Source of the DNA: Anaerolineae bacterium
GTDB lineage: Bacteria > Chloroflexota > Anaerolineae > Aggregatilineales > Phototrophicaceae
Direction: 5' to 3'
Length of the DNA: 64,000 bases
Assembly: GCA_022841825.1 (NCBI GenBank)
Contig: JALHQT010000003.1
Location: 62,001 to 126,000, forward strand
In this document: positions 1 to 64,000 of the stretch, one piece after another
Numbering within the stretch: the stretch's first letter is position 1
Layout of the letters: the number at the start of each line of letters is the position of its first letter
Notes under the pieces: model-generated
What the model saw: the letters and a program-made list of their open reading frames with translations, nothing else
Databases searched by the model: none
Told to the model about the DNA's origin: nothing
Made by a program: the position numbers and the translations under genes

Positions 1-702
1 ACGTATGTCCTGGGGCAGTTCGTCGGCACCGTCCTCTTCGGCTTCTCGCTGGCGATCTGGGCGCTGCGGCGCGGATCGCCCATCCTGGCGGGGCTGGCGC
101 TCGTCCTGTGCATGATGCCGCCCACCTTCGGCGTCTTCCTCGTCGGGCTGGCGCTGCTGCCGGAAGTTCTACGCGGGCGCTGGCGGGCGGCGCTGGTGTT
201 CGTCGGGGTGATGACCCTGCTGTGCGTGATCACCTTCCTGCGCATCGGCTGGTGGATACCCGACTGGCTGGCGACGCTCAGCGCCTACCGCGAGTATGCC
301 AACCCGTACTTCGCGCCGGAGATTCTGCCGCTCCCCGTGCAGATCGTGCTGACCCTCGCCGCGCTCCTCGTCTGTGGACGTGTGATCTGGCGCTGGTGGC
401 GCGCGGGCGGCGACGAGGCATGGCAGGATGCCATGAGCGCGGCGATCCTGACGCTGATGCTGCTCCTGCCGCAGACGGGGTCGTATTACCTGTCCGCCCT
501 GATGATCGTCGCGGTCATCGCCGCGCGGCGCATCGCGCGGCGAGGACAGTGGGTCGGCGCGGCGGTCTGGGCAGCGGGTGTTGGGCTGCCCTGGCTGCTC
601 TATCTGTCCCCGGATCGCGGACCCTATGAGGTGCTGGTCATGCCGCTGGCGATGGCGGCGCTGTGGGCGTACGGGCGACGGGCGCGGGTCACGGCTGCGT
701 GA
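1..702 (+). CDS. GT87-like (DUF2029) membrane protein, 5' end outside window
   Basis: This is the C-terminal 233 residues of a polytopic membrane protein; the reading frame is open from base 1 and ends at TGA 700-702. At least five hydrophobic segments are visible, separated by short basic loops. The pattern 'PDW..TLSAYREYANPYF', followed by alternating membrane helices and a short basic tail, resembles family 87 polyprenyl-phosphate-dependent mannosyltransferases (DUF2029). Such enzymes act in the membrane on lipid-linked sugars. The catalytic N-terminal region lies upstream of the window, so the family call is tentative. Its last 14 bases overlap the 3' end of the convergent DUF1349 gene. 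Confidence 0.5.
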   Translation, partial: TYVLGQFVGTVLFGFSLAIWALRRGSPILAGLALVLCMMPPTFGVFLVGLALLPEVLRGRWRAALVFVGVMTLLCVITFLRIGWWIPDWLATLSAYREYANPYFAPEILPLPVQIVLTLAALLVCGRVIWRWWRAGGDEAWQDAMSAAILTLMLLLPQTGSYYLSALMIVAVIAARRIARRGQWVGAAVWAAGVGLPWLLYLSPDRGPYEVLVMPLAMAALWAYGRRARVTAA

Positions 703-1225
703 TCGAGAAATCCTCGAAGGTCACGGAGAAGCCTTCGCCTTTGGGCGCGGCGCTCATCATACCGACCAGCAGCGTAGGCGCGGCGCTCAGGTAACCCTGG
801 CGGATCAGTGTGTACGCCGCGCCATCGCGCGAGAATGCCACCTCGACCGCCGTCCCAAAGCGCTGGACGCGGAACCAGGTCGCTGGCGGGTTATCGGGCA
901 GCGGCGCGACCGACCAATCACTGAACTCGCGCGTAATCACCGCGCTGGCATGCTGCACGCCATCCACGAATTCGATGCCACATTTCAGCCAGACGCGCTC
1001 GTTTTCGCGCACCATCAGCCCTGCCTGGTCGTAGAGCGCGTTGTACGCCGCGCTGACTTTGACTGTGGCGGTGAAGTCGCCTTCGACCTCGAGCGCGTAA
1101 AAAGGGACGTTATCGGCGATGAAGTCGTGGCGTGTGACTCGCCAGGCATCGGTGTTGGCGGGGGTTTGTACGACGAGCCTGCTGGCGCTTTCCTGCCACG
1201 ACCTGGGAGCGTTGTGCCATTTCAT
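689..1225 (-). CDS. DUF1349 family protein (concanavalin A-like fold)
   Basis: This soluble protein of 178 residues has no signal peptide. The order 'DFIADNVPFYALEVEGDFTATVKVSA', 'YDQAGLMVRENERVWLKCGIE' and a C-terminal 'FEDFSI' is characteristic of DUF1349 (YesU-like, concanavalin A-like lectin/glucanase fold), and the length matches a single-domain member. The biochemical role of the family is not settled; sugar binding is the usual guess. It is convergent with the glycosyltransferase fragment, overlapping it by 14 bases, and is preceded on its own strand by a repeat-bearing intergenic stretch. The gene stands alone. Confidence 0.8.
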   Translation of the reverse strand: MKWHNAPRSWQESASRLVVQTPANTDAWRVTRHDFIADNVPFYALEVEGDFTATVKVSAAYNALYDQAGLMVRENERVWLKCGIEFVDGVQHASAVITREFSDWSVAPLPDNPPATWFRVQRFGTAVEVAFSRDGAAYTLIRQGYLSAAPTLLVGMMSAAPKGEGFSVTFEDFSITQP

Positions 1226-1263
1226 GGGGCATCCTCACGGGTAGAAAGATGGAAGTTGTCGAT

Positions 1264-1386
1264 GATTGAACCGCAAAGCCGCCCAGGACGCAATGACTCT
1301 GAAACGCGCTCGCCACTCCCCTGATTCCTACAAATCCCGTTACAATAAGGGTATGCTTGCCCATACAGTTCGCACGAGGACGCCTC
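1264..1386. repeat. intergenic spacer with a partial copy of the GCCAGGACGC repeat
   Basis: This spacer lies between the divergent DUF1349 and PHP genes. Bases 1264-1293 read as AACCGCAAAG followed by CCGCCCAGGACGC, a half-copy of the dispersed repeat seen better at 31.4, 38.8, 46.8 and 52.1 kb; no partner arm is evident here. Downstream, TACAAT (1341-1346) could serve as a -10 for the PHP gene but has no convincing -35. Confidence 0.4.
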
Positions 1387-2721
1387 ATGATAGCAGACCG
1401 CCGTACCCTGCTCGAAACGCAGCTCAACAGCTTTGACGCCGCTGAACGTGCCGCCGCGCTCGACGATCTCCTGGCGCTTGCCGCGAGCGGCGAGATCGCT
1501 TTGCCGCCGGAGCAGGCGGTCGCCAACATGCACTGCCACACCTTTTTCTCGTTCAACGCCTACGGACATTCACCTTCCTCGCTCGTCTGGCTGGCGAAGA
1601 CGCGCGGCTGGCGGCTGATCGGCAGCGTCGATTTCGACGTGCTGGATGCGGTCGATGAGTTCCTCGGCGCGTGCGAGCGGGCAAATGTGCGCGGCAGCGC
1701 GGGCATCGAGACGCGCGTCTTCGTGCCGGAGTTTTCCACGCGCGAGATGAATTCGCCGGGCGAGCCTGGCGTGCTTTATCACATGGGCATTGGCTTCACG
1801 ACCGGGCGCGTCAACGACAAGGCGGCGGTGGTGCTTACCGATCTGCGGGCGCGGGCGGCGCGGCGCAACAAGGACATCATCGCTCGTGTCAACGCCTATC
1901 TCGACCCGGTGACGGTCGATTTCGACGCGGACATCGTCCCGCTGACGCCTGGGGCGAACCCGACCGAGCGCCACATTGTGCTCGCCTACACCGAGCGCGC
2001 GGCGAAGCTGGGCGACCCGGTCGGCTTTTGGGCGGACAAGCTGAAGATGCCGCGCGAGGCGATGGAGAAGACGCTGGCGGACAAGGCGGCGCTGCAAAAC
2101 GCCGTCCGCTCCAAGCTGATGAAGGCGGGCGGTGTCGGCTATGTGCAGCCGGACGCGGGCGCGTTCCCCTCGGTCGAGGCGTTCCACACGCTGATCGAGG
2201 CGTGCGACGCGCTGCCCTGCGCCGCGTGGCTGGATGGCATGTCGGCGGGCGAACAGGCGATTGAGGAGCTGCTCCATCTGCTGATTGGCAAGGGCGTCGT
2301 CGCCTTCAATATCATCCCCGACCGCAATTGGAACATCGCCGACCCGGAACAGAAGAAAAAGAAGGTCGCCGCGCTCTATCAGGTCGTGCAGGTGGCACAG
2401 GATCTGGCGCTGCCGCTGAATGTCGGCACCGAGATGAACAGCTTCGGGCAGAAGCTCATGGACGACTTCGACACGCACGAACTGGCACCCGTGCGCAAGG
2501 CGTTCATCGACGGTGCGCAGTTCATCTATGGGCATACGCAGATGGCGCGGCGCTGGGGCATGGGTTATCAGAGCGCCTGGGCGAAGGCGGTGCTGCCAGA
2601 ACGCGCCGCGCGCAACAAGTTCTACACGCAGATCGGCAAGCATCTGCCGCCGGAACGCGCCGCGAGCATGTCGTTCGCGTCGTCCATGTCGCCCGACGAG
2701 ATCCTGAGGGTGCTGGAATAA
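1387..2721 (+). CDS. PHP-domain metal-dependent phosphoesterase-like protein
   Basis: A cytosolic protein of 444 residues with a polymerase-and-histidinol-phosphatase (PHP) fold. The metal-binding signature is visible as H49-C-H51 ('MHCHTFFSFNAYGHSP'), an acidic pair near D82/D84 and 'GIETR' with E108; a late histidine sits in 'IYGHTQMARRWG'. PHP enzymes hydrolyse phosphoesters using two or three divalent metals, but this 440-residue form is much larger than histidinol phosphatase and its substrate is unknown. I chose ATG 1387 because GAGGA lies 6 bases upstream; an in-frame upstream start at 1357 has no such site. It is followed by two sugar/polyol-type dehydrogenase genes on the same strand, suggesting a sugar-phosphate substrate (inference). 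Confidence 0.75.
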   Translation: MIADRRTLLETQLNSFDAAERAAALDDLLALAASGEIALPPEQAVANMHCHTFFSFNAYGHSPSSLVWLAKTRGWRLIGSVDFDVLDAVDEFLGACERANVRGSAGIETRVFVPEFSTREMNSPGEPGVLYHMGIGFTTGRVNDKAAVVLTDLRARAARRNKDIIARVNAYLDPVTVDFDADIVPLTPGANPTERHIVLAYTERAAKLGDPVGFWADKLKMPREAMEKTLADKAALQNAVRSKLMKAGGVGYVQPDAGAFPSVEAFHTLIEACDALPCAAWLDGMSAGEQAIEELLHLLIGKGVVAFNIIPDRNWNIADPEQKKKKVAALYQVVQVAQDLALPLNVGTEMNSFGQKLMDDFDTHELAPVRKAFIDGAQFIYGHTQMARRWGMGYQSAWAKAVLPERAARNKFYTQIGKHLPPERAASMSFASSMSPDEILRVLE

Positions 2722-2751
2722 CCATCACTCGTTTCTCGACCCTGGATTCGT

Positions 2752-2757
2752 TATAAT
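2752..2757 (+). promoter_or_regulatory. candidate -10 box (TATAAT) for the dehydrogenase pair
   Basis: A perfect TATAAT stands 52 bases ahead of the dehydrogenase start, in the 87-base gap after the PHP gene. No good -35 hexamer is present at 16-18 bases, so an activator or another sigma contact would be needed. It suggests the two dehydrogenases can be transcribed independently of the PHP gene. Confidence 0.4.
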
Positions 2758-2808
2758 CATGCTTTCGATTGCTTTCGATCCTTTTCGTTGTGCATAAGGA
2801 AGAGGCGT

Positions 2809-4515
2809 ATGACCGACAAAATCAGTGAGTACCGTGACGCGGATCAGCCGCTGCCCGATCATAATGTGATATGGCCCCTCTATGGATCGGGCTTTGAAAA
2901 CCTCGGTAAAGACGGGCAGATGCTCGAAACACCGCTGCCGCAGGTTGGCGCGAATCAACTGCTGGTGCGTCATGACGCCGTCGGCGTCTGCTTCTCGGAC
3001 ATCAAGGTGATGAAGCTGGGGCAGGAACACCCGCGCATCTACAAAGACATGAAGCAGCAGCCCGTCGTCCTCGGTCACGAGGTCAGCATGACGGTCGTCG
3101 CCGTCGGCGAGAACCTGCGCGACAAATACAAGGTCGGCGACCGCTTTATCATCCAGGCGGACATTTACGTCAAGGGCGTCGGCTATGCCTACGGCTACGA
3201 GATGGACGGCGGCTTTTCGCACTACGGCTTGATCGACGAGCGTGTCCTCCAGGGCGACGAGGGCAACTACCTGCTGTCCGTGCAGCCCGACAAGGGTTAT
3301 GCCGAAAGCGCGCTGACAGAACCCTGGGCGTGCGTGATCGCCGCCAACCGCCTGACCTATCGCACCGCGCTCAAGCATGGCGGCACCACCTGGATCATCG
3401 GCACGGGCGACGCGCGCGATTACACGATCAGCGCGGGATTCGACGGCGTATCGCACCCGGCGACGCTGCTGCTGTCGCGCGTGCCGTCGTCGTTCGCGGC
3501 GTGGCTGAAGGAGCGCGCGGCTCAGCTTGGCATCGCCGTGCATGAGGTGGACGATCTCAGCGCGCCGCCCATCGACAAGATCGACGACATCATCCTGCTC
3601 GGCTCCGACGCCGACGCGCTGGAAACGACGAGTAAGTTCCTTGCCAACGGCGGCATCTTCGCCGTCGTCACCGATAAGCCCTTCGCGCGTCCCACGCAGA
3701 TCGACATCGGGCGCGTGCATTACAACAACTGGGTCTACGTCGGCGGGCAGTCACCCGATGTCGCGCGCGCCTACCACGACCTGCCGGTGCGCTCGGAACT
3801 GCGCAAGGGCGGCAAGGCTTGGTTTGTCGGCGCGGCGGGTCCGATGGGGCGTATGCATGTGCAGCGCGCCATCCAGATGATCGATGGACCCAACGAGATC
3901 GTCTGCACGGATGTCTCGCAAGCGCGCCTGGACGACCTCTACAACAGCTTCGCGGCGGAGGCGACTTCGCGCGGGATCAGCTTCGTGTGTACCAACCCCA
4001 CGAGCGCCGAAGGGAAGGCGATTATGGCGAAGTATAAGGCGCAGAAGTTCGACGACATCATCGTCCTCGCGCCGGTCGCCGCGCTCGTCTCCGACTGCGC
4101 GACGTATCTGGCACAGGATGGCGTGATGAACATCTTCGCAGGGGTGGCGCGCGGCGTGATGGCGTCGCTCGACGCGGGCGATTTCGCCTTCAAGCGTACC
4201 CGCCATATCGGGCAGTCCGGCTCGACTATCGAAGACCTGCGCGTCATGCTCCAGCAGGGCGAGGCGGGCATCATCTCGCGCAATCGCTCGGTCGCGGCGA
4301 TAGGATCGCTCGACGCCCTGCCGGACGGCTTGCACGCGGTGCAGGATGCCGTCTTCCCCGGTAAAGTTGTCATCTTCCCACACATCAGACCGCTGCCGCT
4401 GACGCCGCTTGGCAACCTCAAGACGGTGCTGCCGACCGTCTACGCCAAACTGCGCGACGGGCAGGAATGGACCAACGAGGCGGAAGAGGAATTCTTGCGC
4501 CTGATGCTGCCGTAA
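2809..4515 (+). CDS. SorE-like zinc-type (MDR) sugar/polyol-phosphate dehydrogenase, enlarged
   Basis: A 568-residue medium-chain dehydrogenase. The catalytic zinc ligands are visible as C61 ('GVCFSDIK'), H90-E91 ('LGHE') and E171 ('TEPWAC'). The cysteine cluster that binds structural zinc in classical alcohol dehydrogenases is absent. The overall pattern recalls L-sorbose-1-phosphate reductase (SorE) and related polyol dehydrogenases, but those are near 350-410 residues. The extra length lies between a first, weak nucleotide-fold start (191-206) and a second, better glycine motif 'GAAGPMG' (341-347). ATG 2809 is preceded by AAGGAAGAGG. It lies 11 bases before an SrlD-like gene, so the pair probably interconverts phosphorylated ketoses and polyols with NAD(P). 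Confidence 0.75.
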   Translation: MTDKISEYRDADQPLPDHNVIWPLYGSGFENLGKDGQMLETPLPQVGANQLLVRHDAVGVCFSDIKVMKLGQEHPRIYKDMKQQPVVLGHEVSMTVVAVGENLRDKYKVGDRFIIQADIYVKGVGYAYGYEMDGGFSHYGLIDERVLQGDEGNYLLSVQPDKGYAESALTEPWACVIAANRLTYRTALKHGGTTWIIGTGDARDYTISAGFDGVSHPATLLLSRVPSSFAAWLKERAAQLGIAVHEVDDLSAPPIDKIDDIILLGSDADALETTSKFLANGGIFAVVTDKPFARPTQIDIGRVHYNNWVYVGGQSPDVARAYHDLPVRSELRKGGKAWFVGAAGPMGRMHVQRAIQMIDGPNEIVCTDVSQARLDDLYNSFAAEATSRGISFVCTNPTSAEGKAIMAKYKAQKFDDIIVLAPVAALVSDCATYLAQDGVMNIFAGVARGVMASLDAGDFAFKRTRHIGQSGSTIEDLRVMLQQGEAGIISRNRSVAAIGSLDALPDGLHAVQDAVFPGKVVIFPHIRPLPLTPLGNLKTVLPTVYAKLRDGQEWTNEAEEEFLRLMLP

Positions 4516-4526
4516 AGGATCAAAAG

Positions 4527-5318
4527 ATGCCAGGGGTATTACAGGATAAAATCGCCATCGTGACGGGTGGCGCGCAGGGGCTGGGCGAGGCGCTCTCGCT
4601 GCGGTTGGCGGCGGAGGGCTGTGATGTGCTCGTCTCCGATATTCAGGGCGAGGCGGCGGAGGCGACCGCCGCGCGCATCGTGAACGAACACGGGCGGCGG
4701 GCAGCGGGCGTGCGCGTCGATGTGACGAAGGAGGAAGAGGTCGCCGCGCTGATCGACCGGGCGGTGAATGACTATGGGCGGCTCGACCTGCTGGTCTGCA
4801 ACGCGGGCATCCTCGTCTCCGGCGATACCGACCTCTTTCCGGTCGAAAAGTGGCGCGCGGTGATCGAGGTCAACCTCGTCGGCTACTTCCTGTGCGCCAA
4901 ACATGCCGCGCGCGTGATGAAGGCGCAGCGCTTCGGCAATATCGTCCAGATCAATTCCAAGTCCGGCAAGAAGGGCAGCTTCAAGAGCACTGCCTACGCC
5001 GCCTCCAAGTTCGGCGGCATCGGCTTGACGCAGAGCCTCGCACTGGAGATGGCGGAGTTCAATGTGCGCGTCAACTCCATCTGCCCTGGCAATCTGCTCG
5101 ATTCGCCGCTGTGGGTCAATTCACTCTACAAGCAGTATGCCAAGAACCTGGGCATCAGCGAGGAAGCAGTGCGACAGAAGTACATCGACCAGGTGCCGAT
5201 GAAGCGCGGCTGCACCTATGACGATGTCGCCAACGTGCTGGTCTTCATGGCGTCGGAACAGTCGAGCTACATGACCGGGCAGGCGATCAACGTCACGGGC
5301 GGGCAGGAGATGCGCTAG
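4527..5318 (+). CDS. sorbitol-6-phosphate 2-dehydrogenase-like SDR (SrlD family)
   Basis: A 263-residue classical short-chain dehydrogenase. It shows the cofactor loop TGGAQGLG (13-20), 'NAG' at 92-94 and the catalytic Y157xxxK161. The C-terminal third ('PGNLLDSP', 'YIDQVPMKRGC.YDDV.NVL', ending 'TGQAINVTGGQEMR') closely parallels what I remember of Escherichia coli SrlD, which oxidises D-sorbitol 6-phosphate to fructose 6-phosphate with NAD. ATG 4527 lies 11 bases after the SorE-like gene and has AAAGGA upstream. No PTS is present in the window, so how the polyol becomes phosphorylated is open. Other phosphorylated polyols are possible substrates. Confidence 0.82.
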   Translation: MPGVLQDKIAIVTGGAQGLGEALSLRLAAEGCDVLVSDIQGEAAEATAARIVNEHGRRAAGVRVDVTKEEEVAALIDRAVNDYGRLDLLVCNAGILVSGDTDLFPVEKWRAVIEVNLVGYFLCAKHAARVMKAQRFGNIVQINSKSGKKGSFKSTAYAASKFGGIGLTQSLALEMAEFNVRVNSICPGNLLDSPLWVNSLYKQYAKNLGISEEAVRQKYIDQVPMKRGCTYDDVANVLVFMASEQSSYMTGQAINVTGGQEMR

Positions 5319-5327
5319 GCGCGGAGC

Positions 5328-5345
5328 GGTGAGACGAGTCTCGCC
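5328..5345. terminator. hairpin between convergent genes
   Basis: GGTGAGAC, two bases, then GTCTCGCC forms an 8-bp stem (one G-U pair) in the 29-base gap between the SrlD-like gene and the convergent lipoprotein gene. There is no long T tract. It could act in both directions. Confidence 0.4.
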
Positions 5346-5347
5346 CC

Positions 5348-7753
5348 TTATGTCCCATAGATCGCGCGGTAGAGCGCGTAATTGGCGTAGATGCGCTGGA
5401 CGTAGGTGCGCGTGTTGGTGACGGTGATCGTCGTCAGCGTCAGTTCGGGGTCATCGCCCGCCAGCGCCGCCCACTGCCGCGCCCGCCCTGGTCCCGCGTT
5501 GTAGGCGGCGAGCGCGGCGGGGGTGTTGTCCGCGAATGCCTCAAGCTGCTCATGCAGATAGTACGCGCCAAAGGCGATGCTTTCGCGCGGATTGAACAGA
5601 TCGCTGTGCTGGTAGTCGGCGCGTCCCAGCGCTTCGGCAATCGTACGCCCGGTGCTGGGGATGACCTGCGTCAGCCCGATCTCGCCCGCCGCAGCGGTCG
5701 CTGCCGCGTCAAACAGGCTTTCGTGGCGGATGAGCGCGAACATCAGCAGCGGGTCAACGCCGTATTCCGCCGCCTCTGCCTCGACCAGCTCGCGATAGTA
5801 GACCGGGTAGCGCAGGCGCGCCAGATAGCGCGGCGCGTTCAGCGTGGGAACGCCCGCCGCCGTCAGCACGTTTGCCGCCGCCTGGATGCTGAAGTTGTAA
5901 ACGCCGAGCGACCGGAAGAACTCCGCCAGTTGATACGACGACAGCGCGTCGCCCGCGTAGGTCTGCGTCAGCGCGCTGAACTCCTCACGCGCGTCGTCGA
6001 GCGCGCCCAGCGTCCACAGCTCCCGCCCGCGTATCAGGCGTGGGTCGCCCTGCAGCGCCGCCGAGAGCGGCGCAAGCGGCGCGCCGTCCGCGATACCGAA
6101 CGTCGCGCGCAGCCACGCCTCCGCCTCGGCGCGCTCGGCTGTCTCGTCGTACGTCAGATTGAGCGCAGCGGGCGGCGCGAACGGCGGGCGTCCCGCCTGA
6201 ATATCCGCCACGCGGGCGGCGAAATAGGTCTCTGTGCCGCCTGCCGCCGCCCGCTCGAAAGCCAGCGTGGCGATCTGCGAGTCGCCGCGCCGCAGCGCCA
6301 GCCGCCCGACATTCAGGTATGCCTCGGCGCTCTGGTCGCCCGCCCCGCGCGCCGCCAGCGCCGCGTAAAACTGATCTGCGCTGCCTTCGCTGCTCGCCAG
6401 CAGCGCCGCCGCGCCCGCCAGCAGCAGCCCGCTCTCGACCTGCTCGCTGTCGGGGTACGCCGATGCCAGCCGCCCGAAGAGCGCCGCCGCCTGTTCCGCG
6501 TCGCCCGTGGTGCCCGCCAGATAGGCAGCGCGAAAGAGCGCTTCCGGCGCTTGCGGCAGATAGCCAAAAGTCTCGACCAGGGTCATGTACTGCCCGATGG
6601 CAGCCGGGATGTCGTTCGCCAGAAAGCGCGTCCGCCCCTGTTCCAGCAGAGCATCGCCAAAGGCAGGGTCAGTCGGGAAGCTATCGACGACAACCTGGAA
6701 GCTGGTCAGCGCCGCCGCCGTGTTGCCGAGTTCGCGGTAGGCACGTCCAAGCTGGAGATAGAGCAGTGGCGGCACATTCACCAGCGGGCGGCGGGTCGTG
6801 TAGGTGTTGTAGGCATCGATAGCGCCGCCGTAATCGCCGAAGGCGAAGCGAACCTGTCCTTCCTGGAACTGGTCGAGCGTAACCCCGTTTTCCAGCAGCG
6901 CGCTCATCGCGGCGTATGCCTGCGGTCGGTCCGGGAATTCCTCGAAAACGCCCTGCATCCGCCCTAGCGCGGTCGGAACATCGCCTGCGTCGAGCAGCAC
7001 GCGCGCGGCAGCGTAGGCGATGCTGGCGCGGTAGGGCGCGTTGCGGGCGGTCGCCAGGATCGTGTCGTACTGCTGAACTGCCTCACTCACCTGCCCGCCG
7101 GCGACGTAGACCTGCGCCAGCTTCTCGCGCAGTTGCAGCGCCGGAACCAGCCCACGCGCCGCTGCGAGCGCGGCGACGTAGCTGGCAAGCGCCCCGTCCG
7201 CCTGCCCCAGTCCCAGCCGCGCGTCGCCGATGCGCTCCTGGGCATAGCTGTCGATCAAGCCTGGGCGCGCCGCGAGATACGCTTCGTAATCGCGGATGGC
7301 GTCTTCCCACCGCGCGACGCCGAGCAGCGCATCGCCGCGCAGGAAGACCGCCTGCATGACGCGGGGATCGTCGGGAAACGACGCGATGAAAGTCGTCAGC
7401 GCCTGTGCCGCCGCTTCAAACGAGCCGCTTCGCAGCGCCGTCTGCCCCAGTGCGAACAGCGCATCGCGGCTTTCCGCCCCGCTGGTGACCTGCGCGTAAA
7501 GCGCCATGGCGGCGTCGCCATCGCCCAGGCGGGCGGCGCGGTTCGCCGCGTCGAGCAGTTCGGCGGGCGGCACGGTCGGCGTCGGCGCGGTCGTCGCGGT
7601 GGGCGTGGGGAGCGGTGTGGCGGCGTCCTGCGTCGCTTCAAGGGCGACCTGCGTCTCATTCGGGACAATGATGATGTCTGGGGTTTCCGGCACGGCTGGG
7701 GCACAGGCGTTCAGGATGAGCAGCAGCAGGAGGAAGTGGTGTGGTTTCGCCAT
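5348..7753 (-). CDS. TPR-repeat lipoprotein with lytic transglycosylase (SLT) domain
   Basis: An 801-residue envelope protein. The N terminus is a lipoprotein signal with lipobox LNAC (Cys near 16), followed by a Thr/Pro linker. Residues about 65-620 are a long series of tetratricopeptide-type helical pairs (for example 'ALFALGQTALRSGSFEAAAQ', 'PPLLYLQLGRAYRELGNTAA'). The C-terminal about 140 residues are a soluble lytic transglycosylase domain with catalytic E678 in 'IRHESLF', then 'GLTQVIPSTG' and 'AAYNAGPGR'. The architecture matches Slt70-like muramidases that cleave peptidoglycan to 1,6-anhydro products. The gene stands alone and faces the SrlD-like gene. Confidence 0.9.
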   Translation of the reverse strand: MAKPHHFLLLLLILNACAPAVPETPDIIIVPNETQVALEATQDAATPLPTPTATTAPTPTVPPAELLDAANRAARLGDGDAAMALYAQVTSGAESRDALFALGQTALRSGSFEAAAQALTTFIASFPDDPRVMQAVFLRGDALLGVARWEDAIRDYEAYLAARPGLIDSYAQERIGDARLGLGQADGALASYVAALAAARGLVPALQLREKLAQVYVAGGQVSEAVQQYDTILATARNAPYRASIAYAAARVLLDAGDVPTALGRMQGVFEEFPDRPQAYAAMSALLENGVTLDQFQEGQVRFAFGDYGGAIDAYNTYTTRRPLVNVPPLLYLQLGRAYRELGNTAAALTSFQVVVDSFPTDPAFGDALLEQGRTRFLANDIPAAIGQYMTLVETFGYLPQAPEALFRAAYLAGTTGDAEQAAALFGRLASAYPDSEQVESGLLLAGAAALLASSEGSADQFYAALAARGAGDQSAEAYLNVGRLALRRGDSQIATLAFERAAAGGTETYFAARVADIQAGRPPFAPPAALNLTYDETAERAEAEAWLRATFGIADGAPLAPLSAALQGDPRLIRGRELWTLGALDDAREEFSALTQTYAGDALSSYQLAEFFRSLGVYNFSIQAAANVLTAAGVPTLNAPRYLARLRYPVYYRELVEAEAAEYGVDPLLMFALIRHESLFDAAATAAAGEIGLTQVIPSTGRTIAEALGRADYQHSDLFNPRESIAFGAYYLHEQLEAFADNTPAALAAYNAGPGRARQWAALAGDDPELTLTTITVTNTRTYVQRIYANYALYRAIYGT

Positions 7754-7887
7754 GCGGCGGATTATCGCGGTGGGTGGGCGGGTGTGTCAAGCGGGGCGAA
7801 AACCGATGTTCGGGATTGGCAGAGTTCGGGGTAATATGGGTTGAAGACAAACGGTTTTCCCACAACTGAGATCGGGGGAGCAACCGC

Positions 7888-7923
7888 GTGTCTGAATGGA
7901 TGGTTGCATGCAAGCCGATCTAG
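7888..7923 (+). other. possible 11-codon leader ORF overlapping the kinase start
   Basis: GTG 7888 lies 7 bases after GGGGGAG (7874-7880), the only good ribosome-binding site ahead of the kinase gene. It encodes 11 residues and stops at TAG 7921-7923, past the kinase's in-frame ATGs at 7896 and 7908. It could be a translational coupling leader, or the site may simply serve ATG 7896 with long spacing. Confidence 0.25.
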
Positions 7924-10082
7924 GGGTCGGGCGAGGACTCACTCGCACGCATCTCATGCTTCTTGCCGTTGTGATCGTGCTGCTCGGTTCACAATTCCTC
8001 GTGCAGTGGCAGCTTACCGAGAAGAATGACGACGTGCGCGTCATCAATCTGGCGGGGCGGCAGCGCATGTTGAGCCAGCGCCTGACCAAAGCGGCATTCC
8101 TGATCACCGCCTCCGATGACTCGGCGACCACAGCACGCGCACGGGCGGAACTGAGCGATTCCCTCACGACCTGGCGCGATACCCAACTGGCGCTGCGCCA
8201 GGGCAGCGATGAACTCCAGCTTTCAGGCGACATCAGTCCGGAGATCGCGCGGTTGTTCGTGCAGATCGACCCGGCATTTCAGGCAATGGGTACAGCGGCG
8301 GACTGCCTGCTGCTGCCTGTTCAGGCTTGTGACCAGGCGGCGGCAGTGACGACGATGCTCAACCACGAGGCTGAGTTCCTGACGGGCATGGATGCGATTG
8401 TCCGTCAGTATGAGGACGAAACCTACGACAGCCTGAACGCGGTGCGGCAGTCGATGGTGATCCGGACTGTGCTCACCCTGCTGCTGATCCTCGTCGTCGG
8501 ATATTTTGTCCTTCTGCCTGCGTCACGCAGAATGCTTTTCGCCGTCAACGACCTGCGCGCCACGCAGCAGGCACTGCGCCAAAGCGAAGCGCGTTTGCGT
8601 TCGATGCTCGATTCGCAGACTGCCTACGTCGTGCGTACCGATATGCGGGGCGAGATCACCTTTGTCAATCAGGCATGGCTGAAGGACTTCGGCTGGATGC
8701 CGGAAGCCTGCGTTGGCAGCTCGTCGATGAATTCGATCCTCTCGGAAGACCGCGATAAAACGCGCGAAACCGTCAAAAACTGTCTTCAAAATCCCGGAGA
8801 AGTCTTCCAGATCACGCTGCGCAAGCCGACGCAGGAAGGCGGATTCATGTGGAGCGTCTGGGACTTCACAGCGATCACGAGCGGCAGCGGGATGCCGACC
8901 GAGATCCAGTGCGTTGGCGTTGATGTGACGACGACGGTCGAGATGCAGGCGGCGCTGCTGGAAAGCGAGATGCGCTTTTCGACCGCGTTCATGACCAGCC
9001 CGGTGCCGATGGCGATCACCACCCCCAACGCACAGCAGCCGCTCTTTGTCGAAGTCAATGACACTTATTGTGCGCTGGTCGGCTTCAGCCGAGAGGAGTT
9101 GGTTGGGCAAGGTGTGATCGAACTGGGGATTGCGATTCCCGGAGAAGGACGCGATGCGCGGCAGCGCACGCTCGAGACGGTCGGGCATTATGCCAGCCAA
9201 CCCGGGCAAATCCGCACCAGGACGGGCGAACTGCATGATGTGATCATTTCTGCGCAGCGCAACATGATTGCCGGTAAACAGTATGACAGCACCATTGTGC
9301 TGGATGTGACGGAGCAGAAGCGCAGCGAAGCACTGGCACAGGAGATTAAGCGTCTGACCGCAGGAGTGAAGAAGGAGCAGCAGCACTATGCGCTGGTTCA
9401 GCAGACACTCTCCAAACTCTCGCATGACCTGGGAACACCCCTAACGATGATCTCGACCGCGAAAGATACGCTGGATCGCTATTTCGACAAAATGACGCTC
9501 GACAAACGCCACGAGAAGCTGGAAAGCATTGGGCGGCAGGTTCAGTTCATTCAGGAACTGCTGCGGGATCTGACGCTGGTGGTCAAAGGGAACCTGAAGG
9601 AACGTGAATTCAACCCTCGCCAGATCGACCTGGCGGCGCTCTGCCAGTTGAACGTCGACGAAATCTGCGCCGCCCACCCGGACGGCGCGCGTCTTCGCTT
9701 TGTCAATCGGGTCGGCGACATCTCCGCACAGGTGGATGAAACCCTCATCAGCCGCATCCTGCTCAATCTGCTCACCAATGCGCTTAAGTATTCCCCCGAC
9801 GGCGGCGACGTGACGCTTGAGCTGGCAAAGCAGGCAGACGATACATTTACCCTCCAGGTGCGCGATCAGGGGATGGGGATTCCGGCAAGCGATTTGCCGC
9901 ACATCTTTGAGACCTTTTATCGGGCGGAAGGCGTCGAACAGATCCCGGGCACGGGGCTTGGGCTGAGCATCGTCAAGGACTGCGTCGAGCGCCACCTGGG
10001 GACAATCCGCGTCGAGAGTGAAATCGGCAAAGGGACGACCTTCACCGTCACCCTGCCGCTAGGGGTGCCTGGCAGGCTGTGA
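7896..10082 (+). CDS. membrane sensor histidine kinase, PilJ/NIT-like sensor and two PAS domains
   Basis: A 728-residue kinase. A first membrane helix (about 13-35) is followed by a periplasmic type IV pili/nitrate-sensor-like domain opening with 'INLAGRQRMLSQRLTKAAFL'; a second helix lies near 185-207. Two PAS domains follow (about 230-345 and 355-470), then a coiled linker and the H-box 'LSHDLGTPL' with H510. The catalytic domain has N-box 'NLLTNALKYSP', G1 'DQGMGIP' and G2 'GTGLGLSIVK'. No receiver or regulator gene adjoins, so its partner is elsewhere. The start is uncertain: ATG 7896 or ATG 7908. The stimulus cannot be read from sequence; PilJ-type sensors in other bacteria respond to small anions or pilus contact. 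Confidence 0.85.
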   Translation: MDGCMQADLGVGRGLTRTHLMLLAVVIVLLGSQFLVQWQLTEKNDDVRVINLAGRQRMLSQRLTKAAFLITASDDSATTARARAELSDSLTTWRDTQLALRQGSDELQLSGDISPEIARLFVQIDPAFQAMGTAADCLLLPVQACDQAAAVTTMLNHEAEFLTGMDAIVRQYEDETYDSLNAVRQSMVIRTVLTLLLILVVGYFVLLPASRRMLFAVNDLRATQQALRQSEARLRSMLDSQTAYVVRTDMRGEITFVNQAWLKDFGWMPEACVGSSSMNSILSEDRDKTRETVKNCLQNPGEVFQITLRKPTQEGGFMWSVWDFTAITSGSGMPTEIQCVGVDVTTTVEMQAALLESEMRFSTAFMTSPVPMAITTPNAQQPLFVEVNDTYCALVGFSREELVGQGVIELGIAIPGEGRDARQRTLETVGHYASQPGQIRTRTGELHDVIISAQRNMIAGKQYDSTIVLDVTEQKRSEALAQEIKRLTAGVKKEQQHYALVQQTLSKLSHDLGTPLTMISTAKDTLDRYFDKMTLDKRHEKLESIGRQVQFIQELLRDLTLVVKGNLKEREFNPRQIDLAALCQLNVDEICAAHPDGARLRFVNRVGDISAQVDETLISRILLNLLTNALKYSPDGGDVTLELAKQADDTFTLQVRDQGMGIPASDLPHIFETFYRAEGVEQIPGTGLGLSIVKDCVERHLGTIRVESEIGKGTTFTVTLPLGVPGRL

Positions 10083-10257
10083 CCGCGCCAGCCAGCGCAG
10101 GCAGCTCCATGAGTGCCAGATGAACTTTAACGCGGATACCCCGCATTTTACCCCTCACGCTTAAAACCAACCCTACACGGACTTAAATCCCTCTTCATGT
10201 TGCGTCGCTACGCTTCCCTGTCGTAATCGCGCTGAAGCAGTGCTAGGGAATTCGTTC

Positions 10258-11226
10258 ATGCAGGAAGATGTAGTGAGCATTGTCGCCCCCGTCTCCGCCC
10301 CCGTCGCGTATGGGCGGCAAAATGCTCTGGCGCGATGGTGGAGCCGCCCGCGTAATCGTGAGCTGCTCATGGCGCTGCTCTACAGCAGCCCCGCTCTGAT
10401 CATCTTCTTTCTCTTCACCTACTTCCCATTTGTGCGCGCGATCTGGTTGAGTCTGAACATCACCAACCAGCGCGGCGAACCCGCTGCTTTCAATGGCTTG
10501 GGCTACTACCTGCGTGTCCTCAGCCTGGATGGCAGCGGGCGCACCGATTACCTCCAGAGCATCGGCACCAGCTTCCAATTCACGCTGATGGTCGTGCCGA
10601 CGGTGATCATCATCGCGGTCGGGCTGGCGGTGCTGGCGGCGACCCGTGTGCGCGGCATCCAGTTCTTCCGGCTGATCTTCACCAGCAGCATCGCCATCTC
10701 TCTGGCGAGCGCGGGCGTCATCTGGTCGCTGATCTACAATCCCTCGTCCGGCGCAACGCGCTGGGTGGTCGAACTGCTCAACCTGGGCGTGCCCGGCGTG
10801 CTCAACAGCAACCTGACGACGATCCCGGCAGTCGCCGTGATGAGCGTGTGGTCTGCGCTTGGCTTTAACTTCATCATCGCGCTGGCGGGTTTGCAGGCGA
10901 TCCCGGAAGACCTCTACGAAAGCGCCTCGATTGACGGCGCGGGCGGCTGGCATAAGTTTCGCTTCATCACCCTGCCGCTGCTTTCGCCCACGCTGCTCTT
11001 CCTCGTCATCATCGGCACTATCGGCGCGCTCCAGGCGTTCACGCAGTTCCATCTGCTCATTCCCGACTCGCCGAACACTGTCTTCATCTACGAGACCTTC
11101 CGTGCCTTCTGGTACGACAACCGCTATGGTCTCGCTTCCGCTATGTCGATCATCGTCTTCATCATCCTGATCACGCTGACCATCATCCAGTACCGCACCC
11201 TCGACCAGAGAGTTCATTACCAATGA
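10258..11226 (+). CDS. ABC sugar/glycerophosphate importer permease, MalF/UgpA type
   Basis: A 322-residue inner-membrane permease with about six helices after a basic N-terminal tail. The conserved EAA loop that docks the ATPase is visible as 'YESASIDGAGGWHKFRFITLPLLSPTLLF'-like sequence near 220-250. It is the first gene of a three-gene unit; its stop overlaps the next start (ATGA at 11223-11226). ATG 10258 has AGGGA about 9 bases upstream; an earlier GTG at 10240 lacks a site. No ATP-binding gene adjoins, so a shared MsmX/UgpC-type ATPase must serve it. Confidence 0.88.
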   Translation: MQEDVVSIVAPVSAPVAYGRQNALARWWSRPRNRELLMALLYSSPALIIFFLFTYFPFVRAIWLSLNITNQRGEPAAFNGLGYYLRVLSLDGSGRTDYLQSIGTSFQFTLMVVPTVIIIAVGLAVLAATRVRGIQFFRLIFTSSIAISLASAGVIWSLIYNPSSGATRWVVELLNLGVPGVLNSNLTTIPAVAVMSVWSALGFNFIIALAGLQAIPEDLYESASIDGAGGWHKFRFITLPLLSPTLLFLVIIGTIGALQAFTQFHLLIPDSPNTVFIYETFRAFWYDNRYGLASAMSIIVFIILITLTIIQYRTLDQRVHYQ

Positions 11227-12086
11227 TCGATACCGCAGACCGGCGCGAACGCCCACCCGTCCCCCATTCACTGCCGTACAACACGATGGTCTATGCCCTG
11301 CTGATCATCGCCGCCATCGTGCTGATGTCGCCGCTGCTGTTCGCGCTTTCCATCTCGGTTCAGGGTCCGACGATGGACCCGCGCTTCATCCCGCGCGACC
11401 TCACGACTCTTGATTTCGCCATCTTCGCGCGTGTCTTCGAGGATGAGCCGATCATCAGCCGCTGGATTCTCAATTCGTTCGTGGTCGCCAGCGGGGTGAC
11501 GCTGGGCGTGGTCGTCACCTCGGCGCTCTTCGCCTATGTGCTGGCATACTTCAGCTTTCCTGGTAAGGCGCTGCTGCTGTTCGTGGCGCTGGGGTCGTTG
11601 ATGGTGCCGTTTGAGGCGACGCTCATCCCCAACTATCTGCTGGTGGCGAGCTGGGGTTGGACGAACTCGTATCAGGGCTTAATCCTGCCGTTCATCGCCA
11701 GCGGCTTCGGCATCTTCCTGATGCGGCAGTACTTTTTGACGCTGCCGCGCGAACTCTATGACGCCGCGCTGGTCGATGGGTGCAGCCGCTTCCGCTACCT
11801 GTGGATGATCCTGCTGCCGCTTTCGCGCCCTGCCATCGCCACACTGGCGGTCTACACCTTCCTGAGTACCTGGAATCAATTCTATTGGCCCCTGCTGGTG
11901 ACCAGCGCCACCGAATGGCGCACCACGCAGGTGGGGATCACCATCTTCCGCAATTTTGAGGGTGGGGTGGTCTACAACACGCAAATGGCAGCCACGTTGA
12001 TCGTGATGCTGCCCACCCTGGTGTTATTAGTCCTGGGGCAGCGCCAGCTCGTCAGTGGTCTGACGTCCGGCGCGCTCAAGGGGTAA
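11223..12086 (+). CDS. ABC sugar/glycerophosphate importer permease, MalG/UgpE type
   Basis: A 287-residue permease with six predicted helices and the docking loop 'LPRELYDAALVDGCSRFRYL' (about 178-197), typical of the MalG/UgpE subunit. The phrase 'FIASGFGIFLMRQYF' just before it is typical of the family. Its ATG overlaps the stop of the MalF-type gene by 4 bases, giving translational coupling, and the binding-protein gene begins 36 bases later. Together the two permeases form the heterodimeric channel. Confidence 0.88.
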   Translation: MIDTADRRERPPVPHSLPYNTMVYALLIIAAIVLMSPLLFALSISVQGPTMDPRFIPRDLTTLDFAIFARVFEDEPIISRWILNSFVVASGVTLGVVVTSALFAYVLAYFSFPGKALLLFVALGSLMVPFEATLIPNYLLVASWGWTNSYQGLILPFIASGFGIFLMRQYFLTLPRELYDAALVDGCSRFRYLWMILLPLSRPAIATLAVYTFLSTWNQFYWPLLVTSATEWRTTQVGITIFRNFEGGVVYNTQMAATLIVMLPTLVLLVLGQRQLVSGLTSGALKG

Positions 12087-12122
12087 TAAGCGAATTTTGT
12101 CCTGTCTTTGGAGGAAGCCTGA

Positions 12123-13556
12123 ATGAAGAAGGTCCGTGTCGCCGTCCTCTCGTCGCTGATCGCCGTCCTGATGGTCGCGCTCAGCCTGGTCGTTTCGCCG
12201 TTGGCATTTGCGCAGCAGGCAACGCCCGTCCCCGCCCCGACGATCACCCCTGTTCCTCCGGTCGCCCGTCCGGAAGGCTCGACGGAAGTCGTCTTCTGGT
12301 ACGGTCTGGGTGGCAACCTGGGCAACGTCGTCCAGGAAGTCGTCAACATGTACAACACCAGCCAGAGCACCTACTACATCAACGCAGTCTTCCAGTCCAG
12401 CTACGATGACACCATCAACAAGATCAACGCAGGTCTGGCGAGTGGTGATCTCCCCGACCTGGCGCAGATCTTCGAAGCCGGTTCGCAGCGTATGATCGAC
12501 TCCGGCGCTATCGTGCCCGTGCAGACGCTGTTTGAACGCGATGGCATGATGGACGTGGTCGAGGATATGGAACCCGCAGTGCGCGCCAACTACGAAATCA
12601 ATGGCACGCTCTACTCGGCTCCCTTCAATTCTTCGACCGCGATGCTCTACGTCAACCGCGCTGCCTTCGCAGAAGCCGGTCTCGATCCCGATCAGGCGCT
12701 GGTCACCTACGACGATGTCGCCGAATATGCCCGCGCGCTGACCGTGCGTGATGCTGCTGGCACCGTCACCCGCTATGGTCTGGCGGTCTATGCCGAAGGC
12801 TGGTTCCTCGAACAGATCCACGCCGTCCACGATGCGCCCATCGGTCTGCCCGCGAACGGTCGCGAAGGCGAACGCATGACCGAATACGCATACAATGGCG
12901 AGGTCGGTGTGACCTGGGTCGAATTCCTCAAGGGTTTGGTTGACGAAGGCGTCGCCGTTTACTACGGTCCGGCGTCGGGCGGCAGCGGCGCGGCAGCGTC
13001 GGCGTTCGTCAACAACCAGGCGGCGATGCACTTCAGCAGCATCGCCTCGCTGCGTGGTCTCGTCTCCAGCGCGGCAGGCGCGGGCGCGGGTGTCGATGTC
13101 GGCACGCTCTACATGCCCCGCGCTGAAGGCGCAGATGGCAAGACCATCGTCGGCGGCGCGTCGCTGTGGATTACCAACGTCGGCACGCCCGAAGCGCAGG
13201 AAGGCGCGTGGGACTTCATCAAGTACTCGCTCCAACCCGAAGTCCAGGCGTTCTGGGCTGCCAACACCGGCTACTACCCCGTCGTCCAGGCGTCGTATGA
13301 AGACCCGGTGATGCAGGAAGCGCTCGTCAACTTCCCGCAGTTCCAGGTCGCCATCGACCAGATCCGCCTGACCGACATCACCAGCGCCAACACCGCGCAC
13401 GTGTCGGGCATCTTCGTCCCGTATCGTACGCACTATGTCGAAGCGTTCGACCGCTACATGCGCGGCGAATTCGCGACGGCGCAGGAAGCGCTCGACGCGG
13501 CGGTCGCTATCTCCAACGAACAGCTCACCGAGTACAACCTGACTGCTGGCGGCTAA
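12123..13556 (+). CDS. extracellular solute-binding protein, UgpB-like (family 1)
   Basis: A 477-residue secreted binding protein. The N-terminal signal (residues 1-35, ending 'PLAFAQ') is followed by a Pro/Thr spacer probably leading to the cell surface. The mature part opens 'VVFWYGLGGNLGNVVQEVV' and has 'LPDLAQIFEAGSQRMIDSG' and 'SAPFNSSTAMLYVNRAAFAEAGLDP', a pattern matching UgpB (sn-glycerol 3-phosphate or glycerophosphodiesters) better than maltose-binding proteins. GGAGG lies 8 bases before ATG 12123. Having the binding protein last, after both permeases, is less usual. It probably captures a sugar or glycerophosphodiester; the ligand is not certain. Confidence 0.82.
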   Translation: MKKVRVAVLSSLIAVLMVALSLVVSPLAFAQQATPVPAPTITPVPPVARPEGSTEVVFWYGLGGNLGNVVQEVVNMYNTSQSTYYINAVFQSSYDDTINKINAGLASGDLPDLAQIFEAGSQRMIDSGAIVPVQTLFERDGMMDVVEDMEPAVRANYEINGTLYSAPFNSSTAMLYVNRAAFAEAGLDPDQALVTYDDVAEYARALTVRDAAGTVTRYGLAVYAEGWFLEQIHAVHDAPIGLPANGREGERMTEYAYNGEVGVTWVEFLKGLVDEGVAVYYGPASGGSGAAASAFVNNQAAMHFSSIASLRGLVSSAAGAGAGVDVGTLYMPRAEGADGKTIVGGASLWITNVGTPEAQEGAWDFIKYSLQPEVQAFWAANTGYYPVVQASYEDPVMQEALVNFPQFQVAIDQIRLTDITSANTAHVSGIFVPYRTHYVEAFDRYMRGEFATAQEALDAAVAISNEQLTEYNLTAGG

Positions 13557-13573
13557 CGCAGAGATCACAAAGC

Positions 13574-13647
13574 GTAGGGGCGACCCATGGGTCGCCCCTA
13601 CAACCATGTGATGTGTAATGTCGGGGCGACCCATGAGTCGCCCCGAC
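13574..13647. repeat. two tandem GTAGGGGCGACCC palindromes
   Basis: Bases 13574-13601 form a perfect 28-base palindrome (GTAGGGGCGACCC/ATGGGTCGCCCCTAC). A second, near-perfect copy lies at 13620-13647 (GTCGGGGCGACCC...GTCGCCCCGAC). They sit just after the binding-protein gene and may end its transcript, but the lack of a T tract and the recurrence at other loci (36.8, 51.0 kb) mark a mobile or REP-like repeat family. Confidence 0.75.
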
Positions 13648-13693
13648 AGACGATGTCGATGTTTTCACAACGTGCCTCCACCCCCAAGAAATC

Positions 13694-14380
13694 ATGACCC
13701 CACACTACACCTACCATGTTGGCGAAAAGTTCCACGAAGATGGCTCCGTCCGCACCTATCCTGGCGCGACGGTCATCTGCTTCGCGTCGCCGGACGATGC
13801 GATCTACCAGGCGGGCGAAGGCTTGCAGGCAGATCTGCTCGTGCAGCCTTACGGCGGCAAGTTCGCGCTGCTGCCGCCATCCAGCTTTCATATGACGGTT
13901 TTTTCGCTCATCCTGGACGCCAAACGCATCCCGTCCGAGTGGTCGGATCAGATGCGGCTCGATTCCAGCCTGGCGCTTATGGACAGCTTTTTCATCAAGA
14001 TGACGGCGACCGTGCCGCCACCTGCGCAGCTCCGCATGTGCATGACGTGGATCGGTGGGCGCGGCTTGAGCTTCCGCCTCAGCCCGGCGGACGAGGCGAC
14101 CTATCTCGCACTGCGGGAGTATCGCCAGCGCCTCTCGCAGGCGACGGGCGTGCGCCATCCCGATTTTGACACCTACGAGTATCATCTCACGCTGGCGTAT
14201 CAACTCCAGGTGCTGACGCCGGATGAGGAAGCTGCCTTCCGCGCATGGCGTGACGCTCAGGGCGAGCGGCTGCGCTGCGAAATCGGCGTCTTCGCGACTC
14301 CCGCGCCGATGCTGACGTTCTTCGACGACATGTTTCGTTTTGTGCCTACCGATGAACGCGCCAGCCTGAGCACGCGCTAG
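13694..14380 (+). CDS. DUF1868 protein, 2H phosphoesterase superfamily
   Basis: A 228-residue soluble protein with two H-x-T motifs, H66-M-T68 ('SSFHMTVF') and H164-L-T166 ('YEYHLTLAY'), about 98 residues apart. This is the hallmark of the 2H (LigT/cyclic phosphodiesterase) superfamily, and the segment 'YPGATVICF' plus the spacing fit DUF1868. Relatives act on 2',3'-cyclic or 2'-5' phosphodiesters in RNA or nucleotides; the substrate here is unknown. It follows the palindrome pair and stands alone. The start has only a weak ribosome-binding site. Confidence 0.75.
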   Translation: MTPHYTYHVGEKFHEDGSVRTYPGATVICFASPDDAIYQAGEGLQADLLVQPYGGKFALLPPSSFHMTVFSLILDAKRIPSEWSDQMRLDSSLALMDSFFIKMTATVPPPAQLRMCMTWIGGRGLSFRLSPADEATYLALREYRQRLSQATGVRHPDFDTYEYHLTLAYQLQVLTPDEEAAFRAWRDAQGERLRCEIGVFATPAPMLTFFDDMFRFVPTDERASLSTR

Positions 14381-14449
14381 GGAACAATTCCTCCATATCC
14401 ATCGTCTGCATTTCAGATGACAATAGCATCATTGGAAAAGGAGCTTCCC

Positions 14450-15916
14450 ATGCGACGATGGATATTCGCTTTCACCCTGATCGCCGCCGCCGCGTTCGGT
14501 GCCTTCGCTCTGCTTGCGCCCGCGCCGGTCGAAGCGCAGGACACGCCGGATGGCACGCGCGAAGGCGTCAGCCTGACCATCTACAATCAGGGAACCGCGC
14601 TGGTGCAGGATCGGCGCACCTTCACGCTGGAGCAGGGCGTCAGCACGCTCGACTTCACCGATGTCGCCTCTGGCATCGACCCCACCTCCGTCTCCTTCAA
14701 TTCGCTGACGGACCCACTGGGTACGGTCGTCCTCGAACAGAACTACGTATATGACCTTGTCGATACCTTTGCGTTGATCAACCGTTTTATCGACCAATCG
14801 ATTGAAGTCATCACGACCGACGGCACGACCTATCGCGGCGTGCTCCTCAGCGGCAACGGCGGCTTGATCCTGCGCGAAGATGACGGGCAGGTTGTTGTCA
14901 TCGCCCAGGAACATGTGCGCGACATTCGCTTTCCAGAACTGCCCGGCGGCTTGATCACGCGACCGACCCTGCGCTGGCTGCTCGACAGTGCGGCGGGCGG
15001 GCAGCAGCAGGTCGAACTGACGTACCTGACGGGCGGCATGTCGTGGACGGCGGATTACACGCTGCTGGTTGCGGCGGGCAATACGTCGCTCGACCTCAAC
15101 GGCTGGATCACGCTCAACAACACCAGCGGCGCGGGCTATAGCGATGCGCAGGTGAAGCTGGTCGCGGGCGATGTCAATCGCCTGCCAGAGCCGCAGGTCA
15201 TGATGGACGCGATGGTAGCGCAGGCGGCTGTGCCGATGGAGGCGGAGCGCGGCGTGGAGCAGCGTGAGTTCTTCGAGTACCAGCTTTACGAGATCAGCCG
15301 CCCGGTCACGGTCGCGGACAACGAGACCAAGCAGGTCGAGTTCGTCACTGGCGCGGACATCGCCGCCAACACATTCTATGTGTACGAGGGTGCGGGCGCG
15401 TTCTACGGCTACTTCGGTCCCATCGTCGATCAGTTTTATGTGCAGACGGGCATCAACGACGTGCAGAACTTTCTTGAGTTCAGCACCGGCGAAGAGAGCG
15501 GCTTGGGCGCGGATTTGCCCGCCGGGCGCGTGCGCGTCTACCAGGAAGACATCGATGGGGCGGCGCTGCTGATCGGCGAAAACACGATTGACCACACGCC
15601 CGAAGGCGAAAGTGTGCGCATCTACCTCGGCAACGCCTTCGACCTGGTTGGCGAGCGCACACAAACCGACTTCCGGTTGGTTGGCAGCAATGTGGTCGAG
15701 GAGACCTTCGAGATTCGCCTGCGCAACCGCAAGGACGACGAAAGCGTCGAAATCCGCGTGCCGGAGCATCTCTACCGCTGGAGCAACTGGGAAATCATCA
15801 GCAACTCGCTGCCCTTCACCCAGCTCAACAGCAGCACGATTGAGTTCCGACCTGTGGTCGAACCCGGCGCGGAACTCGTGCTGACGTATACGGTGCGCTA
15901 TACCTTCCCGCAGTAG
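14450..15916 (+). CDS. secreted DUF4139-domain protein
   Basis: A 488-residue protein with a signal peptide (about 1-29, ending 'PVEAQ'). The remainder is beta-rich: 'SLTIYNQGTALVQDRRTF' near the start, a central 'GGMSWTADYTLLV' and a C-terminal 'IPxHLYRWSNWEI...VLTYTVRYTFP'-type strand pattern typical of DUF4139. The family is widespread in envelope proteins; no enzymatic role is established. ATG 14450 has AAAAGGAG about 6 bases upstream; an in-frame start at 14417 has none. The next gene is convergent 8 bases away. Confidence 0.75.
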   Translation: MRRWIFAFTLIAAAAFGAFALLAPAPVEAQDTPDGTREGVSLTIYNQGTALVQDRRTFTLEQGVSTLDFTDVASGIDPTSVSFNSLTDPLGTVVLEQNYVYDLVDTFALINRFIDQSIEVITTDGTTYRGVLLSGNGGLILREDDGQVVVIAQEHVRDIRFPELPGGLITRPTLRWLLDSAAGGQQQVELTYLTGGMSWTADYTLLVAAGNTSLDLNGWITLNNTSGAGYSDAQVKLVAGDVNRLPEPQVMMDAMVAQAAVPMEAERGVEQREFFEYQLYEISRPVTVADNETKQVEFVTGADIAANTFYVYEGAGAFYGYFGPIVDQFYVQTGINDVQNFLEFSTGEESGLGADLPAGRVRVYQEDIDGAALLIGENTIDHTPEGESVRIYLGNAFDLVGERTQTDFRLVGSNVVEETFEIRLRNRKDDESVEIRVPEHLYRWSNWEIISNSLPFTQLNSSTIEFRPVVEPGAELVLTYTVRYTFPQ

Positions 15917-15924
15917 CGCACTAG

Positions 15925-16449
15925 TTAATTCGCTTCCGGCACGCCCATTGGGATGCCGCGCATTCCACGGTCGATCTCCCAGGGGTAGACGATGTAAGCA
16001 TCCGTCGTCGCCCCGTAAAAGCTCGGCTTATCCTTGGTGAAGAGTGAGCGATAGGGGTTGAAGTGCAGGACACAGGTGAAGGGCGTGCCGCCCGCGCCAA
16101 CCACGCGCTCGCGCACCGAGATGCTGGTGCGCCCGCTGCCCCATACGTCGTCCACCAGCAGCAGCTTGCGATCTGCCAGCAGGCTGTCGTCCGGGAACTG
16201 GATGAAGCTCGGCAGCGCCATCAATCCGACGGCAGCTTTCGCCGGAAAATCGACTGCCGCCGTCAGCAGATGATAGATGCCGAGCGCTTCCGCCAGCAGT
16301 CCCCCCGGAATGATGCCGCCGCGCGTGATCATCACCATGCCGTCAAACGCACCGACCGCGCGAATCTGCGGCACAAGCATGTCGATCAGCTTATCGACAT
16401 CCTCCCAGGTCAAGACCTCGTGGCGGGGTGGTCCTCCCGTTTCGTACAT
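15925..16449 (-). CDS. type I phosphoribosyltransferase
   Basis: A 174-residue cytosolic enzyme of the type I PRTase fold. The PRPP-binding loop is 'LLLVDDVWGSGRTS' (about 92-105), with an upstream 'VMITRGGIIPGGLLAEAL' that forms the pyrophosphate loop. These suggest purine salvage (xanthine/hypoxanthine-guanine type) or a PRTase-like regulator. ATG 16449 has AGGGAGA upstream on its strand; in-frame codons further upstream lack a site. The family is clear, the base specificity is not. Confidence 0.78.
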   Translation of the reverse strand: MYETGGPPRHEVLTWEDVDKLIDMLVPQIRAVGAFDGMVMITRGGIIPGGLLAEALGIYHLLTAAVDFPAKAAVGLMALPSFIQFPDDSLLADRKLLLVDDVWGSGRTSISVRERVVGAGGTPFTCVLHFNPYRSLFTKDKPSFYGATTDAYIVYPWEIDRGMRGIPMGVPEAN

Positions 16450-16568
16450 GGCGTTAATCTCCCTGTGGTTTAGGCGCGAAGTGCGGCGTGCACGGGTTGC
16501 GAGCTTATTTCGCTCCTGGGGGGAGATTATAGGGAGCTTGTGACAATGGGTCAACTGGGGGAGATGAA

Positions 16569-16596
16569 ACCGGGACGCGCTGCGGGTCGTCCCGGT
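16569..16596 (-). terminator. hairpin after the Usp-like gene
   Basis: ACCGGGACG and CGTCCCGGT pair across a 10-base loop, 14 bases beyond the stop of the Usp-like gene on the minus strand, and are followed by TTTC. This is a plausible intrinsic terminator with a short U tract. Confidence 0.5.
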
Positions 16597-16609
16597 GTGC
16601 GTGCGCCTC

Positions 16610-17044
16610 TCAGCCTACTGCGACTTCAAACGTGCGCAGGTGATGATGGTTCGCTTCCAGATCATGTTCCAGGCGACGGATATGGCGACGATGCGCAAAG
16701 GGCAGCAGATCGCCGGGGATATGTGCATACACTGTGTCGGCGTCCAGGGCATCCGCCGCTTCGTTGACCGCCGCGTCAAAATCGCTGTAGGCGAAGACGC
16801 GGGTCGTCAGGGCGACGCCGTGCCTGCCTGCGATGGCAGCGTACGCCTCAAGTTCCTCGCATTCCGTCTCGCTGAAGTTGTAATGCTCGACATCGATGTT
16901 CGCCAGCGTCACATGCGACTGGGGCAGCAGCAGCGCCAGGACAACCGAACCGCCGCGCGCAGAGGCATCCTTGCAAGCCAGTTCCAACGCGGCAAGCGTC
17001 CACTTGTGGTCATCCATCTGCACCATCATGACAGGAGCGTTCAT
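16610..17044 (-). CDS. universal stress protein-like (UspA fold) protein
   Basis: A 144-residue single-domain protein. It opens with 'PVMMVQMDDHKWTLAALELACKDA' (beta strand, then a long helix after an acidic pair), as in Usp proteins, followed by alternating strands and helices. The ATP-binding GxxGx9GS motif of many Usp proteins is not evident, so it may belong to the non-ATP branch. ATG 17044 has GAGGGGAAATG upstream; an earlier start (17062) has none. No partner gene adjoins. Confidence 0.55.
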   Translation of the reverse strand: MNAPVMMVQMDDHKWTLAALELACKDASARGGSVVLALLLPQSHVTLANIDVEHYNFSETECEELEAYAAIAGRHGVALTTRVFAYSDFDAAVNEAADALDADTVYAHIPGDLLPFAHRRHIRRLEHDLEANHHHLRTFEVAVG

Positions 17045-17178
17045 AAGTTCATTTCCCCTCAATTCACATCACAGGCTTAATGTAGTGCCTATTCTGGAAA
17101 TTGTAACCAGGGAAATACGCGATTTCTTGTCAGTTTCGTACAAACTGCACATGAAAATTCGATGTCGTGAGGGAGGGT

Positions 17179-17202
17179 GTGGGCAGATTGCCGTCTGCCC
17201 AC
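17179..17202 (-). terminator. hairpin after the P5C dehydrogenase gene
   Basis: GTGGGCAG and CTGCCCAC pair perfectly across an 8-base loop, 15 bases past the dehydrogenase stop. There is no U tract, so it may instead be a dispersed repeat. Confidence 0.4.
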
Positions 17203-17216
17203 AGGAAGGTGCTGCC

Positions 17217-18776
17217 TTACAGCCGCTCGGCGATGCTCTTTGCCTGGGTGAACAGCAGCAGATAATCGGGACCACCCGCCTTGCTATCCGTGCCGCTCAT
17301 GTTGAAGCCGCCGAACGGGTTGATGCCGACCATCGCCCCGGTGATCTTGCGGTTGAGGTAGAGGTTGCCAACGTGGAATTCGTGGCGTGCGCGCTCCAGC
17401 CGGGCGCGGTCACGGCTGAAGACGCCGCCCGTCAAGCCGTAGTCGGTGCCATTGGCAATTTCGAGCGCTTCATCGTAGTTCTGCGCGCGGATCAACGCCA
17501 GCACGGGACCGAAGATTTCTTCCTGCGCCAGCCGCGCGTCGGGCGCGATGTCGCCGAAGATCGTCGGCGGGAGGAAGTAGCCGCCTTCCGGCGTGTGCAG
17601 CGGCGCGCCACCCAGCAGTAATGTGCCTTCCTGCGTGCCAACCTCGAAATAGCTGCTGATCTTTTGCAGCGCCTTGAGATCGACGACTGGACCCATGTCA
17701 ATTTCGCGCCCCAAGTCGGTCGCGCCGACCGACAGCTTGCCTGCCAGCGCCACGACGCGCTCGGCGACGGCATCATACACGTCGTTGATCAGGATGGCAC
17801 GGGACGCCGCCGAACACTTTTGCCCCTGGAAGCCGAAGGCGCTGGCGACGATGCCCTGCGCCGCTGCGTCGAGGTCTGCCGTCTCATCGACGACCACGCC
17901 GTCCTTGCCGCCCATCTCCAGGATCGAGCGCTTGAGCCACTTCTGCCCCGGATGCACCTTCGCCGCGCGTTCGTAGATGCGGATGCCCACCTCGCGCGAG
18001 CCAGTGAAGGAGATGAAGCGCGTCTGTGGATGATCGACCATGCGCTCGCCGACGACTCTGCCGGGACCCGACACGAAGTTCAGCACCCCGGGCGGCAGCC
18101 CCTGATCCCAGAACAGCTCACAGACCTTCCAGGCAATCCACGAGCTGAGTTCGGCGGGCTTGAACACGACCGTGTTTCCCGTGACGATGGCGGAGGCGAG
18201 CATCCCGGTCGGGATGGCGCAGGGGAAGTTCCAGGGCGGGATGACCGCGCCGACGCCGAGCGGGATGTAATGCAGCGCGAGGTCTTCGCCGCTGCTGTGC
18301 GTCAGCAGTCCGCTGCTGTCGGCGATGCGCACTGCCTGGCGCGCATAGTACTCCATGAAGTCGATCGCTTCGCTTGTATCCGCGTCCGCCTCTGCCCAGC
18401 TCTTGCCGACTTCCAGCACCATTGTCGCGCTGAACTCATGCTTGCGGCGGCGCATCTCGGCGGCGGCGCGCAGGACGTAACGTGCGCGGTCTGCGACGGG
18501 CACGAACTTCCAGGTTTCGAAGGCACGCGCGGCGGCGGCGATGGCAAGATCGGCATGGCTGGCATCCGCCTCGGCGAACGTGCCGACGACTTCCGCCGGG
18601 CGCGCCGGATTGAGCGATTGGAAGGTGTGCGTGAGCGAGATTCGTTCGCCGTCGATGACGAGGGGGTAGGTCCTGCCGATCTCACTTTTGACTTTGTCGA
18701 GCGCTGCGCGCATCGCCGCTTCTTCGTGCGGATCGGCAAAACGGGTCAGAGACTCTGGTATGTATGGCGTGAGCAT
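17217..18776 (-). CDS. rocA: L-glutamate gamma-semialdehyde (1-pyrroline-5-carboxylate) dehydrogenase
   Basis: A 519-residue aldehyde dehydrogenase. The long N-terminal lead-in ('[21 protein letters not shown]'), '[18 protein letters not shown]', the general base motif '[11 protein letters not shown]' and the nucleophile Cys in '[13 protein letters not shown]' are diagnostic of the RocA/PruA group. It oxidises glutamate semialdehyde to glutamate with NAD in proline and arginine catabolism. Length fits the family (about 515). No proline dehydrogenase gene adjoins. ATG 18776 has AGGA about 9 bases upstream. Confidence 0.93.
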
Positions 18777-18842
18777 GAGATTGCGTCCTGAAGGTTGAAC
18801 TTAAGTCCGCATATCTAACCGTAAAACGCCTCTGAATACAAA

Positions 18843-21800
18843 TCAAACCTTCGCGGTGGGCGCGCTGGGAAGCATCAGCGCGATGCAAGCGCCGGGCAGC
18901 GGGCTGTCGCGCTCGACCCAGATGCGCCCGCCGTGCGTTTCGACCGCCAGCTTGCAGAACGTCAAGCCCAAGCCGCTGCCTCGGCTGCCGCGCGCGGGCA
19001 CGTTTGCCTTGACCTGCCGGAAGCGCTCGAAGACGTGTTCGCGTTCGCCTTCCGGGATGCCGGGACCGCTGTCGGCGATGCGCAGCATGATGGTATCCGG
19101 GCATTCGAGCGCCTGGATCGAAATCGTTGAACCGGTCGGCGTGTAGCGCAGCGCGTTGTCGAGCAGATTGACCACCACCCGCCGCGTGATGTCCGGATCG
19201 ACATTCAGCGCGGGCAGCGTCTCCGGCAGATCGCGCTCGATGGTGACATTCGCTTCCTGGATCGAACTGCTCAAGGTTGTGATCGCGCCGGAGATCAGCT
19301 CCTGGACACTCACGGTGGTACGGTTGAGCGGCATCTCGCGCTTTTCCAGCTTGGAGATGTCCAACAGGCTTTCGATCAGGCGCATCAGGTTGTTGGCGCT
19401 GTCGAGCGAAAGCCCCAGCGTCTTGCGCAGCACATTGTCTTCGTTGACGATACCTTGTTCGGTGAGCGCGAAGTGCAGGCTGCTGATGATGGAAGCAAGC
19501 GGTCCGCGCAGGTCATGTACCGCCATATGCGTGATCTCTTCGCGGTACTCTTCCAACTGCTTCTGCTTGGTGATGTCGCGCAGCACGAGCAGACGCCCGG
19601 ACACCTGTCCCTCGGAATCGGTGACGGGCGAACCAATCTCCTCGATGTGCAGTTTCTGCCCCGGCAGTGACCGCGAAAACAGCCGGCGGCTGATCAACTG
19701 CGGTTCCAAGCGAAGCTGGCGCGCCAGCGATGTGACATCCTCGCGCGTGTAGCCTGCCTGCTCCAGGACATCGCCGCTGACGGTTTTAAGCAGCACATCG
19801 ACGAAATTCTCGTTGAGATGCTCGTCAAGCTCGACCCCGAGCAGTCGTCGCGCCGCCGGATTGGTGTCGACCAGGCGACCCTGCTTATCGAGCAGGATAA
19901 TGCCGTCGCGCGTCGAATTGAGGATGGCGCGGGTGCGGTCGCTGCGGGCGCGGATGTATTCGTGCAGATTGGCGTTTTCCAGGTGTCCGGCAGCCTGGGT
20001 CGCAAGCAGGGTGATGCTGTCGAGTTCGCGCTTGCTGAAGGTGCGCTGCCGCTCGAAGCCGATGCAGAGGATTTCGCGCACCCGTTCGCCGCGTTTGATC
20101 GGCACGCTGATGGCGTAAAAGCGTTCCTGCGCGCCGTCGTTGATCTGACGAAGTTCCTGAAGGATTTGTATTTCGCCGGTTTGTGCCGCGCGCGACGCCA
20201 CCGTGCTGTTCCTGAAAAGCTGGTTGGGCTTGATGCCGTCGTCATCTTCGCTGACTTCGGCGAGCAGATCCATGCGCCGCGTTTCATCATCCTGTGCAAT
20301 ACGGAAAAGCGCGCCTTTGCGCCCATGCAGCAGGTCGAGCGCGGTGCGCACGACTTCGAGCGCCACATAGCTCGTCTCCGTCACGCTGGAAAGCCGCAGC
20401 GACAAGCCCTGGAGATGGCGCAGCGTCATGATCTGATGCTGGCGTTCTTCAAGCAGTCGGGCATTTTCGATGCTGATGACGGCGTGGCGTCCCAGGTTGT
20501 TCAGAAAGCCGATTTGTTCTTTCGAGAAGAAGTCCGGGCGCAGGCTTTCCATGTGCAGGACGCCGATCACCTTACCCTCGCTGATGAGGGGGACGGCAGC
20601 CGAAGACAGGTAGACGTTCGGGTTCGTGGTGGCGCTCACGTAGGGCATCTCGCGGGTATCGCGCACGAGCATGGTCTCGCGCGTGCGTGCCACCAAGCCG
20701 ATCATCCCTTCATCACCCTGGCGGGTGCGCTGCGAGCGCTGAAGGGCACCGCTGTCGCTGTACTGGATGATCTTCCAGGTTTCTTCGCCTTCCTGGAGCA
20801 GGGCGACCGTGCCGACGTTGGCGCTGGTCGATTTGACCGCCATCTCCAGCATCGTCGCCAGGATGGTATCCGGATCGAGCGCGGCGGAGATTTGCTGGGC
20901 GACGACAGACAGGATATTGAGCTGCTCAAGGCGCTGGTCGAGCGCTTCGTGAGTCATGCTGTGCAGGCGGCTGTTGAGCACCTGCGAGGCAACCTGGTTG
21001 CTTGCCATCTCCAGAAGCTGCCAGCGTGGATCCGACAGCCCGACCAGATCGGCATCGCCGATCATGATCAGCCCCAGAAGATCGACATACGAAATCAGGG
21101 GGAAGAGGGTGAGCGTCGTGCCGTGCATCTGGATCAGGTCGATCATGCCGGGGGAGACGAAGCTGCCATCCAGGCGGAACTGCGCAGCGCGTGGGCGCTC
21201 CTGCTGGCGCAGTGCCGCCAATTCGGGCACGCTGTCCAGCGTCAGGGAGTCGACCTGAGGGGTGTCGCTGTACAGATCCAGCAGGGCAGGCGCACCGCTG
21301 CCGCTGCGCACAATCGCCAGCGTCACGCGACGGGCGCTGACCATCTGGCGCAGCACCTTCGTCATGTTGACCAGCACATCGCCAAAGGACAAACTCGAAC
21401 CGGCGATGCGCGAAAGGTGCGCCAACTGAGCCATGTCGTTGGCGTAGCTCTCCATGATCGTGAAAAGCTCGATGTTATCGAGAACAAGCCCGGCGAAACG
21501 GGCGAATTCGCGGATGCGCGACTCATGGATGGGAGGAGGCAGGCGCGCGGGTTTGTAGTGTAGCTGGAGGACGCCCACCAGCGACGTGTTGGCGCGCAGG
21601 ACGACTTCCACGATGTTCGAGGGTTGGTCCCCACTGCTGAGCCTGCGGATGTCGTTCGTTAGTTCATCAAACGCATAGGGAAGCTTGTCGATCGGGACGT
21701 ACGAGATGAGACCGACTTTGTGACTCTTGAGCAGAGTGAGTGAAGAATGCGCGGGATCGACCACATACAGGGCGGCGGCATCCGCGTACAGGTTTTCGCA

Positions 21801-22139
21801 GGCGCTGCGGACGACGACTTCTGCCGCCTGAGCGCGATCCATCGCCTGCACTAATTCGTACTTGACACGATCCATCCGCGCCATATCGTCGTTCTCGGTG
21901 CGCAGTAGTGCTGCTTCAGTCGCCTTCGCGTCGATGGCGCTCTCTTGATGGGCACGGCGCAGCACATAGGCAACGCCAACCGCGCCGGCGATGACGCCGA
22001 CCCACACGGTGGGTCCCAGCAGCAGCACTGCGGCGAGTGGGACCAAGACGAGCACGGCGACCTCGAGGGTCAGGCGTGCGTCCACTCGGCGCAGGAGGGG
22101 GATAAGACCAGAGGCTTGTTTGGGAGGTATTGGGTCCAT
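18843..22139 (-). CDS. large multi-GAF/PAS hybrid-free sensor histidine kinase
   Basis: A 1098-residue kinase. Two close hydrophobic segments (about 24-60) anchor the N terminus. At least four GAF-like domains follow (about 90-220, 230-390, 410-560 and 580-715), for example 'VAQQISAALDPDTILATML' and 'SAAVPLISEGKVIGVLHMES'. A PAS domain (about 730-850) leads to the H-box 'AVHDLRGPLAS' with H875, then N-box 'NLLDNALRYTP', G1 'DSGPGIP' and G2 'GSGLGLTF'. No receiver domain is fused and no regulator adjoins. The start codon has no evident ribosome-binding site. Such architectures usually sense redox, light or small ligands; which one is not readable here. Confidence 0.88.
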   Translation of the reverse strand: MDPIPPKQASGLIPLLRRVDARLTLEVAVLVLVPLAAVLLLGPTVWVGVIAGAVGVAYVLRRAHQESAIDAKATEAALLRTENDDMARMDRVKYELVQAMDRAQAAEVVVRSACENLYADAAALYVVDPAHSSLTLLKSHKVGLISYVPIDKLPYAFDELTNDIRRLSSGDQPSNIVEVVLRANTSLVGVLQLHYKPARLPPPIHESRIREFARFAGLVLDNIELFTIMESYANDMAQLAHLSRIAGSSLSFGDVLVNMTKVLRQMVSARRVTLAIVRSGSGAPALLDLYSDTPQVDSLTLDSVPELAALRQQERPRAAQFRLDGSFVSPGMIDLIQMHGTTLTLFPLISYVDLLGLIMIGDADLVGLSDPRWQLLEMASNQVASQVLNSRLHSMTHEALDQRLEQLNILSVVAQQISAALDPDTILATMLEMAVKSTSANVGTVALLQEGEETWKIIQYSDSGALQRSQRTRQGDEGMIGLVARTRETMLVRDTREMPYVSATTNPNVYLSSAAVPLISEGKVIGVLHMESLRPDFFSKEQIGFLNNLGRHAVISIENARLLEERQHQIMTLRHLQGLSLRLSSVTETSYVALEVVRTALDLLHGRKGALFRIAQDDETRRMDLLAEVSEDDDGIKPNQLFRNSTVASRAAQTGEIQILQELRQINDGAQERFYAISVPIKRGERVREILCIGFERQRTFSKRELDSITLLATQAAGHLENANLHEYIRARSDRTRAILNSTRDGIILLDKQGRLVDTNPAARRLLGVELDEHLNENFVDVLLKTVSGDVLEQAGYTREDVTSLARQLRLEPQLISRRLFSRSLPGQKLHIEEIGSPVTDSEGQVSGRLLVLRDITKQKQLEEYREEITHMAVHDLRGPLASIISSLHFALTEQGIVNEDNVLRKTLGLSLDSANNLMRLIESLLDISKLEKREMPLNRTTVSVQELISGAITTLSSSIQEANVTIERDLPETLPALNVDPDITRRVVVNLLDNALRYTPTGSTISIQALECPDTIMLRIADSGPGIPEGEREHVFERFRQVKANVPARGSRGSGLGLTFCKLAVETHGGRIWVERDSPLPGACIALMLPSAPTAKV

Positions 22140-22692
22140 AACAACAATTGCGATATGATTTAGCGTAACTTCGAATGATGCTGCATCTTATTATACATCC
22201 AATGTATGTGCGAGCGACCTCATTGTATGCAACATTTAGACACAGACCGAACAATCCTGCACAAATCCCGCTTCTCAGGGATGTTGAAAAGTTACGAGAA
22301 CGCACCTGATTCTGGAAAGATATGATGCTAGCACTTCATGTTATATTTGCCCATTTCAGTTTCTTAACCCTGCAAACTGCATCATCGTCGCCAGACAAGT
22401 TGTCAAATTGTTGTCCGTAATGTGTCCAGAACGTCCAGGACAGATTAAACCAACCTGTTGGGATATTAGCGTCGCTCCACCTGGCGCGCTATCATAAGGT
22501 AGCTTAATAGAATTGATCTCTATTTTTGTCTGTGTATCAACAAAATTTCTCAATGAGTGCGTTATTTTTTGCCTTTCATCGTTTCGTTTGTAAGGTCCCG
22601 GTTTGCAACAAGCCTGTGAACATCCGTCTGTCAGGCATCGGTAACAAGAGTTGCGGGGTAATAATCTGGCGGGTATAGTTGGGAGTCTGCAA
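22140..22692. other. 553-bp AT-rich non-coding region between divergent genes
   Basis: This is the longest gene-free stretch in the window and is clearly more AT-rich than its surroundings. Open frames inside it look random. It holds a possible minus-strand -10 (TATAAT, 22190-22195) 50 bases ahead of the GAF-kinase start and a small palindromic motif TACATCCAATGTA (22194-22206). I see no tRNA or riboswitch structure. It probably carries the promoters of both divergent genes. Confidence 0.5.
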
Positions 22693-23994
22693 ATGTTTGT
22701 GCGGGAAATCACCACGCTGTCTCTGGATACATTCAGAGACGCCTCCAAGTCTCGGAAACTGATCCTCCTCTACCCCTGGACTAACTATCGCAATGTTTTC
22801 CTCAGCTACTACCTCAAGGGCGTAGGTCGGGAAGTCCTCTATTATCGCACGGGCGCAGAGCAGGGAACGCTTTCTGCCTGGTTGCAAGGTATGGTGGATG
22901 AATTCCGCCATGTGAATCCCAAGTTTGGCAGCAATCTCGAAAAAGTCTTCGAGCAGAATGATCCTCGCCCGCTGGCGAAGGCGCTTGCCAAAGACCTGGG
23001 CAGCCACAGCAAAGAGCCGCTTGTCGTGTATATCGATGAATTCGACCGCCTGCCGTTCGATGACGCGCTGACGACGTTTATCACCGACCTGATGAAAGAA
23101 CTGCCCGCCAATATCCAGATCGCCGTCAGTTCACGTCTGCTGACCCATCAACCCTGGATCGACTTCGTCCACAAGGGCGAAGCGGTTGTGATGGGCACGG
23201 AGCGGCGTAAAGACGACCTGCTGTTCCGGTTGGAAGACCATGCCAAACCGCAGCTTGAGACCTACGCTTTTGGGCGCGGGCATGTCCTGGTCAACGGGCA
23301 GCCGGTCACCAACTGGGATGGCGCACTGCCGCGCAACCTCTTCTTCTACTTCATCGATAATCCACTGGTGACGCGCGATCAGATCTTTGAGACCTTCTGG
23401 CCCAATCTGCCCGTCAAGGAAGCGACCAACGTCTTCCATGTGACCAAGCGCAAAATCAGCGAACGCATTGGCATGAAGATCGACGAAGCGGGCAGTTTCG
23501 AGCTGACACAGTACGGCAGTGGTTTCTATACGCCCAGTGACAAGCTCGTTCGTCATTACGATGTGCATGATTTTGAAGCTGCCGTCGAACGTGCCCTCCT
23601 GACGATGGATGAGCGCGAAGAAATCCTCCTGTTGAGCCGCGCCATCGACCTGTATCGCGCGCCTTTCTTACAAGGCGTGGAGATGCGCTGGATGGTCGCG
23701 CGCCGTGACAAACTCAAGTCGCTCTATGGGCAGGCGTTGATCAGCCTGGCGCGCATTGCCAAACGGCGCGGCGAAAAAGAGAAGGCGCTCGGTCTGTTCG
23801 TGCGCGCGCTCAGAGAAACGCCGGAGCGCGAGGATGTGCACCGCGAAGTCATGGCACTCTACCTCAGCATCGGCATGGTTGAGGATGCCCGCAAGCAGTA
23901 CCAGATCCTCGTCAAGTTCCTCAAGGAAGCGCAGAGTATTGAGCCTTCGCGCGAGACGCGCGAACTGTATGCGCTGATCGAAAAACGACTGTAG
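22693..23994 (+). CDS. BTAD-domain transcriptional regulator with degenerate ATPase-like N terminus
   Basis: A 433-residue protein in three parts. Residues 1-170 resemble a STAND/AAA ATPase core: a Walker B-like 'PLVVYIDEFDRLPF' (109-122) is clear, but the expected Walker A loop is replaced by 'LILLYPWTNYRN' with no GK[ST]. Residues about 185-275 look like a winged helix of the OmpR/SARP kind. Residues about 280-430 are a bacterial transcriptional activator (BTAD) repeat domain ('SLARIAKRRGEKEKALGLFVRAL', 'EDVHREVMALYLSIG'). It probably binds DNA and responds to a ligand through the helical repeats. ATG 22693 has GGGAG upstream. It is divergent from the GAF kinase, and a functional link is possible. 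Confidence 0.7.
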   Translation: MFVREITTLSLDTFRDASKSRKLILLYPWTNYRNVFLSYYLKGVGREVLYYRTGAEQGTLSAWLQGMVDEFRHVNPKFGSNLEKVFEQNDPRPLAKALAKDLGSHSKEPLVVYIDEFDRLPFDDALTTFITDLMKELPANIQIAVSSRLLTHQPWIDFVHKGEAVVMGTERRKDDLLFRLEDHAKPQLETYAFGRGHVLVNGQPVTNWDGALPRNLFFYFIDNPLVTRDQIFETFWPNLPVKEATNVFHVTKRKISERIGMKIDEAGSFELTQYGSGFYTPSDKLVRHYDVHDFEAAVERALLTMDEREEILLLSRAIDLYRAPFLQGVEMRWMVARRDKLKSLYGQALISLARIAKRRGEKEKALGLFVRALRETPEREDVHREVMALYLSIGMVEDARKQYQILVKFLKEAQSIEPSRETRELYALIEKRL

Positions 23995-24027
23995 CATTCT
24001 AGCGCGACAAGATGACGATAATGGGTT

Positions 24028-24053
24028 GAACAAGGGGCTTAAGCCCCTTGTTC
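24028..24053. terminator. 26-base perfect palindrome between convergent genes
   Basis: GAACAAGGGGCTT/AAGCCCCTTGTTC is perfectly self-complementary and lies in the 89-base gap between the BTAD regulator and the convergent LLM gene. It is suited to stop transcription from both sides. Confidence 0.6.
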
Positions 24054-24083
24054 GCGTATCAGGATAACCTTGTCGATGCCCCC

Positions 24084-25187
24084 CTATGGGTTCACGGGTA
24101 CTGTACGTCGTGCGATTTCCTCGCGCACAATCGGCGCAACCTTGGTGCCATAGAGTTCGATGGCGCGCAGCATCTGCTTGTGCTCGATGTTGTTCAACCC
24201 CAGGTAGAGCAGCAGTCGCTGATGCCGGAAGATCTCGTGCTGGAAGAGGATCTTCTCGATCACTTCATCGGGACCCCCGACGAAATCCGCCCCGCGCAGA
24301 TGCATCCCCGTCTCCATCTCGGCGATATGGGTCTGTCCCCAGCCGCGTTCGCGCCCGATGCGATTGCGCATGATGAGCGCCGCAGGATAGTATGCATCCG
24401 CCGCCGCGCGGGCATTGTCGGCGATGAAGCCATGCGAATTGATGCTGAGCGGGATTTGCGACGGGTCATGTCCGGCTTGTGTCGAGGCGCGGCGATAGAG
24501 ATCGAGGAAGGGAGCGAAACGTTCAGGCATCCCTCCGATGATAGCAAGCGCCATCGGCAAGCCCATCAGCGCCGCGCGCACGACCGACTCCGGCGTGCCG
24601 CCAACGGCGACCCACAGCGGCAGTTTGTCCTGCACGGGGCGCGGGTAAATGCCCTGTTGTTCCAGCGCCGAGCGGTGCTTGCCCTGCCAGGTCACGATCT
24701 CTTCCTCGCGCAGCAGGGACAGCAGTTCCAGCTTTTCGCTGAAAAGTTCATCGTAATCGGTGAGGTCGTAGCCGAAGAGCGGGAAGGACTCGATAAACGA
24801 GCCGCGCCCTGCCATCATCTCGGCGCGTCCGTTGGAGAGCAGGTCGAGTGTGGCGAAATCCTGGAAGACGCGCACCGGGTCATCGGACGACAGCACGGTG
24901 ACGGCGGTCGAGAGGCGGATATTCTTCGTGCGCGCCGCCGCCGCGCCCAGCATGACGAGCGGCGATGAAGCCAGGAAATCCGCGCGATGATGCTCGCCGA
25001 TGGCGAAGACATCCAGACCGACCTGATCGGCGAGTTCGATGGTTTCCATCAGGTTGCGTGTGCGCTCGACCGAGTCCATGATCTTGCCGGTCTTCGGATC
25101 GGGCAGCATTTCGGCAAAGGTATAGATGCCGAGTTCGAATGGGCGCGCTGCCGAGGGGGCAGCAGCAGTGGGGACTGAGGGATTCAT
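24084..25187 (-). CDS. LLM class flavin-dependent oxidoreductase (luciferase-like)
   Basis: A 367-residue TIM-barrel flavoprotein. '[11 protein letters not shown]' opens the barrel, and '[25 protein letters not shown]' and '[39 protein letters not shown]' match the luciferase-like monooxygenase family closely, as does '[23 protein letters not shown]'. Members use reduced FMN or F420 to oxidise diverse substrates; the substrate here is not predictable. It is downstream of the TIR gene on the same strand, 75 bases away, but a functional link is not implied. Confidence 0.88.
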
Positions 25188-25262
25188 GCGCGATGTCCTG
25201 CGTGTGAAAATCCGGTGGTTGTCTCAATCAGACGCAGCGACGCGCGCGCCTATTACATCGCC

Positions 25263-26294
25263 TCACCCCGTCACGCCCTTGATGCGCGTTTTGATCGCCT
25301 TGACGAGCCGCAGCATCGACTCGCGGTACTGTGCCTCTTTGCGCATATCGACAAACTGGTAGCCGTTGAGCGCGAATGGCACGGCATTCTTCGTGTCGCC
25401 CTTGTAGAGGACCGGGAAGATCGGCACCTCGTGCGCCAGGGCGGTGTTGATCTCGCTTTCCACCCACGATGAACGCTTGGCATCCGGCGTCATGATGACG
25501 ACCAGCACACGCCCGCCGCGCACCGCGCTCTCGACCGATTTCTTCCAGCTCGGCGTCCCCGGTTGCAAATTCTCGTCCGTCCACACCCGCAAACCATGGG
25601 AGCGCAAGTCCTCGCGCAGGCGGCGCATCCGGGAGCCATCACGATGGCAGTAGGAGATGAAGACATCGCTGATCGTGATCGCCAACTCGGCGGTGATGGG
25701 CTGAAACTCGCCCGTCGCCTCTTCGTCAGGCTCATCCTCTGCCGGGGCATTCGGCGCGCTGTGCGAGACATGATAGATGTTGTTATTGACGCCCGTGATG
25801 TTGACGGTGCCGCCCGTCACCTTGCCAACTTTCTGCACCAGACGTTTGATCAGCGGGGTCGGCGGCGCAGGCGCGGCGGGTTCGCTGCCTTCGACGGGTT
25901 CACGCGCGGCGCGCGGCGGCGCGCTGTGATCTTCGCCTTCACTCTGCGCTTCGTCGTCTTCCCCATGCACTTCGGCATAGCGCGCGCGGATGTCTGCCAG
26001 CGGCACGACGGGCGGTGTCGCCGCGTTATCCGGCTGCTCAAGCGCGGCAACCAGCTTGTCCGCGACGCGAACCATCGCCAAGCCGTTGGCGCCCTGGACA
26101 TGGCGCAGCCCATACTCGATGAAGACGAGCTGCGGCTCCGTCAGGGCGACCCCATCGCCGCTTTCCAGGAGATGTTCGCCCAACTGCTGGTCGATCAGTG
26201 CGATCAATTCGGCATATGCGCGCCGCACACTCGGTTCATGGAGGCGATGGCGCGCCAGTTCGAGCGCGTCCACCACACGACTGCCTGTGTTCAT
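25263..26294 (-). CDS. TIR-domain protein with novel N-terminal helical domain
   Basis: A 343-residue cytosolic protein. Residues 1-90 are predicted helical and match no family I recognise. Residues 100-150 are an acidic, Pro/Ala-rich linker. A short polar segment 'GGTVNITGVNNNIYHV' (161-176) follows. Residues 208-340 form a TIR domain: 'DVFISYCHRDG', 'LRVWTDENLQPGTPSW' and 'SSWVESEINTA', where E281 sits at the position of the catalytic glutamate of NAD-consuming TIR enzymes (W+4). TIR effectors in bacteria commonly degrade NAD or make cyclic ADP-ribose signals in antiphage defence. No partner sensor gene adjoins, so a defence role is only an inference. It is divergent from yceD. Confidence 0.82.
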   Translation of the reverse strand: MNTGSRVVDALELARHRLHEPSVRRAYAELIALIDQQLGEHLLESGDGVALTEPQLVFIEYGLRHVQGANGLAMVRVADKLVAALEQPDNAATPPVVPLADIRARYAEVHGEDDEAQSEGEDHSAPPRAAREPVEGSEPAAPAPPTPLIKRLVQKVGKVTGGTVNITGVNNNIYHVSHSAPNAPAEDEPDEEATGEFQPITAELAITISDVFISYCHRDGSRMRRLREDLRSHGLRVWTDENLQPGTPSWKKSVESAVRGGRVLVVIMTPDAKRSSWVESEINTALAHEVPIFPVLYKGDTKNAVPFALNGYQFVDMRKEAQYRESMLRLVKAIKTRIKGVTG

Positions 26295-26395
26295 TTTGAT
26301 TATCTTCTTACCCTACCCACATCCTTCTATTGTAAGCCGTACTAACGTACTGCTCCGTTAATGCTTTCAAGTCGAAATTGCGTTCTAATAACGAC

Positions 26396-26425
26396 TTGAC
26401 ACGTATGCATAAATTCTCATATAAT
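26396..26425 (+). promoter_or_regulatory. strong sigma-70-type promoter of yceD-rpoD
   Basis: A perfect TTGACA (26396-26401) and a perfect TATAAT (26420-26425) are separated by 18 bases. Transcription should start near 26432, which excludes the earlier in-frame ATG at 26405 and supports the GTG start at 26489. Confidence 0.85.
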
Positions 26426-26488
26426 TTCTGTAATGTCTTCAAACCAAGTGCCGTTTCTTGTTCCACTCTGACGGCTGAAGGGCGCGAC

Positions 26489-27019
26489 GTGAAGCACTAC
26501 ACCAACGGTTACATCGGCAACCGCGTCCTCAAGCTGAACGTCGGTTTTCTGCTCGCGGCGGGTCCCGGGCATATCCACCAGACCAGCCTCGACATTCCGG
26601 TCATTCGCGTGTCCGAGGATACCGACCTGGAATATCTGCGGGGCACGCTGCGCCTCAGCCGCACGCAGGAAGGCGTCCTGGTGCAGGGCGACCTCCACGC
26701 CGGGTTCGAGGATGTGTGTGCGCGCTGCCTGGAGACGGTGATGCGCGATGAAGTGCTGCAACTTCAGGAGTTGTACGCCCATCCCCCTTCGGACATGACC
26801 GAGTTCAGCATTGACGAGGACGGCATCCTCGATCTCGCGCCGCTGCTGCGCGAGGAAATCCTGATCGCCGCAGAGCACAACGTGCTTTGCCGTGAAGATT
26901 GCAAAGGCTTGTGCATGGACTGCGGCGCGAACCTGAACGAGGAAGAGTGCGGTTGCCCCGAAGACGATATCGATCCTCGCTTCGCTCAATTGAAGGCGCT
27001 GCGTGGCAGCGAAGAATGA
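26489..27019 (+). CDS. yceD: YceD/DUF177 family protein
   Basis: A 176-residue protein of the DUF177 family: the middle has 'GDLHAGFEDVCARCLETV' with CxxC, then an acidic region 'DEDGILDLAPLLREEILIA' and the C-terminal cysteine cluster 'LCREDCKGLCMDCGANLNEEECGC', all typical. YceD proteins normally precede rpmF and are linked to 23S rRNA and ribosome assembly. Here no rpmF follows; the next gene is the sigma factor. I chose GTG 26489 because GAAGGG ends 6 bases upstream and because the promoter's start site lies downstream of earlier ATGs. Confidence 0.85.
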   Translation: MKHYTNGYIGNRVLKLNVGFLLAAGPGHIHQTSLDIPVIRVSEDTDLEYLRGTLRLSRTQEGVLVQGDLHAGFEDVCARCLETVMRDEVLQLQELYAHPPSDMTEFSIDEDGILDLAPLLREEILIAAEHNVLCREDCKGLCMDCGANLNEEECGCPEDDIDPRFAQLKALRGSEE

Positions 27020-27100
27020 TCGGCGCTCCACAGTAGAACTTTTGTCATATTCCGACATGAAGTCTTGACAGGTACATCATACCCGGTGCAGGAGGATGTC

Positions 27101-28162
27101 TTGGACGAAGAGCACGCTTTCCAGCCGAATCTGGATGAACTCTGGGCATTGGAACTTGACGAGGGGTTCGAAGTTGACGACTCTCATGAAGAAAAAGATT
27201 CATGGGAAGACGACGGGCACGACGAAGTCGACGAGGAGGCGGGAGTAGATGCCGACCTCGCGTCTCGTGATCCGGTTGGGCTGTACCTGCGCGAGATGGG
27301 GCGCGTGCCGCTGCTGGGTGCGGAAGAAGAAGTGAAACTGGCGAAGGCGATTGAAGCCGGACGCACCGCCAGCCGCCGGCTGGTGCAGGAGAGCGACCCC
27401 GAACGGCGCGAAAAGCTGCTGCGCGCCATCGAAACAGGCTTGGAAGCGCGCGACCACCTGATTCGCTCCAACACGCGGCTGGTCGTCTCGGTCGCCAAGA
27501 AGTACATGACGCCGAGTGTGCCGTTCCTCGACCTGATCCAGGAAGGCAACATCGGCTTGATGCGCGCGGTCGAAAAGTTCGATCATCGGCGCGGCTTCCG
27601 CTTCAGCACCTACGCGACCTGGTGGATTCGCCAGACGATCACCCGTGCCATCGCCGACCAGGGGCGGACGATCCGCGTGCCCGTCCACATGAGTGATCGC
27701 ATTCGTCTGCTGTACCGCACGATGCGCGAGCTGGAGCAGGAGACGGGGCAGAAGCCGACACCGGACGAGATCGCCCGCGTGATGAAGGTTTCGGCGCAGA
27801 AGGTGCGCTGGATGCTGCGCGTCTCGATGACGCCGATCAGCCTGGAAACGCCGGTCGGCGACGACGAGGACAGCGAACTCGGACACTTCATCCCGAACGA
27901 AAGCGCGCCCACTCCGGTGCAGGCGACCATCGACGGGCTGCTGCGCGAGAAAATCGAAGAGCTGCTGGCGACGCTGACGCCGCGTGAGGCGCGCGTGCTG
28001 CGGCTGCGCTTCGGCTTGAGTGATGAGCTGTCACACACGCTGGAAGAAGTGGGCGAAAAGTTCGGCTTAACGCGCGAACGCATCCGCCAGATCGAAGGAC
28101 ACGCGCTGCGCCGCCTGCGTCATCCACGTCGCAGCCGCCACCTGCGCGATTACCTGACGTGA
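27101..28162 (+). CDS. rpoD: primary-type RNA polymerase sigma factor (sigma-70 family)
   Basis: A 353-residue group 1/2 sigma factor. An acidic N-terminal tail of about 55 residues replaces region 1.1. Region 1.2 is '[16 protein letters not shown]', region 2 '[10 protein letters not shown]...[19 protein letters not shown]' with '[11 protein letters not shown]', and region 4 ends '[21 protein letters not shown]' plus 'HLRDYL'. TTG 27101 is the likely start: AGGAGG (27090-27095) lies 5 bases before it, and the in-frame upstream TTG 27065 and GTG 27086 have no site. It recognises -10/-35 promoters such as that at 26396. It is probably cotranscribed with yceD. Whether it is the only primary sigma factor cannot be told here. 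Confidence 0.92.
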
Positions 28163-28182
28163 CCAGCGACGCGGCATAGCAT

Positions 28183-28917
28183 CTACCGCTGATACAGCGT
28201 GCGCACCGTGTCGGTGATGCGGCGGGCGTCGATGCGGTCTTTTGCCAGGTAGTTGTCCTGCAAATTCATCAGCAGCGAGCCGAGATGCGTGGGCGGCACG
28301 ACGGGCGCTTTGCCCATCAACTGCGTCGTGGGCGGCTCGCTTGTGAAGACGATCACGCCATAGACGGGCACATCGCCCAGGTTGCGCGCGCTCAGGTAGG
28401 CGCGCAGCTTGTCGATGTCCGCGACCACTTCGCGCGTTGGGCTGCTGCCGAGCGGGCGCCACTCCCCACGTTTGTTTTGGATCAGCCAGTCGGCACCTTC
28501 GTTGGCGAGCGTTCCTTTAAGATCGAGGATGCGGAAGGTCAGCACGCCTGGCGGACCGACGAGGATGGCGTCGATGTAGCCCAGTTCTCGCGTGCTGATG
28601 TTGCGGATGAACGAGTAACGCGCGTCCAGCGCCCCAGTCAGGACGCCCCCCACCTGCACCGCCAGGTCATTGTCCGTGCGCCAGGTCACGGCGCGCACCG
28701 CCAGCGCCAGCGCCACCACAAAGAGCAGCAGCCCAAACACGACCAGCGTGCCGCGCACCAGCGCGTAGAGCGTATCGCCTTCCTGAACGAGCGGGATGGC
28801 GAACAGGACAAAACCGATGGCGGCGAAGAAAGCACCCAGCGCACCCACTACCAGGGCAATCGTCAGGAGCGTGCGGCTGCGGCGGGCAAGGGAGCGGGAC
28901 GGGACAAGGTTATGCAT
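28183..28917 (-). CDS. membrane protein with NERD-like (nuclease-related) domain
   Basis: A 244-residue protein with a basic N terminus and two membrane helices (about 18-43 and 53-76). The cytosolic C-terminal part has 'YSFIRNISTRELGYIDAILVGPPGVLTFRILDLKG', the pattern of NERD domains, where the acidic residue and 'D-L-K' correspond to a PD-(D/E)XK-like core. Whether it cleaves nucleic acid is unknown. It is convergent with the sigma factor gene, ending 20 bases after it. ATG 28917 is chosen over TTG 28923; neither has a strong ribosome-binding site. Confidence 0.65.
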   Translation of the reverse strand: MHNLVPSRSLARRSRTLLTIALVVGALGAFFAAIGFVLFAIPLVQEGDTLYALVRGTLVVFGLLLFVVALALAVRAVTWRTDNDLAVQVGGVLTGALDARYSFIRNISTRELGYIDAILVGPPGVLTFRILDLKGTLANEGADWLIQNKRGEWRPLGSSPTREVVADIDKLRAYLSARNLGDVPVYGVIVFTSEPPTTQLMGKAPVVPPTHLGSLLMNLQDNYLAKDRIDARRITDTVRTLYQR

Positions 28918-29021
28918 ACTCAAAACTCGTCTACATAGCGCAGTGGGCAGTACCAGGTGATGGGCAAGGCGTAACGCGGATGTAGTCGCGGGACATGCCC
29001 CACCTCATGCCTCATTACGGT

Positions 29022-29471
29022 TCACTTCAAAGGCAGATTCACCTGCGGAATCTGTGGGACACGCGCACGGCGGTCCGTGATCACGCTTTCCAACAGCGAC
29101 CTCAGCTCAAAGAACTTGGGCAGGGGCTTCGGCACAAAACGATCCGCGCCCGCCTGCTTGATCACATCGCGTTCTTCATCCGCAGTCAGATGATAGGCGC
29201 TGGTCAGCACAATCGCAATATCGCCCAGCGGCTTGCTCTGGCGTAGTCGCTCTCCCACCGCCGGACCTCCAATTCGCCCTGGCAGGCGAATATCCAGCAG
29301 CGCCAGTTCCGGCAGCTCGCCCTTGATGCGCCCGCTGTCTACGTCATTGATCCAGGCGACGGCTTCTTCGCCATCCACGAACGCGACCCCTTCAATCCCC
29401 CACATCTCGAACATGGCGAGCAGGAGTTCGTAAATATCGGGTTCGTCTTCCACGACCATCCAGGCTGACAA
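29022..29471 (-). CDS. single-domain response regulator
   Basis: A 149-residue receiver-only protein: acidic pocket 'VVEDEPD' (6-12), phosphoacceptor D60 in 'LALLDIRLPG', T90 in 'IVLTSAYH' and K115 in 'VPKPLPKF'. It carries no DNA-binding or enzymatic output domain, so it probably acts by protein contact or phosphotransfer, in the way CheY or Spo0F do. TTG 29471 is supported by AGGAG about 7 bases upstream. It is divergent from a second receiver gene and a kinase, suggesting a small phosphorelay. Confidence 0.88.
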   Translation of the reverse strand: MSAWMVVEDEPDIYELLLAMFEMWGIEGVAFVDGEEAVAWINDVDSGRIKGELPELALLDIRLPGRIGGPAVGERLRQSKPLGDIAIVLTSAYHLTADEERDVIKQAGADRFVPKPLPKFFELRSLLESVITDRRARVPQIPQVNLPLK

Positions 29472-29631
29472 GCGCCGACTCCTTACACTGTGTGATGTCC
29501 ACAGTTTAACCGTATTGCTACGGAATAATCATAGATTTCCTACGCAATTTCGGCAAATTTAGGAAACCTGTAGGATTTCTATCCCTATCTCAAGCCTATA
29601 CTGATTGTAATACGACGACGGAGGGTTGGCT

Positions 29632-30039
29632 GTGCAGTGGTTGATCGCGGAAGATGAAGCGGATATTCGCAACCTGCTGGACATGATGTGTCAGGTCTGG
29701 GGGCACAGCACGCTGACCTTCGAGACCGGGCAGAAGGTGTGGGATTGGCTGGACGGCGTTGAGCGCGGCTTGACCACGCACCTGCCCGACCTGGTGCTGA
29801 TGGACATTCGGATGCCCGGCAAGAAGGGCAACGAGATCGCCAGCCGAATGCGCGAACTGGATGGGCTTCGTCGCACGCCGATTGTGCTCATGACCGCCTT
29901 TGCGCTCAACGAGCGCGAGCGCAGCGAGATGATGGCGCAGCACGGCGTGGACCACATCCTGGGCAAGCCACTGCCCGATTTTGAGCAACTGCGCACCATT
30001 TTGCATAAAATCGTGGATAATAAGGGAGTGAAGCGTTAA
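29632..30039 (+). CDS. single-domain response regulator
   Basis: A 135-residue receiver-only protein with the acidic pocket 'IAEDEAD' (5-11), phosphoacceptor D58 ('LVLMDIRMPG'), T88 ('IVLMTAF') and K112 ('GKPLPDF'). It is similar in layout to the divergent receiver at 29022-29471, including the 'KPLP' signature, so the two look like paralogues. GTG 29632 lies 6 bases after GGAGGG (29620-29625); the TTG at 29626 is too close to that site. The kinase gene follows 83 bases later. Confidence 0.88.
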   Translation: MQWLIAEDEADIRNLLDMMCQVWGHSTLTFETGQKVWDWLDGVERGLTTHLPDLVLMDIRMPGKKGNEIASRMRELDGLRRTPIVLMTAFALNERERSEMMAQHGVDHILGKPLPDFEQLRTILHKIVDNKGVKR

Positions 30040-30122
30040 AAGTGCGGAGTTGAACGTGTTTGCGTCGCTCCATACTACTTTGGCTTTTCACTTTTGACTT
30101 TTAACTTGATCCACAGGTAGCA

Positions 30123-31349
30123 ATGCCGCGCCAATCTCAACCCGACCCGATTGAAATCAGCAGTGCGCTCAACGACGTGAGCGAGCTGGGTGACGCGACC
30201 GAGACGTTCTTCAGCCGCCTCTATAAGGGGTTGGGGCGCAAGCAGCAGGACGCCGTCAAAGCGCGTTCGCTCGGCGAAATGCACGACCAGCTTCAGCAAA
30301 CCCTTCAGCAGCGCGAACTCGAAATCGAACAGCTTCACGCCATCCTCGCCGCCATCGGCGAAGGCGTCATCATGCAGGATACCGAAGGACGCCTGGTCTT
30401 CGTCAATCAGGCGGCGCGCGACCTGATGGGCAGCCTCAAGAGCTTCTGGCAAAGCGAACTCGGCGCGCTCTTCAGCCAGACGAGCGACATCACCAATCTT
30501 GACAGCGAACTGACGACGCTGGGCGAACCCAAGCGCGTCCAGTTGAACGGGCGGGTGCTGGCAGCACAGCTCGCCGCCGTCGCTGATGGCGGCGGGAAGC
30601 GCCTGGGCACCATGATCGTCCTGCGCGACGTGACGCGCGACGCGCTGACGGAACGCCTGAAGGACCAGTTCATCACCGGCATTTCGCACGAACTGCGTAC
30701 GCCGATGGCGGTCATCAAGGGCATGAGTGAGGTCATCAACGCCCAGAGCGAGAGCGGCACGCCCAACCGGAAGCTGCTGGAGACCCTCAGCCGGAATGTC
30801 GATATCCTCGACCGGATGATCGTCGAACTGCTCGACATCTCCGAACTCACATCCGGCAGCTTCAGCATTCGCCGGGAGATCCTCAACCTGGAGCCGCTGG
30901 TCTGGAATGTCGTGCGCGGTTTGCAGCCGGAGATCAAACGACAGAAACATGACATGATCGTCATGCTGCGCGAGAACGAGCGCATGGTGGTCGTCGGCGA
31001 TGACCCGCGCCTGCGCTGGGCGCTGGGGCATCTGCTGCAAAACAGCATCCGCTACACCGAACCCAAGGGGCAGATCGTCCTGACCGCCAGCCCGATGCCC
31101 AACGACCAGATCATGATCCAGGTCTCGGACTCCGGCGTCGGCATCGCGGACAAAGACCTGCCACATGTCTTCGAGCGCTTCTATCGCGGCGAGCCGCGCA
31201 CGACCGAAGGCAGGCTGATCGACCCACGCGGCTTAGGGCAGGGGTTGTTCATCGCGCGGATGGTGACGGAAGCGCACGGCGGCGCGTTGAGCGTGATGAG
31301 CACGGCGGGGAACGGCAGCGTCTTCACGATGACCCTGCCGATGGGGTAG
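30123..31349 (+). CDS. soluble PAS sensor histidine kinase
   Basis: A 408-residue kinase with no membrane segments. Residues 1-75 include a coiled coil ('EMHDQLQQTLQQRELEIEQL'), residues 76-175 a PAS domain ('ILAAIGEGVIMQDTEGRLVFVNQAA'), then the H-box 'ISHELRTPMAV' with H189, N-box 'LLQNSIRYTEP', G1 'DSGVGIADKDLPHVFERFY' and a G2 motif 'GLGQGLFIA'. It probably phosphorylates the receiver protein encoded 83 bases upstream, and perhaps the divergent one too. The input signal is not evident. Confidence 0.9.
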   Translation: MPRQSQPDPIEISSALNDVSELGDATETFFSRLYKGLGRKQQDAVKARSLGEMHDQLQQTLQQRELEIEQLHAILAAIGEGVIMQDTEGRLVFVNQAARDLMGSLKSFWQSELGALFSQTSDITNLDSELTTLGEPKRVQLNGRVLAAQLAAVADGGGKRLGTMIVLRDVTRDALTERLKDQFITGISHELRTPMAVIKGMSEVINAQSESGTPNRKLLETLSRNVDILDRMIVELLDISELTSGSFSIRREILNLEPLVWNVVRGLQPEIKRQKHDMIVMLRENERMVVVGDDPRLRWALGHLLQNSIRYTEPKGQIVLTASPMPNDQIMIQVSDSGVGIADKDLPHVFERFYRGEPRTTEGRLIDPRGLGQGLFIARMVTEAHGGALSVMSTAGNGSVFTMTLPMG

Positions 31350-31760
31350 ATTTTAGCCCTGATCAGACTGGGTATTTTTCCGTGGTCTTTTAGTGCCTCA
31401 TCCGCCAACTTCGCAACGTAAAATGAACCGCTAGGACGCCAACGACGCCAGGAATATGTGTTTTCCCATGGCGTCCTGGCGGTTTCATCCGCGACCGAAA
31501 ACTTGCAGATCAGGCATTTAGCGAGCCGATCAAAACTCGCGGTGATGATGACTTTAGTCATCTGTCGCCATCCGACGACGAAACTCCTCGACGCTCATCC
31601 CTCCGCCTCGGCGTGCTTCGTGCCTTTCATGCCAAATGCCCTGCGCAAGTCCTGATCTTCAGCACTGCCGATAGAGACCCCGCTCAGACGATAATCGTCA
31701 TTGTCAGTCCTGTATGATTGCCCTGTATCCGCTGTTGGCAACTAGAGTTATTCCATAACC
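31350..31760. other. 411-bp non-coding region with a repeat and no clear gene
   Basis: The left part holds an inverted-repeat copy of the GCCAGGACGC family (see 31395-31488). The rest (31490-31760) has no convincing gene. On the minus strand a very short frame, MSVEEFRRRM and four more residues, has a good ribosome-binding site (near 31596) but looks like a broken remnant. No clear promoter hexamers precede the transporter gene. Confidence 0.4.
31395..31488. repeat. GCCAGGACGC-family inverted repeat
   Basis: The arms are AATGAACCGCTAGGACGCC (31422-31440) and GGCGTCCTGGCGGTTTCAT (31470-31488), almost perfectly complementary. The 46 bases 31395-31440 match 46821-46866 at 40 positions, and all six differences are transitions. 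This shows dispersion of a longer unit than the hairpin alone. Confidence 0.8.
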
Positions 31761-33047
31761 ATGAGACAAACATCCCACCGCCCACTCAAGAATCGCTGGC
31801 TAATCGCGCTCGCCGCCGTCGGTATTCACCTCTCGATTGGTTCCGTCTACTCGTGGAGCGTCTTCACCAAGCCGCTGGAAGAGCAGTTTGGCTGGTCGCT
31901 GCAAGAGCTGTCGATCACTTTTTCGCTGGCGATTGTCTTCCTCGGCTTATCCGCCGCCTTCATGGGCAAATGGGTGGAACGACAGGGACCGCGCAAAGCC
32001 GCGACTCTGGCGGCGATCCTGTTCAGCATCGGCTTGCTCGGCTCCGGCGTCGCCGTCTCGCTGCAATCTCTGCCCCTGCTGTATCTGACCTATGGCGTCA
32101 TCGGCGGGATGGGCTTGGGCATTGGCTATATCTCGCCCGTCTCCACGCTGGTCAAGTGGTTCCCCGATAAGCGCGGGCTGGCGACCGGGCTGGCGATCAT
32201 GGGGTTTGGCTTCGCCTCGGTCATCGCGGGTCCGCTGATCGCGCGCCTGCTGACCAGCATCGGCATCTCGCAGACATTCTTCGCGCTGGGCATCGGCTAT
32301 GTCGTCATCATGCTGCTGTCCGCGTCGTACCTGGCGCTGCCGCCGGAAGGCTGGTTGCCCGCGAACCTCAAAGACAAGCTGAACGCCGGGACGAAGGTGC
32401 TCAGGCAGGATCTGGAGCAGCTCACGGCGAACGAGGCTATCCGGACGCGGCGCTTCTACTTCCTCTGGCTGATGCTCTTCATCAACATCACCTGTGGCAT
32501 CGCCATCATCGCCGTCGCCTCGCCGATGGCGCAGGAGATCGCCGGGCTGACCCCGCTGGCGGCAGCCGCGATGGTCGGCATCATGGGCATCTTCAATGGC
32601 GCGGGGCGCATCGGCTGGGCGACATTTTCCGACCGCATCGGTCGTCCGACAACCTATATCCTGTTCTTCGGGATCGAGCTGGTGTGCTTCTTCCTGCTGC
32701 CCAGGGCGACCCATCCGCTGTTGTTCCAGGCGCTCGTCTTTCTCATCCTGACGTGCTACGGTGGCGGCTTCGCCTGCGTGCCCGCCTACATCGGCGATCT
32801 GTTTGGCACCAAGCAGCTCGCCGCGATTCACGGCTACATCCTGACGGCATGGGCTGCGGCGGGCGTCGTCGGTCCAACGATTGTGGCGTGGGTGCGTGAA
32901 GCGACGCAGAGCTACGAGCAGACGCTTTACATCTTCGATGGCTTCTTCGTCGTCGCGCTGCTGGTCGCGTTCCTGCTGCGTTATGAAATCTCGCGCATCG
33001 AGAAGCTGCATCACCTCGACAAAAGGGGGATGCAGGTGGCGCATTAG
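31761..33047 (+). CDS. OFA-family MFS transporter (oxalate/formate antiporter-like)
   Basis: A 428-residue twelve-helix transporter. 'GVHLSIGSVYSWSVFTKPL' near the start, 'YGVIGGMGLGIGYISPVSTLVKWFPDKRGLATGLAIMGFG' and, in the second half, 'GAGRIGWATFSDRIGR' are signatures of the oxalate:formate antiporter family. Members exchange small organic anions; the substrate here is not known and no oxalate or formate enzymes adjoin. It sits 2 bases from the convergent nitrilase-like gene. No clear ribosome-binding site precedes ATG 31761. Confidence 0.87.
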   Translation: MRQTSHRPLKNRWLIALAAVGIHLSIGSVYSWSVFTKPLEEQFGWSLQELSITFSLAIVFLGLSAAFMGKWVERQGPRKAATLAAILFSIGLLGSGVAVSLQSLPLLYLTYGVIGGMGLGIGYISPVSTLVKWFPDKRGLATGLAIMGFGFASVIAGPLIARLLTSIGISQTFFALGIGYVVIMLLSASYLALPPEGWLPANLKDKLNAGTKVLRQDLEQLTANEAIRTRRFYFLWLMLFINITCGIAIIAVASPMAQEIAGLTPLAAAAMVGIMGIFNGAGRIGWATFSDRIGRPTTYILFFGIELVCFFLLPRATHPLLFQALVFLILTCYGGGFACVPAYIGDLFGTKQLAAIHGYILTAWAAAGVVGPTIVAWVREATQSYEQTLYIFDGFFVVALLVAFLLRYEISRIEKLHHLDKRGMQVAH

Positions 33048-33049
33048 CG

Positions 33050-33784
33050 TCAGATTCGGATGATCTCGGGCGGGCGTGTTGGCACTGCCGGATCATAGAT
33101 CAACAGCCCCTCGTCCGTTTCACCCAGGCTGGCGAGCATCTGCCCCTGCGCATCCCAAGCGGCGGACTTCCCGCCTGCGGGCTTGCCCTCGCATTCGCCG
33201 ACACAGTTCGCCATGAAGACCGTCATGTTGTATTCGCGGGCGATCTCCGCCAGCCGCAGGTGGGCATTGGCAGCGCCGGAGGGCGTCTTGGCGACGCTGG
33301 CGAGGTAGATGGATGCGCCTGCCTCATGGGCATCCCGCGCGTGCTGCGCCACCGAGATTTCGTAGCAGATGGCGAGGGCGATGTCGCCTTGCGCACGCTT
33401 CATCAGCGCGCCGCCATGCCCCGGCGCGAAGTACGGCAGCTCGTCCTCATGCAGATAGCGCTTGCTGTAGACCTGCCGCGTCTTGCCCGGCGCAAGCAAG
33501 AGCAGCGCGATGAGGACGCCCGCTTCGCTGCGGAGCGGGACGCCGACGCCAATCGTCATCCCGTAGCTATCGGCGAGCGCCTGGAGCGGCAGCAGGCGGG
33601 CGTCGTCCCGCGTCATGGCGACATCGACGGCAGTGGTCGGCTCGTACTGTGTGAGCGACAGCTCCGGGAAGACGAGCAGCTCGGCGCGCTGCACGGCGGC
33701 ACGCTGGATGAAGCGTTGGTGCCGCGCGATGTTGGCGTCAATGTCGCCGCGCTGCGAAGCGATTTGGGCGAGGGCGATTTTCAT
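33050..33784 (-). CDS. carbon-nitrogen hydrolase (nitrilase superfamily)
   Basis: A 244-residue amidase with the complete catalytic triad: E41 ('LLVFPELSLTQY'), K108 ('VYSKRYLHEDE') and C140 ('IALAICYEIS'). The fold cleaves amides or nitriles via a cysteine thioester. It is slightly short for the superfamily (usually 260-300) but keeps all motifs. Substrate group (omega-amidase, N-carbamoyl amidase or other) cannot be assigned. GGAG lies about 7 bases before ATG 33784. Confidence 0.85.
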   Translation of the reverse strand: MKIALAQIASQRGDIDANIARHQRFIQRAAVQRAELLVFPELSLTQYEPTTAVDVAMTRDDARLLPLQALADSYGMTIGVGVPLRSEAGVLIALLLLAPGKTRQVYSKRYLHEDELPYFAPGHGGALMKRAQGDIALAICYEISVAQHARDAHEAGASIYLASVAKTPSGAANAHLRLAEIAREYNMTVFMANCVGECEGKPAGGKSAAWDAQGQMLASLGETDEGLLIYDPAVPTRPPEIIRI

Positions 33785-33807
33785 ATCACTCCGCTGAGAA
33801 TGCTAGA

Positions 33808-33892
33808 TTTGCACCGCAAAGACGCAAAGACCGCGAAGAAATCTGTCATGATCTTTGCGTCCTTCGCATCTTTGCGGTTGCTTTCAATCGGT
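33808..33892. repeat. inverted repeat of the ACCGCAAAGACGC type
   Basis: GCACCGCAAAGACGCAAAGACC... is followed, after a short loop, by its approximate complement CTTTGCGTCCTTCGCATCTTTGCGGT. It fills the gap between the nitrilase-like gene and prs. It is a variant of the intergenic hairpins at 31.4, 43.1 and 46.8 kb. Confidence 0.7.
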
Positions 33893-33912
33893 GCTTTTTC
33901 GCCCCGCGCACA

Positions 33913-34887
33913 TCACTCGTTGAACATCTCGCCCACGCTGCGCCCCTCGTGCGCGCGGCGGATGACTTCGCCCAGCATCGGCGCGACTGACAGCACTGTC
34001 ATGTTGGGCAGCCGCCGCGATTCGCGCAGCGGCACGGTGTTGGTCAGGATGATCTCTTTGAATCGACATTCCGTCAGCTTTTCCAGGGCGTTGTCGCCGA
34101 GCATCGCATGGGTGAACGCGAGATACACGTCCTGCGCACCTTCGTCGTAGAGGAGCTTGGCGGCGTTAAAGACGCTGCCGCCCGTCAGCACCTCGTCATC
34201 CACCAGCAGGACGTTCTTGTCGCGCACATCGCCGATGATCGTCAGCGCTTCGGAGGTGCCGGTGTTGCCCGTGCGCCGCTTCTCGATGATCGCGAGCGGG
34301 GTGTCCAGCTTCTCCGCCCAGTTGCGCGCTTTCTTGGCGTACCCCAGGTCGGTCGAGCAGACGACCAGGTTCGGGATATGCTTTTCACTCACGTATTTGG
34401 CAAGGATGTGGAAAGCGGTCAGCGCGTCGCCGGGGATGTTGTAGAAGCCCTGGATCTGCCCGGCGTGCAGGTCGATGGTCATGTAGCGGTCTGCCCCCGC
34501 CACTTCGAGCATGTTCGCCAACATTCGTGCGGCAATGCCGACGCGCGGCTGGTCTTTCTTGTCCGAGCGTGAATAAGACAGATAAGGAACGACCACGTTG
34601 ATGCGTGCAGCGCTGTCGCGTTTGACGGTGTCGATCAGGATCAGCAGCTCGAAGATGTTCTCGTGAACAGGCGAGCACATCGTCTGAACGATGTAGACAT
34701 CCTGACCGCGCACACTTTCGTTGAGGCGGATGAAGATGTTTTCATTTGGGAAGACTTCTCGCGTGTAGAGACCGGCAGGGATATTGAGATACTCGGCGAT
34801 CTCGCGCGTCATGTCCGGGCATGACGACCCGCCGAACAACTTGATCGCGCCGTAGGACGCGATGAAATTAGACTGAGTTTGAGGCAT
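33913..34887 (-). CDS. prs: ribose-phosphate pyrophosphokinase
   Basis: A 324-residue PRPP synthase. The N-terminal 'IKLFGGSSCPDMTREIAEYL', the ATP/ribose-binding part with 'NVVVPYLSYSRSDKKDQPR', and the PRPP-binding loop 'NVLLVDDEVLTGGSVFNAA' are all present. It transfers pyrophosphate from ATP to ribose 5-phosphate for nucleotide, histidine and tryptophan synthesis. Residue changes around 'YSRSDKKDQPR' (classically YARQDRK) suggest a divergent class I enzyme. Length fits (about 315). Confidence 0.93.
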   Translation of the reverse strand: MPQTQSNFIASYGAIKLFGGSSCPDMTREIAEYLNIPAGLYTREVFPNENIFIRLNESVRGQDVYIVQTMCSPVHENIFELLILIDTVKRDSAARINVVVPYLSYSRSDKKDQPRVGIAARMLANMLEVAGADRYMTIDLHAGQIQGFYNIPGDALTAFHILAKYVSEKHIPNLVVCSTDLGYAKKARNWAEKLDTPLAIIEKRRTGNTGTSEALTIIGDVRDKNVLLVDDEVLTGGSVFNAAKLLYDEGAQDVYLAFTHAMLGDNALEKLTECRFKEIILTNTVPLRESRRLPNMTVLSVAPMLGEVIRRAHEGRSVGEMFNE

Positions 34888-35028
34888 GGGGAGTATTTTC
34901 CTCGACCAATGCAGCCGAAAGAGACACGCCCTAATGATACACGGTTGTTACAGGATTTGCCGAAGAAAAAAGGATGGCTGGATAGTCTTTCAGAACTACC
35001 TCTCATTCCCTTTCGACGAGCGCACCGT

Positions 35029-35853
35029 CTATCCCGTCACGGCTTTCATCGCCGCTGTCGTGCGCTTGCGGCGTTCGCGCTGCGCGTTGCGGATCGTCTC
35101 TTGCGCGACTTCCAGGAAGCCGCCCAGGTTATCGATGCTGGTGATCGGATAGCGGGCGACGGTGCGGAAGCCGCCGTTATCCTTGCGCTGTCGAATCAAC
35201 AGTGTGCGCCCGCTGACCATCGTATCGAGCCGCGACCAGGCAATCTCCTTGCCGTTGGCTTCGACTCCGCCGGGGTAGACGGTCAGGCGTGGATGCAGCC
35301 GGACGGGTTGCTCCTCGCGCAGCGCGCGCCCCATACGAATCCCATGCTGCCTGGCGATATGCGGGCGCGCCGCCGCCATGAATTTGCGTGGGTCGCCGTG
35401 TTTGGCGCTGAAGCTGTAGACCGTGCCTCCGCGCGACGTCAGCGTATGCGCCCCCCACTGGAGGACGGGGATGCTGCCGAGGTAGATGCCGGTCGCGCCT
35501 TCGCGCACGCATGTGATGTTCTGCCAGGGGATTTTTGCCACGCGCAGCGGCATACGCCAGGTCAAACCTTTGTCGAACACCTGAATGCGTGTGCTGCGCC
35601 GCGTGAGGGCGCGGTAGAGTGTGATGCCGCTCAGGACAAACAACTGCCCCGCCAGTACCACCGCGACCAACCGCCCGATGTCGATCAGCCAGGGCGTCGT
35701 GATGACTTCGCGCCGCCCCGCGACCGTTAGCGCCCAGTACGCGCCGCTCGCGGCGAACGCGCCGAGCAGCAGCGTGACCAGTCGCCGCCAGTAGAGTCCA
35801 CGGCGGACAGTCGTCTTATAGAGCAGGCGGGGTGGGTCGAACATGCCAGACAT
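35029..35853 (-). CDS. membrane protein of unknown function with PH-like region
   Basis: A 274-residue protein. Two membrane helices (about 22-40 and 52-72) follow a basic N terminus. The rest is strand-rich and soluble: 'RIQVFDKGLTWRMPLRVAKIPWQNITCVREG' resembles bacterial PH-like domains, in which a strand with basic and aromatic residues precedes 'W.dI..v'. The C terminus is very basic ('RNAQRERRKRTTAAMK'). I recognise no catalytic motif. It starts 10 bases after gatC ends and is probably cotranscribed with it. ATG 35853 or 35844 could start it. Confidence 0.5.
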   Translation of the reverse strand: MSGMFDPPRLLYKTTVRRGLYWRRLVTLLLGAFAASGAYWALTVAGRREVITTPWLIDIGRLVAVVLAGQLFVLSGITLYRALTRRSTRIQVFDKGLTWRMPLRVAKIPWQNITCVREGATGIYLGSIPVLQWGAHTLTSRGGTVYSFSAKHGDPRKFMAAARPHIARQHGIRMGRALREEQPVRLHPRLTVYPGGVEANGKEIAWSRLDTMVSGRTLLIRQRKDNGGFRTVARYPITSIDNLGGFLEVAQETIRNAQRERRKRTTAAMKAVTG

Positions 35854-35863
35854 CACAGCAGTC

Positions 35864-36154
35864 CTATTCGTCCAGTACAGCGCTGACCACAAATTGATCG
35901 CCGAGCTTGTCCGTGGTGTTCGCGGTCACTTCCGCAGGGGTGAGCGGCGTCCCCGCCACGTCCGGGCGCATGACATTGCGAAGCGGCAGCACGGAGGCGG
36001 TCGGCTCGATGTGCGAGGTGTCGATTTCCTGCAAGCGGCGGAAGTAATCGAGGATGTTCGAAAGCTGCCCGGCATACAGGGCGACTTCGTCCGAAGTCAG
36101 GTCGAGTTTGGCGAGTTCGGCGATGCGCCGGACTTCATCGTGCGAAAGTTCCAC
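35864..36154 (-). CDS. gatC: Asp/Glu-tRNA amidotransferase subunit C
   Basis: A 96-residue protein matching GatC throughout: 'LSHDEVRRIAELAKLDLTSDEV', 'QLSNILDYFRRLQEIDTSHIEPTASVLPLRNVMRPD'. GatC is the small stabilising subunit of GatCAB, which amidates misacylated Glu-tRNA(Gln) and Asp-tRNA(Asn). The gene starts with GTG and has AGAGG about 8 bases upstream. gatA and gatB are not in the window, so the operon is split, as is common outside Firmicutes. It is divergent from ssb. Confidence 0.93.
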   Translation of the reverse strand: MELSHDEVRRIAELAKLDLTSDEVALYAGQLSNILDYFRRLQEIDTSHIEPTASVLPLRNVMRPDVAGTPLTPAEVTANTTDKLGDQFVVSAVLDE

Positions 36155-36276
36155 AGAGCGTGCCTCTTTACAAAGCGGGACGGAGATCGCACGTTATTGT
36201 ACGCGGCAGGCGCGCAGGTGACAAATCTCTGCGACTGCGACTTAGAATTTTAGTTCTACCGTTTTGACCACATTTC

Positions 36277-36285
36277 TGCTATAAT
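36277..36285 (+). promoter_or_regulatory. extended -10 promoter of ssb
   Basis: TGCTATAAT is a perfect extended -10 (TGn plus TATAAT at 36280-36285), 64 bases before the ssb start. A TTGACC lies only 10 bases upstream, too close to be a partner -35, so the extended -10 probably suffices. Confidence 0.65.
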
Positions 36286-36349
36286 AGAGGGACTCGTCTC
36301 AGCCTGTTGAGTGCTGAACAACCCGAAGAACGCGAGGAGAAAACGAACG

Positions 36350-36760
36350 ATGGCTGGGTTTATGCAATTGATCATTGTCGGCAATGTCGGGCGCGATCCG
36401 GAGATGAAATACCTCCAATCGGGCGTGCCTGTCTGCAATTTCAGCGTAGCGGTGTCCAGCGTCACCGGTCAGGGCGAAACACGCCAGGAAAAGACGACCT
36501 GGGTGCGTGTCGCGGCGTGGCGGCAGCTTGCCGAGCTGTGTCAGCAGTACGTGCACAAAGGGCGACAGGTGATGGTCATCGGCACGGTCGATGCCCGCGC
36601 CTACACGGGGCAGGATGGAACGCCCCAGGCATCGCTGGACATGACGGCGCGCGACGTACGCTTCCTCGGTCCCCGTGAGGGCGCGCAAGGCAGCGGCGGC
36701 TTTGACGAATATGGCAGCAGCCCTGCCGGCGGCAGCGACATGAACGAAATCCCGTTCTAA
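36350..36760 (+). CDS. ssb: single-stranded DNA-binding protein
   Basis: A 136-residue OB-fold protein. It opens 'LIIVGNVGRDPEMKYLQSGVPVCNFSVAV', continues with 'KTTWVRVAAWRQLAELCQQYVHKGRQVMV', and has a short Gly/Ser tail ending 'MNEIPF', the acidic tip that contacts repair and replication proteins. It binds single-stranded DNA as a tetramer. GAGGAGA lies about 10 bases before ATG 36350, and an earlier in-frame start at 36311 has none. Unlike in many bacteria, it is not in an rpsF-rpsR operon here. Confidence 0.95.
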   Translation: MAGFMQLIIVGNVGRDPEMKYLQSGVPVCNFSVAVSSVTGQGETRQEKTTWVRVAAWRQLAELCQQYVHKGRQVMVIGTVDARAYTGQDGTPQASLDMTARDVRFLGPREGAQGSGGFDEYGSSPAGGSDMNEIPF

Positions 36761-36781
36761 AGTCGGTTCTCGTATGTTTTT

Positions 36782-36850
36782 GTAGGGGCGCAATGCATTG
36801 CGCCCCTACGGGCACGTTGGGGTTCCGTAGGGACGAGGCATGCCTCGTCC
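36782..36850. repeat. GTAGGGGCG palindrome plus GGACGAGGCA palindrome
   Basis: A 28-base perfect palindrome (36782-36809, GTAGGGGCGCAATG/CATTGCGCCCCTAC) is followed by a 20-base perfect palindrome (36831-36850, GGACGAGGCA/TGCCTCGTCC). The first shares its ends with the palindromes at 13.6 and 51.0 kb but has a different centre. The pair lies between ssb and the DUF4058 gene. Confidence 0.75.
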
Positions 36851-36914
36851 GCGCATTCGTGGATTTATTTCGAGAACCTACTTCAGGGTGGTCTGACTAT
36901 CCAGCAGGTGCGCG

Positions 36915-37751
36915 ATGGTTCAGCGATCTCAACAATACATTCAGATTTATAAACGCGGACCCTTCCCTGGCACACTCGATCCCTGGGCGGAAGCAGGGCG
37001 CTATTTCCACCAGATTCATGCGGGCATGATTGGCGCCCTTCTCCACCAGCTTCAGGATAGTCTGCTGGCGCGCGGCTATCATGCGGGACGCGAAACCAGC
37101 CTTCAGGTGCTGGAAAGTACGCAGCCCGATTTGTTTATCCAACGCTCCCAGGGACGTGCCCATACACACCCCTGGGATTATTCCGCTGCCGCGCAGGAAC
37201 TGCTGCTTGAACCCGGCGAAGCGCTCAGTGGTCTGGAAGTGCAGCCAGAGCTGGACGCCCTGTTCATCAAACAATCGGGTGGCACACTCGTCACGCTGGT
37301 CGAGATCATTTCGCCGAGCAACAAAGTCAGATTAGATGAGATCGAGCGTTATCAGATTCGGCGGGGAGGGTTGATGACACAGGGTGTCAATATCGTCGAG
37401 ATCGATCTGACCCGTTCAGTCAAACGTCTGGTCTCTGATGTGGCGCTGCAAGGCGCACAGTATCACATCACCGTGCACCTGCCAGGGCAGCCAGGGCGCT
37501 GGTTTCATCACGGGTATGGTGAAGCCATCCGAGAGATTGCGCTTCCGCTGCGTGGTGAGGTCATCCCGATGAATTCGCAGGTGGCGTATGAGGCAGCCTA
37601 TCAGCAGGCTGCCATCGCAGGACAAATCCAAGATGAAGCGCGCTACACGCCCAGCGATCTGCCGTTTTCATCCCTGTTGACCGAAGTCCAGCGTGCCGAT
37701 GCATTGCAGCGTGTCGCCGCATGGATGCATGACCTGAGCCAGTGGGTATAG
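36915..37751 (+). CDS. DUF4058 family protein
   Basis: A 278-residue protein. The segments 'PGTLDPWAEAGRYFHQIHAGMIGALLHQLQDSLLARGY', 'PDLFI' and 'LVTLVEIISPSNKVRLDEIERYQIRR' are the DUF4058 pattern. The 'PD ... VEI.SPSNK' spacing resembles a PD-(D/E)XK nuclease-like core (inference). The function of the family is unknown; it is common in cyanobacteria and Chloroflexota. A paralogue lies at 44924. The start codon ATG 36915 has only a weak AGGTG upstream. The PfkB kinase start follows closely, 8 bases after this stop, so they are probably one operon. Confidence 0.78.
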   Translation: MVQRSQQYIQIYKRGPFPGTLDPWAEAGRYFHQIHAGMIGALLHQLQDSLLARGYHAGRETSLQVLESTQPDLFIQRSQGRAHTHPWDYSAAAQELLLEPGEALSGLEVQPELDALFIKQSGGTLVTLVEIISPSNKVRLDEIERYQIRRGGLMTQGVNIVEIDLTRSVKRLVSDVALQGAQYHITVHLPGQPGRWFHHGYGEAIREIALPLRGEVIPMNSQVAYEAAYQQAAIAGQIQDEARYTPSDLPFSSLLTEVQRADALQRVAAWMHDLSQWV

Positions 37752-37759
37752 GGCGAAAA

Positions 37760-38716
37760 ATGTTCATCGTCGTCGGCACCACGACCATCGACCTGTTCGT
37801 CAGCGGCATTGACCAGATGCCGCGTTTTGATGGCGATGAATACACGCGCAGCAGCCTGGCGTGGTGCAGCAACCCGCTCACCCTCACCTGCGGCGGCAAT
37901 GCTGCCAACAGCGCTTACGTCCTGGCAGCGTTGGGCGCGCAGACTGCCCTGTGCAGCGCGGTCGGCAGCGACCTGCTGGGCGACACGATGGTCGGATGGC
38001 TGGCGGCGCGCGGCGTTGACGTGCGCGCCCTTCTGCGCAGCAGCACCTTCGCCACCTCAACCAACACAACGCTGCTCGACGAACGACTCAATCGCCTGAA
38101 CTTTTACCATCCTGGCGCGCTGACCCATCTGCGCGCCGAGGACTCTCCGCCGGATTTCTTCGCCCAGGCGAGCACACTCCTCATCACCAGCTACCCGATC
38201 ATGCGCGGCTTCCGCCCGCACGGCTATCACGCCGCGCTCACTGAGGCGAAAAGCACGGGCGCGACCACCGCCATCGACATTGGTCCCGCCATCGGCGAGC
38301 CGGTGACGGCGGCGGAACTGAGCGCGCTGCTGCCGCTGGTCGATTACCTGATCACCAACGATTATGAGCTGGGGCAGTGTACGGGCTGCACGGCGCTCGA
38401 TCAGGGTGCCGAGAGGCTGATCGCGGCGGGTGCGCGTCATGTCGTCGTCAAGCGGGGCAAGGACGGCGCGGTGGTGTATCGTCCGGGTGCATCTCCGGTG
38501 GAGAGTCCTGGTTTTCCCGTCGAGGCGACCGTGACAGTCGGCGCGGGAGACAGCTTCAATGCCGGATTCTTGTTTGCGCTGGAACAGGGGATGGCGCTGG
38601 CGGAGGCGCTGCGCTTCGGGAATGCCACGGCGGCGATGGTGGTCGCAACGGGCAAGAGCGTGCTGGGCGCGCCGACCCGCGACGATGTCGAAGCGTTCAT
38701 CGCGCATTCGGCATAG
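37760..38716 (+). CDS. PfkB-family carbohydrate kinase
   Basis: A 318-residue ribokinase-fold enzyme. The N-terminal 'TIDLFVSGIDQMPRF' and 'CGGNAANSAYVLAALGAQTALCSAVGSDLLGD' match the first PfkB signature, and 'VTVGAGDSFNAGFLFAL' holds the catalytic base D264 and the anion hole. It phosphorylates a sugar or nucleoside with ATP; ribokinase-, fructokinase- and adenosine kinase-like substrates are all possible. ATG 37760 is preceded by AGGGCGA; a GTG at 37742 would overlap the previous gene. Coupling to DUF4058 is positional only. Confidence 0.88.
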   Translation: MFIVVGTTTIDLFVSGIDQMPRFDGDEYTRSSLAWCSNPLTLTCGGNAANSAYVLAALGAQTALCSAVGSDLLGDTMVGWLAARGVDVRALLRSSTFATSTNTTLLDERLNRLNFYHPGALTHLRAEDSPPDFFAQASTLLITSYPIMRGFRPHGYHAALTEAKSTGATTAIDIGPAIGEPVTAAELSALLPLVDYLITNDYELGQCTGCTALDQGAERLIAAGARHVVVKRGKDGAVVYRPGASPVESPGFPVEATVTVGAGDSFNAGFLFALEQGMALAEALRFGNATAAMVVATGKSVLGAPTRDDVEAFIAHSA

Positions 38717-38762
38717 CAAGACCGCCTTTAAGTGCCTGATGTGGCAAGTGCCTAGAGCAAGA

Positions 38763-38828
38763 TGAAACCGCCAGGACGCCATGCTTTCAATCTGTTTTGC
38801 ATGGCGCGCTTGGCGTCCTGGCGGTTCA
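38763..38828. repeat. GCCAGGACGC-family inverted repeat
   Basis: Arms TGAAACCGCCAGGACGCCA and TGGCGTCCTGGCGGTTCA enclose a 30-base loop. It lies between the PfkB gene and the convergent small peptide gene and could form a bidirectional terminator-like hairpin. Confidence 0.8.
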
Positions 38829-38851
38829 GTTGATATTGCGAATTCGGCAGC

Positions 38852-39010
38852 CTATTGACTCGGCGGCGGCGGTGTCGCGACGAAGCTCGCCGTCTGGCAC
38901 GCCGAACCGCAGCGGATCGCTGTGCCGGCATTGGCGATTTGCCCCGCGACCAGACTGAGCGAAAGCGCCACTACGAGCGCCAGACTGATGACACGATTCC
39001 GTTTCTTCAT
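38852..39010 (-). CDS. small secreted peptide, 52 residues
   Basis: A short gene below common length cut-offs. It starts MKKRNRVISL, continues as a hydrophobic helix and ends near 'GQIANAGT', a classic signal peptide with probable cleavage after ANA (residue 28). The mature part is about 24 residues, with two cysteines five apart ('IRCGSACQTASF') and a 'PPPPSQ' tail. ATG 39010 has GAGGAGA 7 bases upstream, a very strong site. I recognise no family. It could be a processed signal peptide, a bacteriocin-like peptide or a small envelope protein. It sits 79 bases from the TPR kinase on the same strand. Confidence 0.6.
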   Translation of the reverse strand: MKKRNRVISLALVVALSLSLVAGQIANAGTAIRCGSACQTASFVATPPPPSQ

Positions 39011-39089
39011 GATGAGTTCTCCTCGGTGGAATAAAGATCACAACCAATTTTATTATGAAGCAATATTCATGTTATTGTGGCTTACAGGA

Positions 39090-40955
39090 TCACGAACTGC
39101 CTACATTTTGTTCATTGAGAAGGTGAAGATCGTGTAGTGGTTCGACCGGACGCAGGATCAGGCTGAAGGTAGTGCCCTCGCCGGGAATGCCGCTGCTGGA
39201 CACTTTGACCTGACCGCCGAGCTTTTCGACAATCGTCTTGACGATCATCAGCCCAATGCCCGTGCCGTCGATCTTCTGCTGTCCAAGCCGCTCGAACTTG
39301 TGGAACAGCTTCGCCTGTTGTTCGGCGGTCAGCCCCATCCCGTTGTCCTGGACGTGGTAGGCGATCATCCCATTCGCTTCGACGGTGGTGCTGATCTCCA
39401 CATGTGGTGGTGTCCCGCCGTACTTGAGCGCGTTGCTGACGTAATTGACCAACGCTTCTTCCAGCCATGACGCACTGCCAAGACATTCCGGCAGGCTGTC
39501 GGGGATATCCAATAGCGCACCCATACGCTCAGCAAGCGGCTGCATCCGCTGCACTGTTTCCTGCATCACCCGCGTCATATCGACCGGCTGCGGCATAATT
39601 TCCTGTTTGCGGGCTTTCGCCAGGCTCAACAGGGCGTTCACGATCTCGTTCAGCTTGATCGCGGCTTCATTCAGGTTTTGCATACACACCTGACTGGTCT
39701 CGCTCAGGACGTTGTCCGGATCGCTTTGGATCAGGTCTGCAAAGCTGATCACGAGCGAGATGGGGTTCTTGAGATCATGTGCCACGTTATCGGCATACGA
39801 GTCCAGTTCGTCGATCATGGCTTCGTTCTGGGCGATTTCTTCCTGAAGCGCCAGGTTGCGATGGCGCTGGCTTTCCGCCTCCAACCGCGCCTTATCGACC
39901 TCGTACATCGCCTGGAGCGTTTTCTCGCGGATGTCTGCCTGTTCGTTGAAGACCCGCTCCTTGACATCGTGGAAGCGCTCCATGTGATGAAACGCCTGTT
40001 GATAATCGCCTTCGCCGGCATACGCCTGGGCAAGCAGCTTGTGCAGCGGGAAAATCGCCGGATACGCCTCAAGCGCCTCGAATTCCGCGAGCGCACAGCG
40101 CAGCGTTTCGATGCTCTTGCGTTTGTCTCCGCGCTGGCGCTCTAAGTTTGCCCTGGACTTCAGCAGGGTGGCGTTCTGGTAGGGTGCCTGCGCCTTATGC
40201 AGCGCCGCCTCCGCATGGGCAAAGCAGCGGTTGGCATCGTCGATCTGCCCCAATCCGGCATAGGCGTTGCCCTTATGCATCAGCGCCAACCCTTCGCCCA
40301 TGCTGAAGCCAACCTGCGCGGCGATTGTCGCGGCTTCGGTTGCCACGTCAAGCGCCTGTTCATACTGACCCAGATGGTTATGACTTTCCGCGACGTTGGC
40401 GGCGGCGATGCTGTGTGAGACCGCCTGCTTGCTTGATCCTCGATAGGCGTAGAGCGCCTGCTGATAGTAGCTCAACGCGGAGGTGTAGTCCTCCATCCCT
40501 TCGTAGACAAGCCCGATGTTGTTGTGAACGCTGGCGACCTTGATGGCACTTCCCGACGCTTCGGCAAGCGCTCGCGCTTGCATGAACGCTTGGAGTGCTT
40601 CAGGGCGCTTGCCGACGACCTGGTGATTGGTGCCGACGATGTTCAGGGCGTCATACTCCAAATTCTGGAGTTCATGCTGGCGCGCCAGTTTGAGCGCTTC
40701 CAGCGCCTGCGTCAGCGAGTTGGCGTAATCTGCCATGTTATGCGCAGCCCAGGCAGCATTGAGCAGGCTGTTGATGTACAGCGGGGTGTCCGAAAGTACC
40801 TGGGCGGTCTGCCCCAGTGATTTGGCAGCTTCCAACGCGCGCTTAGGGTCGGCGTCGGTCAGGTATTCAACGAGGACCTGGAGCGCCTGCGCTTTCTGGA
40901 CAGGCTCCTCGGTGGTGGCGACCACCATTTCGAGTTCGAGTGTGTGATCAGGCAT
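39090..40955 (-). CDS. soluble TPR sensor histidine kinase
   Basis: A 621-residue cytosolic kinase. Residues about 20-330 are tetratricopeptide repeats ('SVHNNIGLVYEGMEDYTSALSYYQQAL', 'NVAESHNHLGQYEQALDVA'), followed by a coiled coil to about 385, the H-box 'NVAHDLKNPISL' with H393, N-box 'NYVSNALKYGG', G1 'DNGMGLTAEQQAKLFHKF' and G2 'GTGIGLMIVK'. TPR-kinases typically sense protein or peptide partners. It is downstream of the small secreted peptide gene on the same strand, so the peptide could be its input or neighbour by chance. No response regulator adjoins. Confidence 0.87.
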   Translation of the reverse strand: MPDHTLELEMVVATTEEPVQKAQALQVLVEYLTDADPKRALEAAKSLGQTAQVLSDTPLYINSLLNAAWAAHNMADYANSLTQALEALKLARQHELQNLEYDALNIVGTNHQVVGKRPEALQAFMQARALAEASGSAIKVASVHNNIGLVYEGMEDYTSALSYYQQALYAYRGSSKQAVSHSIAAANVAESHNHLGQYEQALDVATEAATIAAQVGFSMGEGLALMHKGNAYAGLGQIDDANRCFAHAEAALHKAQAPYQNATLLKSRANLERQRGDKRKSIETLRCALAEFEALEAYPAIFPLHKLLAQAYAGEGDYQQAFHHMERFHDVKERVFNEQADIREKTLQAMYEVDKARLEAESQRHRNLALQEEIAQNEAMIDELDSYADNVAHDLKNPISLVISFADLIQSDPDNVLSETSQVCMQNLNEAAIKLNEIVNALLSLAKARKQEIMPQPVDMTRVMQETVQRMQPLAERMGALLDIPDSLPECLGSASWLEEALVNYVSNALKYGGTPPHVEISTTVEANGMIAYHVQDNGMGLTAEQQAKLFHKFERLGQQKIDGTGIGLMIVKTIVEKLGGQVKVSSSGIPGEGTTFSLILRPVEPLHDLHLLNEQNVGSS

Positions 40956-41129
40956 GATACAGTGACATCAGATTCCATACATTATGACTTAGTGTATCAC
41001 CTAAATAAACACGCTATCTTACGTTTTCCTCAATAAATGGGAACGTGGACGAGATTCACAGATCGAGGCTCGCGTAAAGCCATGCGCGGGTTGCCCGCCG
41101 CCGTCCAAGGCGCTGCCCTGGCGCATCCG

Positions 41130-41822
41130 TCAGCGCGGCGAACCGTGTGCTTTCGCGAGTCGGTAGATGATGGCGACGGGCGCGCCAGGCGTCCTGTCCG
41201 TGCGATCTTCCGGCAGCAGCCGCGGCTCGCGCAGCGCGTCGACTTGTAGATTGACCGCCGCCGCCGCCGCATGAATGACGCTGTAAAGATGGACGGTGTG
41301 TTCGACCGCGTAAGTCCTGCCGCCGCTCTCGAATGTGCGCTGTGCCCCGCCAAGGAACAGGAAGGGATGCACATCGCTGACCAGCGCACAGCCTCCGGGC
41401 ACCAGCACGCGCGCCAGCTCCGCGAAGGACTGCTCGATGCGCGGCAGATGCCCGATTGCCAATCCGCAGATCGCCACGTCGATGCTGGCATCTGCGAGCG
41501 GGAGGGAGTCGAGCGTACTGAGTACCAAGTGCTGCATGCTGCGTGCTGACGGATGAGCAGGAACCCTGTGCAGCATGTCCCAACTGTTGTCCGTACCGAT
41601 CACGCAGCGCGCACCGCGTTCGAGCGCGATACGCAGATAGCGCCCGCTGCCACAGGCGGCGTCGAGGACGATGCGCCCATCGAGGGGCGGCAGCAGGGCG
41701 AGCAGGGCGTCTTCTTCGGCGCGCATCAGGGCGTTGTGTGCTTCCGGGGGATACGTCGCAGCCCAGCGCGCGTAGGCATCGAGCGAGGGCAGTGGACGTG
41801 GTTTACGCCGAAAGAACGGCAT
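41130..41822 (-). CDS. class I SAM-dependent methyltransferase
   Basis: A 230-residue Rossmann methyltransferase. Motif I is 'IVLDAACGSGRYLRIALERGARCVIGTDNS', followed by 'LPLADASIDVAICGLAIGHLP' (motif post-I/II) and 'ELARVLVPGGCALVSDV', typical of the type 11 family. The substrate is unknown. The stop lies 34 bases from a gap of about 170 bases that contains nothing clear. It starts 4 bases after the RodZ-like gene stop, so it is the second gene of that unit. Confidence 0.85.
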   Translation of the reverse strand: MPFFRRKPRPLPSLDAYARWAATYPPEAHNALMRAEEDALLALLPPLDGRIVLDAACGSGRYLRIALERGARCVIGTDNSWDMLHRVPAHPSARSMQHLVLSTLDSLPLADASIDVAICGLAIGHLPRIEQSFAELARVLVPGGCALVSDVHPFLFLGGAQRTFESGGRTYAVEHTVHLYSVIHAAAAAVNLQVDALREPRLLPEDRTDRTPGAPVAIIYRLAKAHGSPR

Positions 41823-41826
41823 AACT

Positions 41827-43095
41827 CTAGCCTGTCTTCGTCGCGGTCGGCGTGAAGAGCGGCTCGCGCACGGGCAGGATGGCGGTCGCCGTCGGGCTGG
41901 GTCCCGGTGTGCTGGTGGAGGAGGGCGTCGCGCTGGGCGTGAACGTCGCGCTCGGCGTAAAGGTCAGTGAAGGCGTGAAGGTGACCGTCGGCGTCTCGGT
42001 TGGCGGCGGCGTGGCGCTGGCGGTCGGGCTGGGTCCGGGGGTGGCGCTCGGCGTCTGTACGGCGATGAGCGTGCCGACCTCGGCGGGGTTGGTCGGCAGG
42101 GGCGTCTCGGTCACGGCGAGGGTCGGCTCGCTGAAGCTCTGCCCGCTGCTGATCTGGACGCCGGACGTGCTGAATGTCAGATCGACACGCTGCCCGCGCG
42201 CGCCATAGGTGTTCTGACGCTGCCCGTTATAGATGACCTCCAGCGCCGCTGCGTTCGCGGCGCGCACGCCGATGCTGCTGTTGGCGGCGAACTCGAAAAT
42301 CGTGCCTGGTCTCCCGACGCCCTCAAAACGCTCGGCACCATCGACTTCGATGCGCAGCCAGGTGCGCTGTGCCAGTGTGATTTGCACAGCGATCCCGGTG
42401 CCGGTGAAGAAGCCGGTGTTATCGACCGTCGGCGGTGGGAGCGAAGGTGTGAGCGTGGGCGCGAGCGTGAAGGTGGCGATGGCGGGCATCGGCGAAAGGA
42501 TGCCGTCAGGCGAGATGTCCTCAAAGACGCCAATCGGGGTTCTGATGACATATTCGATGACCACAAATGCGATCACCCCCAACGACCCAATCGCCAGCAC
42601 CGCGACCAGCAGCCCGCGCAGAAATCCACCGCCGCGCCGCTCTTTGCCGCCCGGACGGGCTGCCGTCCCGCCATTGGCGGCTGACCGGGGGGACGGGCGT
42701 ACCGGGATGGTCGGATGAGTCTCGGTCAGGCGCGCAGGTCCACTCATGCGCAGTTCCTGGGTTGAGCGCTTATCCTGGGTTGAGCGCTTATCCTGGGTTG
42801 CGCGCAGCTCCTGGGTGGCACGCTTGTCTTTGCGCCGACCCCGCCGCAGCGTATCGTCTTTGGCGGTTTCCAGCGAATCGAGGAACTGATCTTCGTCCAA
42901 ACCCAGCCAGCGGGTGTAATTGCGAATGAATCCGTTGACCTGAACGGGTGAGAAGCCCGCGAGGTCGAATTCGCCAAGTTCAAACGCTTCGAGAAGGTGC
43001 TGCCGGATGCGCAGGGTGTTCTCGGCATCTTCGAGCGTGAGTTCACGTTCCTCACGCCGCTGGCGAAGCATTCGACCGAGGGTCTGCAAATCCAT
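41827..43095 (-). CDS. RodZ-like membrane protein with HTH and DUF4115-like domain
   Basis: A 422-residue protein. Residues 1-75 are a RodZ-type helix-turn-helix ('LGRMLRQRREERELTLEDAENTLRIRQHLLEAFE', 'VNGFIRNYTRWLGLD'). Next comes a polar linker with a tandem six-residue repeat, then one membrane helix (about 160-182). The C-terminal part has a beta domain like DUF4115 ('VQITLAQRTWLRIEVDGAERFEG') and a long Thr/Pro/Ser tail. RodZ proteins couple MreB to cell-shape machinery; no mreB adjoins. The linker repeat is encoded by four 18-base units (42755-42826). Confidence 0.75.
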   Translation of the reverse strand: MDLQTLGRMLRQRREERELTLEDAENTLRIRQHLLEAFELGEFDLAGFSPVQVNGFIRNYTRWLGLDEDQFLDSLETAKDDTLRRGRRKDKRATQELRATQDKRSTQDKRSTQELRMSGPARLTETHPTIPVRPSPRSAANGGTAARPGGKERRGGGFLRGLLVAVLAIGSLGVIAFVVIEYVIRTPIGVFEDISPDGILSPMPAIATFTLAPTLTPSLPPPTVDNTGFFTGTGIAVQITLAQRTWLRIEVDGAERFEGVGRPGTIFEFAANSSIGVRAANAAALEVIYNGQRQNTYGARGQRVDLTFSTSGVQISSGQSFSEPTLAVTETPLPTNPAEVGTLIAVQTPSATPGPSPTASATPPPTETPTVTFTPSLTFTPSATFTPSATPSSTSTPGPSPTATAILPVREPLFTPTATKTG

Positions 43096-43118
43096 GATGG
43101 GCTACCGCGCGGGGATCT

Positions 43119-43200
43119 TCAACACAAAGGCACGAAGAAGACGAAATTCACGCAGAACTCGTCTGCGTGAACCTTCGTCGCTTCGTGCCTTCGTGTTCAA
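43119..43200. repeat. inverted repeat of the AACACAAAGGCACGAAG type
   Basis: The left arm ACACAAAGGCACGAAGAAGACG and the right arm CGTCGCTTCGTGCCTTCGTGT pair with small bulges, and an inner hairpin ACGCAGAACTCGTCTGCGT lies between. It fills the gap between the RodZ-like gene and rplI. Confidence 0.7.
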
Positions 43201-43226
43201 TGGGTTGTTCAAGGCATCGCGCCGAA

Positions 43227-43823
43227 TTATCCGTTGTCCTGCTGCACGGGGGCATCTTCGCCCCATTCAGGCTGGTCAGCGCTGGCTTCGACAGCAGGCG
43301 CTTCCGCTTCTGCGGGCACGGCTTCTGCGGCTGGCGCGGCTTCTGCGGCGGCGACCGCAGCCAGGAAACGCGAAAATTCTTCTTCGCGAACGATGGTGAT
43401 CTTCAGGTGCGGCGTTTCTTCGCTGCCGAGGCGGATGGGGACGAGGTGCGTGCCGACTTCGCGCAGCGCGGTCTGGCTGATGCGGCGGCGGTTGATGTCC
43501 ACACCGGTCTTCTGGTTGAGCGCTTCGGCGATTTCCGAGGTCGTGACCGAGCCGAACAGCTTACCAGTCGGCGAGGCGCGGCGACCGAAATAGAGTTCGA
43601 CGCCGTCGATCTGGCGTGCCAGCGCATTCAGGCGATCTTCAAGCTGTGCGCGGCGTTCGGCAGCTTTGGCGCGCAGCGACTCCGCCTGCTTGAGCGCGCC
43701 GGAGGTCGCCTTCGACGCCAGCTTCTTAGGGATGAGCCAGTTGCGGGCGAAACCATCCGCGACATCGACGATTTCACCGGCGACGCCGTGCTTATAGACA
43801 TCCGAGAGCAAGATCACCTTCAT
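43227..43823 (-). CDS. rplI: 50S ribosomal protein L9
   Basis: A 198-residue L9. The N-terminal domain 'MKVILLSDVYKHGVAGEIVDVADGFARNWLIPKKLA' is typical, followed by the long connecting helix and the C-terminal 23S-binding domain ('KLFGSVTTSEIAEALNQKTG'). Bacterial L9 is about 150 residues; here about 45 extra, Ala/Glu-rich residues ('EAAPAAEAVPAEAEAP') extend the end. ATG 43823 has AAAGGA upstream, and an earlier in-frame ATG (43844) has none. It is not in an rpsF-rpsR operon here. Confidence 0.93.
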   Translation of the reverse strand: MKVILLSDVYKHGVAGEIVDVADGFARNWLIPKKLASKATSGALKQAESLRAKAAERRAQLEDRLNALARQIDGVELYFGRRASPTGKLFGSVTTSEIAEALNQKTGVDINRRRISQTALREVGTHLVPIRLGSEETPHLKITIVREEEFSRFLAAVAAAEAAPAAEAVPAEAEAPAVEASADQPEWGEDAPVQQDNG

Positions 43824-43947
43824 GGCGATGAGTCCTTTTAACACTGTTCAAACCCTGCGTATTTGGTGCAGGGGCTGGGTGCGTACACAATAGTGGGCAT
43901 TATAAGGGGCGGCGGATACAAATCCAAGTGCGAAAGCGAGCAGCATC

Positions 43948-44739
43948 ATGGACATGAACCCAACGCGCGTCATCCTCATCACCGGCGCGTCGAGCGGCAT
44001 CGGTTACGCGGCGGCGCTGACGTTCGCGCGGCGCGGCTGGAACGTGGCGGCGCTGGCGCGGCGCAGCGACCGCCTCGAACAGCTTGGTGCGGCGGTGGCG
44101 GCGCTGCCCGCCGGGCATGGCGACCTGCTCGCGCTGGAAGCGGATGTGCGGGAGGCGGCGGCGCTGGAACGCGCGGTCGCGGCGGCGCTGGCGCGCTGGG
44201 GGCGGCTGGATGTCGTGGTCGCCAACGCGGGCTTGGGGCAGCGCGGCGCGCTGGCGGCAAGCGCCTGGGATGACCTGGAGACGGTCATGCGCACCAACAT
44301 GGATGGCGTGCTGCACACCGTGCGCGCGGGCATCCCGGCGCTGCGCCAGACGCGCGGACAGATCGTCATCATCTCGTCGGTCACGTCCGAGCTGACAACG
44401 CCCTACACGGCGGTCTATGGGGCGACGAAGGCGTTCGTCAGCAGCATCGCCCGTGCGCTGCGGCTGGAGTTGGAGGGCGATGGCGTCGCCGTGACCGACA
44501 TCCTGGTTGGGCGGACGGGCACGGAGTTCAACGAGCGGCGGCTGGGGCAGGAGGGCAGCCCATCCGGGCGCAAGGGTGTCCCTGTGATGACGCCGGACAC
44601 GGTCGCAGAGGCGATCTTCGCGGCGGTCGAGCGCCGCAGCAAGCGCGTCATCCTGCGCCCGTTCGACCACCTGCTGCTGCTGGCGCACCGCCTCTTCCCG
44701 GAGCTGATCGGGCGGATGGCGCTGCGGCAGTATCGATAG
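43948..44739 (+). CDS. short-chain dehydrogenase/reductase
   Basis: A 263-residue classical SDR with cofactor loop 'TGASSGIGYAAA' (12-23), 'NAGLG' (93-97), a catalytic Ser in 'IISSVTSEL' and 'YGATK' with the catalytic Tyr-x-x-x-Lys. The C-terminal 'VMTPDTVAEAIFAAVERRSKRVIL' is typical of YdfG/SDR-like reductases with broad specificity. The substrate is unknown. The gene is divergent from rplI, and the next gene is 184 bases away. Confidence 0.85.
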   Translation: MDMNPTRVILITGASSGIGYAAALTFARRGWNVAALARRSDRLEQLGAAVAALPAGHGDLLALEADVREAAALERAVAAALARWGRLDVVVANAGLGQRGALAASAWDDLETVMRTNMDGVLHTVRAGIPALRQTRGQIVIISSVTSELTTPYTAVYGATKAFVSSIARALRLELEGDGVAVTDILVGRTGTEFNERRLGQEGSPSGRKGVPVMTPDTVAEAIFAAVERRSKRVILRPFDHLLLLAHRLFPELIGRMALRQYR

Positions 44740-44744
44740 GCGCA

Positions 44745-44875
44745 CATTGCCCTCACCCTCTGCTTCGCCCTCAACGGGTCTCGCGTTGTTGCGCTCGCCT
44801 GCTGATCCTTGCCAGCAGCGCGGCAGCCGGCGAGATGGATGCGGAAGGGGGGAGAGGGTCATAAGAGGGACTACT
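44745..44875. repeat. intergenic imperfect inverted repeat CCCTCACCCTCT ... GGGGGAGAGGG
   Basis: CCCTCACCCTCT near 44750 and GGGGGGAGAGGG near 44850 form distant complementary ends, with a smaller hairpin ('CTGCTGATCC ... GCCAGCAG') inside. This looks like another dispersed structured repeat rather than a gene. Confidence 0.4.
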
Positions 44876-44888
44876 TTCGGGTGGGAGG

Positions 44889-44897
44889 TGCTACAAT
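44889..44897 (+). promoter_or_regulatory. candidate extended -10 of the second DUF4058 gene
   Basis: TGCTACAAT fits an extended -10 (TGn + TACAAT at 44892-44897), 26 bases ahead of the start codon. It closely resembles the ssb promoter. No -35 is evident. Confidence 0.45.
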
Positions 44898-44923
44898 CTT
44901 TTCGAGAGTACGGAGATTCAGCG

Positions 44924-45787
44924 ATGACCATTCACGCGCGCGAGAACTTGTATCCGGGCGTTAACGCTCATCTGAACAGCTATTTGCAGCGTCCGGGCAA
45001 TGACTGGGCTGACTTCCATGCGCGTCACATTCAGGACATTGCTGCACTGCTCGAAGAAATCCTGCCTGAAAACTACCTCGTGCAATCCGAGACATCCCTT
45101 CAGGTCAGTACATTTTCCTCGTTCGATGTGACACTTGGTACGACACGACCGGACATCAGCATTTTCCAACGCGCCCCTTCACGCAATCCAGCAACCACAC
45201 AAATCAGCCCGCACCGCACGCTGCCGATTGAAGACACCCTGCTTGATGACGACGAGACTTCGATGGGGATCGTCATCTATCGCGTCGAAGACCAGCAGAT
45301 CACCCGTATTCCCGTCACGCGCATTGAGCTGCTCTCGCCAAGCAATAAGCCGCCTGCGCCGGGCTATCGCCAATACCTGCGGCGGCGGACACAGGCATTA
45401 CGAGCGGGTGTGGCAATGGTCGAAATCGACTACCTGCACGAAAGCCGCCCCATCATTGGGAATATCCCCAGCTATGCTGACGGTCACCAGGATGCACATC
45501 CATACCTGATCCTCGTCTCTACGCTCGAACCCAGCCCAAACTCTAAAGGGCTGGACATCTATGAAGCGGGTGTCGATGCGCCGCTGCCGACCATTGCAAT
45601 TCCGCTCACAAAGCCAGAAAACATCCCCTTCGATCTCAACGCCGCCTACATGCAAACCTTTCGCTCGCGGCGGCTGCATGCGCTAGCCTGCGACTATGCA
45701 ATTGAGCCGCCCGCCTTTGATCGTTATCGTCCAGACGATCAGGCACGTATTATGCGGCTGCTCGAAGCGATTCGCGCAAATGGCTGA
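44924..45787 (+). CDS. DUF4058 family protein
   Basis: A 287-residue protein with the DUF4058 layout: 'ENLYPGVNAHLNSYLQRPGNDWADFHARHIQDIAALLEEILP', then 'TRPDISIF' and 'VTRIELLSPSNKPPAPGYRQYLRRRTQAL', and a C-terminal 'IPFDLNAAYMQTF'. The 'RPD...ELLSPSNK' core again recalls PD-(D/E)XK enzymes (inference). It is a diverged paralogue of the protein at 36915. GGAGA lies 7 bases before ATG 44924. It is convergent with the GDPD gene. Confidence 0.8.
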   Translation: MTIHARENLYPGVNAHLNSYLQRPGNDWADFHARHIQDIAALLEEILPENYLVQSETSLQVSTFSSFDVTLGTTRPDISIFQRAPSRNPATTQISPHRTLPIEDTLLDDDETSMGIVIYRVEDQQITRIPVTRIELLSPSNKPPAPGYRQYLRRRTQALRAGVAMVEIDYLHESRPIIGNIPSYADGHQDAHPYLILVSTLEPSPNSKGLDIYEAGVDAPLPTIAIPLTKPENIPFDLNAAYMQTFRSRRLHALACDYAIEPPAFDRYRPDDQARIMRLLEAIRANG

Positions 45788-45797
45788 CGACTACAGC

Positions 45798-46745
45798 CTA
45801 TCGCCAACTCGCGCGCGGCTCGTCCGCCGGGCGACCGAGCAGGCGCAAGACCTCTGACGGATAATCGGTGATGATGCCGTCAATGCCGAGGGCGATCATC
45901 CGCTGCATGTCGTCGGGTTGATTGATTGTCCAGGCATGGACGGCGACATTGCGCGACCGTGCCGCCGCGACTGAGCCGGCGCTGATGACCGTCAAGCCCT
46001 GCGCGCGTTCCGGCACCTGGAAGGCAAACGCGGTCGGCTGATAGACGGACGTCAGCCCGATTTGCGCCAGCAGGACAAATGGCGTCACCTCGTCCTGCGC
46101 GGCGGCGGTCGCCACCTCCGGGCAGGCGGCGCGGAATTCCCGGATGGTCGCGCCGTCGAACGAGGCGATCAGCGCGCGCTCGGTCATGTCCGTCGCGCGC
46201 AGCAGGTCGCACAGCGGCTGCGTGATCGACGGCGTGCGCTGCTTGATCTCGATGTTCATCAGACGGTCGGGGAAAGCACGCAGGACTTCTTCCAGCGCGG
46301 GGATCGTCACGCCCGTCCCGCGATAGGGGAAGTCGTCGATGGGGCTGCCCTCCTCATCGTCGAGCGTGGGCCAGTGATACGCCGCGTCGAATGTCTGCAA
46401 CTGCTCAAACGTCAGGTCATTGACGCGCCCCTCGCCATCGGTCGTGCGGTCGAGGGTGGCGTCATGGATGACGACCAGCACGCCGTCGCTCGTGCTGTGG
46501 ATGTCCATCTCCAGCACATCGACGCCGAGCGCGTCAGCGTGCGCGAACGCCGCCATCGTGTTCGACGGGCGTTCGCCGTCGCCGCCCTGATGCGCCATGA
46601 CGAGCGGCTGCGGCAGCGCATCGGCGGCGCTGATCCAGGGGTGATCCGCCATTGGCTGGACGCGCGCCGCCAGGATGACGAGGACGATGGCGCTGATGGC
46701 GATGACGATCAGGACGATGGTGACGGCGGCGCGCAGGCGTTTCAT
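45798..46745 (-). CDS. glycerophosphodiester phosphodiesterase, membrane-anchored
   Basis: A 315-residue protein with an N-terminal helix (about 8-28) and a GDPD TIM-barrel outside the membrane. Motifs 'MAHQGGDGERPSNTMAAFAHADALGVDVLEMDIHSTSDGVLVVIHDATLDRTTDGEG' carry the two histidines and acidic ligands of the family; the classic 'HRG' start is 'HQG' here. The C-terminal 'VHAWTINQPDDMQRMIALGIDGIITDYP' is typical. It hydrolyses glycerophosphodiesters to glycerol 3-phosphate, a possible link to the UgpB-like importer. ATG 46745 has AAAGG about 7 bases upstream. Confidence 0.88.
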   Translation of the reverse strand: MKRLRAAVTIVLIVIAISAIVLVILAARVQPMADHPWISAADALPQPLVMAHQGGDGERPSNTMAAFAHADALGVDVLEMDIHSTSDGVLVVIHDATLDRTTDGEGRVNDLTFEQLQTFDAAYHWPTLDDEEGSPIDDFPYRGTGVTIPALEEVLRAFPDRLMNIEIKQRTPSITQPLCDLLRATDMTERALIASFDGATIREFRAACPEVATAAAQDEVTPFVLLAQIGLTSVYQPTAFAFQVPERAQGLTVISAGSVAAARSRNVAVHAWTINQPDDMQRMIALGIDGIITDYPSEVLRLLGRPADEPRASWR

Positions 46746-46820
46746 AGCGATACCTTTGCTGATAGGGCGCAAGCGCTCGATTGGAGCGCAAAGCGCCCAG
46801 CAGCACAAATCCTTTCTCAT

Positions 46821-46922
46821 GCCTCGTCCGCCAATTTCGCAATGCAAAGTGAACCGCCAGGACGCCAAGTGCGCCAGGCAAAGCGGTCTCTGACCTTTGC
46901 GTCGCCTGCGCCTTTGCGGTTC
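46821..46922. repeat. GCCAGGACGC-family repeat
   Basis: GCCTCGTCCG ... GTGAACCGCCAGGACGCC (46821-46866) matches the copy at 31395-31440 in 40 of 46 bases. The right side CCTTTGCGTCGCCTGCGCCTTTGCGGTTC is a CTTTGCGG-type arm, so this copy is a chimera of the two hairpin variants. Confidence 0.75.
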
Positions 46923-46958
46923 AATCCGTTGTCCGTCACCGATGCAAAAGGGAAATTC

Positions 46959-47846
46959 ATGCCCCGCCTGTTACTCAATGCGCTCCTTGCCCTCGCCCTG
47001 CTTGCGCTCGCGCCGTTCGCGGCTGCGCAGACCGCCGACCTGCCGCAGCCGGAACGCAGCACCTACGACGACGACCTGCCCGCACAGCAACTGCTGGCGG
47101 TCTACCTGCCAGAGAATGCCGCGCCGCCCTATCCAACCGTCGTCACGATTCACGGCGGCGGCTTTTTTGAGGGCAGCCTGCGCACGCTGTCACCGCTTGT
47201 GCGCCGCTTTCAGGCAGCGGGCTATGCCGTCGTCAACATCACCTACCGCCTGGTGCCGGACACGCTCTATCCCGCGCCGCTGGAAGATGCCTTCTGCGCG
47301 CTGGCATGGGTGAGCGCCAACGCCGATAACTTTGGCATCGACCGCCAGCGCATCAGCGTCCTGGGAGAATCGGCGGGCGGGTATCTGGCGGCGCGGCTGG
47401 CGGCGGTCGATGATCCGTCGCCCTGGCTGGCAGGCTGCCCGAACGGCGACGCCGATTTGCCTGCACTCCAAGCCGCGATCCTCTACTACCCGATCATCGA
47501 CTTCATGGCGGAAGACTTCCAGCCGATTGGCGGCGCGTTGAGCATCGGCTTGCTGGAAGGACGGCGCGGGCTTCCGGACGACGGCAGCCGCGCGGCGGTG
47601 GCGGCGCTATCTGTTCTGCCGGATGTCGAGGGCAGCGAGCCGCCCTTCCTGATCATTCATGGCGACCGCGACCGTCTCGTCCCGGTCACACAGTCGCTCC
47701 TCCTGGCTGAGGCATTGGAGGCGGTGGATGTGCCCGCCGAGGTGTTGGTGCTGCCTGATGCGGATCATGGCTTTGCGGCGCGCGTCGGCAGCGGCCCGGG
47801 CGCGGAGGCGGTCGCAGCCGCGCTGAGTTTCCTGGCAGCCCCCTAA
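46959..47846 (+). CDS. secreted alpha/beta-hydrolase esterase
   Basis: A 295-residue enzyme. A signal peptide (about 1-24, ending 'FAAAQ') is followed by a carboxylesterase/lipase fold: oxyanion motif 'HGGG' (65-68), nucleophile S138 in 'LGESAGGYLAARLA', an Asp in 'IHGDRDRLVPV' (about 240) and His near 271 in 'DADHGFAARV'. This is the BD-FAE/hormone-sensitive lipase-like group, which hydrolyses acyl esters, often from plant polymers. The signal peptide places it outside the membrane. ATG 46959 has AAAGGG about 8 bases upstream. Confidence 0.87.
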   Translation: MPRLLLNALLALALLALAPFAAAQTADLPQPERSTYDDDLPAQQLLAVYLPENAAPPYPTVVTIHGGGFFEGSLRTLSPLVRRFQAAGYAVVNITYRLVPDTLYPAPLEDAFCALAWVSANADNFGIDRQRISVLGESAGGYLAARLAAVDDPSPWLAGCPNGDADLPALQAAILYYPIIDFMAEDFQPIGGALSIGLLEGRRGLPDDGSRAAVAALSVLPDVEGSEPPFLIIHGDRDRLVPVTQSLLLAEALEAVDVPAEVLVLPDADHGFAARVGSGPGAEAVAAALSFLAAP

Positions 47847-47939
47847 ATCGTGGCATCCCTGTGTGCGAAAGCGCTTGCTGCCATGCGTCAAAACGGGAAT
47901 ACTCTCTGGTAAGTCTTCGATTCAGCGAGAGACGCCCTG

Positions 47940-48503
47940 ATGTTGAAATATGCGCTCCTCGGCTTTCTGAGCTATCAGTCTTTGACCGGTTACGAACTTG
48001 AGCAGCACATTCGCGCCTCGACCGCTCATTTCTGGCATGCGCGCCTTAGCCAGGTTTACATGACGCTCAAGGAGTTGGAAGCCGACGGGCTGGTCGCCTC
48101 GGTCGTGGAGCTTCAGGAGAGCAGACCCGACCGTCGCGTCTATTCGCTCACCCCTGCGGGGCAGGCAGCGCTGCACACCTGGCTCGCTGCGCCACTTACC
48201 GAGCGCAGTCTGGCGAAAGACCCGCTCCTGCTCAAGGTGTTTTTCTCCGCCGCCGCTGGCAAAGATGCGCTCCTCCGGCAGCTTCGCATCCAACTGGATC
48301 TTCATCGCCAGCAGCGTACGGTCTACTCAGGGGACTTGCCCGGCATGGCGGCAGAGCTTGTGGCGAGCGATCCGAAGTTGCAGGTGGATGCCCTGCTGTG
48401 GGATGCCGTCCGCGATTTTGGCGCACGCTATGAAGACCTCTACGTCGCCTGGCTTGAGGAGACGATCCAAAAACTGGAGCGCGACTTTCCTGCAACCTCC
48501 TGA
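47940..48503 (+). CDS. PadR-family transcriptional regulator
   Basis: A 187-residue regulator. The winged helix 'LLGFLSYQSLTGYELEQHIRASTAHFWHARLSQVYMTLKELEADGLV' and 'DRRVYSLTPAGQAALHTWL' are typical of PadR, and the C-terminal long helices form the dimerisation part. It is followed by a palindromic operator and the NmrA-like gene, which it probably represses. Many PadR proteins respond to phenolic or oxidising compounds; the ligand here is not known. The gap upstream (93 bases) shows no clear promoter. Confidence 0.9.
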   Translation: MLKYALLGFLSYQSLTGYELEQHIRASTAHFWHARLSQVYMTLKELEADGLVASVVELQESRPDRRVYSLTPAGQAALHTWLAAPLTERSLAKDPLLLKVFFSAAAGKDALLRQLRIQLDLHRQQRTVYSGDLPGMAAELVASDPKLQVDALLWDAVRDFGARYEDLYVAWLEETIQKLERDFPATS

Positions 48504-48513
48504 CGCGAACCAC

Positions 48514-48555
48514 GTATATACATCAAGATTGATATATCAGTGTTGATATATGTAC
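48514..48555 (+). promoter_or_regulatory. PadR-type operator
   Basis: GTATATACATCAA (48514-48526) and TTGATATATGTAC (48543-48555) are inverted arms differing at two positions. Between them is TGATATATCA, a perfect palindrome (48530-48539). It lies 20 bases before the NmrA-like start and just after padR. It is a likely binding site for the PadR protein. Confidence 0.75.
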
Positions 48556-48574
48556 ACCATGCAGGAGGTAGATC

Positions 48575-49450
48575 ATGGTCGCGTCAAATCCCATACTGGT
48601 CATCGGCGGTACCGGGTTCGTCGGCAAGACAGTGGCACAGCAGCTTGCGCAGGATGGCTACCCGGTGCGAATCTTCACCCGCGACGGCAGTGCCGCGAAG
48701 AAGCATTTCGACAGCGCATTTACGGTCATTCAGGGCGATATCGCCGATGAGGCGGCACTTGCGAAAGCGCTCGACGGCTGTTCCGGCGTCCACCTGAGCC
48801 TACCCAGCGGCTCAAACGAGGCAGAGTTGGAGCGCGTTCAGCATCAGGGCGCGGCGCGGGTCGCGCGGTTGGCGGCGGCATCCGGCATTCGACACCTGAC
48901 GTACACCTCCGGATACCTGGTGAGCGAGCAATTCGCGCACATTCCGGCTGAGCGTGCCAAGCTCAATGCCGAGAATGCCATCCGCAGGAGCGGCCTTCCC
49001 CACACGATATTCCGCCCAACATTCTTCACCGACCTGCTCCCGCGCTTCATCCAGGGCAAACGCGCCAGCGTCTTCGGAACACAGCCGCACCCGATTCGCT
49101 TTCTGACCCTGCGCGATTACGCGAAGATCGTCTCAAAAGCCCATGAAAGCCAAGGAACGAACCAGTCGCTGTTCGTGTGTGGTCCGGAGGCGCGGACGTT
49201 TGCGCAGGCGCTGCAAACGGTCGTCGATCAGGTGCTGCCAGGCGTAAAAGTCAGCCATTCACCTTTCTGGATGATGAATATGCTCAATCGGTTATTCCTG
49301 AAAGGGCAGATCACCGAAATCCTGCAACTGATGGCTGCCAGCGAGAAGGTCGGCGAAATCGGCGATCCTTCCGAGGCGAATCGCCGCTTTGGCGCGCCGC
49401 AGACCACCGTCGCCACCTGGGCGAAACAACAGCGCTCCACTGGGGGCTGA
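48575..49450 (+). CDS. NmrA/NAD(P)H-binding oxidoreductase-like protein
   Basis: A 291-residue Rossmann protein: 'ILVIGGTGFVGKTVAQQLAQDGYPVRIFTRD' (dinucleotide loop GGTGFVG), then 'GDIADEAALAKALDGCSGVHLSL', typical of atypical SDRs of the NmrA/TMR (PF05368 or NAD_binding_10) type. It probably binds NADP and may act as a redox sensor or quinone reductase. AGGAGG lies 6 bases before ATG 48575. The PadR operator stands immediately upstream, so expression is probably induced by a PadR ligand. Confidence 0.82.
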   Translation: MVASNPILVIGGTGFVGKTVAQQLAQDGYPVRIFTRDGSAAKKHFDSAFTVIQGDIADEAALAKALDGCSGVHLSLPSGSNEAELERVQHQGAARVARLAAASGIRHLTYTSGYLVSEQFAHIPAERAKLNAENAIRRSGLPHTIFRPTFFTDLLPRFIQGKRASVFGTQPHPIRFLTLRDYAKIVSKAHESQGTNQSLFVCGPEARTFAQALQTVVDQVLPGVKVSHSPFWMMNMLNRLFLKGQITEILQLMAASEKVGEIGDPSEANRRFGAPQTTVATWAKQQRSTGG

Positions 49451-49543
49451 AAACCGCCCGGCTATATCATTCCGGCGGGAACCTGTCCCACGTCCCACCC
49501 TGCGCAGACCCCTGTGGGCGCTGGTATAATCGCCAGAGTTGAA

Positions 49544-49615
49544 AGTAATGAGGAATGCGTGATGCGTATTGCCATAAGGCACGCTCATCACAAATTCCTC
49601 ATCACGCATCACTAC
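49544..49615. repeat. inverted repeat AATGAGGAATGCGTGATGCGT
   Basis: AATGAGGAATGCGTGATGCGTATT and the later ATTCCTCATCACGCATCACT are approximately complementary. It is an imperfect hairpin in the 199-base gap between the NmrA-like gene and ychF. Confidence 0.65.
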
Positions 49616-49649
49616 CAAGCACTTCAACCCAATAAAGGCGACAGACTCG

Positions 49650-50723
49650 ATGCGACTTGGCATTATCGGCTTACCCAACAGCGGCAAAACTACCATCTTC
49701 AATGCCCTCACGCGCGGCAACCTACCGACCGGCGCGGCGACCAGCGGACAGTTCGAGATTCATACGGCGGTCGTCAACGTTCCCGATGCGCGGCTCGATA
49801 AACTCAGCGCCATGTACAAGCCCAAAAAGACGATCTTCACCCAGGTGACGTATGTCGATATTGGCGGCTTGGAGAAGGGCGTGGCGGAAGGTGGCTTGAA
49901 GGGGCAGTTCCGCAACGAGCTGGCAGGGCTGGATGGCTTGGTGCATGTCCTGCGCGCCTTCGAGGACGAGAACGTCCCGCACCCTTACAACAGCGTCAAC
50001 CCGCAGCGCGACCTCGATACCATCGACGGCGAATTCCTGCTCTCCGACCAGGTGACGGTTGAGACGCGGTTGGAGCGCATCGGCGAGGAGATGAAACGCA
50101 AGGGGCGCACGCTGGAGAAAGCCGTGCTCGACGAAGCGGAGACGCTGGAAAAGCTCAAGGCAGCGCTGGAAGAAGGCACGCCGCTGCGCAACCTCGACCT
50201 GACGGCGGCGGAGATCAAGCCGCTCAAGGGCTTCGGGTTGCTCACGCTCAAGCCCGTCATGGTCGTGCTCAACCAGGGCGATACGCTCAAGGACTACCCG
50301 ATTGTCTACACGCACCAAAAGAGCAACGTCCTCAGCCTGCAAGGCAAGATCGAGGCGGAACTGAGCCAGCTCGACGCCGAAGACGCCGAGGTCTTCATGG
50401 CGGAGTACGGCATCAGCGAACTGAGCGCGGCGAAGGTCATCCGCCTGTCATATGAGCTGCTGAACTACGAGTCGTTCTTCACGGTTGGCGAAGACGAGTG
50501 CCGCGCCTGGCGCATCCCGATTGGCGCGACCGCGCCGGAAGCGGCAGGCGTCATTCACACCGACCTGCAAAAGGGCTTCATCAAGGCGGAAGTCTTCGCC
50601 TACGACGACCTGATGGCAGTGGGCAGCGAAGCGGCACTCAAAAGCAGCGGCAAGTTCCGGCTCGAAGGCAAAGAGTACATCGTTCGGGATGGCGACATTG
50701 TCAACATCCGCCACAGCGGCTAG
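49650..50723 (+). CDS. ychF: YchF/OLA1-family ribosome-associated GTPase/ATPase
   Basis: A 357-residue P-loop protein. G1 is 'GLPNSGKTTIFNAL', G3-region 'VDIGGLEKG', and 'PVMVVLNQGDTLKD' stands where canonical GTPases have NKxD. The C-terminal TGS domain ('FFTVGEDECRAWRIPIGATAPEAAGVIHTDLQKGFIKAEVF') is complete. YchF (OLA1) binds ribosomes and prefers ATP in studied species. The length fits (about 363). The stop adjoins the end of the convergent decayed permease gene directly. Confidence 0.95.
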   Translation: MRLGIIGLPNSGKTTIFNALTRGNLPTGAATSGQFEIHTAVVNVPDARLDKLSAMYKPKKTIFTQVTYVDIGGLEKGVAEGGLKGQFRNELAGLDGLVHVLRAFEDENVPHPYNSVNPQRDLDTIDGEFLLSDQVTVETRLERIGEEMKRKGRTLEKAVLDEAETLEKLKAALEEGTPLRNLDLTAAEIKPLKGFGLLTLKPVMVVLNQGDTLKDYPIVYTHQKSNVLSLQGKIEAELSQLDAEDAEVFMAEYGISELSAAKVIRLSYELLNYESFFTVGEDECRAWRIPIGATAPEAAGVIHTDLQKGFIKAEVFAYDDLMAVGSEAALKSSGKFRLEGKEYIVRDGDIVNIRHSG

Positions 50724-51002
50724 CTATGACAGCCCTGCCCGCGCCGCGCCCTCGCGCAGGAAGCGGTTGCCGCCGCTCGCCAGCACGTCCGACGGCTGAT
50801 TGGGCGGTCGCCACAGGCAGGTCGCCGCCTGGAGCAGCACCTGGATGATGTTACGCGGCGTCAGGAACAACTGCTGTCTCTCGCGGAGCATCGGCGAGAG
50901 GATCGTCATCGCCACCACTAGGACCACCAGCACGATGCCATACTGCGCGAAGAACTCCGCGAAGGGCATACGAGTGGGCGTTGTTGGAGTCGCGATTTGC
51001 AT
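50724..51002 (-). pseudogene. remnant of RbsC-type ABC sugar permease (internal deletion)
   Basis: A 92-residue frame. The first 60 residues ('FAEFFAQYGIVLVVLVVAMTILSP', 'QLFLTPRNIIQVLLQAAT') match the N terminus of ribose/xylose-type permeases, including the N-terminal 'L...RN...VL.Q' signature. The next residues 'CLWRPPNQPSDVLASGG' do not follow it in any intact permease, and the frame ends soon after. Some 240 residues of membrane domain are missing, so the gene cannot make a channel. It probably arose by internal deletion. Its true stop is immediately at the end of ychF. Confidence 0.7.
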
Positions 51003-51029
51003 ATCGTTTCTCTCACATAAGGCGTGACT

Positions 51030-51057
51030 GTAGGGGCGATCCATGGGTCGCCCCTAC
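51030..51057. repeat. GTAGGGGCG palindrome abutting lacI
   Basis: GTAGGGGCGATCCATGGGTCGCCCCTAC has one mismatch and is homologous to the pair at 13.6 kb. Its right end contains the stop codon of the LacI gene, so the repeat arm provides the repressor's last codon and stop. Confidence 0.75.
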
Positions 51058-52067
51058 GTGACCTCGGCAATCTTCATCGTCGAGTCGCGCACCACCAGCC
51101 GCGTGTTCAGCTCCACCGTCTCTGGCGGCAGCCCAGGCTGCTGGATGCGGTCGAGCAGCAGTCGCGCGGCGGTCGCGCCGATCTCGTGAATGGGCTGCGC
51201 GACGGTCGTCAGGCTGGGGATCATGAAGCCCGCCAGCGGGATGTCATCATAGCCGACCACCGAAAGATCGCGCGGGAGCTGCAAGCCGTGCTTCGCCGCC
51301 GCGTGCATCACGCCGACCGCCGTCACGTCCGTCAGCGCGAAGATCGCCGTCGGGCGCGCGCTGCCTTTGAGGAGCGCCAGCGCCGTCTCGACGACCATAT
51401 CGAACCGCGGCAGCGCCCCGCTCACGATCAGCTCGCCGTCATGCGGGACACCGTAATCGTCGAGCGCCTTTTCCGCGCCCGCCATGCGCTCCTGCATCGC
51501 GCGGCTGTACGCCGTCGTGCCGATCACGCGCACGTTGCGATGCCCAAGACTGAGCAGGTGCGCCATCCCCTCATAGCCGCCTCGGAAGTTATCGACCAGC
51601 ACGCGGCTGGCATTCAGCTCACGCAGGTCGCGGTCGACCAGCACGAGCGGCAGCGCCCGCTGCGCAAACAGGTCGAGCAGGGCGGTGCCGCGCCCGGTCG
51701 GGACGAGGATGACGCCATCGACGCGCTGGCGCACGAGGATCTCGGCGTATGCCGCTTCTTTCTCCTCGTCCTCCTGCGCGCTGCACAGCAGCATCCGGTA
51801 GTCATTGTCGAACAGCGCCGTCTCGATGGCGAAGGCGAGCGCCGCAAAGAACGGCTGATCGACCTGCGGCAGCAGCATGCCGATGGTGCGCGTCTCCTGG
51901 CGGCGCAGCGAGCGCGCCAGCGCACTTGGCTGGTAATTGAGGGCGTGCATCGCCTCACGGACGCGGTCTTTCAGGTCGGGGCTGACGTAGCCGATGTTGT
52001 TGATGACGCGAGAGACGGTTGCCACCGATACTTCGGCGTGGTCAGCAACTTCGCGCATGGTCGTCAT
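51054..52067 (-). CDS. LacI-family transcriptional repressor
   Basis: A 337-residue repressor. The N-terminal HTH 'MREVADHAEVSVATVSRVINNIGYVSPDLKDRVREAMHALNYQPSALARSLR' is complete, followed by the periplasmic-binding-like core ('RTIGMLLPQVDQPFFAALAFAIETAL', 'VIGTTAYSRAMQERMAG', 'SVVGYDDIPLAGFMIPSLTTVAQP'). It binds a sugar or related ligand. It sits between two broken genes of an ABC transporter and probably binds the operator at 52737. Its stop lies inside a palindromic repeat. GGAGCGAGC precedes ATG 52067. Confidence 0.93.
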   Translation of the reverse strand: MTTMREVADHAEVSVATVSRVINNIGYVSPDLKDRVREAMHALNYQPSALARSLRRQETRTIGMLLPQVDQPFFAALAFAIETALFDNDYRMLLCSAQEDEEKEAAYAEILVRQRVDGVILVPTGRGTALLDLFAQRALPLVLVDRDLRELNASRVLVDNFRGGYEGMAHLLSLGHRNVRVIGTTAYSRAMQERMAGAEKALDDYGVPHDGELIVSGALPRFDMVVETALALLKGSARPTAIFALTDVTAVGVMHAAAKHGLQLPRDLSVVGYDDIPLAGFMIPSLTTVAQPIHEIGATAARLLLDRIQQPGLPPETVELNTRLVVRDSTMKIAEVT

Positions 52068-52092
52068 CGGTGCTCGCTCCTCTGGCTAAAGT

Positions 52093-52160
52093 TTCGTTTT
52101 GGCGTCCCTGGCGTCCTGGCGGTTTACTTATTGATTGAACCGCCAGGACGCCAAGACGCC
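52093..52160. repeat. GCCAGGACGC-family inverted repeat
   Basis: GGCGTCCTGGCGGTT (52110-52124) and AACCGCCAGGACGCC (52138-52152) are exact complements across a 13-base loop, in the 112-base gap between lacI and the broken ATPase gene. GACGCC extends the right arm. Confidence 0.85.
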
Positions 52161-52179
52161 ATCGCAGGGCGATCGGTCA

Positions 52180-52725
52180 TCACTCCGCTGCAATATGCGG
52201 CTCTTTTGCGCCGGTCATGTAGGCGACGATCTCCTGCGTCGTCGTCTCGCCTTTGTTGAGCGTGGCGACGTGTTTCCCCTGGCGCATCACCACCACGCGG
52301 TCGGCGCTGCGATAGACGTCCTGCATGTTGTGGCTGATGATCAGCATGGTCATCTGCTGCTGGGCGCGCAACCAGCGCCCGATGGCACCCCAGCGCGTCG
52401 TCTCGCGCCCCAGGTAGACATTGTCGGCGACATCAAGCTGCTCGATCAGCGCGAGGTGTTGGTAGACGGTCTCGATGCCCATTGCCAGCGCATCGGCGGG
52501 ATTGCGAAAGGCGACAGGTGCGCCTTTGAAGATCAGTTCGCCGGAGGTGGCGGGGTACAAGCCGGAGATGATCTTGACGAGGGTGGATTTGCCCGCGCCG
52601 TTATCGCCGACCAGCGCGACGATCTCGCCGCGATACAGTTCGAACGAGACGGACTTAAGCGCCTGCACCGCGCCGAACGCTTTACTGATGTGGTTGATGA
52701 CCAGAAGGGTTTCTTTTTGCGGCAT
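52180..52725 (-). pseudogene. RbsA/FrcA-type ABC ATPase with internal deletion of signature and Walker B
   Basis: A 181-residue frame. The front half is normal: 'ALKSVSFELYRGEIVALVGDNGAGKSTLV' (Walker A GDNGAGKST, 40-48) and 'GIETVYQHLALIEQLDVADNVYLGRE' (Q-loop region). Right after 'GRWLRAQQQ' (about 118-124) it jumps to 'MTMLIISHNMQDVYRSADRVVVMRQG', the H-loop. The ABC signature LSGGQ, Walker B and D-loop, some 70 residues, are missing, yet the frame stays open. It could not hydrolyse ATP. It is downstream of a LacI operator and part of the decayed sugar ABC locus with the permease at 50724. Confidence 0.85.
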
Positions 52726-52736
52726 ACAAAACCACG

Positions 52737-52758
52737 AAACGTATTCATGAAATCGTTT
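52737..52758 (-). promoter_or_regulatory. LacI-family operator
   Basis: AAACGTATTCATGAAATCGTTT is an imperfect 22-base palindrome (18 of 22 positions symmetric), 12 bases ahead of the broken ATPase gene. The AAACG/CGTTT ends fit LacI-family sites. The adjacent LacI protein is the natural ligand. Confidence 0.7.
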
Positions 52759-52845
52759 ACAGGAATGTAGCGCGCGGAAGGCGGTTTGTCAAAAAATTGG
52801 GCGGGGGGGCAATGCCGAGGCATCGCCCCTCCGCCCAAGCGCTTG

Positions 52846-54294
52846 CTATCCCCAGCGCTCGATCAGGATCTTCTTGTCGGTGTAGAACTCAATCGAGTCC
52901 GGTCCCTGCCCGTGCAGATCGCCGAAGAACGATTCTTTCTGCCCGCCGAACGGGAACGACGCCGTCGCTGCTGCCACGCCGACGTTGATGCCGATGTTGC
53001 CCGCGCGTACGCGATACTTGAAGTCGCGCGCGTGCTTGCCGCTGCTGGTGAACAGGCTGGCGGCATTGCCATAGCGGCTGGCGTTGATCGTGTTGACCGC
53101 CGTCTCGAAGTCCGGCACATGGATGATCGACAGCACGGGTCCGAAGATCTCGTCGCGCGCGACCGACATCTCCGGCGTCACGCCGTCGAGGATGGTCGGA
53201 CCGACGAACGCCCCCTGCTCCAAGCCGGCGACCGTCGCGCCGCGACCGTCGAGCAGCACCTGCGCGCCTTCGCTTTCGCCCGCGCTGATCATGCCCTCGA
53301 TGCGCTGTTTCGCCTGCGCCGAGATGACCGTGCCCATCTGCGTCGTCTCGTCCAAGCCGCTGCCCACACGCAGCGATGACGCGCGCTTGAGCAGTTCGGC
53401 GCGCAGCGGTTCATAGGCATCGCCGACCGCGACGACCACCGACCCCGCCAGGCAGCGCTGCCCTGCGCAGCCGAACGACGACCCCATGATGTTGGCGACG
53501 CTCGCCGTCATATCGGCGTCGGGCATGACGGCGATATAGTTCTTCGCGCCGCCCTGCGCCTGCACGCGCTTGCCATGTTTGGCGCACGTCTCATAAACGA
53601 TCTTGGCGACGGGCGTGCTGCCGACGAACGAGACGCCGACCACATCGGGATGTTCCATCACGGCGATGCTTGACTCGGTGCCGCCCTGCACGAGATTGAC
53701 GACGCCTTCCGGCAAGCCGAGTTCGTCGAGGATGTCGAACAGGATGTCCATGCTGATGGGCGTCTGCGGCGACGGCTTGAGCACGAACGTGTTGCCGGTC
53801 GTGATGGCGGTCGGCAGGAACCAGAGCGGCACCATCGCCGGGAAGTTGAACGGCGTGATCGCCGCGAAGACACCCATTGGCTGGCGTTCCGCCGTCTCGT
53901 CGATGCCGCTGCTGACATCTTCCATCCGGTAGCCGCGCATCAGCGCCGGGACGCTGGTGGCGAAATCGACGCTTTCGATGCCGCGACGCACCTCGCCGCG
54001 CGCCTCATCGCGCGTCTTGCCGTTTTCTTCCACGACCATCTTCGAGAGTTCTTCAAAACGATCTTCGAGCAGGTTCTTGAAGCGGTACATGTACTGTGCG
54101 CGGGAGAGCACCGGGGTGCTGCGCCATTCGTCAAATGCCTCTTTTGCTGCCTGAACCGCTTTATCGACATCCGCGCGCGTCGAATCCGGGCATTCGGCGA
54201 TTAAGTCGCAGGTGGCGGGGTTGTGGACGGGGATGTACTTATCGGTACTCGCCTCGACCCACGCGCCGCCGATGTAGTTCTTCAAGCGCTTCAT
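52846..54294 (-). CDS. mmsA: CoA-acylating methylmalonate-semialdehyde dehydrogenase
   Basis: A 482-residue aldehyde dehydrogenase of the MmsA/IolA group. 'YIGGAWVEASTDKYIPVHNPAT' opens it, 'AITPFNFPAMVPLWFLPTAITTGNTFVLKPS' binds cofactor, and the nucleophile Cys lies in 'GSSFGCAGQRCLAGS'. 'GGAKNYIAVMPDAD' replaces the usual general base motif ELGGK, as expected for the CoA-dependent subgroup. It converts malonate or methylmalonate semialdehyde to acetyl- or propionyl-CoA in valine, inositol or beta-alanine breakdown. ATG 54294 has GGAGA about 6 bases upstream. Confidence 0.92.
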   Translation of the reverse strand: MKRLKNYIGGAWVEASTDKYIPVHNPATCDLIAECPDSTRADVDKAVQAAKEAFDEWRSTPVLSRAQYMYRFKNLLEDRFEELSKMVVEENGKTRDEARGEVRRGIESVDFATSVPALMRGYRMEDVSSGIDETAERQPMGVFAAITPFNFPAMVPLWFLPTAITTGNTFVLKPSPQTPISMDILFDILDELGLPEGVVNLVQGGTESSIAVMEHPDVVGVSFVGSTPVAKIVYETCAKHGKRVQAQGGAKNYIAVMPDADMTASVANIMGSSFGCAGQRCLAGSVVVAVGDAYEPLRAELLKRASSLRVGSGLDETTQMGTVISAQAKQRIEGMISAGESEGAQVLLDGRGATVAGLEQGAFVGPTILDGVTPEMSVARDEIFGPVLSIIHVPDFETAVNTINASRYGNAASLFTSSGKHARDFKYRVRAGNIGINVGVAAATASFPFGGQKESFFGDLHGQGPDSIEFYTDKKILIERWG

Positions 54295-54466
54295 GACTAT
54301 TCTCCACAACGTTATCCATACAAGAGCGTTGTGAATCTTAACGGCAGATCGGGGTGAGGCGCAATCCTCACTCGCGCTGCTCTCGCCGCGTGTATGGCGC
54401 ATTTGAGGTTCTCTCCTTACAATGGGGGGTATCTTGCGTTTCACATTCGTAACATGGCATTACTTT

Positions 54467-54967
54467 ATGGAAGTCCCCCCGAATATCGAAGGCGCGATTG
54501 AACTCCTGAAGTCGCCTGACACCCAAATCCGCCAGTTCGTCGCCTACTTGCTCGGCGAGGCGAAGCACCCCGCCGCCATCGAACCGCTGATCGCCGCCTT
54601 GAGCGACACGCATGTCGGCGTGCGCGGCGCGGCGGCGAACGCGCTCGGCAAGATTGGCGATCCGCGCGCGCTGCCGCCGCTGCGGATGCTGCTGGCGGAC
54701 AAGAATCCCCAGATGGTCGTCTGGGCAGCGTTTGGGCTGACGCTGCTGGGGGATGACCACTTCGACGACCTGATCGGTTACCTGCGTTCGCCGGACGTGA
54801 TGGTGCGCCGCAGCGCGGTGCTGGCGCTCAACCAGCTTGGCGACCAGCGCGCGATTCCCGCCCTCACGCTGCTGCTGGAAGACCGCGAGAAGCGCTTTGA
54901 CAGCGACAACACCGTCGGCGAAGCCGTCGAGCGCGCGCTCGCCTCGCTGGGACACCGGGTGGGGTGA
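54467..54967 (+). CDS. HEAT-repeat protein
   Basis: A 166-residue all-helical protein made of PBS-lyase/HEAT-like repeats of about 31 residues ('SDTHVGVRGAAANALGKIGDPRALPPLRMLLAD', 'RSPDVMVRRSAVLALNQLGDQRAIPALTLLLED'). Such repeats bind other proteins. Function unknown. The frame is open from 54422; ATG 54467 is preferred because it opens directly on the repeats, though its ribosome-binding site is weak. It is followed in the same frame by the VWA gene after TGA and one codon. Confidence 0.75.
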   Translation: MEVPPNIEGAIELLKSPDTQIRQFVAYLLGEAKHPAAIEPLIAALSDTHVGVRGAAANALGKIGDPRALPPLRMLLADKNPQMVVWAAFGLTLLGDDHFDDLIGYLRSPDVMVRRSAVLALNQLGDQRAIPALTLLLEDREKRFDSDNTVGEAVERALASLGHRVG

Positions 54968-54970
54968 GGG

Positions 54971-57601
54971 TTGAAACGTTTTCTTCTCTTCCTCTTCCTC
55001 GCCACGCTGCCTTTCGCGTGGGCGGCGGCGCAGCCGGAATCTGCGGTCTTCGTCAGCATCAGCGGCGTCAACCCGTCGGAATTCCCGCGCGTGGTCGCCA
55101 CCGTCAATGTGACGGATGCGCAGGGACAGCCGCTGCTCGGCTTGGGCGCGGCGGATTTCCGGTTGGGTGGCACGTTCGGCGTTCAGGCGGTGCTCACACA
55201 GGCGGTCAATGTCACCGACGATGACCTGCCGATTGCGACCGTCCTCGCCATCGACGTGAGCGACAGCATGTCCGGCGCGCCGCTCGCGCGCGCCAAGGAC
55301 GCGGCGCTGGCATTCATCGACGGGCTGCGCCCGGATGACCAGGTCGCGCTCGTCGTCTTCGGCAGCCTGGCGCAGGTTGTCCAGGACTTCACGACCGACC
55401 GCGACCGCCTGCGCGCCGTGATCGACGCGCTCGAACCGGTCGGGCAGACGGCGCTCTACCAGGGCGCATACGAAGCGGTGCGCGTCGCCGCCGCATCACC
55501 GCTGCCGCGCCGTGCCGTCATCCTGCTGGGCGATGGCGTCGAGTTCGGCGGACGCAGCGTCGTCGGGCGCGAGGCAGCGCTGGCGGAGGCGGTTGCGCGC
55601 GGTGTGCCCGTCTACACCGTTGGGCTGGGCTTCGGCGCAGACCGCACTTATCTGGAAGAACTCTCGACCGGAACGAACGCACAGTTCTACGAGTCGCCGA
55701 CGCCGGAAGCGCTGCTCGACATCTATCGCGGATTGGCGACGCGCTTTCGCAGCCAGTACATCCTGACGCTCGACGCTTTCGTGCCGGGCGACGGCACGAT
55801 CTACACGCTCGACATCGCCGCCATCACCCCGCAGTCCACTGCCAGCGCGCTCGCCTCGTTCCGCGCACCTATCCCCGTCCCGATCATCCGCTTCAGCGGC
55901 GTGCCCTCGCTGCCGGTCATTCAGCCCTTCAGCGTGATGGTCGAAGTGCTGGCAGATCAGCCGCTGGCGGCGATCACGTTCGATGTCCCCGATGGACAGA
56001 GCGCACAGCCCACCCCAACGACCAACCCGTTCCCAATCGAGATCGACCCGCTGCGCCTGATGCCGGGCGCGCAGGTCTATACGGTGATCGCGGGTGACAG
56101 CGATGGAGATGTCGGGAGTGGGTCATTCACGATCATCGTCGATCCCGCCATTGGCTTGACGCAGACGGAGACCGCCCGCCCAACGGCGACGCTGACGCCC
56201 TCGGCGACGGCGACCTTTACGCCTTCGCCCACCTTCACGCCCTCGGCGACCGCGACGGCGACCGCCACCTTCACGCTGACGCCATCGCCGACCTTCACCG
56301 CTTCAGCGACGGCGACCGCCACGCAAACGCCGACCGTCACGCCCGACCTGCGCGCCACTGCCGAAGCGCTCGCCATGACGCAGACGAGCGTCGCTGCTCA
56401 GGCGACAGCGGTCCAGGTCAGCACTGAACAGGCGCAGATCGCGCTGCTCGGCACGCAGGCAGCGTCCACCCAGAGCGCGGGGACACGCATCGCCCAGGCG
56501 ACGCAGATCCAGGCAACCCAGGTCGCGCTCGTCCAGGCGGCGGAGACACAGTCCGCACAGGCGACCCAAATCCAGGCGGCGCTGAATGCACAGGCGACCG
56601 CCGACCTGCTGGCGACGGCAACCAGCGCCGAGGCGACCCAGGTACAGGCGACGCAGGCTCAGGCGGCGCTGAATGCGCAGGCGACTGCCGACTTGCTGGC
56701 GACGGCAACCAGCGCTGAGGCGACTAGCGTGCAGGCGACACAAGTTCAGGCGGCGCTGGATGCGCAGGCGACGGCAACCAGCGTGCAGGCGACACAAGTT
56801 CAGGCGGCGCTGGATGCGCAGGCGACGGCGACCAGCGTGCAGGCGACCACCAACGCGCAGGCGACGAGCGCGCAGCTCACGCAGGTGGTCGTCGCAACCC
56901 AGGCGGCGTTCACGGCGACGGCGGCGACCCAGGCGGCGCTGCAAACGCAGGCGGTCAGCACCGACATCGCCGATGGCGCGACAGCACGCGCGCAGGAGGC
57001 GGCGGAGGCGACGAGCGTCGCGCTGCTCTCGACGCAGGTTGCGAATGCGCAGGCGACGGCTGCCGTTCAGACCGCGACCGCCAACGCGCAGGCGACGGCG
57101 GCGGCGGCAACCCGCAGCGCGGATCTGGCAGTGACGGCGCTTGTGGAAACACAGTTGGCGAACCTGCAAGCGACGGCGGCAGCGCAAACAGCAGTCATGC
57201 AGACGCAGTCGGCAGTTCAGACTGCCGTCGCGGAGACGCGCGCGGCGGATGTGACGGGCACGGCGCTGGCGCTGGCGACCCAATCGGAGCAGCAGACGCA
57301 GGCGGCGAGCACGCTGGTCGCGGGTGCCACTCAGACGGTGCAGGCGGCGCAGTTGACTCTGACCGCCAATGCCTTCGCCACGCAGACAGCGGCGGCGCAG
57401 GCGACCGAGGCACAGGCGACCGCCCGCATACTGACGCTGACCCCGCTGCCCACGCCCGCCCTGGTCGAGGCGCAGGCGGATAACCCGCCGTCGATTGGCG
57501 ACCTGCTGCCGCTGGTCTGTATCATCGCGGTCATCGCCGGGGCGCTGGCGGTGATGTTTGTCTTGTTGGGCGGAAATAGACGCAGGAGGCGCAGACGCTA
57601 A
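54971..57601 (+). CDS. secreted VWA-domain protein with long Ala/Gln/Thr repeat tail
   Basis: An 876-residue surface protein. The signal peptide (about 1-20, ending 'AWAAAQ') is followed by a beta domain, then a von Willebrand A domain (about 90-265) with MIDAS 'AIDVSDSMSG', 'GQTALYQGAYEAV' and 'VILLGDGVEFGG'. A beta-rich region leads to a Thr/Pro/Ala linker (about 395-460). Residues about 460-815 are long, almost uncharged repeats of Ala, Gln and Thr ('ATQVQAALNAQAT'), then a membrane helix (about 843-868) and an Arg tail. TTG 54971 is the only plausible start, because an in-frame stop lies 6 bases upstream. It probably displays the VWA domain on the cell surface for adhesion. Confidence 0.82.
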   Translation: MKRFLLFLFLATLPFAWAAAQPESAVFVSISGVNPSEFPRVVATVNVTDAQGQPLLGLGAADFRLGGTFGVQAVLTQAVNVTDDDLPIATVLAIDVSDSMSGAPLARAKDAALAFIDGLRPDDQVALVVFGSLAQVVQDFTTDRDRLRAVIDALEPVGQTALYQGAYEAVRVAAASPLPRRAVILLGDGVEFGGRSVVGREAALAEAVARGVPVYTVGLGFGADRTYLEELSTGTNAQFYESPTPEALLDIYRGLATRFRSQYILTLDAFVPGDGTIYTLDIAAITPQSTASALASFRAPIPVPIIRFSGVPSLPVIQPFSVMVEVLADQPLAAITFDVPDGQSAQPTPTTNPFPIEIDPLRLMPGAQVYTVIAGDSDGDVGSGSFTIIVDPAIGLTQTETARPTATLTPSATATFTPSPTFTPSATATATATFTLTPSPTFTASATATATQTPTVTPDLRATAEALAMTQTSVAAQATAVQVSTEQAQIALLGTQAASTQSAGTRIAQATQIQATQVALVQAAETQSAQATQIQAALNAQATADLLATATSAEATQVQATQAQAALNAQATADLLATATSAEATSVQATQVQAALDAQATATSVQATQVQAALDAQATATSVQATTNAQATSAQLTQVVVATQAAFTATAATQAALQTQAVSTDIADGATARAQEAAEATSVALLSTQVANAQATAAVQTATANAQATAAAATRSADLAVTALVETQLANLQATAAAQTAVMQTQSAVQTAVAETRAADVTGTALALATQSEQQTQAASTLVAGATQTVQAAQLTLTANAFATQTAAAQATEAQATARILTLTPLPTPALVEAQADNPPSIGDLLPLVCIIAVIAGALAVMFVLLGGNRRRRRRR
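56581..56834 (+). repeat. tandem repeat DNA encoding the Ala/Gln/Thr tail
   Basis: Two nearly identical 54-base units run 56727-56780 and 56781-56834. A longer 87-base unit (56581-56667, then 56668 on) precedes them. All keep the reading frame (18 and 29 residues), so the tail has grown by in-frame duplication. Confidence 0.7.
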
Positions 57602-58020
57602 TGCGCGGATTTATTCTTCGAGTGATCATCAATGCGATCGTGCTGGCAGTACTGACCGCGGGTTGGTTGTCCGGCATCTTCGTCATCGGGCAGAACCGTT
57701 GGGTCGTCCTGATCGGCGTCGCGCTGATCTTTGGGCTGGTCAATGGCTTGGTCAAGCCGCTCGTCAACCTGATGACCTGCGCCCTGACGCTGCTCACTTT
57801 TGGCTTGTTCCGCCTGATCGTCAACGGCGCGATGCTGCTGCTGACGGCGGAACTCTCGCGGCTGGTCGAAGGCACTTTGGGTGGACGGCTGATCGTGGAT
57901 GGGCTGGGGTGGGCAATCGTCGGCGCGATCGTCGCCAGCATCGTCGGCATGATCCTCGAAAACATGCTGGATGTCGATGGCGAGCGCGAGCGCCGCCGCG
58001 ACAAGCGCGACAGGTGGTAG
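57601..58020 (+). CDS. four-helix membrane protein, phage holin superfamily IV-like
   Basis: A 139-residue protein with four membrane helices (about 5-25, 30-52, 58-85 and 100-125) and a highly charged C terminus ('DGERERRRDKRDRW'). 'LIFGLVNGLVKPLVNLMTCALTLLTFGLFRLIVNGAMLLL' matches the Mycobacterial/4TM phage holin family (PF04020). Despite the name, such proteins are widespread in chromosomes and not phage-derived; their role is unknown. Its ATG overlaps the VWA stop by one base (TAATG), so it is in the same operon. Confidence 0.8.
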   Translation: MRGFILRVIINAIVLAVLTAGWLSGIFVIGQNRWVVLIGVALIFGLVNGLVKPLVNLMTCALTLLTFGLFRLIVNGAMLLLTAELSRLVEGTLGGRLIVDGLGWAIVGAIVASIVGMILENMLDVDGERERRRDKRDRW

Positions 58021-58022
58021 TC

Positions 58023-58358
58023 GTGGAACCCATCACCTATGCCGATTTCGAGAAGGTCGATGTGCGCGTCGGCGTCATCATGGCCGTCGAAGACTTCCCG
58101 CGCGCCCGCAACCCGTCGTACAAAATCACGATCGATTTTGGCGCGGAGATCGGCGTTAAGCGCTCCAGCGGGCAGTACACGAACTATACGCACGAGGATC
58201 TGATCGGGCGGCAGGTGGTCGCGGTCGTCAACTTCGCGCCCAGGAACATCGCTGGCTTCCTCTCGGAAGTGCTGATCCTGGGCGTGCCCACGCCCGACGG
58301 CAAAGTTTCGCTGCTCTCGCCGACCAAAGAAGGCGTCTTGGGCGGGAAGATGTTCTAA
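58023..58358 (+). CDS. csaA: CsaA-like tRNA-binding-domain protein
   Basis: A 111-residue OB-fold protein: 'ITYADFEKVDVRVGVIMAVEDFPRARNPSYKITIDFG' and 'YTHEDLIGRQVVAVVNFAPRNIAGFLSEVLILG' match CsaA, which is proposed to bind tRNA and act as an export-related chaperone in some bacteria. I chose GTG 58023, which lies 5 bases after AGGTGG; a second GTG at 58014 lies within that site. It follows the holin-like gene by 2 bases and overlaps the end of the convergent glycosidase gene by 4. Confidence 0.88.
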   Translation: MEPITYADFEKVDVRVGVIMAVEDFPRARNPSYKITIDFGAEIGVKRSSGQYTNYTHEDLIGRQVVAVVNFAPRNIAGFLSEVLILGVPTPDGKVSLLSPTKEGVLGGKMF

Positions 58359-59746
58359 GGGCGGTTGATGTCCGGCAGCGCCGTGTGCCCAGGCGGCAGG
58401 TTCGCGCCGTTCGTTTGGATCACCTCGCGGTACCAGTGCGCCGAGTCCTTGAGGATGCGCTGCTGGGTGCGGAAATCGACATAGATCATGCCGAAGCGCT
58501 GCGAATAGCCTTCCGCCCACTCGAAGTTGTCCAGGATGGACCAGTGGAAATAGCCCTGGACGGGCACGCCATCGTCTATCGCCGAACGCAGCGAAACCAG
58601 GTAGCGCGTCGTGAAGTCGATGCGCTGCGGGTCATGCACCGCGCCATCGACCGACACCCAATCGTTGTTCGCCAGACCGTTTTCCATGATGATGACCGGC
58701 AGCTTGTAGCGTTCATGCAGGTAGCGCGGTCCCCAATAGAGCGCTTCCGGGCGCACCCACCACTTCATCGGCGTCATGGCGTGTCCCGGATGTGTCGTGA
58801 CGACTTCCGGCGCGCCGTTTGCCCCCGCCCGCACGTATTCGCCGTGATAGATGTTGCAGCCGTAAAAGTCGAGCGGTTGGGCGATGGTCGCCATGTCATT
58901 GGCGCCAATGCTCGGCAGGTGGCGCGCGTAGGTGCGCAGCCCATCTTCGGGATAGTGCCCGAAGATCATCGGATCGGCATACCAGGTATTGTTCCAGGTG
59001 TCCGGTACGGGCAGCCCGAACATTGTTTGGCGCGCCGCCTCGATGTCGGCAGGCGTGTTCGTCGCGGGCATGAAGGTGACGCCGACCGGCACCGCGCCGA
59101 CCTTCGACGACGTTTTGGCGCGCGCGCGGATCACCTGGACGCTCTTGCCGTGCGCGAGCAGGCTGTGGTGCGTCATGAGCAGCACATCATCCCAGCCCAT
59201 CTTCAGCCCCGGCGCGTGGACGCCGTCGCGATGCCCCATACCGATGAAGCACTGCGGCTCGTTCTGCGTCATCCAGTGCTGAACGCGGTCGCTCAGGCGG
59301 TCTACGACGACCTGCGTGTAATCGGCGAACCAATCGGGGCTGTCCGGATGCAGCCAGCCGCCGCGACAGTACAGATCGTAGGGATAATCCCAGTGGAAGA
59401 GCGTCACCCAGGGCGTGATGTCTGCCTCCAGAAGCGCGTCGATCAGCGCGTCATAGAACGCCAGCCCCTTCTCGTTGACCCGCCCGGTACCCGAAGGCAG
59501 GATGCGCGACCATGACAGCGATAGGCGATAGGCACGAAGCCCGACCTGCCGCATCAGCGCGACATCTTCGCGGTAACGATGGTAGTGGTCACACGCGACA
59601 TCCCCCGTGTGTCCGCCAAAGATCGCGCCCTGCTTGCGGCAGAGCATGTCCCACACCGACAGACCACGCCCATCGGTATCGAACGCACCTTCGATCTGAT
59701 ACGAAGCTGCCGCCCCGCCCCAGACAAAATCCTTCGGAAACGACAT
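58355..59746 (-). CDS. family 1 glycoside hydrolase (beta-glucosidase-like)
   Basis: A 463-residue GH1 enzyme. 'FPKDFVWGGAAASYQIEGAFDTDGRGLSVWD' opens the barrel, the acid/base E163 lies in 'WMTQNEPQ' and the nucleophile E355 in 'IIMENGLA'; 'HWSILDNFEWAEGYSQRFGMIYVDF' closes it. The 'TQNEP' and 'MENG' residues differ slightly from the usual TFNEP and TENG. No signal peptide, so it is cytosolic and probably cleaves imported oligosaccharides. ATG 59746 is 8 bases after GAGAGG; the ATG at 59752 is too close to that site. Confidence 0.92.
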   Translation of the reverse strand: MSFPKDFVWGGAAASYQIEGAFDTDGRGLSVWDMLCRKQGAIFGGHTGDVACDHYHRYREDVALMRQVGLRAYRLSLSWSRILPSGTGRVNEKGLAFYDALIDALLEADITPWVTLFHWDYPYDLYCRGGWLHPDSPDWFADYTQVVVDRLSDRVQHWMTQNEPQCFIGMGHRDGVHAPGLKMGWDDVLLMTHHSLLAHGKSVQVIRARAKTSSKVGAVPVGVTFMPATNTPADIEAARQTMFGLPVPDTWNNTWYADPMIFGHYPEDGLRTYARHLPSIGANDMATIAQPLDFYGCNIYHGEYVRAGANGAPEVVTTHPGHAMTPMKWWVRPEALYWGPRYLHERYKLPVIIMENGLANNDWVSVDGAVHDPQRIDFTTRYLVSLRSAIDDGVPVQGYFHWSILDNFEWAEGYSQRFGMIYVDFRTQQRILKDSAHWYREVIQTNGANLPPGHTALPDINRP

Positions 59747-59814
59747 GAACATGACCTCTCAGCCCCCTGGCGAGCGAAGGCGCTGCCTTCCGCGCCTCGC
59801 GCGACTGGAGGCGT

Positions 59815-60900
59815 TTATTTCCAGCGTACGTCTGCGTAGCAGGGAATACCCAGCATCGTGGCGATGTGCAGCGCCAACTGCTGGAGGGATGTGCGCGCCT
59901 CGCTGGGTGTCAGCGGGCGAATGCCGTCCTGAAAGGCGCTCGCATTTTCCGTCGTCTCGATTTCGAGCGCCTGTTGGTTCATCACAAAATGAAAGCTGCC
60001 ATCGCGGCGCTGCAAATTCAGCTCGCCGTACTCCACACTCTGCCGTCCATTGCGCGGCTTGCGCGCGGCGACGGTCGTCACGTAGATCGCCTGAAGTTCG
60101 TCCACCTCGTAACGCCAGCGTCCGCGCTTGGCGAGCAAGCCCCGAATCGCCTTCGCCTCCGGGTGGACGATGATGCGGTCAAGCTTGACGCTGCGCACCA
60201 GCAGAGTGCGGATCGAGATGCCCAGCAGGAGGATGGCGGCGGCGAGACCGAGGAACGGCAGGAACTCCGGACGCGGCAGGGCAATGCCGCTGACCAGCGT
60301 CAGGATCGATAGGATGATGTAGACGATGGACAAGACAAAGTACCAGATGGCACGGGAGAGGCGGGCGCGCCCGCTTTCCTGAGCCAGCGACAAGTCGATC
60401 TGCCCGTTCGGTGTCGTGGCGACCGTCCAGTTGTCGATTTTGCCTGGCAGCGCGGGCAGCGGCACGGGCGCGGGCGCGGGCGCGCTGCTGATTTTGGGCG
60501 GCACATAGTAGAACGGGCGGGACATCATCTCCGCCAGCGATTCGCCCGCCGCGCGCGCGGAGTTGGCGAACAGGTCGCCGTCCGGGTCGGGCCAGTGGAC
60601 GAGTTCGCACCAGCGGCTGCCGCGCGGCTGCGCCAGCTCGCTGTCCAGCAGGAATCCCAGGTGCCACGCTTCATCCTCGTTCGACCAGCCCAGGACGACC
60701 CGCTGAACATAGGCGTTGGGAAGCACGCCTGTGTCCGGCAGCCTGCGGCTGGTTGCGAAAGTTGGCAAATAGCGTAAGGGTTCGCCGTAATTGGCTTCGA
60801 CCAGCGCCGAGTCGCCATCGGCGGTGCTGTTATTGACCAGACGCCAGCGCGTCGGTTGGATCTCTATCGTCAGGCTGCCGCCCGCAGTAATGCGATTCAT
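59815..60900 (-). CDS. membrane protein of unknown function, two central helices
   Basis: A 361-residue protein I do not recognise. The N-terminal third is soluble ('ITAGGSLTIEIQPTRWRLVNNSTADGDSALVEANYG'), then a Pro/Ala linker (about 125-150), two membrane helices (about 178-205 and 210-228) and a C-terminal part with a PH-like strand pattern ('RIIVHPEAKAIRGLLAKRGRWRYEVDELQAIYVTT'). The C-terminal layout resembles the protein at 35029. The start is uncertain: ATG 60900 has no good ribosome-binding site and TTG 60936 is in frame. It follows the transporter gene on the same strand by 115 bases. Confidence 0.5.
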   Translation of the reverse strand: MNRITAGGSLTIEIQPTRWRLVNNSTADGDSALVEANYGEPLRYLPTFATSRRLPDTGVLPNAYVQRVVLGWSNEDEAWHLGFLLDSELAQPRGSRWCELVHWPDPDGDLFANSARAAGESLAEMMSRPFYYVPPKISSAPAPAPVPLPALPGKIDNWTVATTPNGQIDLSLAQESGRARLSRAIWYFVLSIVYIILSILTLVSGIALPRPEFLPFLGLAAAILLLGISIRTLLVRSVKLDRIIVHPEAKAIRGLLAKRGRWRYEVDELQAIYVTTVAARKPRNGRQSVEYGELNLQRRDGSFHFVMNQQALEIETTENASAFQDGIRPLTPSEARTSLQQLALHIATMLGIPCYADVRWK

Positions 60901-61015
60901 ATCGAGGGAACGCCGTCCGTCCGTAGCAGGTTGCAAACGTTGAATATCTGTTACAGTCTACTTCAGAGACGGATTGAAGACAATCACGAAGTCATTCGCG
61001 CGTGCGGATCAACCG

Positions 61016-62416
61016 TTAGTCCATCGCCCCTGCCAGGATCTTCGCCGTGTCGCGCGTGTCTTCGACCTGGTGCGCTTCTTTGAACTGCCGCACGTTGATC
61101 TGAGACAGGGCATAGAGCGCGACCAGCAAGCCGAGCGCGCCGATGGCGAACGCCACGCCGTAGCCGACGGTGTAGGAGCCGCCGAACTGCACGCCGAGAT
61201 CGCGCAAAATGCCGCCGCCCGCCACGCCGCCGCCGCGTGAGAACGTCACGACCAGCGTCCAAAAACCGAGGAACGTCCCCGCCTTGCCGAAAGGACTCAT
61301 GTCCATCATCAAGCCAAGCGTGCCGACGTTCCAGATGCCCAAGCCGATGCCGAGCAGGATCAGCGCGGGCGTGACCAGCGGGCGGATTTCCGCGAAGGAT
61401 GAGAAGGCGAGCAGCGCGAAAGTGGCGACGAGGATGCCGACGCCCAGGTAATTCATGGCAGTGTTGGTCAGCCATTTGACGCGGCGCGAGAGGACGAGGA
61501 AGACGACGGTGCCGAGGATCGCCATGCTGCCCCAGTAGGCGGCGAAGCGCGAGGTCGTGCTGGCGGGCATGCCGAAAACATCGGCTGCGAAGGGTTCGAG
61601 GATCAAATCCTGCGTGAAGGCGAACAGCATCGACAGCGCCAGATACCAGAAGAAGTAGCGCGTCTGACGGTTTCCCCATGCCAGCTTGAGGTCATCCCTC
61701 AGGGATGACGGTTGTTCGCGGTCCTCCTGGCGGCTGCCAACCGTCGCGTTGCGCCGCTCCTCACCCAGCACCGAGAAGAACCACAGGCTGCCCATCACCA
61801 GCGCGCCGATCAGGAAGAGGTTGAAAATCGTCTCTGGTGTGAACTTGAGCGTGCCTGCCATGCCTTCGGGATGCGCATCGCTGCTGGGCAGCAGCAAGCC
61901 GAAAAAGATGCCGCCGACCGTGAAGCCGAGCAGCAGGAACGTCCAGACGATGCCGACGGCGCGCCCGCGCTGGTGTTCCGGCGCGCGGTCGTAGATCAGC
62001 GCCAGGAAGGTGCTGCCGGAAAACGCATAGCCGAGGCTGAACGCCAGCAGAGCCAGGCTGATGACTGCCCATGCCGCGAAGTCCGCCGGGTTGCCGCGCG
62101 CCAGATGCGCCGTGATCGCGCCCAGGACGACGATGCTGACCGCCATCACCCCGCGTCCCAGCCAGATCCAGAACAGCCGCCGAAAGCCGCCAATGGCGCG
62201 CCGGTCGGACATGCGCCCCGCCCAGACGCCGAGTGGCGCGAGGAAGTAGCGCAGGGCGACCAGCAAGCCGACGGCGGTCGCACTGAAGCCAAGATCGCTG
62301 ATCATGATGCGGTTCCAGACGCCCGTCGTGATGACATCCGCCATCCCGGAGCCGAGATGGAAGAAGCCGATCTTGATGTTGCGGGCGACGCTGAGGTTTG
62401 GTTGGGGGTCAGACAT
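61016..62416 (-). CDS. BCD/PucC-family major facilitator transporter
   Basis: A 466-residue twelve-helix transporter. 'KIGFFHLGSGMADVITTGVWNRIMISDLGFSATAVGLLVALRYFLAPLGVWAGRMSDRR' parallels the N terminus of PucC/LhaA, and 'TQDLILEPFAADVFGMPASTT' in the second half is the strongest BCD-family mark. The founding members deliver bacteriochlorophyll to light-harvesting complexes, but non-phototrophs also carry homologues. No photosynthesis gene is in the window. A perfect inverted repeat (62430-62476) stands just ahead of the start. TTG 62458 is also in frame but would place the operator inside the gene. Confidence 0.8.
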   Translation of the reverse strand: MSDPQPNLSVARNIKIGFFHLGSGMADVITTGVWNRIMISDLGFSATAVGLLVALRYFLAPLGVWAGRMSDRRAIGGFRRLFWIWLGRGVMAVSIVVLGAITAHLARGNPADFAAWAVISLALLAFSLGYAFSGSTFLALIYDRAPEHQRGRAVGIVWTFLLLGFTVGGIFFGLLLPSSDAHPEGMAGTLKFTPETIFNLFLIGALVMGSLWFFSVLGEERRNATVGSRQEDREQPSSLRDDLKLAWGNRQTRYFFWYLALSMLFAFTQDLILEPFAADVFGMPASTTSRFAAYWGSMAILGTVVFLVLSRRVKWLTNTAMNYLGVGILVATFALLAFSSFAEIRPLVTPALILLGIGLGIWNVGTLGLMMDMSPFGKAGTFLGFWTLVVTFSRGGGVAGGGILRDLGVQFGGSYTVGYGVAFAIGALGLLVALYALSQINVRQFKEAHQVEDTRDTAKILAGAMD

Positions 62417-62429
62417 TGTGGAGGATGCT

Positions 62430-62476
62430 CTATAGATTTCTGTAGATTTATCGCTCAATCATACAGAAATCTATAG
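62430..62476 (-). promoter_or_regulatory. operator: perfect 15-base inverted repeat ahead of the BCD transporter
   Basis: CTATAGATTTCTGTA (62430-62444) and TACAGAAATCTATAG (62462-62476) are exact complements across 17 bases. A further AGAAATCTGT follows (62476-62485). The region is AT-rich in a GC-rich context and lies 14 bases ahead of the transporter ATG. It must be a repressor or activator site; the regulator is not identified here. Confidence 0.8.
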
Positions 62477-62527
62477 AAATCTGTCAATGTGGGAAACTGG
62501 CTCTCGTTCCAGATGGGAGCGTTTTCC

Positions 62528-63166
62528 CTATTTCCCATTCACCATCGGCATCTTGCGAATCCACTGCGATTGAGGCTGCGTCGCCTGCTCGACCATGAAC
62601 GCTGCAAGGTCGGCGCGTGTGATCTGCGTGCCGCTCTCCGCGCCCACATAGCCGACGCGGATGCTGCCCGTCTTCGCGCCATCCGTCAGGCGCGGACCTC
62701 GCACGACGATCCAGTCGAGCGGCGTCGTACGCACCAGCGCGATGCTCTCCGCCGAGTCCTTCAGCACATCGCCAGCCGTCACCTTGAGCAGGAAGCCGAA
62801 GATGTGATCGATCAGCTTCGGCTGATCATGCGGGTCACGCACGCCCGCGCCCGTCAGCACGATATACCGTTTGACGCCCGCGCCCAGCAGCGCCTGCGTG
62901 ATGTTGCGCTGCGCCGTCACCAGCAGGTCTTTGGGCGAGCCTTTGACAGGACCGAGCGCGCTGATCGCCGCCTGTGCCCCGGCGACCGCCTGTGCCACCG
63001 ATGCGGCGTCGCTGCTGTCGCCCTGTACGATCTTCAAGCGTTCGTGCGCGTTCACCAGCTTCGCAGGGTCACGCACGAAGGCGGTGACGGTATGCCCCGC
63101 CGCCAACGCTTCATCGATGACCAGACGCCCGGTGCGACCAGACGCGCCGAATACAACCAGGTTCAT
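62528..63166 (-). CDS. NAD(P)-binding oxidoreductase (atypical SDR)
   Basis: A 212-residue Rossmann protein: 'MNLVVFGASGRTGRLVIDEALAAGHTVTAFVRDPAKL' has the cofactor loop GASGRTG, 'LKIVQGDSSDAASVAQAVAGAQAAISALG' follows, and 'IVLTGAGVRDP' replaces the usual catalytic Tyr motif. It fits NAD(P)H-binding proteins of the NmrA/biliverdin reductase B-like group. It is upstream of the BCD transporter on the same strand, but the operator separates them. Substrate unknown. Confidence 0.85.
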   Translation of the reverse strand: MNLVVFGASGRTGRLVIDEALAAGHTVTAFVRDPAKLVNAHERLKIVQGDSSDAASVAQAVAGAQAAISALGPVKGSPKDLLVTAQRNITQALLGAGVKRYIVLTGAGVRDPHDQPKLIDHIFGFLLKVTAGDVLKDSAESIALVRTTPLDWIVVRGPRLTDGAKTGSIRVGYVGAESGTQITRADLAAFMVEQATQPQSQWIRKMPMVNGK

Positions 63167-63204
63167 GGATTGAGTCCTCGCTAACTTATAGATGATTCGA
63201 TTTA

Positions 63205-63382
63205 AGGCTTGTCCGATAGTCCGGAAGATCCTCTCCCGTCCGCCGACCGTTAAAACGGGTCGGCTACAGGACTCAAGCCCACCGAAGGGGGCTGAGGAAA
63301 TGCCGAGTCTTCGGCAGCGCCTTCAGTGCGCCCGACGCGCTTTAGCCGTCGGCGCGGCGGGCGTTGAGTATCGGACAAGCCT
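63205..63382. repeat. 178-bp structured element with 14-base terminal inverted repeats
   Basis: AGGCTTGTCCGATA (63205-63218) and TATCGGACAAGCCT (63369-63382) are exact complements. Inside are further hairpins: GCCGACC...GGTCGGC (63243-63264), AGCCCACCGAAGGGGGCT (about 63276) and TGCCGAGTCTTCGGCA (63301-63316). No open frame of note exists. It resembles a miniature inverted-repeat element or a structured RNA. It lies in the gap ahead of the NAD(P)-binding gene. Confidence 0.7.
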
Positions 63383-63404
63383 ATTTTGGGTGAGGGTTTT
63401 TCGA

Positions 63405-64000
63405 TTACGTTTTCGCGGTCTCCATCGCCGCCACGCGCTCCATCACCTGCTGTAAAACCTGCGGCGGCTGCGCCCCGCTGACGGCATAACGCCCGTTGAA
63501 GACGAACAGCGGCACACCGCTCACGCCGCGCATTGCGCCCTCGCGCGCTTCCGCCTCGACCTCCTCGCGCGCGGCATCGGTGGCGAGCTGCGCGCGCAGC
63601 GCCGCCGCGTCCACGCCCGCGCGTTCCGCTGCCCGCGCGATCACCTCGATGTCGCCTACGTCTTCGCCAAACTCGAAGTAGGCGTCATAGAGCGCATCGA
63701 TCATCGCCGCCCGCCGATCCTCCGGCGTCAGGCGGATGGCGCGGTGTGCCAGCAGGGTGTTGGGTGCCTTCTCGATTCGCTCGAAGTTGAAGGTGATGCC
63801 CGCCGCCGCGCCCATCTGACGCGGCGCGTCGAACCACATCTCCAGGTCGGGGCTGCCGCCGCCTTTGGCGCGCATGTATTGGCGGAAGTCGTAGCCCTCT
63901 GGCGGAATATCGCCATTCAGGAAGAAGGTGCGATAGGTAACGCTGACCGGCTCGCCCTGCCAGCTTTCGAGCGCGTTCGCCAGATGCCGCTTGCCAATCC
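63405..64000 (-). CDS. FrnE-like DsbA-family oxidoreductase, 5' end outside window
   Basis: The C-terminal 198 residues of a thioredoxin-fold protein. The frame is open to the window edge and reads, from the edge, 'IGKRHLANALESW', 'TYRTFFLNGDIPPEGYDFRQYMRAKGG', as in FrnE/2-hydroxychromene-2-carboxylate isomerase-like DsbA proteins, where a CPWC active site would precede 'IGKR'. The C terminus has 'MRGVSGVPLFVFNGRYAVSGAQPP', which contains the cis-Pro loop. The active site lies outside the window. It probably reduces or isomerises disulfides in the cytosol. Confidence 0.85.
   Translation of the reverse strand, partial: IGKRHLANALESWQGEPVSVTYRTFFLNGDIPPEGYDFRQYMRAKGGGSPDLEMWFDAPRQMGAAAGITFNFERIEKAPNTLLAHRAIRLTPEDRRAAMIDALYDAYFEFGEDVGDIEVIARAAERAGVDAAALRAQLATDAAREEVEAEAREGAMRGVSGVPLFVFNGRYAVSGAQPPQVLQQVMERVAAMETAKT

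Follow-up and report, generated by a model that had tools for sequence, protein, structure and literature searches.

A conserved gene trio of a PHP-fold protein, a SorE-like and an SrlD-like dehydrogenase in Anaerolineae as a candidate alternative branch of L-rhamnose and L-fucose degradation

Plant, algal and bacterial polysaccharides are rich in L-rhamnose and L-fucose, and lactaldehyde is an intermediate common to the breakdown of the two. To our knowledge, the known phosphorylative routes for the two sugars all end in lactaldehyde. RhaEW, found in Chloroflexus and Bacillus, is an aldolase fused to a lactaldehyde dehydrogenase of the short-chain (SDR) family (PMC3870299). SorE reduces L-sorbose-1-phosphate to sorbitol-6-phosphate (PMC12817954). 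Neither the gene trio reported here nor a rhamnose route through deoxyhexitols or 1-deoxyketoses was found described in the titles and abstract beginnings listed by searches of the open-licence PMC literature.

The trio and its predicted proteins

The window, a stretch of 64,000 nucleotides from an Anaerolineae bacterium (contig JALHQT010000003.1), carries three adjacent genes on one strand, as an earlier note on this DNA had reported (Table 1). They encode a PHP-fold protein (hereafter called PHP), an enlarged SorE-like medium-chain dehydrogenase (MDR) and an SrlD-type short-chain dehydrogenase (SDR), separated by gaps of 87 bp (PHP-MDR) and 11 bp (MDR-SDR). An in-frame TTG codon is present at 1357, upstream of the ATG of the PHP ORF. 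ORFs were called with a simple script as the longest or best-matching ORF, so the numbers of genes per locus are approximations. The note's observation that no PTS or kinase gene is adjacent also holds: inspection by eye and comparison with a library of neighbour families revealed none over the first 20 kb of the window and the 17 kb upstream of it on the same contig. Kinases, isomerases, transporters and thiamine-dependent E1/E2 genes are frequent partners of the trio elsewhere, not beside the trio of the window.

Table 1. Positions of the trio genes in the window
Feature	Coordinates	Strand	Basis
PHP-fold protein, 444 aa	1387..2721	+	ORF, ATG 1387, stop 2721
MDR, enlarged SorE-like zinc-dependent medium-chain dehydrogenase, 568 aa	2809..4515	+	ATG 2809; Pfam ADH_N
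MDR inner stretch, approximately residues 199-330, absent from SorE	3403..3798	+	Alignment
SDR, SrlD-type short-chain dehydrogenase, 263 aa	4527..5318	+	ATG 4527; NCBIfam PRK12384

The PHP protein of the window matched the Pfam PHP family with an E value of 0.0094, below the gathering score; 44 of the 48 aligned members matched it at E <= 0.1, the best at 8e-8. A search of PDB sequences with PHP alone gave nothing useful, and a plasmid search with it gave no match. The structure model (pLDDT 94.1) is a PHP barrel, closest to 2yb1 (Z 24.2, rmsd 3.0 over 281 aligned residues), 3o0f (Z 23.9) and RNase AM 9etk (Z 23.9), and together with the HxH motif (H49 and H51, invariant in 48 sequences) this fold places the protein in the PHP superfamily. 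The metal-site residues E108, H132 and H196 are also kept. The full TDH and GSDxH ligand set of the three-metal phosphatases of the TrpH/RNase AM type is absent: VDF is read in place of TDH and GTEMN in place of GSDFH, invariantly or nearly so in the 48 sequences, in a comparison whose alignment is less secure over the C-terminal half. Membership of the RNase AM/TrpH group was rejected on the loss of these motifs. With hhalign, the PHP alignment had a probability of 2.7 % against a single RNase AM sequence and of 92 % against RNase AM (entered twice, as protein record and as ORF) combined with one PHP protein of locus L076. Grouping of the protein with a family of known, unrelated function, which the earlier note would have taken as a refutation, was not found: the nearest PHP folds of known function, RNase AM and a nucleotide phosphatase, differ from it in the metal-site motifs. 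The missing third-metal ligands speak against an ordinary PHP phosphatase, and our guess is that PHP is more likely an isomerase, epimerase or lyase than a three-metal phosphatase.

The MDR (structure model pLDDT 94.5) matched Pfam ADH_N (E 4e-12), with ADH_zinc_N below its cut-off, and shares 27 % identity over 398 columns with the SorE of Klebsiella (410 aa). It has the core of a medium-chain dehydrogenase and the catalytic zinc ligands of SorE: C61, H90 and E91, as well as K66, H74, R112 and E171, are the same residues in SorE and the paralogues from mannitol operons. It does not have the size of SorE, about 410 aa: it is 568 aa long and has an inner stretch of approximately 130 residues that is missing in SorE. 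In the alignment, the paralogues from mannitol operons and from Deinococcus share this stretch. The MDR may thus represent a separate subfamily that works like SorE. Paralogues of the enlarged MDR sit in runs with mannitol PTS and 1-phosphofructokinase genes. Fourteen of 23 second-tier places (full-length, approximately 460 to 615 bits), picked across genera, were read; a PfkB kinase adjoined or lay near the paralogue in 12 and an MtlA-like PTS permease was in the same run in 10, the PTS, kinase and HPr-EI counts being taken by eye from ORFs and one operon being checked by NCBIfam. This context points to ketose-1-phosphate/hexitol-1-phosphate chemistry, and the MDR is a candidate oxidoreductase for such substrates. 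With an identity of only about 40 % to the mannitol-operon type, the trio MDR may act on a different substrate.

The SDR scored 371.6 bits against NCBIfam PRK12384 (sorbitol-6-phosphate dehydrogenase; equivalog cut-off 307) and matched the sorbitol-6-phosphate dehydrogenase 5o3z of the PDB with E 7e-67. In a tree of 33 SDRs it formed a clade with SrlD of E. coli, apart from RhaW (support 100/99), in a tree whose bootstrap had not settled and in which SrlD lay on a long branch; equivalence to RhaW was rejected on this tree. The catalytic residues N116, S144, Y157 and K161 were invariant in 44 sequences. The SDR is a candidate hexitol-phosphate dehydrogenase that would yield a ketose-6-phosphate.

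Conservation, gene neighbourhoods and co-occurrence

The earlier note had proposed a survey of Chloroflexota for co-occurrence of the three families. A PHP-only query against genome_contigs gave 109 matched loci, of which 80 were kept; many end at contig ends, and 55 are at least 12 kb long. MDR was encoded in 58 and SDR in 44 of the 80, with PHP followed directly by MDR in 46 and the complete order PHP-MDR-SDR in 31. The trio is thus associated beyond chance and conserved in Chloroflexota, so that the lack of conservation that would have refuted the note's proposal was not encountered; PHP and MDR are also adjacent in Phycisphaerae, where five loci had the pair and no SDR match. This conserved adjacency supports in outline the note's suggestion of one shared pathway.

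Genes for rhamnose or fucose utilization were found in many of the 80 loci (RhaB in 29, RhaA in 16, RhaI in 10, a FucI-like isomerase in 8), as were the aldolase cluster ALD2 (31), pyruvate dehydrogenase (PDH)-type E1 (22) and E2 (16), and an MtlD-like protein, resembling mannitol-1-phosphate dehydrogenase (16). E1 or E2 was near PHP in only 23 of the 80 loci, and not in the window; by family models both are pyruvate-dehydrogenase-like, with E1 beta above the PDH subfamily cut-off and the others below theirs. RhaEW was encoded in none of the 80. Conversely, 20 RhaEW control loci (19 of them at least 12 kb) contained no PHP, no E1/E2, no MtlD-like gene and no MDR above the 200-bit limit, apart from one 128-bit piece in L199, which was also the only one with an SrlD-type SDR; E1 thus occurred in 22/80 PHP loci versus 0/20 RhaEW loci (p 0.005). 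The controls, like the region sets of 17, 19 and 10 that were read, were chosen by hand and not at random. The four genomes read from family f43 all have the run DeoR-RhaI-ALD2-MDR-SDR-MtlD-like-PfkB-E1, three of them together with E2; the SDR of G189 appears as two ORFs. At some loci PHP is distant from sugar genes (L042, L044, L119, L121). Neighbours resembling glycerol-1-phosphate dehydrogenase, DUF89, URO-D and inositol-phosphate synthase also occur in PHP loci and gave no clue.

ALD2 (ALD2, ALD22, ALD28, ALD33, ALD35, c30 and UroD17 are cluster labels coined in this analysis) has the full catalytic residues of a class II aldolase, with E101, H119, H121 and H193 conserved in 26 sequences; ALD35 is an aldolase of the RhaD kind. 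ALD2 was rejected as a plain replacement of RhaE, as it is also found in 5 of the 20 RhaEW loci. For class II aldolases, 4-epimerase activity is on record (PMC5434028).

Among 249 genomes of the window's class, 58 have PHP. RhaB, here a TIGR02627 match at E <= 1e-80 (only 3 of the 249 genomes score above the curated cut-off), was found in 53 of the 58 PHP genomes versus 67 of the 191 others (p 4e-15), and was not found in the remaining 5 PHP genomes. Of the 120 RhaB genomes, 51 have PHP only, 45 RhaEW only, 2 both and 22 neither (p 7e-14), where the RhaEW set omits G010 (a distant type, below cut-off) and includes G027 and G222 (split or partial matches below cut-off); an MDR match is present in 10 of the 22. 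Co-occurrence with RhaB and exclusion of RhaEW make the trio a marker of a system that substitutes for RhaEW. MDR is encoded in 52 and ALD2 in 46 of the 58 PHP genomes, three of the 12 without ALD2 having a RhaD-like aldolase. In the 49 RhaEW genomes, ALD2 was found in 8 and MDR matches in 7, four of these of the higher-scoring kind. Sixteen genomes have the higher-scoring MDR and no PHP. Of the 15 genomes of the window's genus, 14 match RhaB strongly; PHP is found in 5 of the 14 and RhaEW in 9 (split over two contig pieces in G006), and none of the 14 has both.

The genome from which the window derives (G000) itself has an L-rhamnose system of isomerase and rhamnulokinase, with RhaI scoring 566 bits, above cut-off (G000:C3:177216-178331), and two RhaB proteins. 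The latter score 470 and 457 bits; the curated cut-off is 528, a score that 60 of the 61 genomes searched fail to reach. ALD2 and an MtlD-like protein are also encoded, as is an E1 with 76 % identity to the E1 that is linked to the trio in G013; an E2 lies 0.7 kb from it. These pathway partners are dispersed, lying on other contigs or approximately 110 kb from the trio. RhaEW, sought as a TIGR02632 match above cut-off, is absent from this genome (95.7 % complete); the best match is the trio SDR, with 189 bits versus the cut-off of 568.

Proposed pathway and alternative explanations

We consider the chances evenly balanced that the trio forms the core of an alternative L-rhamnose/L-fucose branch replacing the RhaEW step, i.e. 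aldol cleavage and lactaldehyde oxidation. How it would do so can be outlined tentatively, and the complete scheme is possible though rather improbable: a non-aldolytic 6-deoxyhexose pathway without lactaldehyde and without loss of CO2. The MDR would reduce L-rhamnulose-1-phosphate or L-fuculose-1-phosphate at C2 to a 6-deoxyhexitol-1-phosphate, which the SDR, or the MtlD-like enzyme, would oxidise at C5 to a 1-deoxyketose-6-phosphate. The two would together move the carbonyl from C2 to C5, a shift modelled on SorE and sorbitol-6-phosphate dehydrogenase acting on sorbose-1-phosphate. With less assurance, a dedicated thiamine/lipoyl E1/E2 complex might then split the 1-deoxyketose-6-phosphate between C2 and C3 into acetyl-CoA and tetrose-4-phosphate, as acetoin dehydrogenase cleaves acetoin in an analogous way. 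Since this cut erases the configuration at C4, the sole difference between rhamnulose-1-phosphate and fuculose-1-phosphate, a single module could handle both sugars. The PHP would be a helper with a two-metal site and a new function, acting, at a guess, on one of the phosphates of the pathway; its role does not follow from the carbonyl shift.

The class II aldolases usually present in PHP genomes make a route through lactaldehyde a serious rival, because aldol cleavage may persist and be followed by the reactions of the trio. ALD2 or a RhaD-like aldolase would cleave rhamnulose-1-phosphate to DHAP and L-lactaldehyde, which the trio and E1/E2 would oxidise via lactate or methylglyoxal and pyruvate to acetyl-CoA, so that the trio replaced only the RhaW half. 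This route is favoured by the conserved active site of ALD2, by the occurrence of ALD2 in 46 of the 58 genomes and 31 of the 80 loci with PHP, by the RhaD-like aldolase in three of the 12 genomes without it, and by lactaldehyde being common to the two sugars. In Chloroflexus, RhaEW was proven to yield DHAP and lactate (PMC3870299). However, the SDR is SrlD-type and falls outside the RhaW clade, the context of the MDR family is that of ketose-1-phosphates and hexitol-1-phosphates, and E1/E2 is absent from all 20 RhaEW loci although the product of RhaEW is also lactate. The route needs neither PHP nor the MtlD-like enzyme, and only 2 of the 8 FucI-type loci contain a class II aldolase of the library. 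Taken together, it appears possible but doubtful.

That PHP is itself the aldolase or lyase for rhamnulose-1-phosphate or fuculose-1-phosphate, with MDR and SDR handling the products, would agree with a metal site that has departed from the three-metal phosphatase type and with sets of FucI-like, RhaB and PHP genes lacking a library class II aldolase in the locus (L066, L070, L075). It seems improbable, as most PHP genomes have ALD2 or RhaD-like aldolases, G082, G116 and G166 have MDR, ALD2 and RhaI but no PHP, and we know of no lyase in the PHP family. Coincidence or phylogenetic inertia, under which the trio would belong to an unrelated polyol pathway and owe its link to rhamnose to clade history, could account for the lack of rhamnose genes near the trio of the window and for the fact that, of 28 families with either system, 16 are confined to the PHP type and 8 to RhaEW. 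Both types nevertheless occur within four families (f1, f11, f45, f54) and within the window's genus, and runs shared with rhamnose isomerase and kinase recur in different families and in Phycisphaerae; such operons make this explanation unlikely, and we give it little credence.

If the trio route is as outlined above, roughly one in four genomes sampled from the class (58/249) may degrade rhamnose or fucose differently, which would change genome-based prediction of carbon yield and redox balance and would end the naming of the trio genes as sorbitol or sorbose enzymes. The route also provides the PHP family and the enlarged SorE-like dehydrogenases, among them the paralogues from mannitol-PTS runs, with a context in which they can be tested.

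Comparison with known systems

The polyol-phosphate substrates suggested in the earlier note stand in so far as sugar or polyol phosphates are probable; the likely sugars are now the 6-deoxy sugars L-rhamnose and L-fucose. Its suggestion of a route distinct from the known sorbitol and sorbose operons is supported, and assignment of the trio to such an operon was rejected: no PTS genes were seen in the regions read around the trio, SorD lies outside the clade and the relatives occur in a rhamnose/fucose context.

Trio PHP shares with the TrpH/RNase AM-type proteins (2yb1, 9etk, 3o0f) the barrel with a helical insertion (Z approximately 24), but has VDF and GTEMN where these have TDH and GSDFH. 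Like the L-sorbose operon sorCDFBAME, the trio combines a SorE-type MDR and an SDR, with the same proposed relocation of the carbonyl, whereas it lacks the adjacent PTS genes of that operon, its MDR is only 27 % identical to the 410-aa SorE and the SorD of Klebsiella falls outside the trio SDR group. SrlD of the E. coli sorbitol operon belongs to the same clade as the trio SDR and has the stretches SKSGKxGS, GNLLxSP and RGCxY in common with it; in contrast, no srl PTS genes lie beside the trio, and the sugar context of its relatives is 6-deoxyhexose. With the RhaEW branch, many trio loci share the upstream genes, namely L-rhamnose isomerase, rhamnulokinase, a DeoR regulator and an ABC transporter, and an SDR takes part in both systems. 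RhaEW is nevertheless present in only 2 of the 58 PHP genomes and in 0 of the 80 PHP loci, and the trio has an SrlD-type SDR and adds MDR, PHP and often E1/E2.

The trio in the window and its conservation

The open reading frames for a PHP-fold protein (PHP, 444 amino acids), an enlarged SorE-like zinc dehydrogenase (MDR, 568 amino acids) and an SrlD-type short-chain dehydrogenase (SDR, 263 amino acids), which an earlier note had tentatively assigned to one candidate polyol-phosphate pathway, were recovered by ORF reading at the same positions and on the same strand. No connection with the trio was found for the downstream neighbours read by eye (window 5348-18776). Apart from two sugar ABC permeases, and other SDR- and alcohol-dehydrogenase-type genes upstream, no neighbour-family genes were found beside the trio in the first 20 kb of the window and the 17 kb upstream of it.

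Trio genes and surrounding features in the window
Feature	Position	Strand	Remarks
PHP	1387-2721	+	ORF
MDR	2809-4515	+	ORF; 87 bp after PHP
SDR	4527-5318	+	ORF; 11 bp after MDR
Lytic transglycosylase with repeats	5348-7753	-	by eye
PAS histidine kinase	7896-10082	+	by eye
Sugar ABC permeases (two)	10240-12086	+	by eye; neighbour-family members
Aldehyde-dehydrogenase-type gene	17217-18776	-	by eye

Retrieval from genome_contigs with PHP as the sole query kept 80 of 109 loci, mostly from Chloroflexota, with others from Planctomycetota/Phycisphaerae, Hydrogenedentota, one Trueperaceae and one Zixiibacteriota bin. In the script annotation, MDR was encoded in 58 of the 80 and SDR in 44; PHP and MDR were adjacent in 46 and all three genes in 31. 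The trio is conserved in relatives. Among 61 related genomes, including that of the window, PHP was present in eight, in each of which MDR followed it.

Partner genes and the relation to RhaEW

Rhamnulokinase (RhaB) was encoded in 29/80 PHP loci, L-rhamnose isomerase in 16 (RhaA type) and 10 (RhaI type), the class II aldolase ALD2 in 31, pyruvate-dehydrogenase-like E1 in 22 and E2 in 16, a mannitol-1-P-dehydrogenase-like (MtlD-like) protein in 16, and an L-fucose-isomerase-like protein (122 bits against a model cut-off of 775) in eight. DeoR and ribose/rhamnose-type ABC genes were further partners. RhaB, PHP and MDR were clustered in Phycisphaerae, mostly with RhaA nearby. All four regions read from family f43 had the order DeoR-RhaI-ALD2-MDR-SDR-MtlD-like-PfkB-E1, extending to E2 in three (L118, L120, L127; the contig of L128 stops at E1), with SDR split over two ORFs in L120 and PHP on a different contig in all four genomes. 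The window genome holds the set, but scattered: RhaI is on the contig of the trio, ~110 kb distant, there are two RhaB, ALD2 terminates an RhaB-ABC cluster, a fused E1 (76 % identity to the trio-linked E1 of genome G013) has E2 0.7 kb from it, and the MtlD-like gene is isolated.

Several loci had additional genes. The ALD2-PHP-MDR-SDR run was flanked by two unlike E1/E2 sets, one with split alpha/beta and one fused, in L068 and L071. In genome G050 (L114:870-8368), the PHP cluster included genes for a class II aldolase, a glycerol-1-phosphate-dehydrogenase-like (Fe-ADH_2) protein and an inositol-3-phosphate-synthase-like protein between MDR and SDR. Uroporphyrinogen-decarboxylase-like proteins were seen by eye near PHP in L040, L041, L051, L052, L057, L059, L119 and L132; their cluster representative had no Pfam match at 1e-5, and two sister clusters match URO-D. 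An ARMT1/DUF89-like damage-control phosphatase (PF01937) was close to MDR/SDR genes in L032, L041, L051 and L064. RhaI-ALD2 was found in L122, L123 and L135 near a protein ~31 % identical to a xylose-isomerase-like TIM-barrel cluster (c30), together with MDR-SDR in L122 and L123; the class survey found no PHP match in these three genomes.

In Chloroflexus and Bacillus, experiments have proven that RhaEW acts as rhamnulose-1-P aldolase/lactaldehyde dehydrogenase (PMC3870299). A strong rhamnulokinase match was present in 14 of 15 genomes of the window's genus, five with PHP, nine with RhaEW (split over two contig pieces in G006) and none with both. Among 249 genomes of the class, PHP was found in 58, RhaEW, as a set of our own choosing, in 49, and a rhamnulokinase match at E 1e-80, only three of them above the curated cut-off, in 120. 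These 120 comprised 51 with PHP only, 45 with RhaEW only, two with both (G026, G222) and 22 with neither (p 6.6e-14). One or other system occurred in 28 families, with only PHP in 16, only RhaEW in eight and both types in four (f1, f11, f45, f54), so that clade history accounts for part of the split, not all. The 20 RhaEW control loci contained no PHP, E1, E2 or MtlD-like gene and no MDR above 200 bits (a single 128-bit piece in L199); an SrlD-type SDR occurred in one (L199) and ALD2 in five. In these five (L193, L194, L196, L198, L203) the RhaEW operon thus has two aldolases. The assignment of the trio to rhamnose/fucose catabolism, where it very probably substitutes for RhaEW, is well supported, and naming its genes sorbitol or sorbose dehydrogenases would mislead.

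Proposed chemistry and the lactaldehyde branch

Judged from the enzyme families, MDR would convert a ketose-1-P to a 6-deoxyhexitol-1-P, from which SDR or the MtlD-like protein would form a 1-deoxyketose-6-P; for this carbonyl shift as a whole, the predicted chemistry has about an even chance of being right. E1/E2 might then yield acetyl-CoA and tetrose-4-P, a step proposed because E1/E2 are module partners (23/80 loci) missing from all 20 RhaEW control loci. By our own stereochemical derivation, cleavage between C2 and C3 of the 1-deoxyketose would erase the difference at C4 that separates rhamnulose-1-P from fuculose-1-P. The nearest solved chains to E1 are PDH E1; its beta part scored above a PDH subfamily cut-off (393.6 against 321) and its alpha part below one (352.5 against 393.9), and this closeness in sequence makes pyruvate a possible E1/E2 substrate as well. 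The acetyl-CoA-forming end is more tentative than the carbonyl shift, and we consider it less likely than not.

A lactaldehyde branch via an aldolase is a serious rival, since aldolases occur in most PHP genomes. ALD2, with a complete class II active site, is present in 46/58 of them and is the main evidence against the carbonyl shift. The 12 without ALD2 include three with a RhaD-like aldolase (G149, G152, G222), two with an ALD22-type aldolase (G067, G268) and five with class II aldolases of other kinds only (G085, G121, G179, G214, G234); none was found in G197 (87 % complete) or G255 (77 % complete). RhaD and FucA are among the class II aldolases reported as 4-epimerases (PMC5434028), and such a role may be one way of squaring aldolase presence with the carbonyl shift.

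Comparison with known enzymes

The PHP sequence is a divergent one. That of the window falls short of the Pfam gathering score, but PF02811 matched at E 0.1 or better in 44 of 48 aligned members. The solved folds nearest to its AlphaFold2 model (pLDDT 94.1) were 2yb1 (Z 24.2, rmsd 3.0, 281 aligned), 3o0f and RNase AM 9etk (Z 23.9 each). Compared with RNase AM and 3e0f, PHP retains HxH, E108, H132 and H196, whereas TDHD is replaced by VDFD, SD after HxH by SF(N) and GSDFH by GTEMN, at positions invariant or nearly so across the family. The lost residues are presumably the third-metal holders of PHP enzymes, which would make an ordinary three-metal phosphatase less likely.

SDR matched the NCBIfam SrlD equivalog (371.6, cut-off 307). 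In a tree of 33 SDRs, in which bootstrap was not settled and several branches, SrlD included, were long, the trio and f43 SDRs grouped with E. coli SrlD (core clade support 100/99), with a second L011 SDR branching at the base of the trio group, and RhaW domains, SorD and a Deinococcus SDR fell outside. A plasmid of Deinococcus sp. AJ005 (L116:11192-15946) carries SDR, enlarged MDR, an FGGY kinase and a GntR regulator in one run by sugar ABC genes, without PHP.

The trio MDR belongs to the zinc MDRs; an ADH domain lies at its N terminus, and its cofactor-domain match falls below threshold. Second-tier matches of the class survey, with the same enlarged architecture and ~40 % identity to the trio kind, were read by eye at 14 of 23 places. 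A PfkB kinase adjoined or was near in 12, and an MtlA-like PTS permease was in the run in 10 (L137, L138, L141-L146, L149, L150), nine of these with a fused HPr-EI protein; at the two places outside the 12, an FGGY kinase was accompanied by a FucI-like gene (L147) or an SDR (L148). The L138 operon scored above the cut-offs for MtlA (468.8 against 468.4), PTS EI (571 against 342) and 1-phosphofructokinase (315.6 against 292). The simplest reading of these mannitol-type runs suggests that mannitol-1-P would be oxidised at C2 to fructose-1-P, not fructose-6-P, and then phosphorylated. An equivalent reaction type is described for SorE on sorbose-1-P (PMC12817954), and the zinc ligands, K66, H74, R112, E171 and K519 are common to SorE and the trio MDR.
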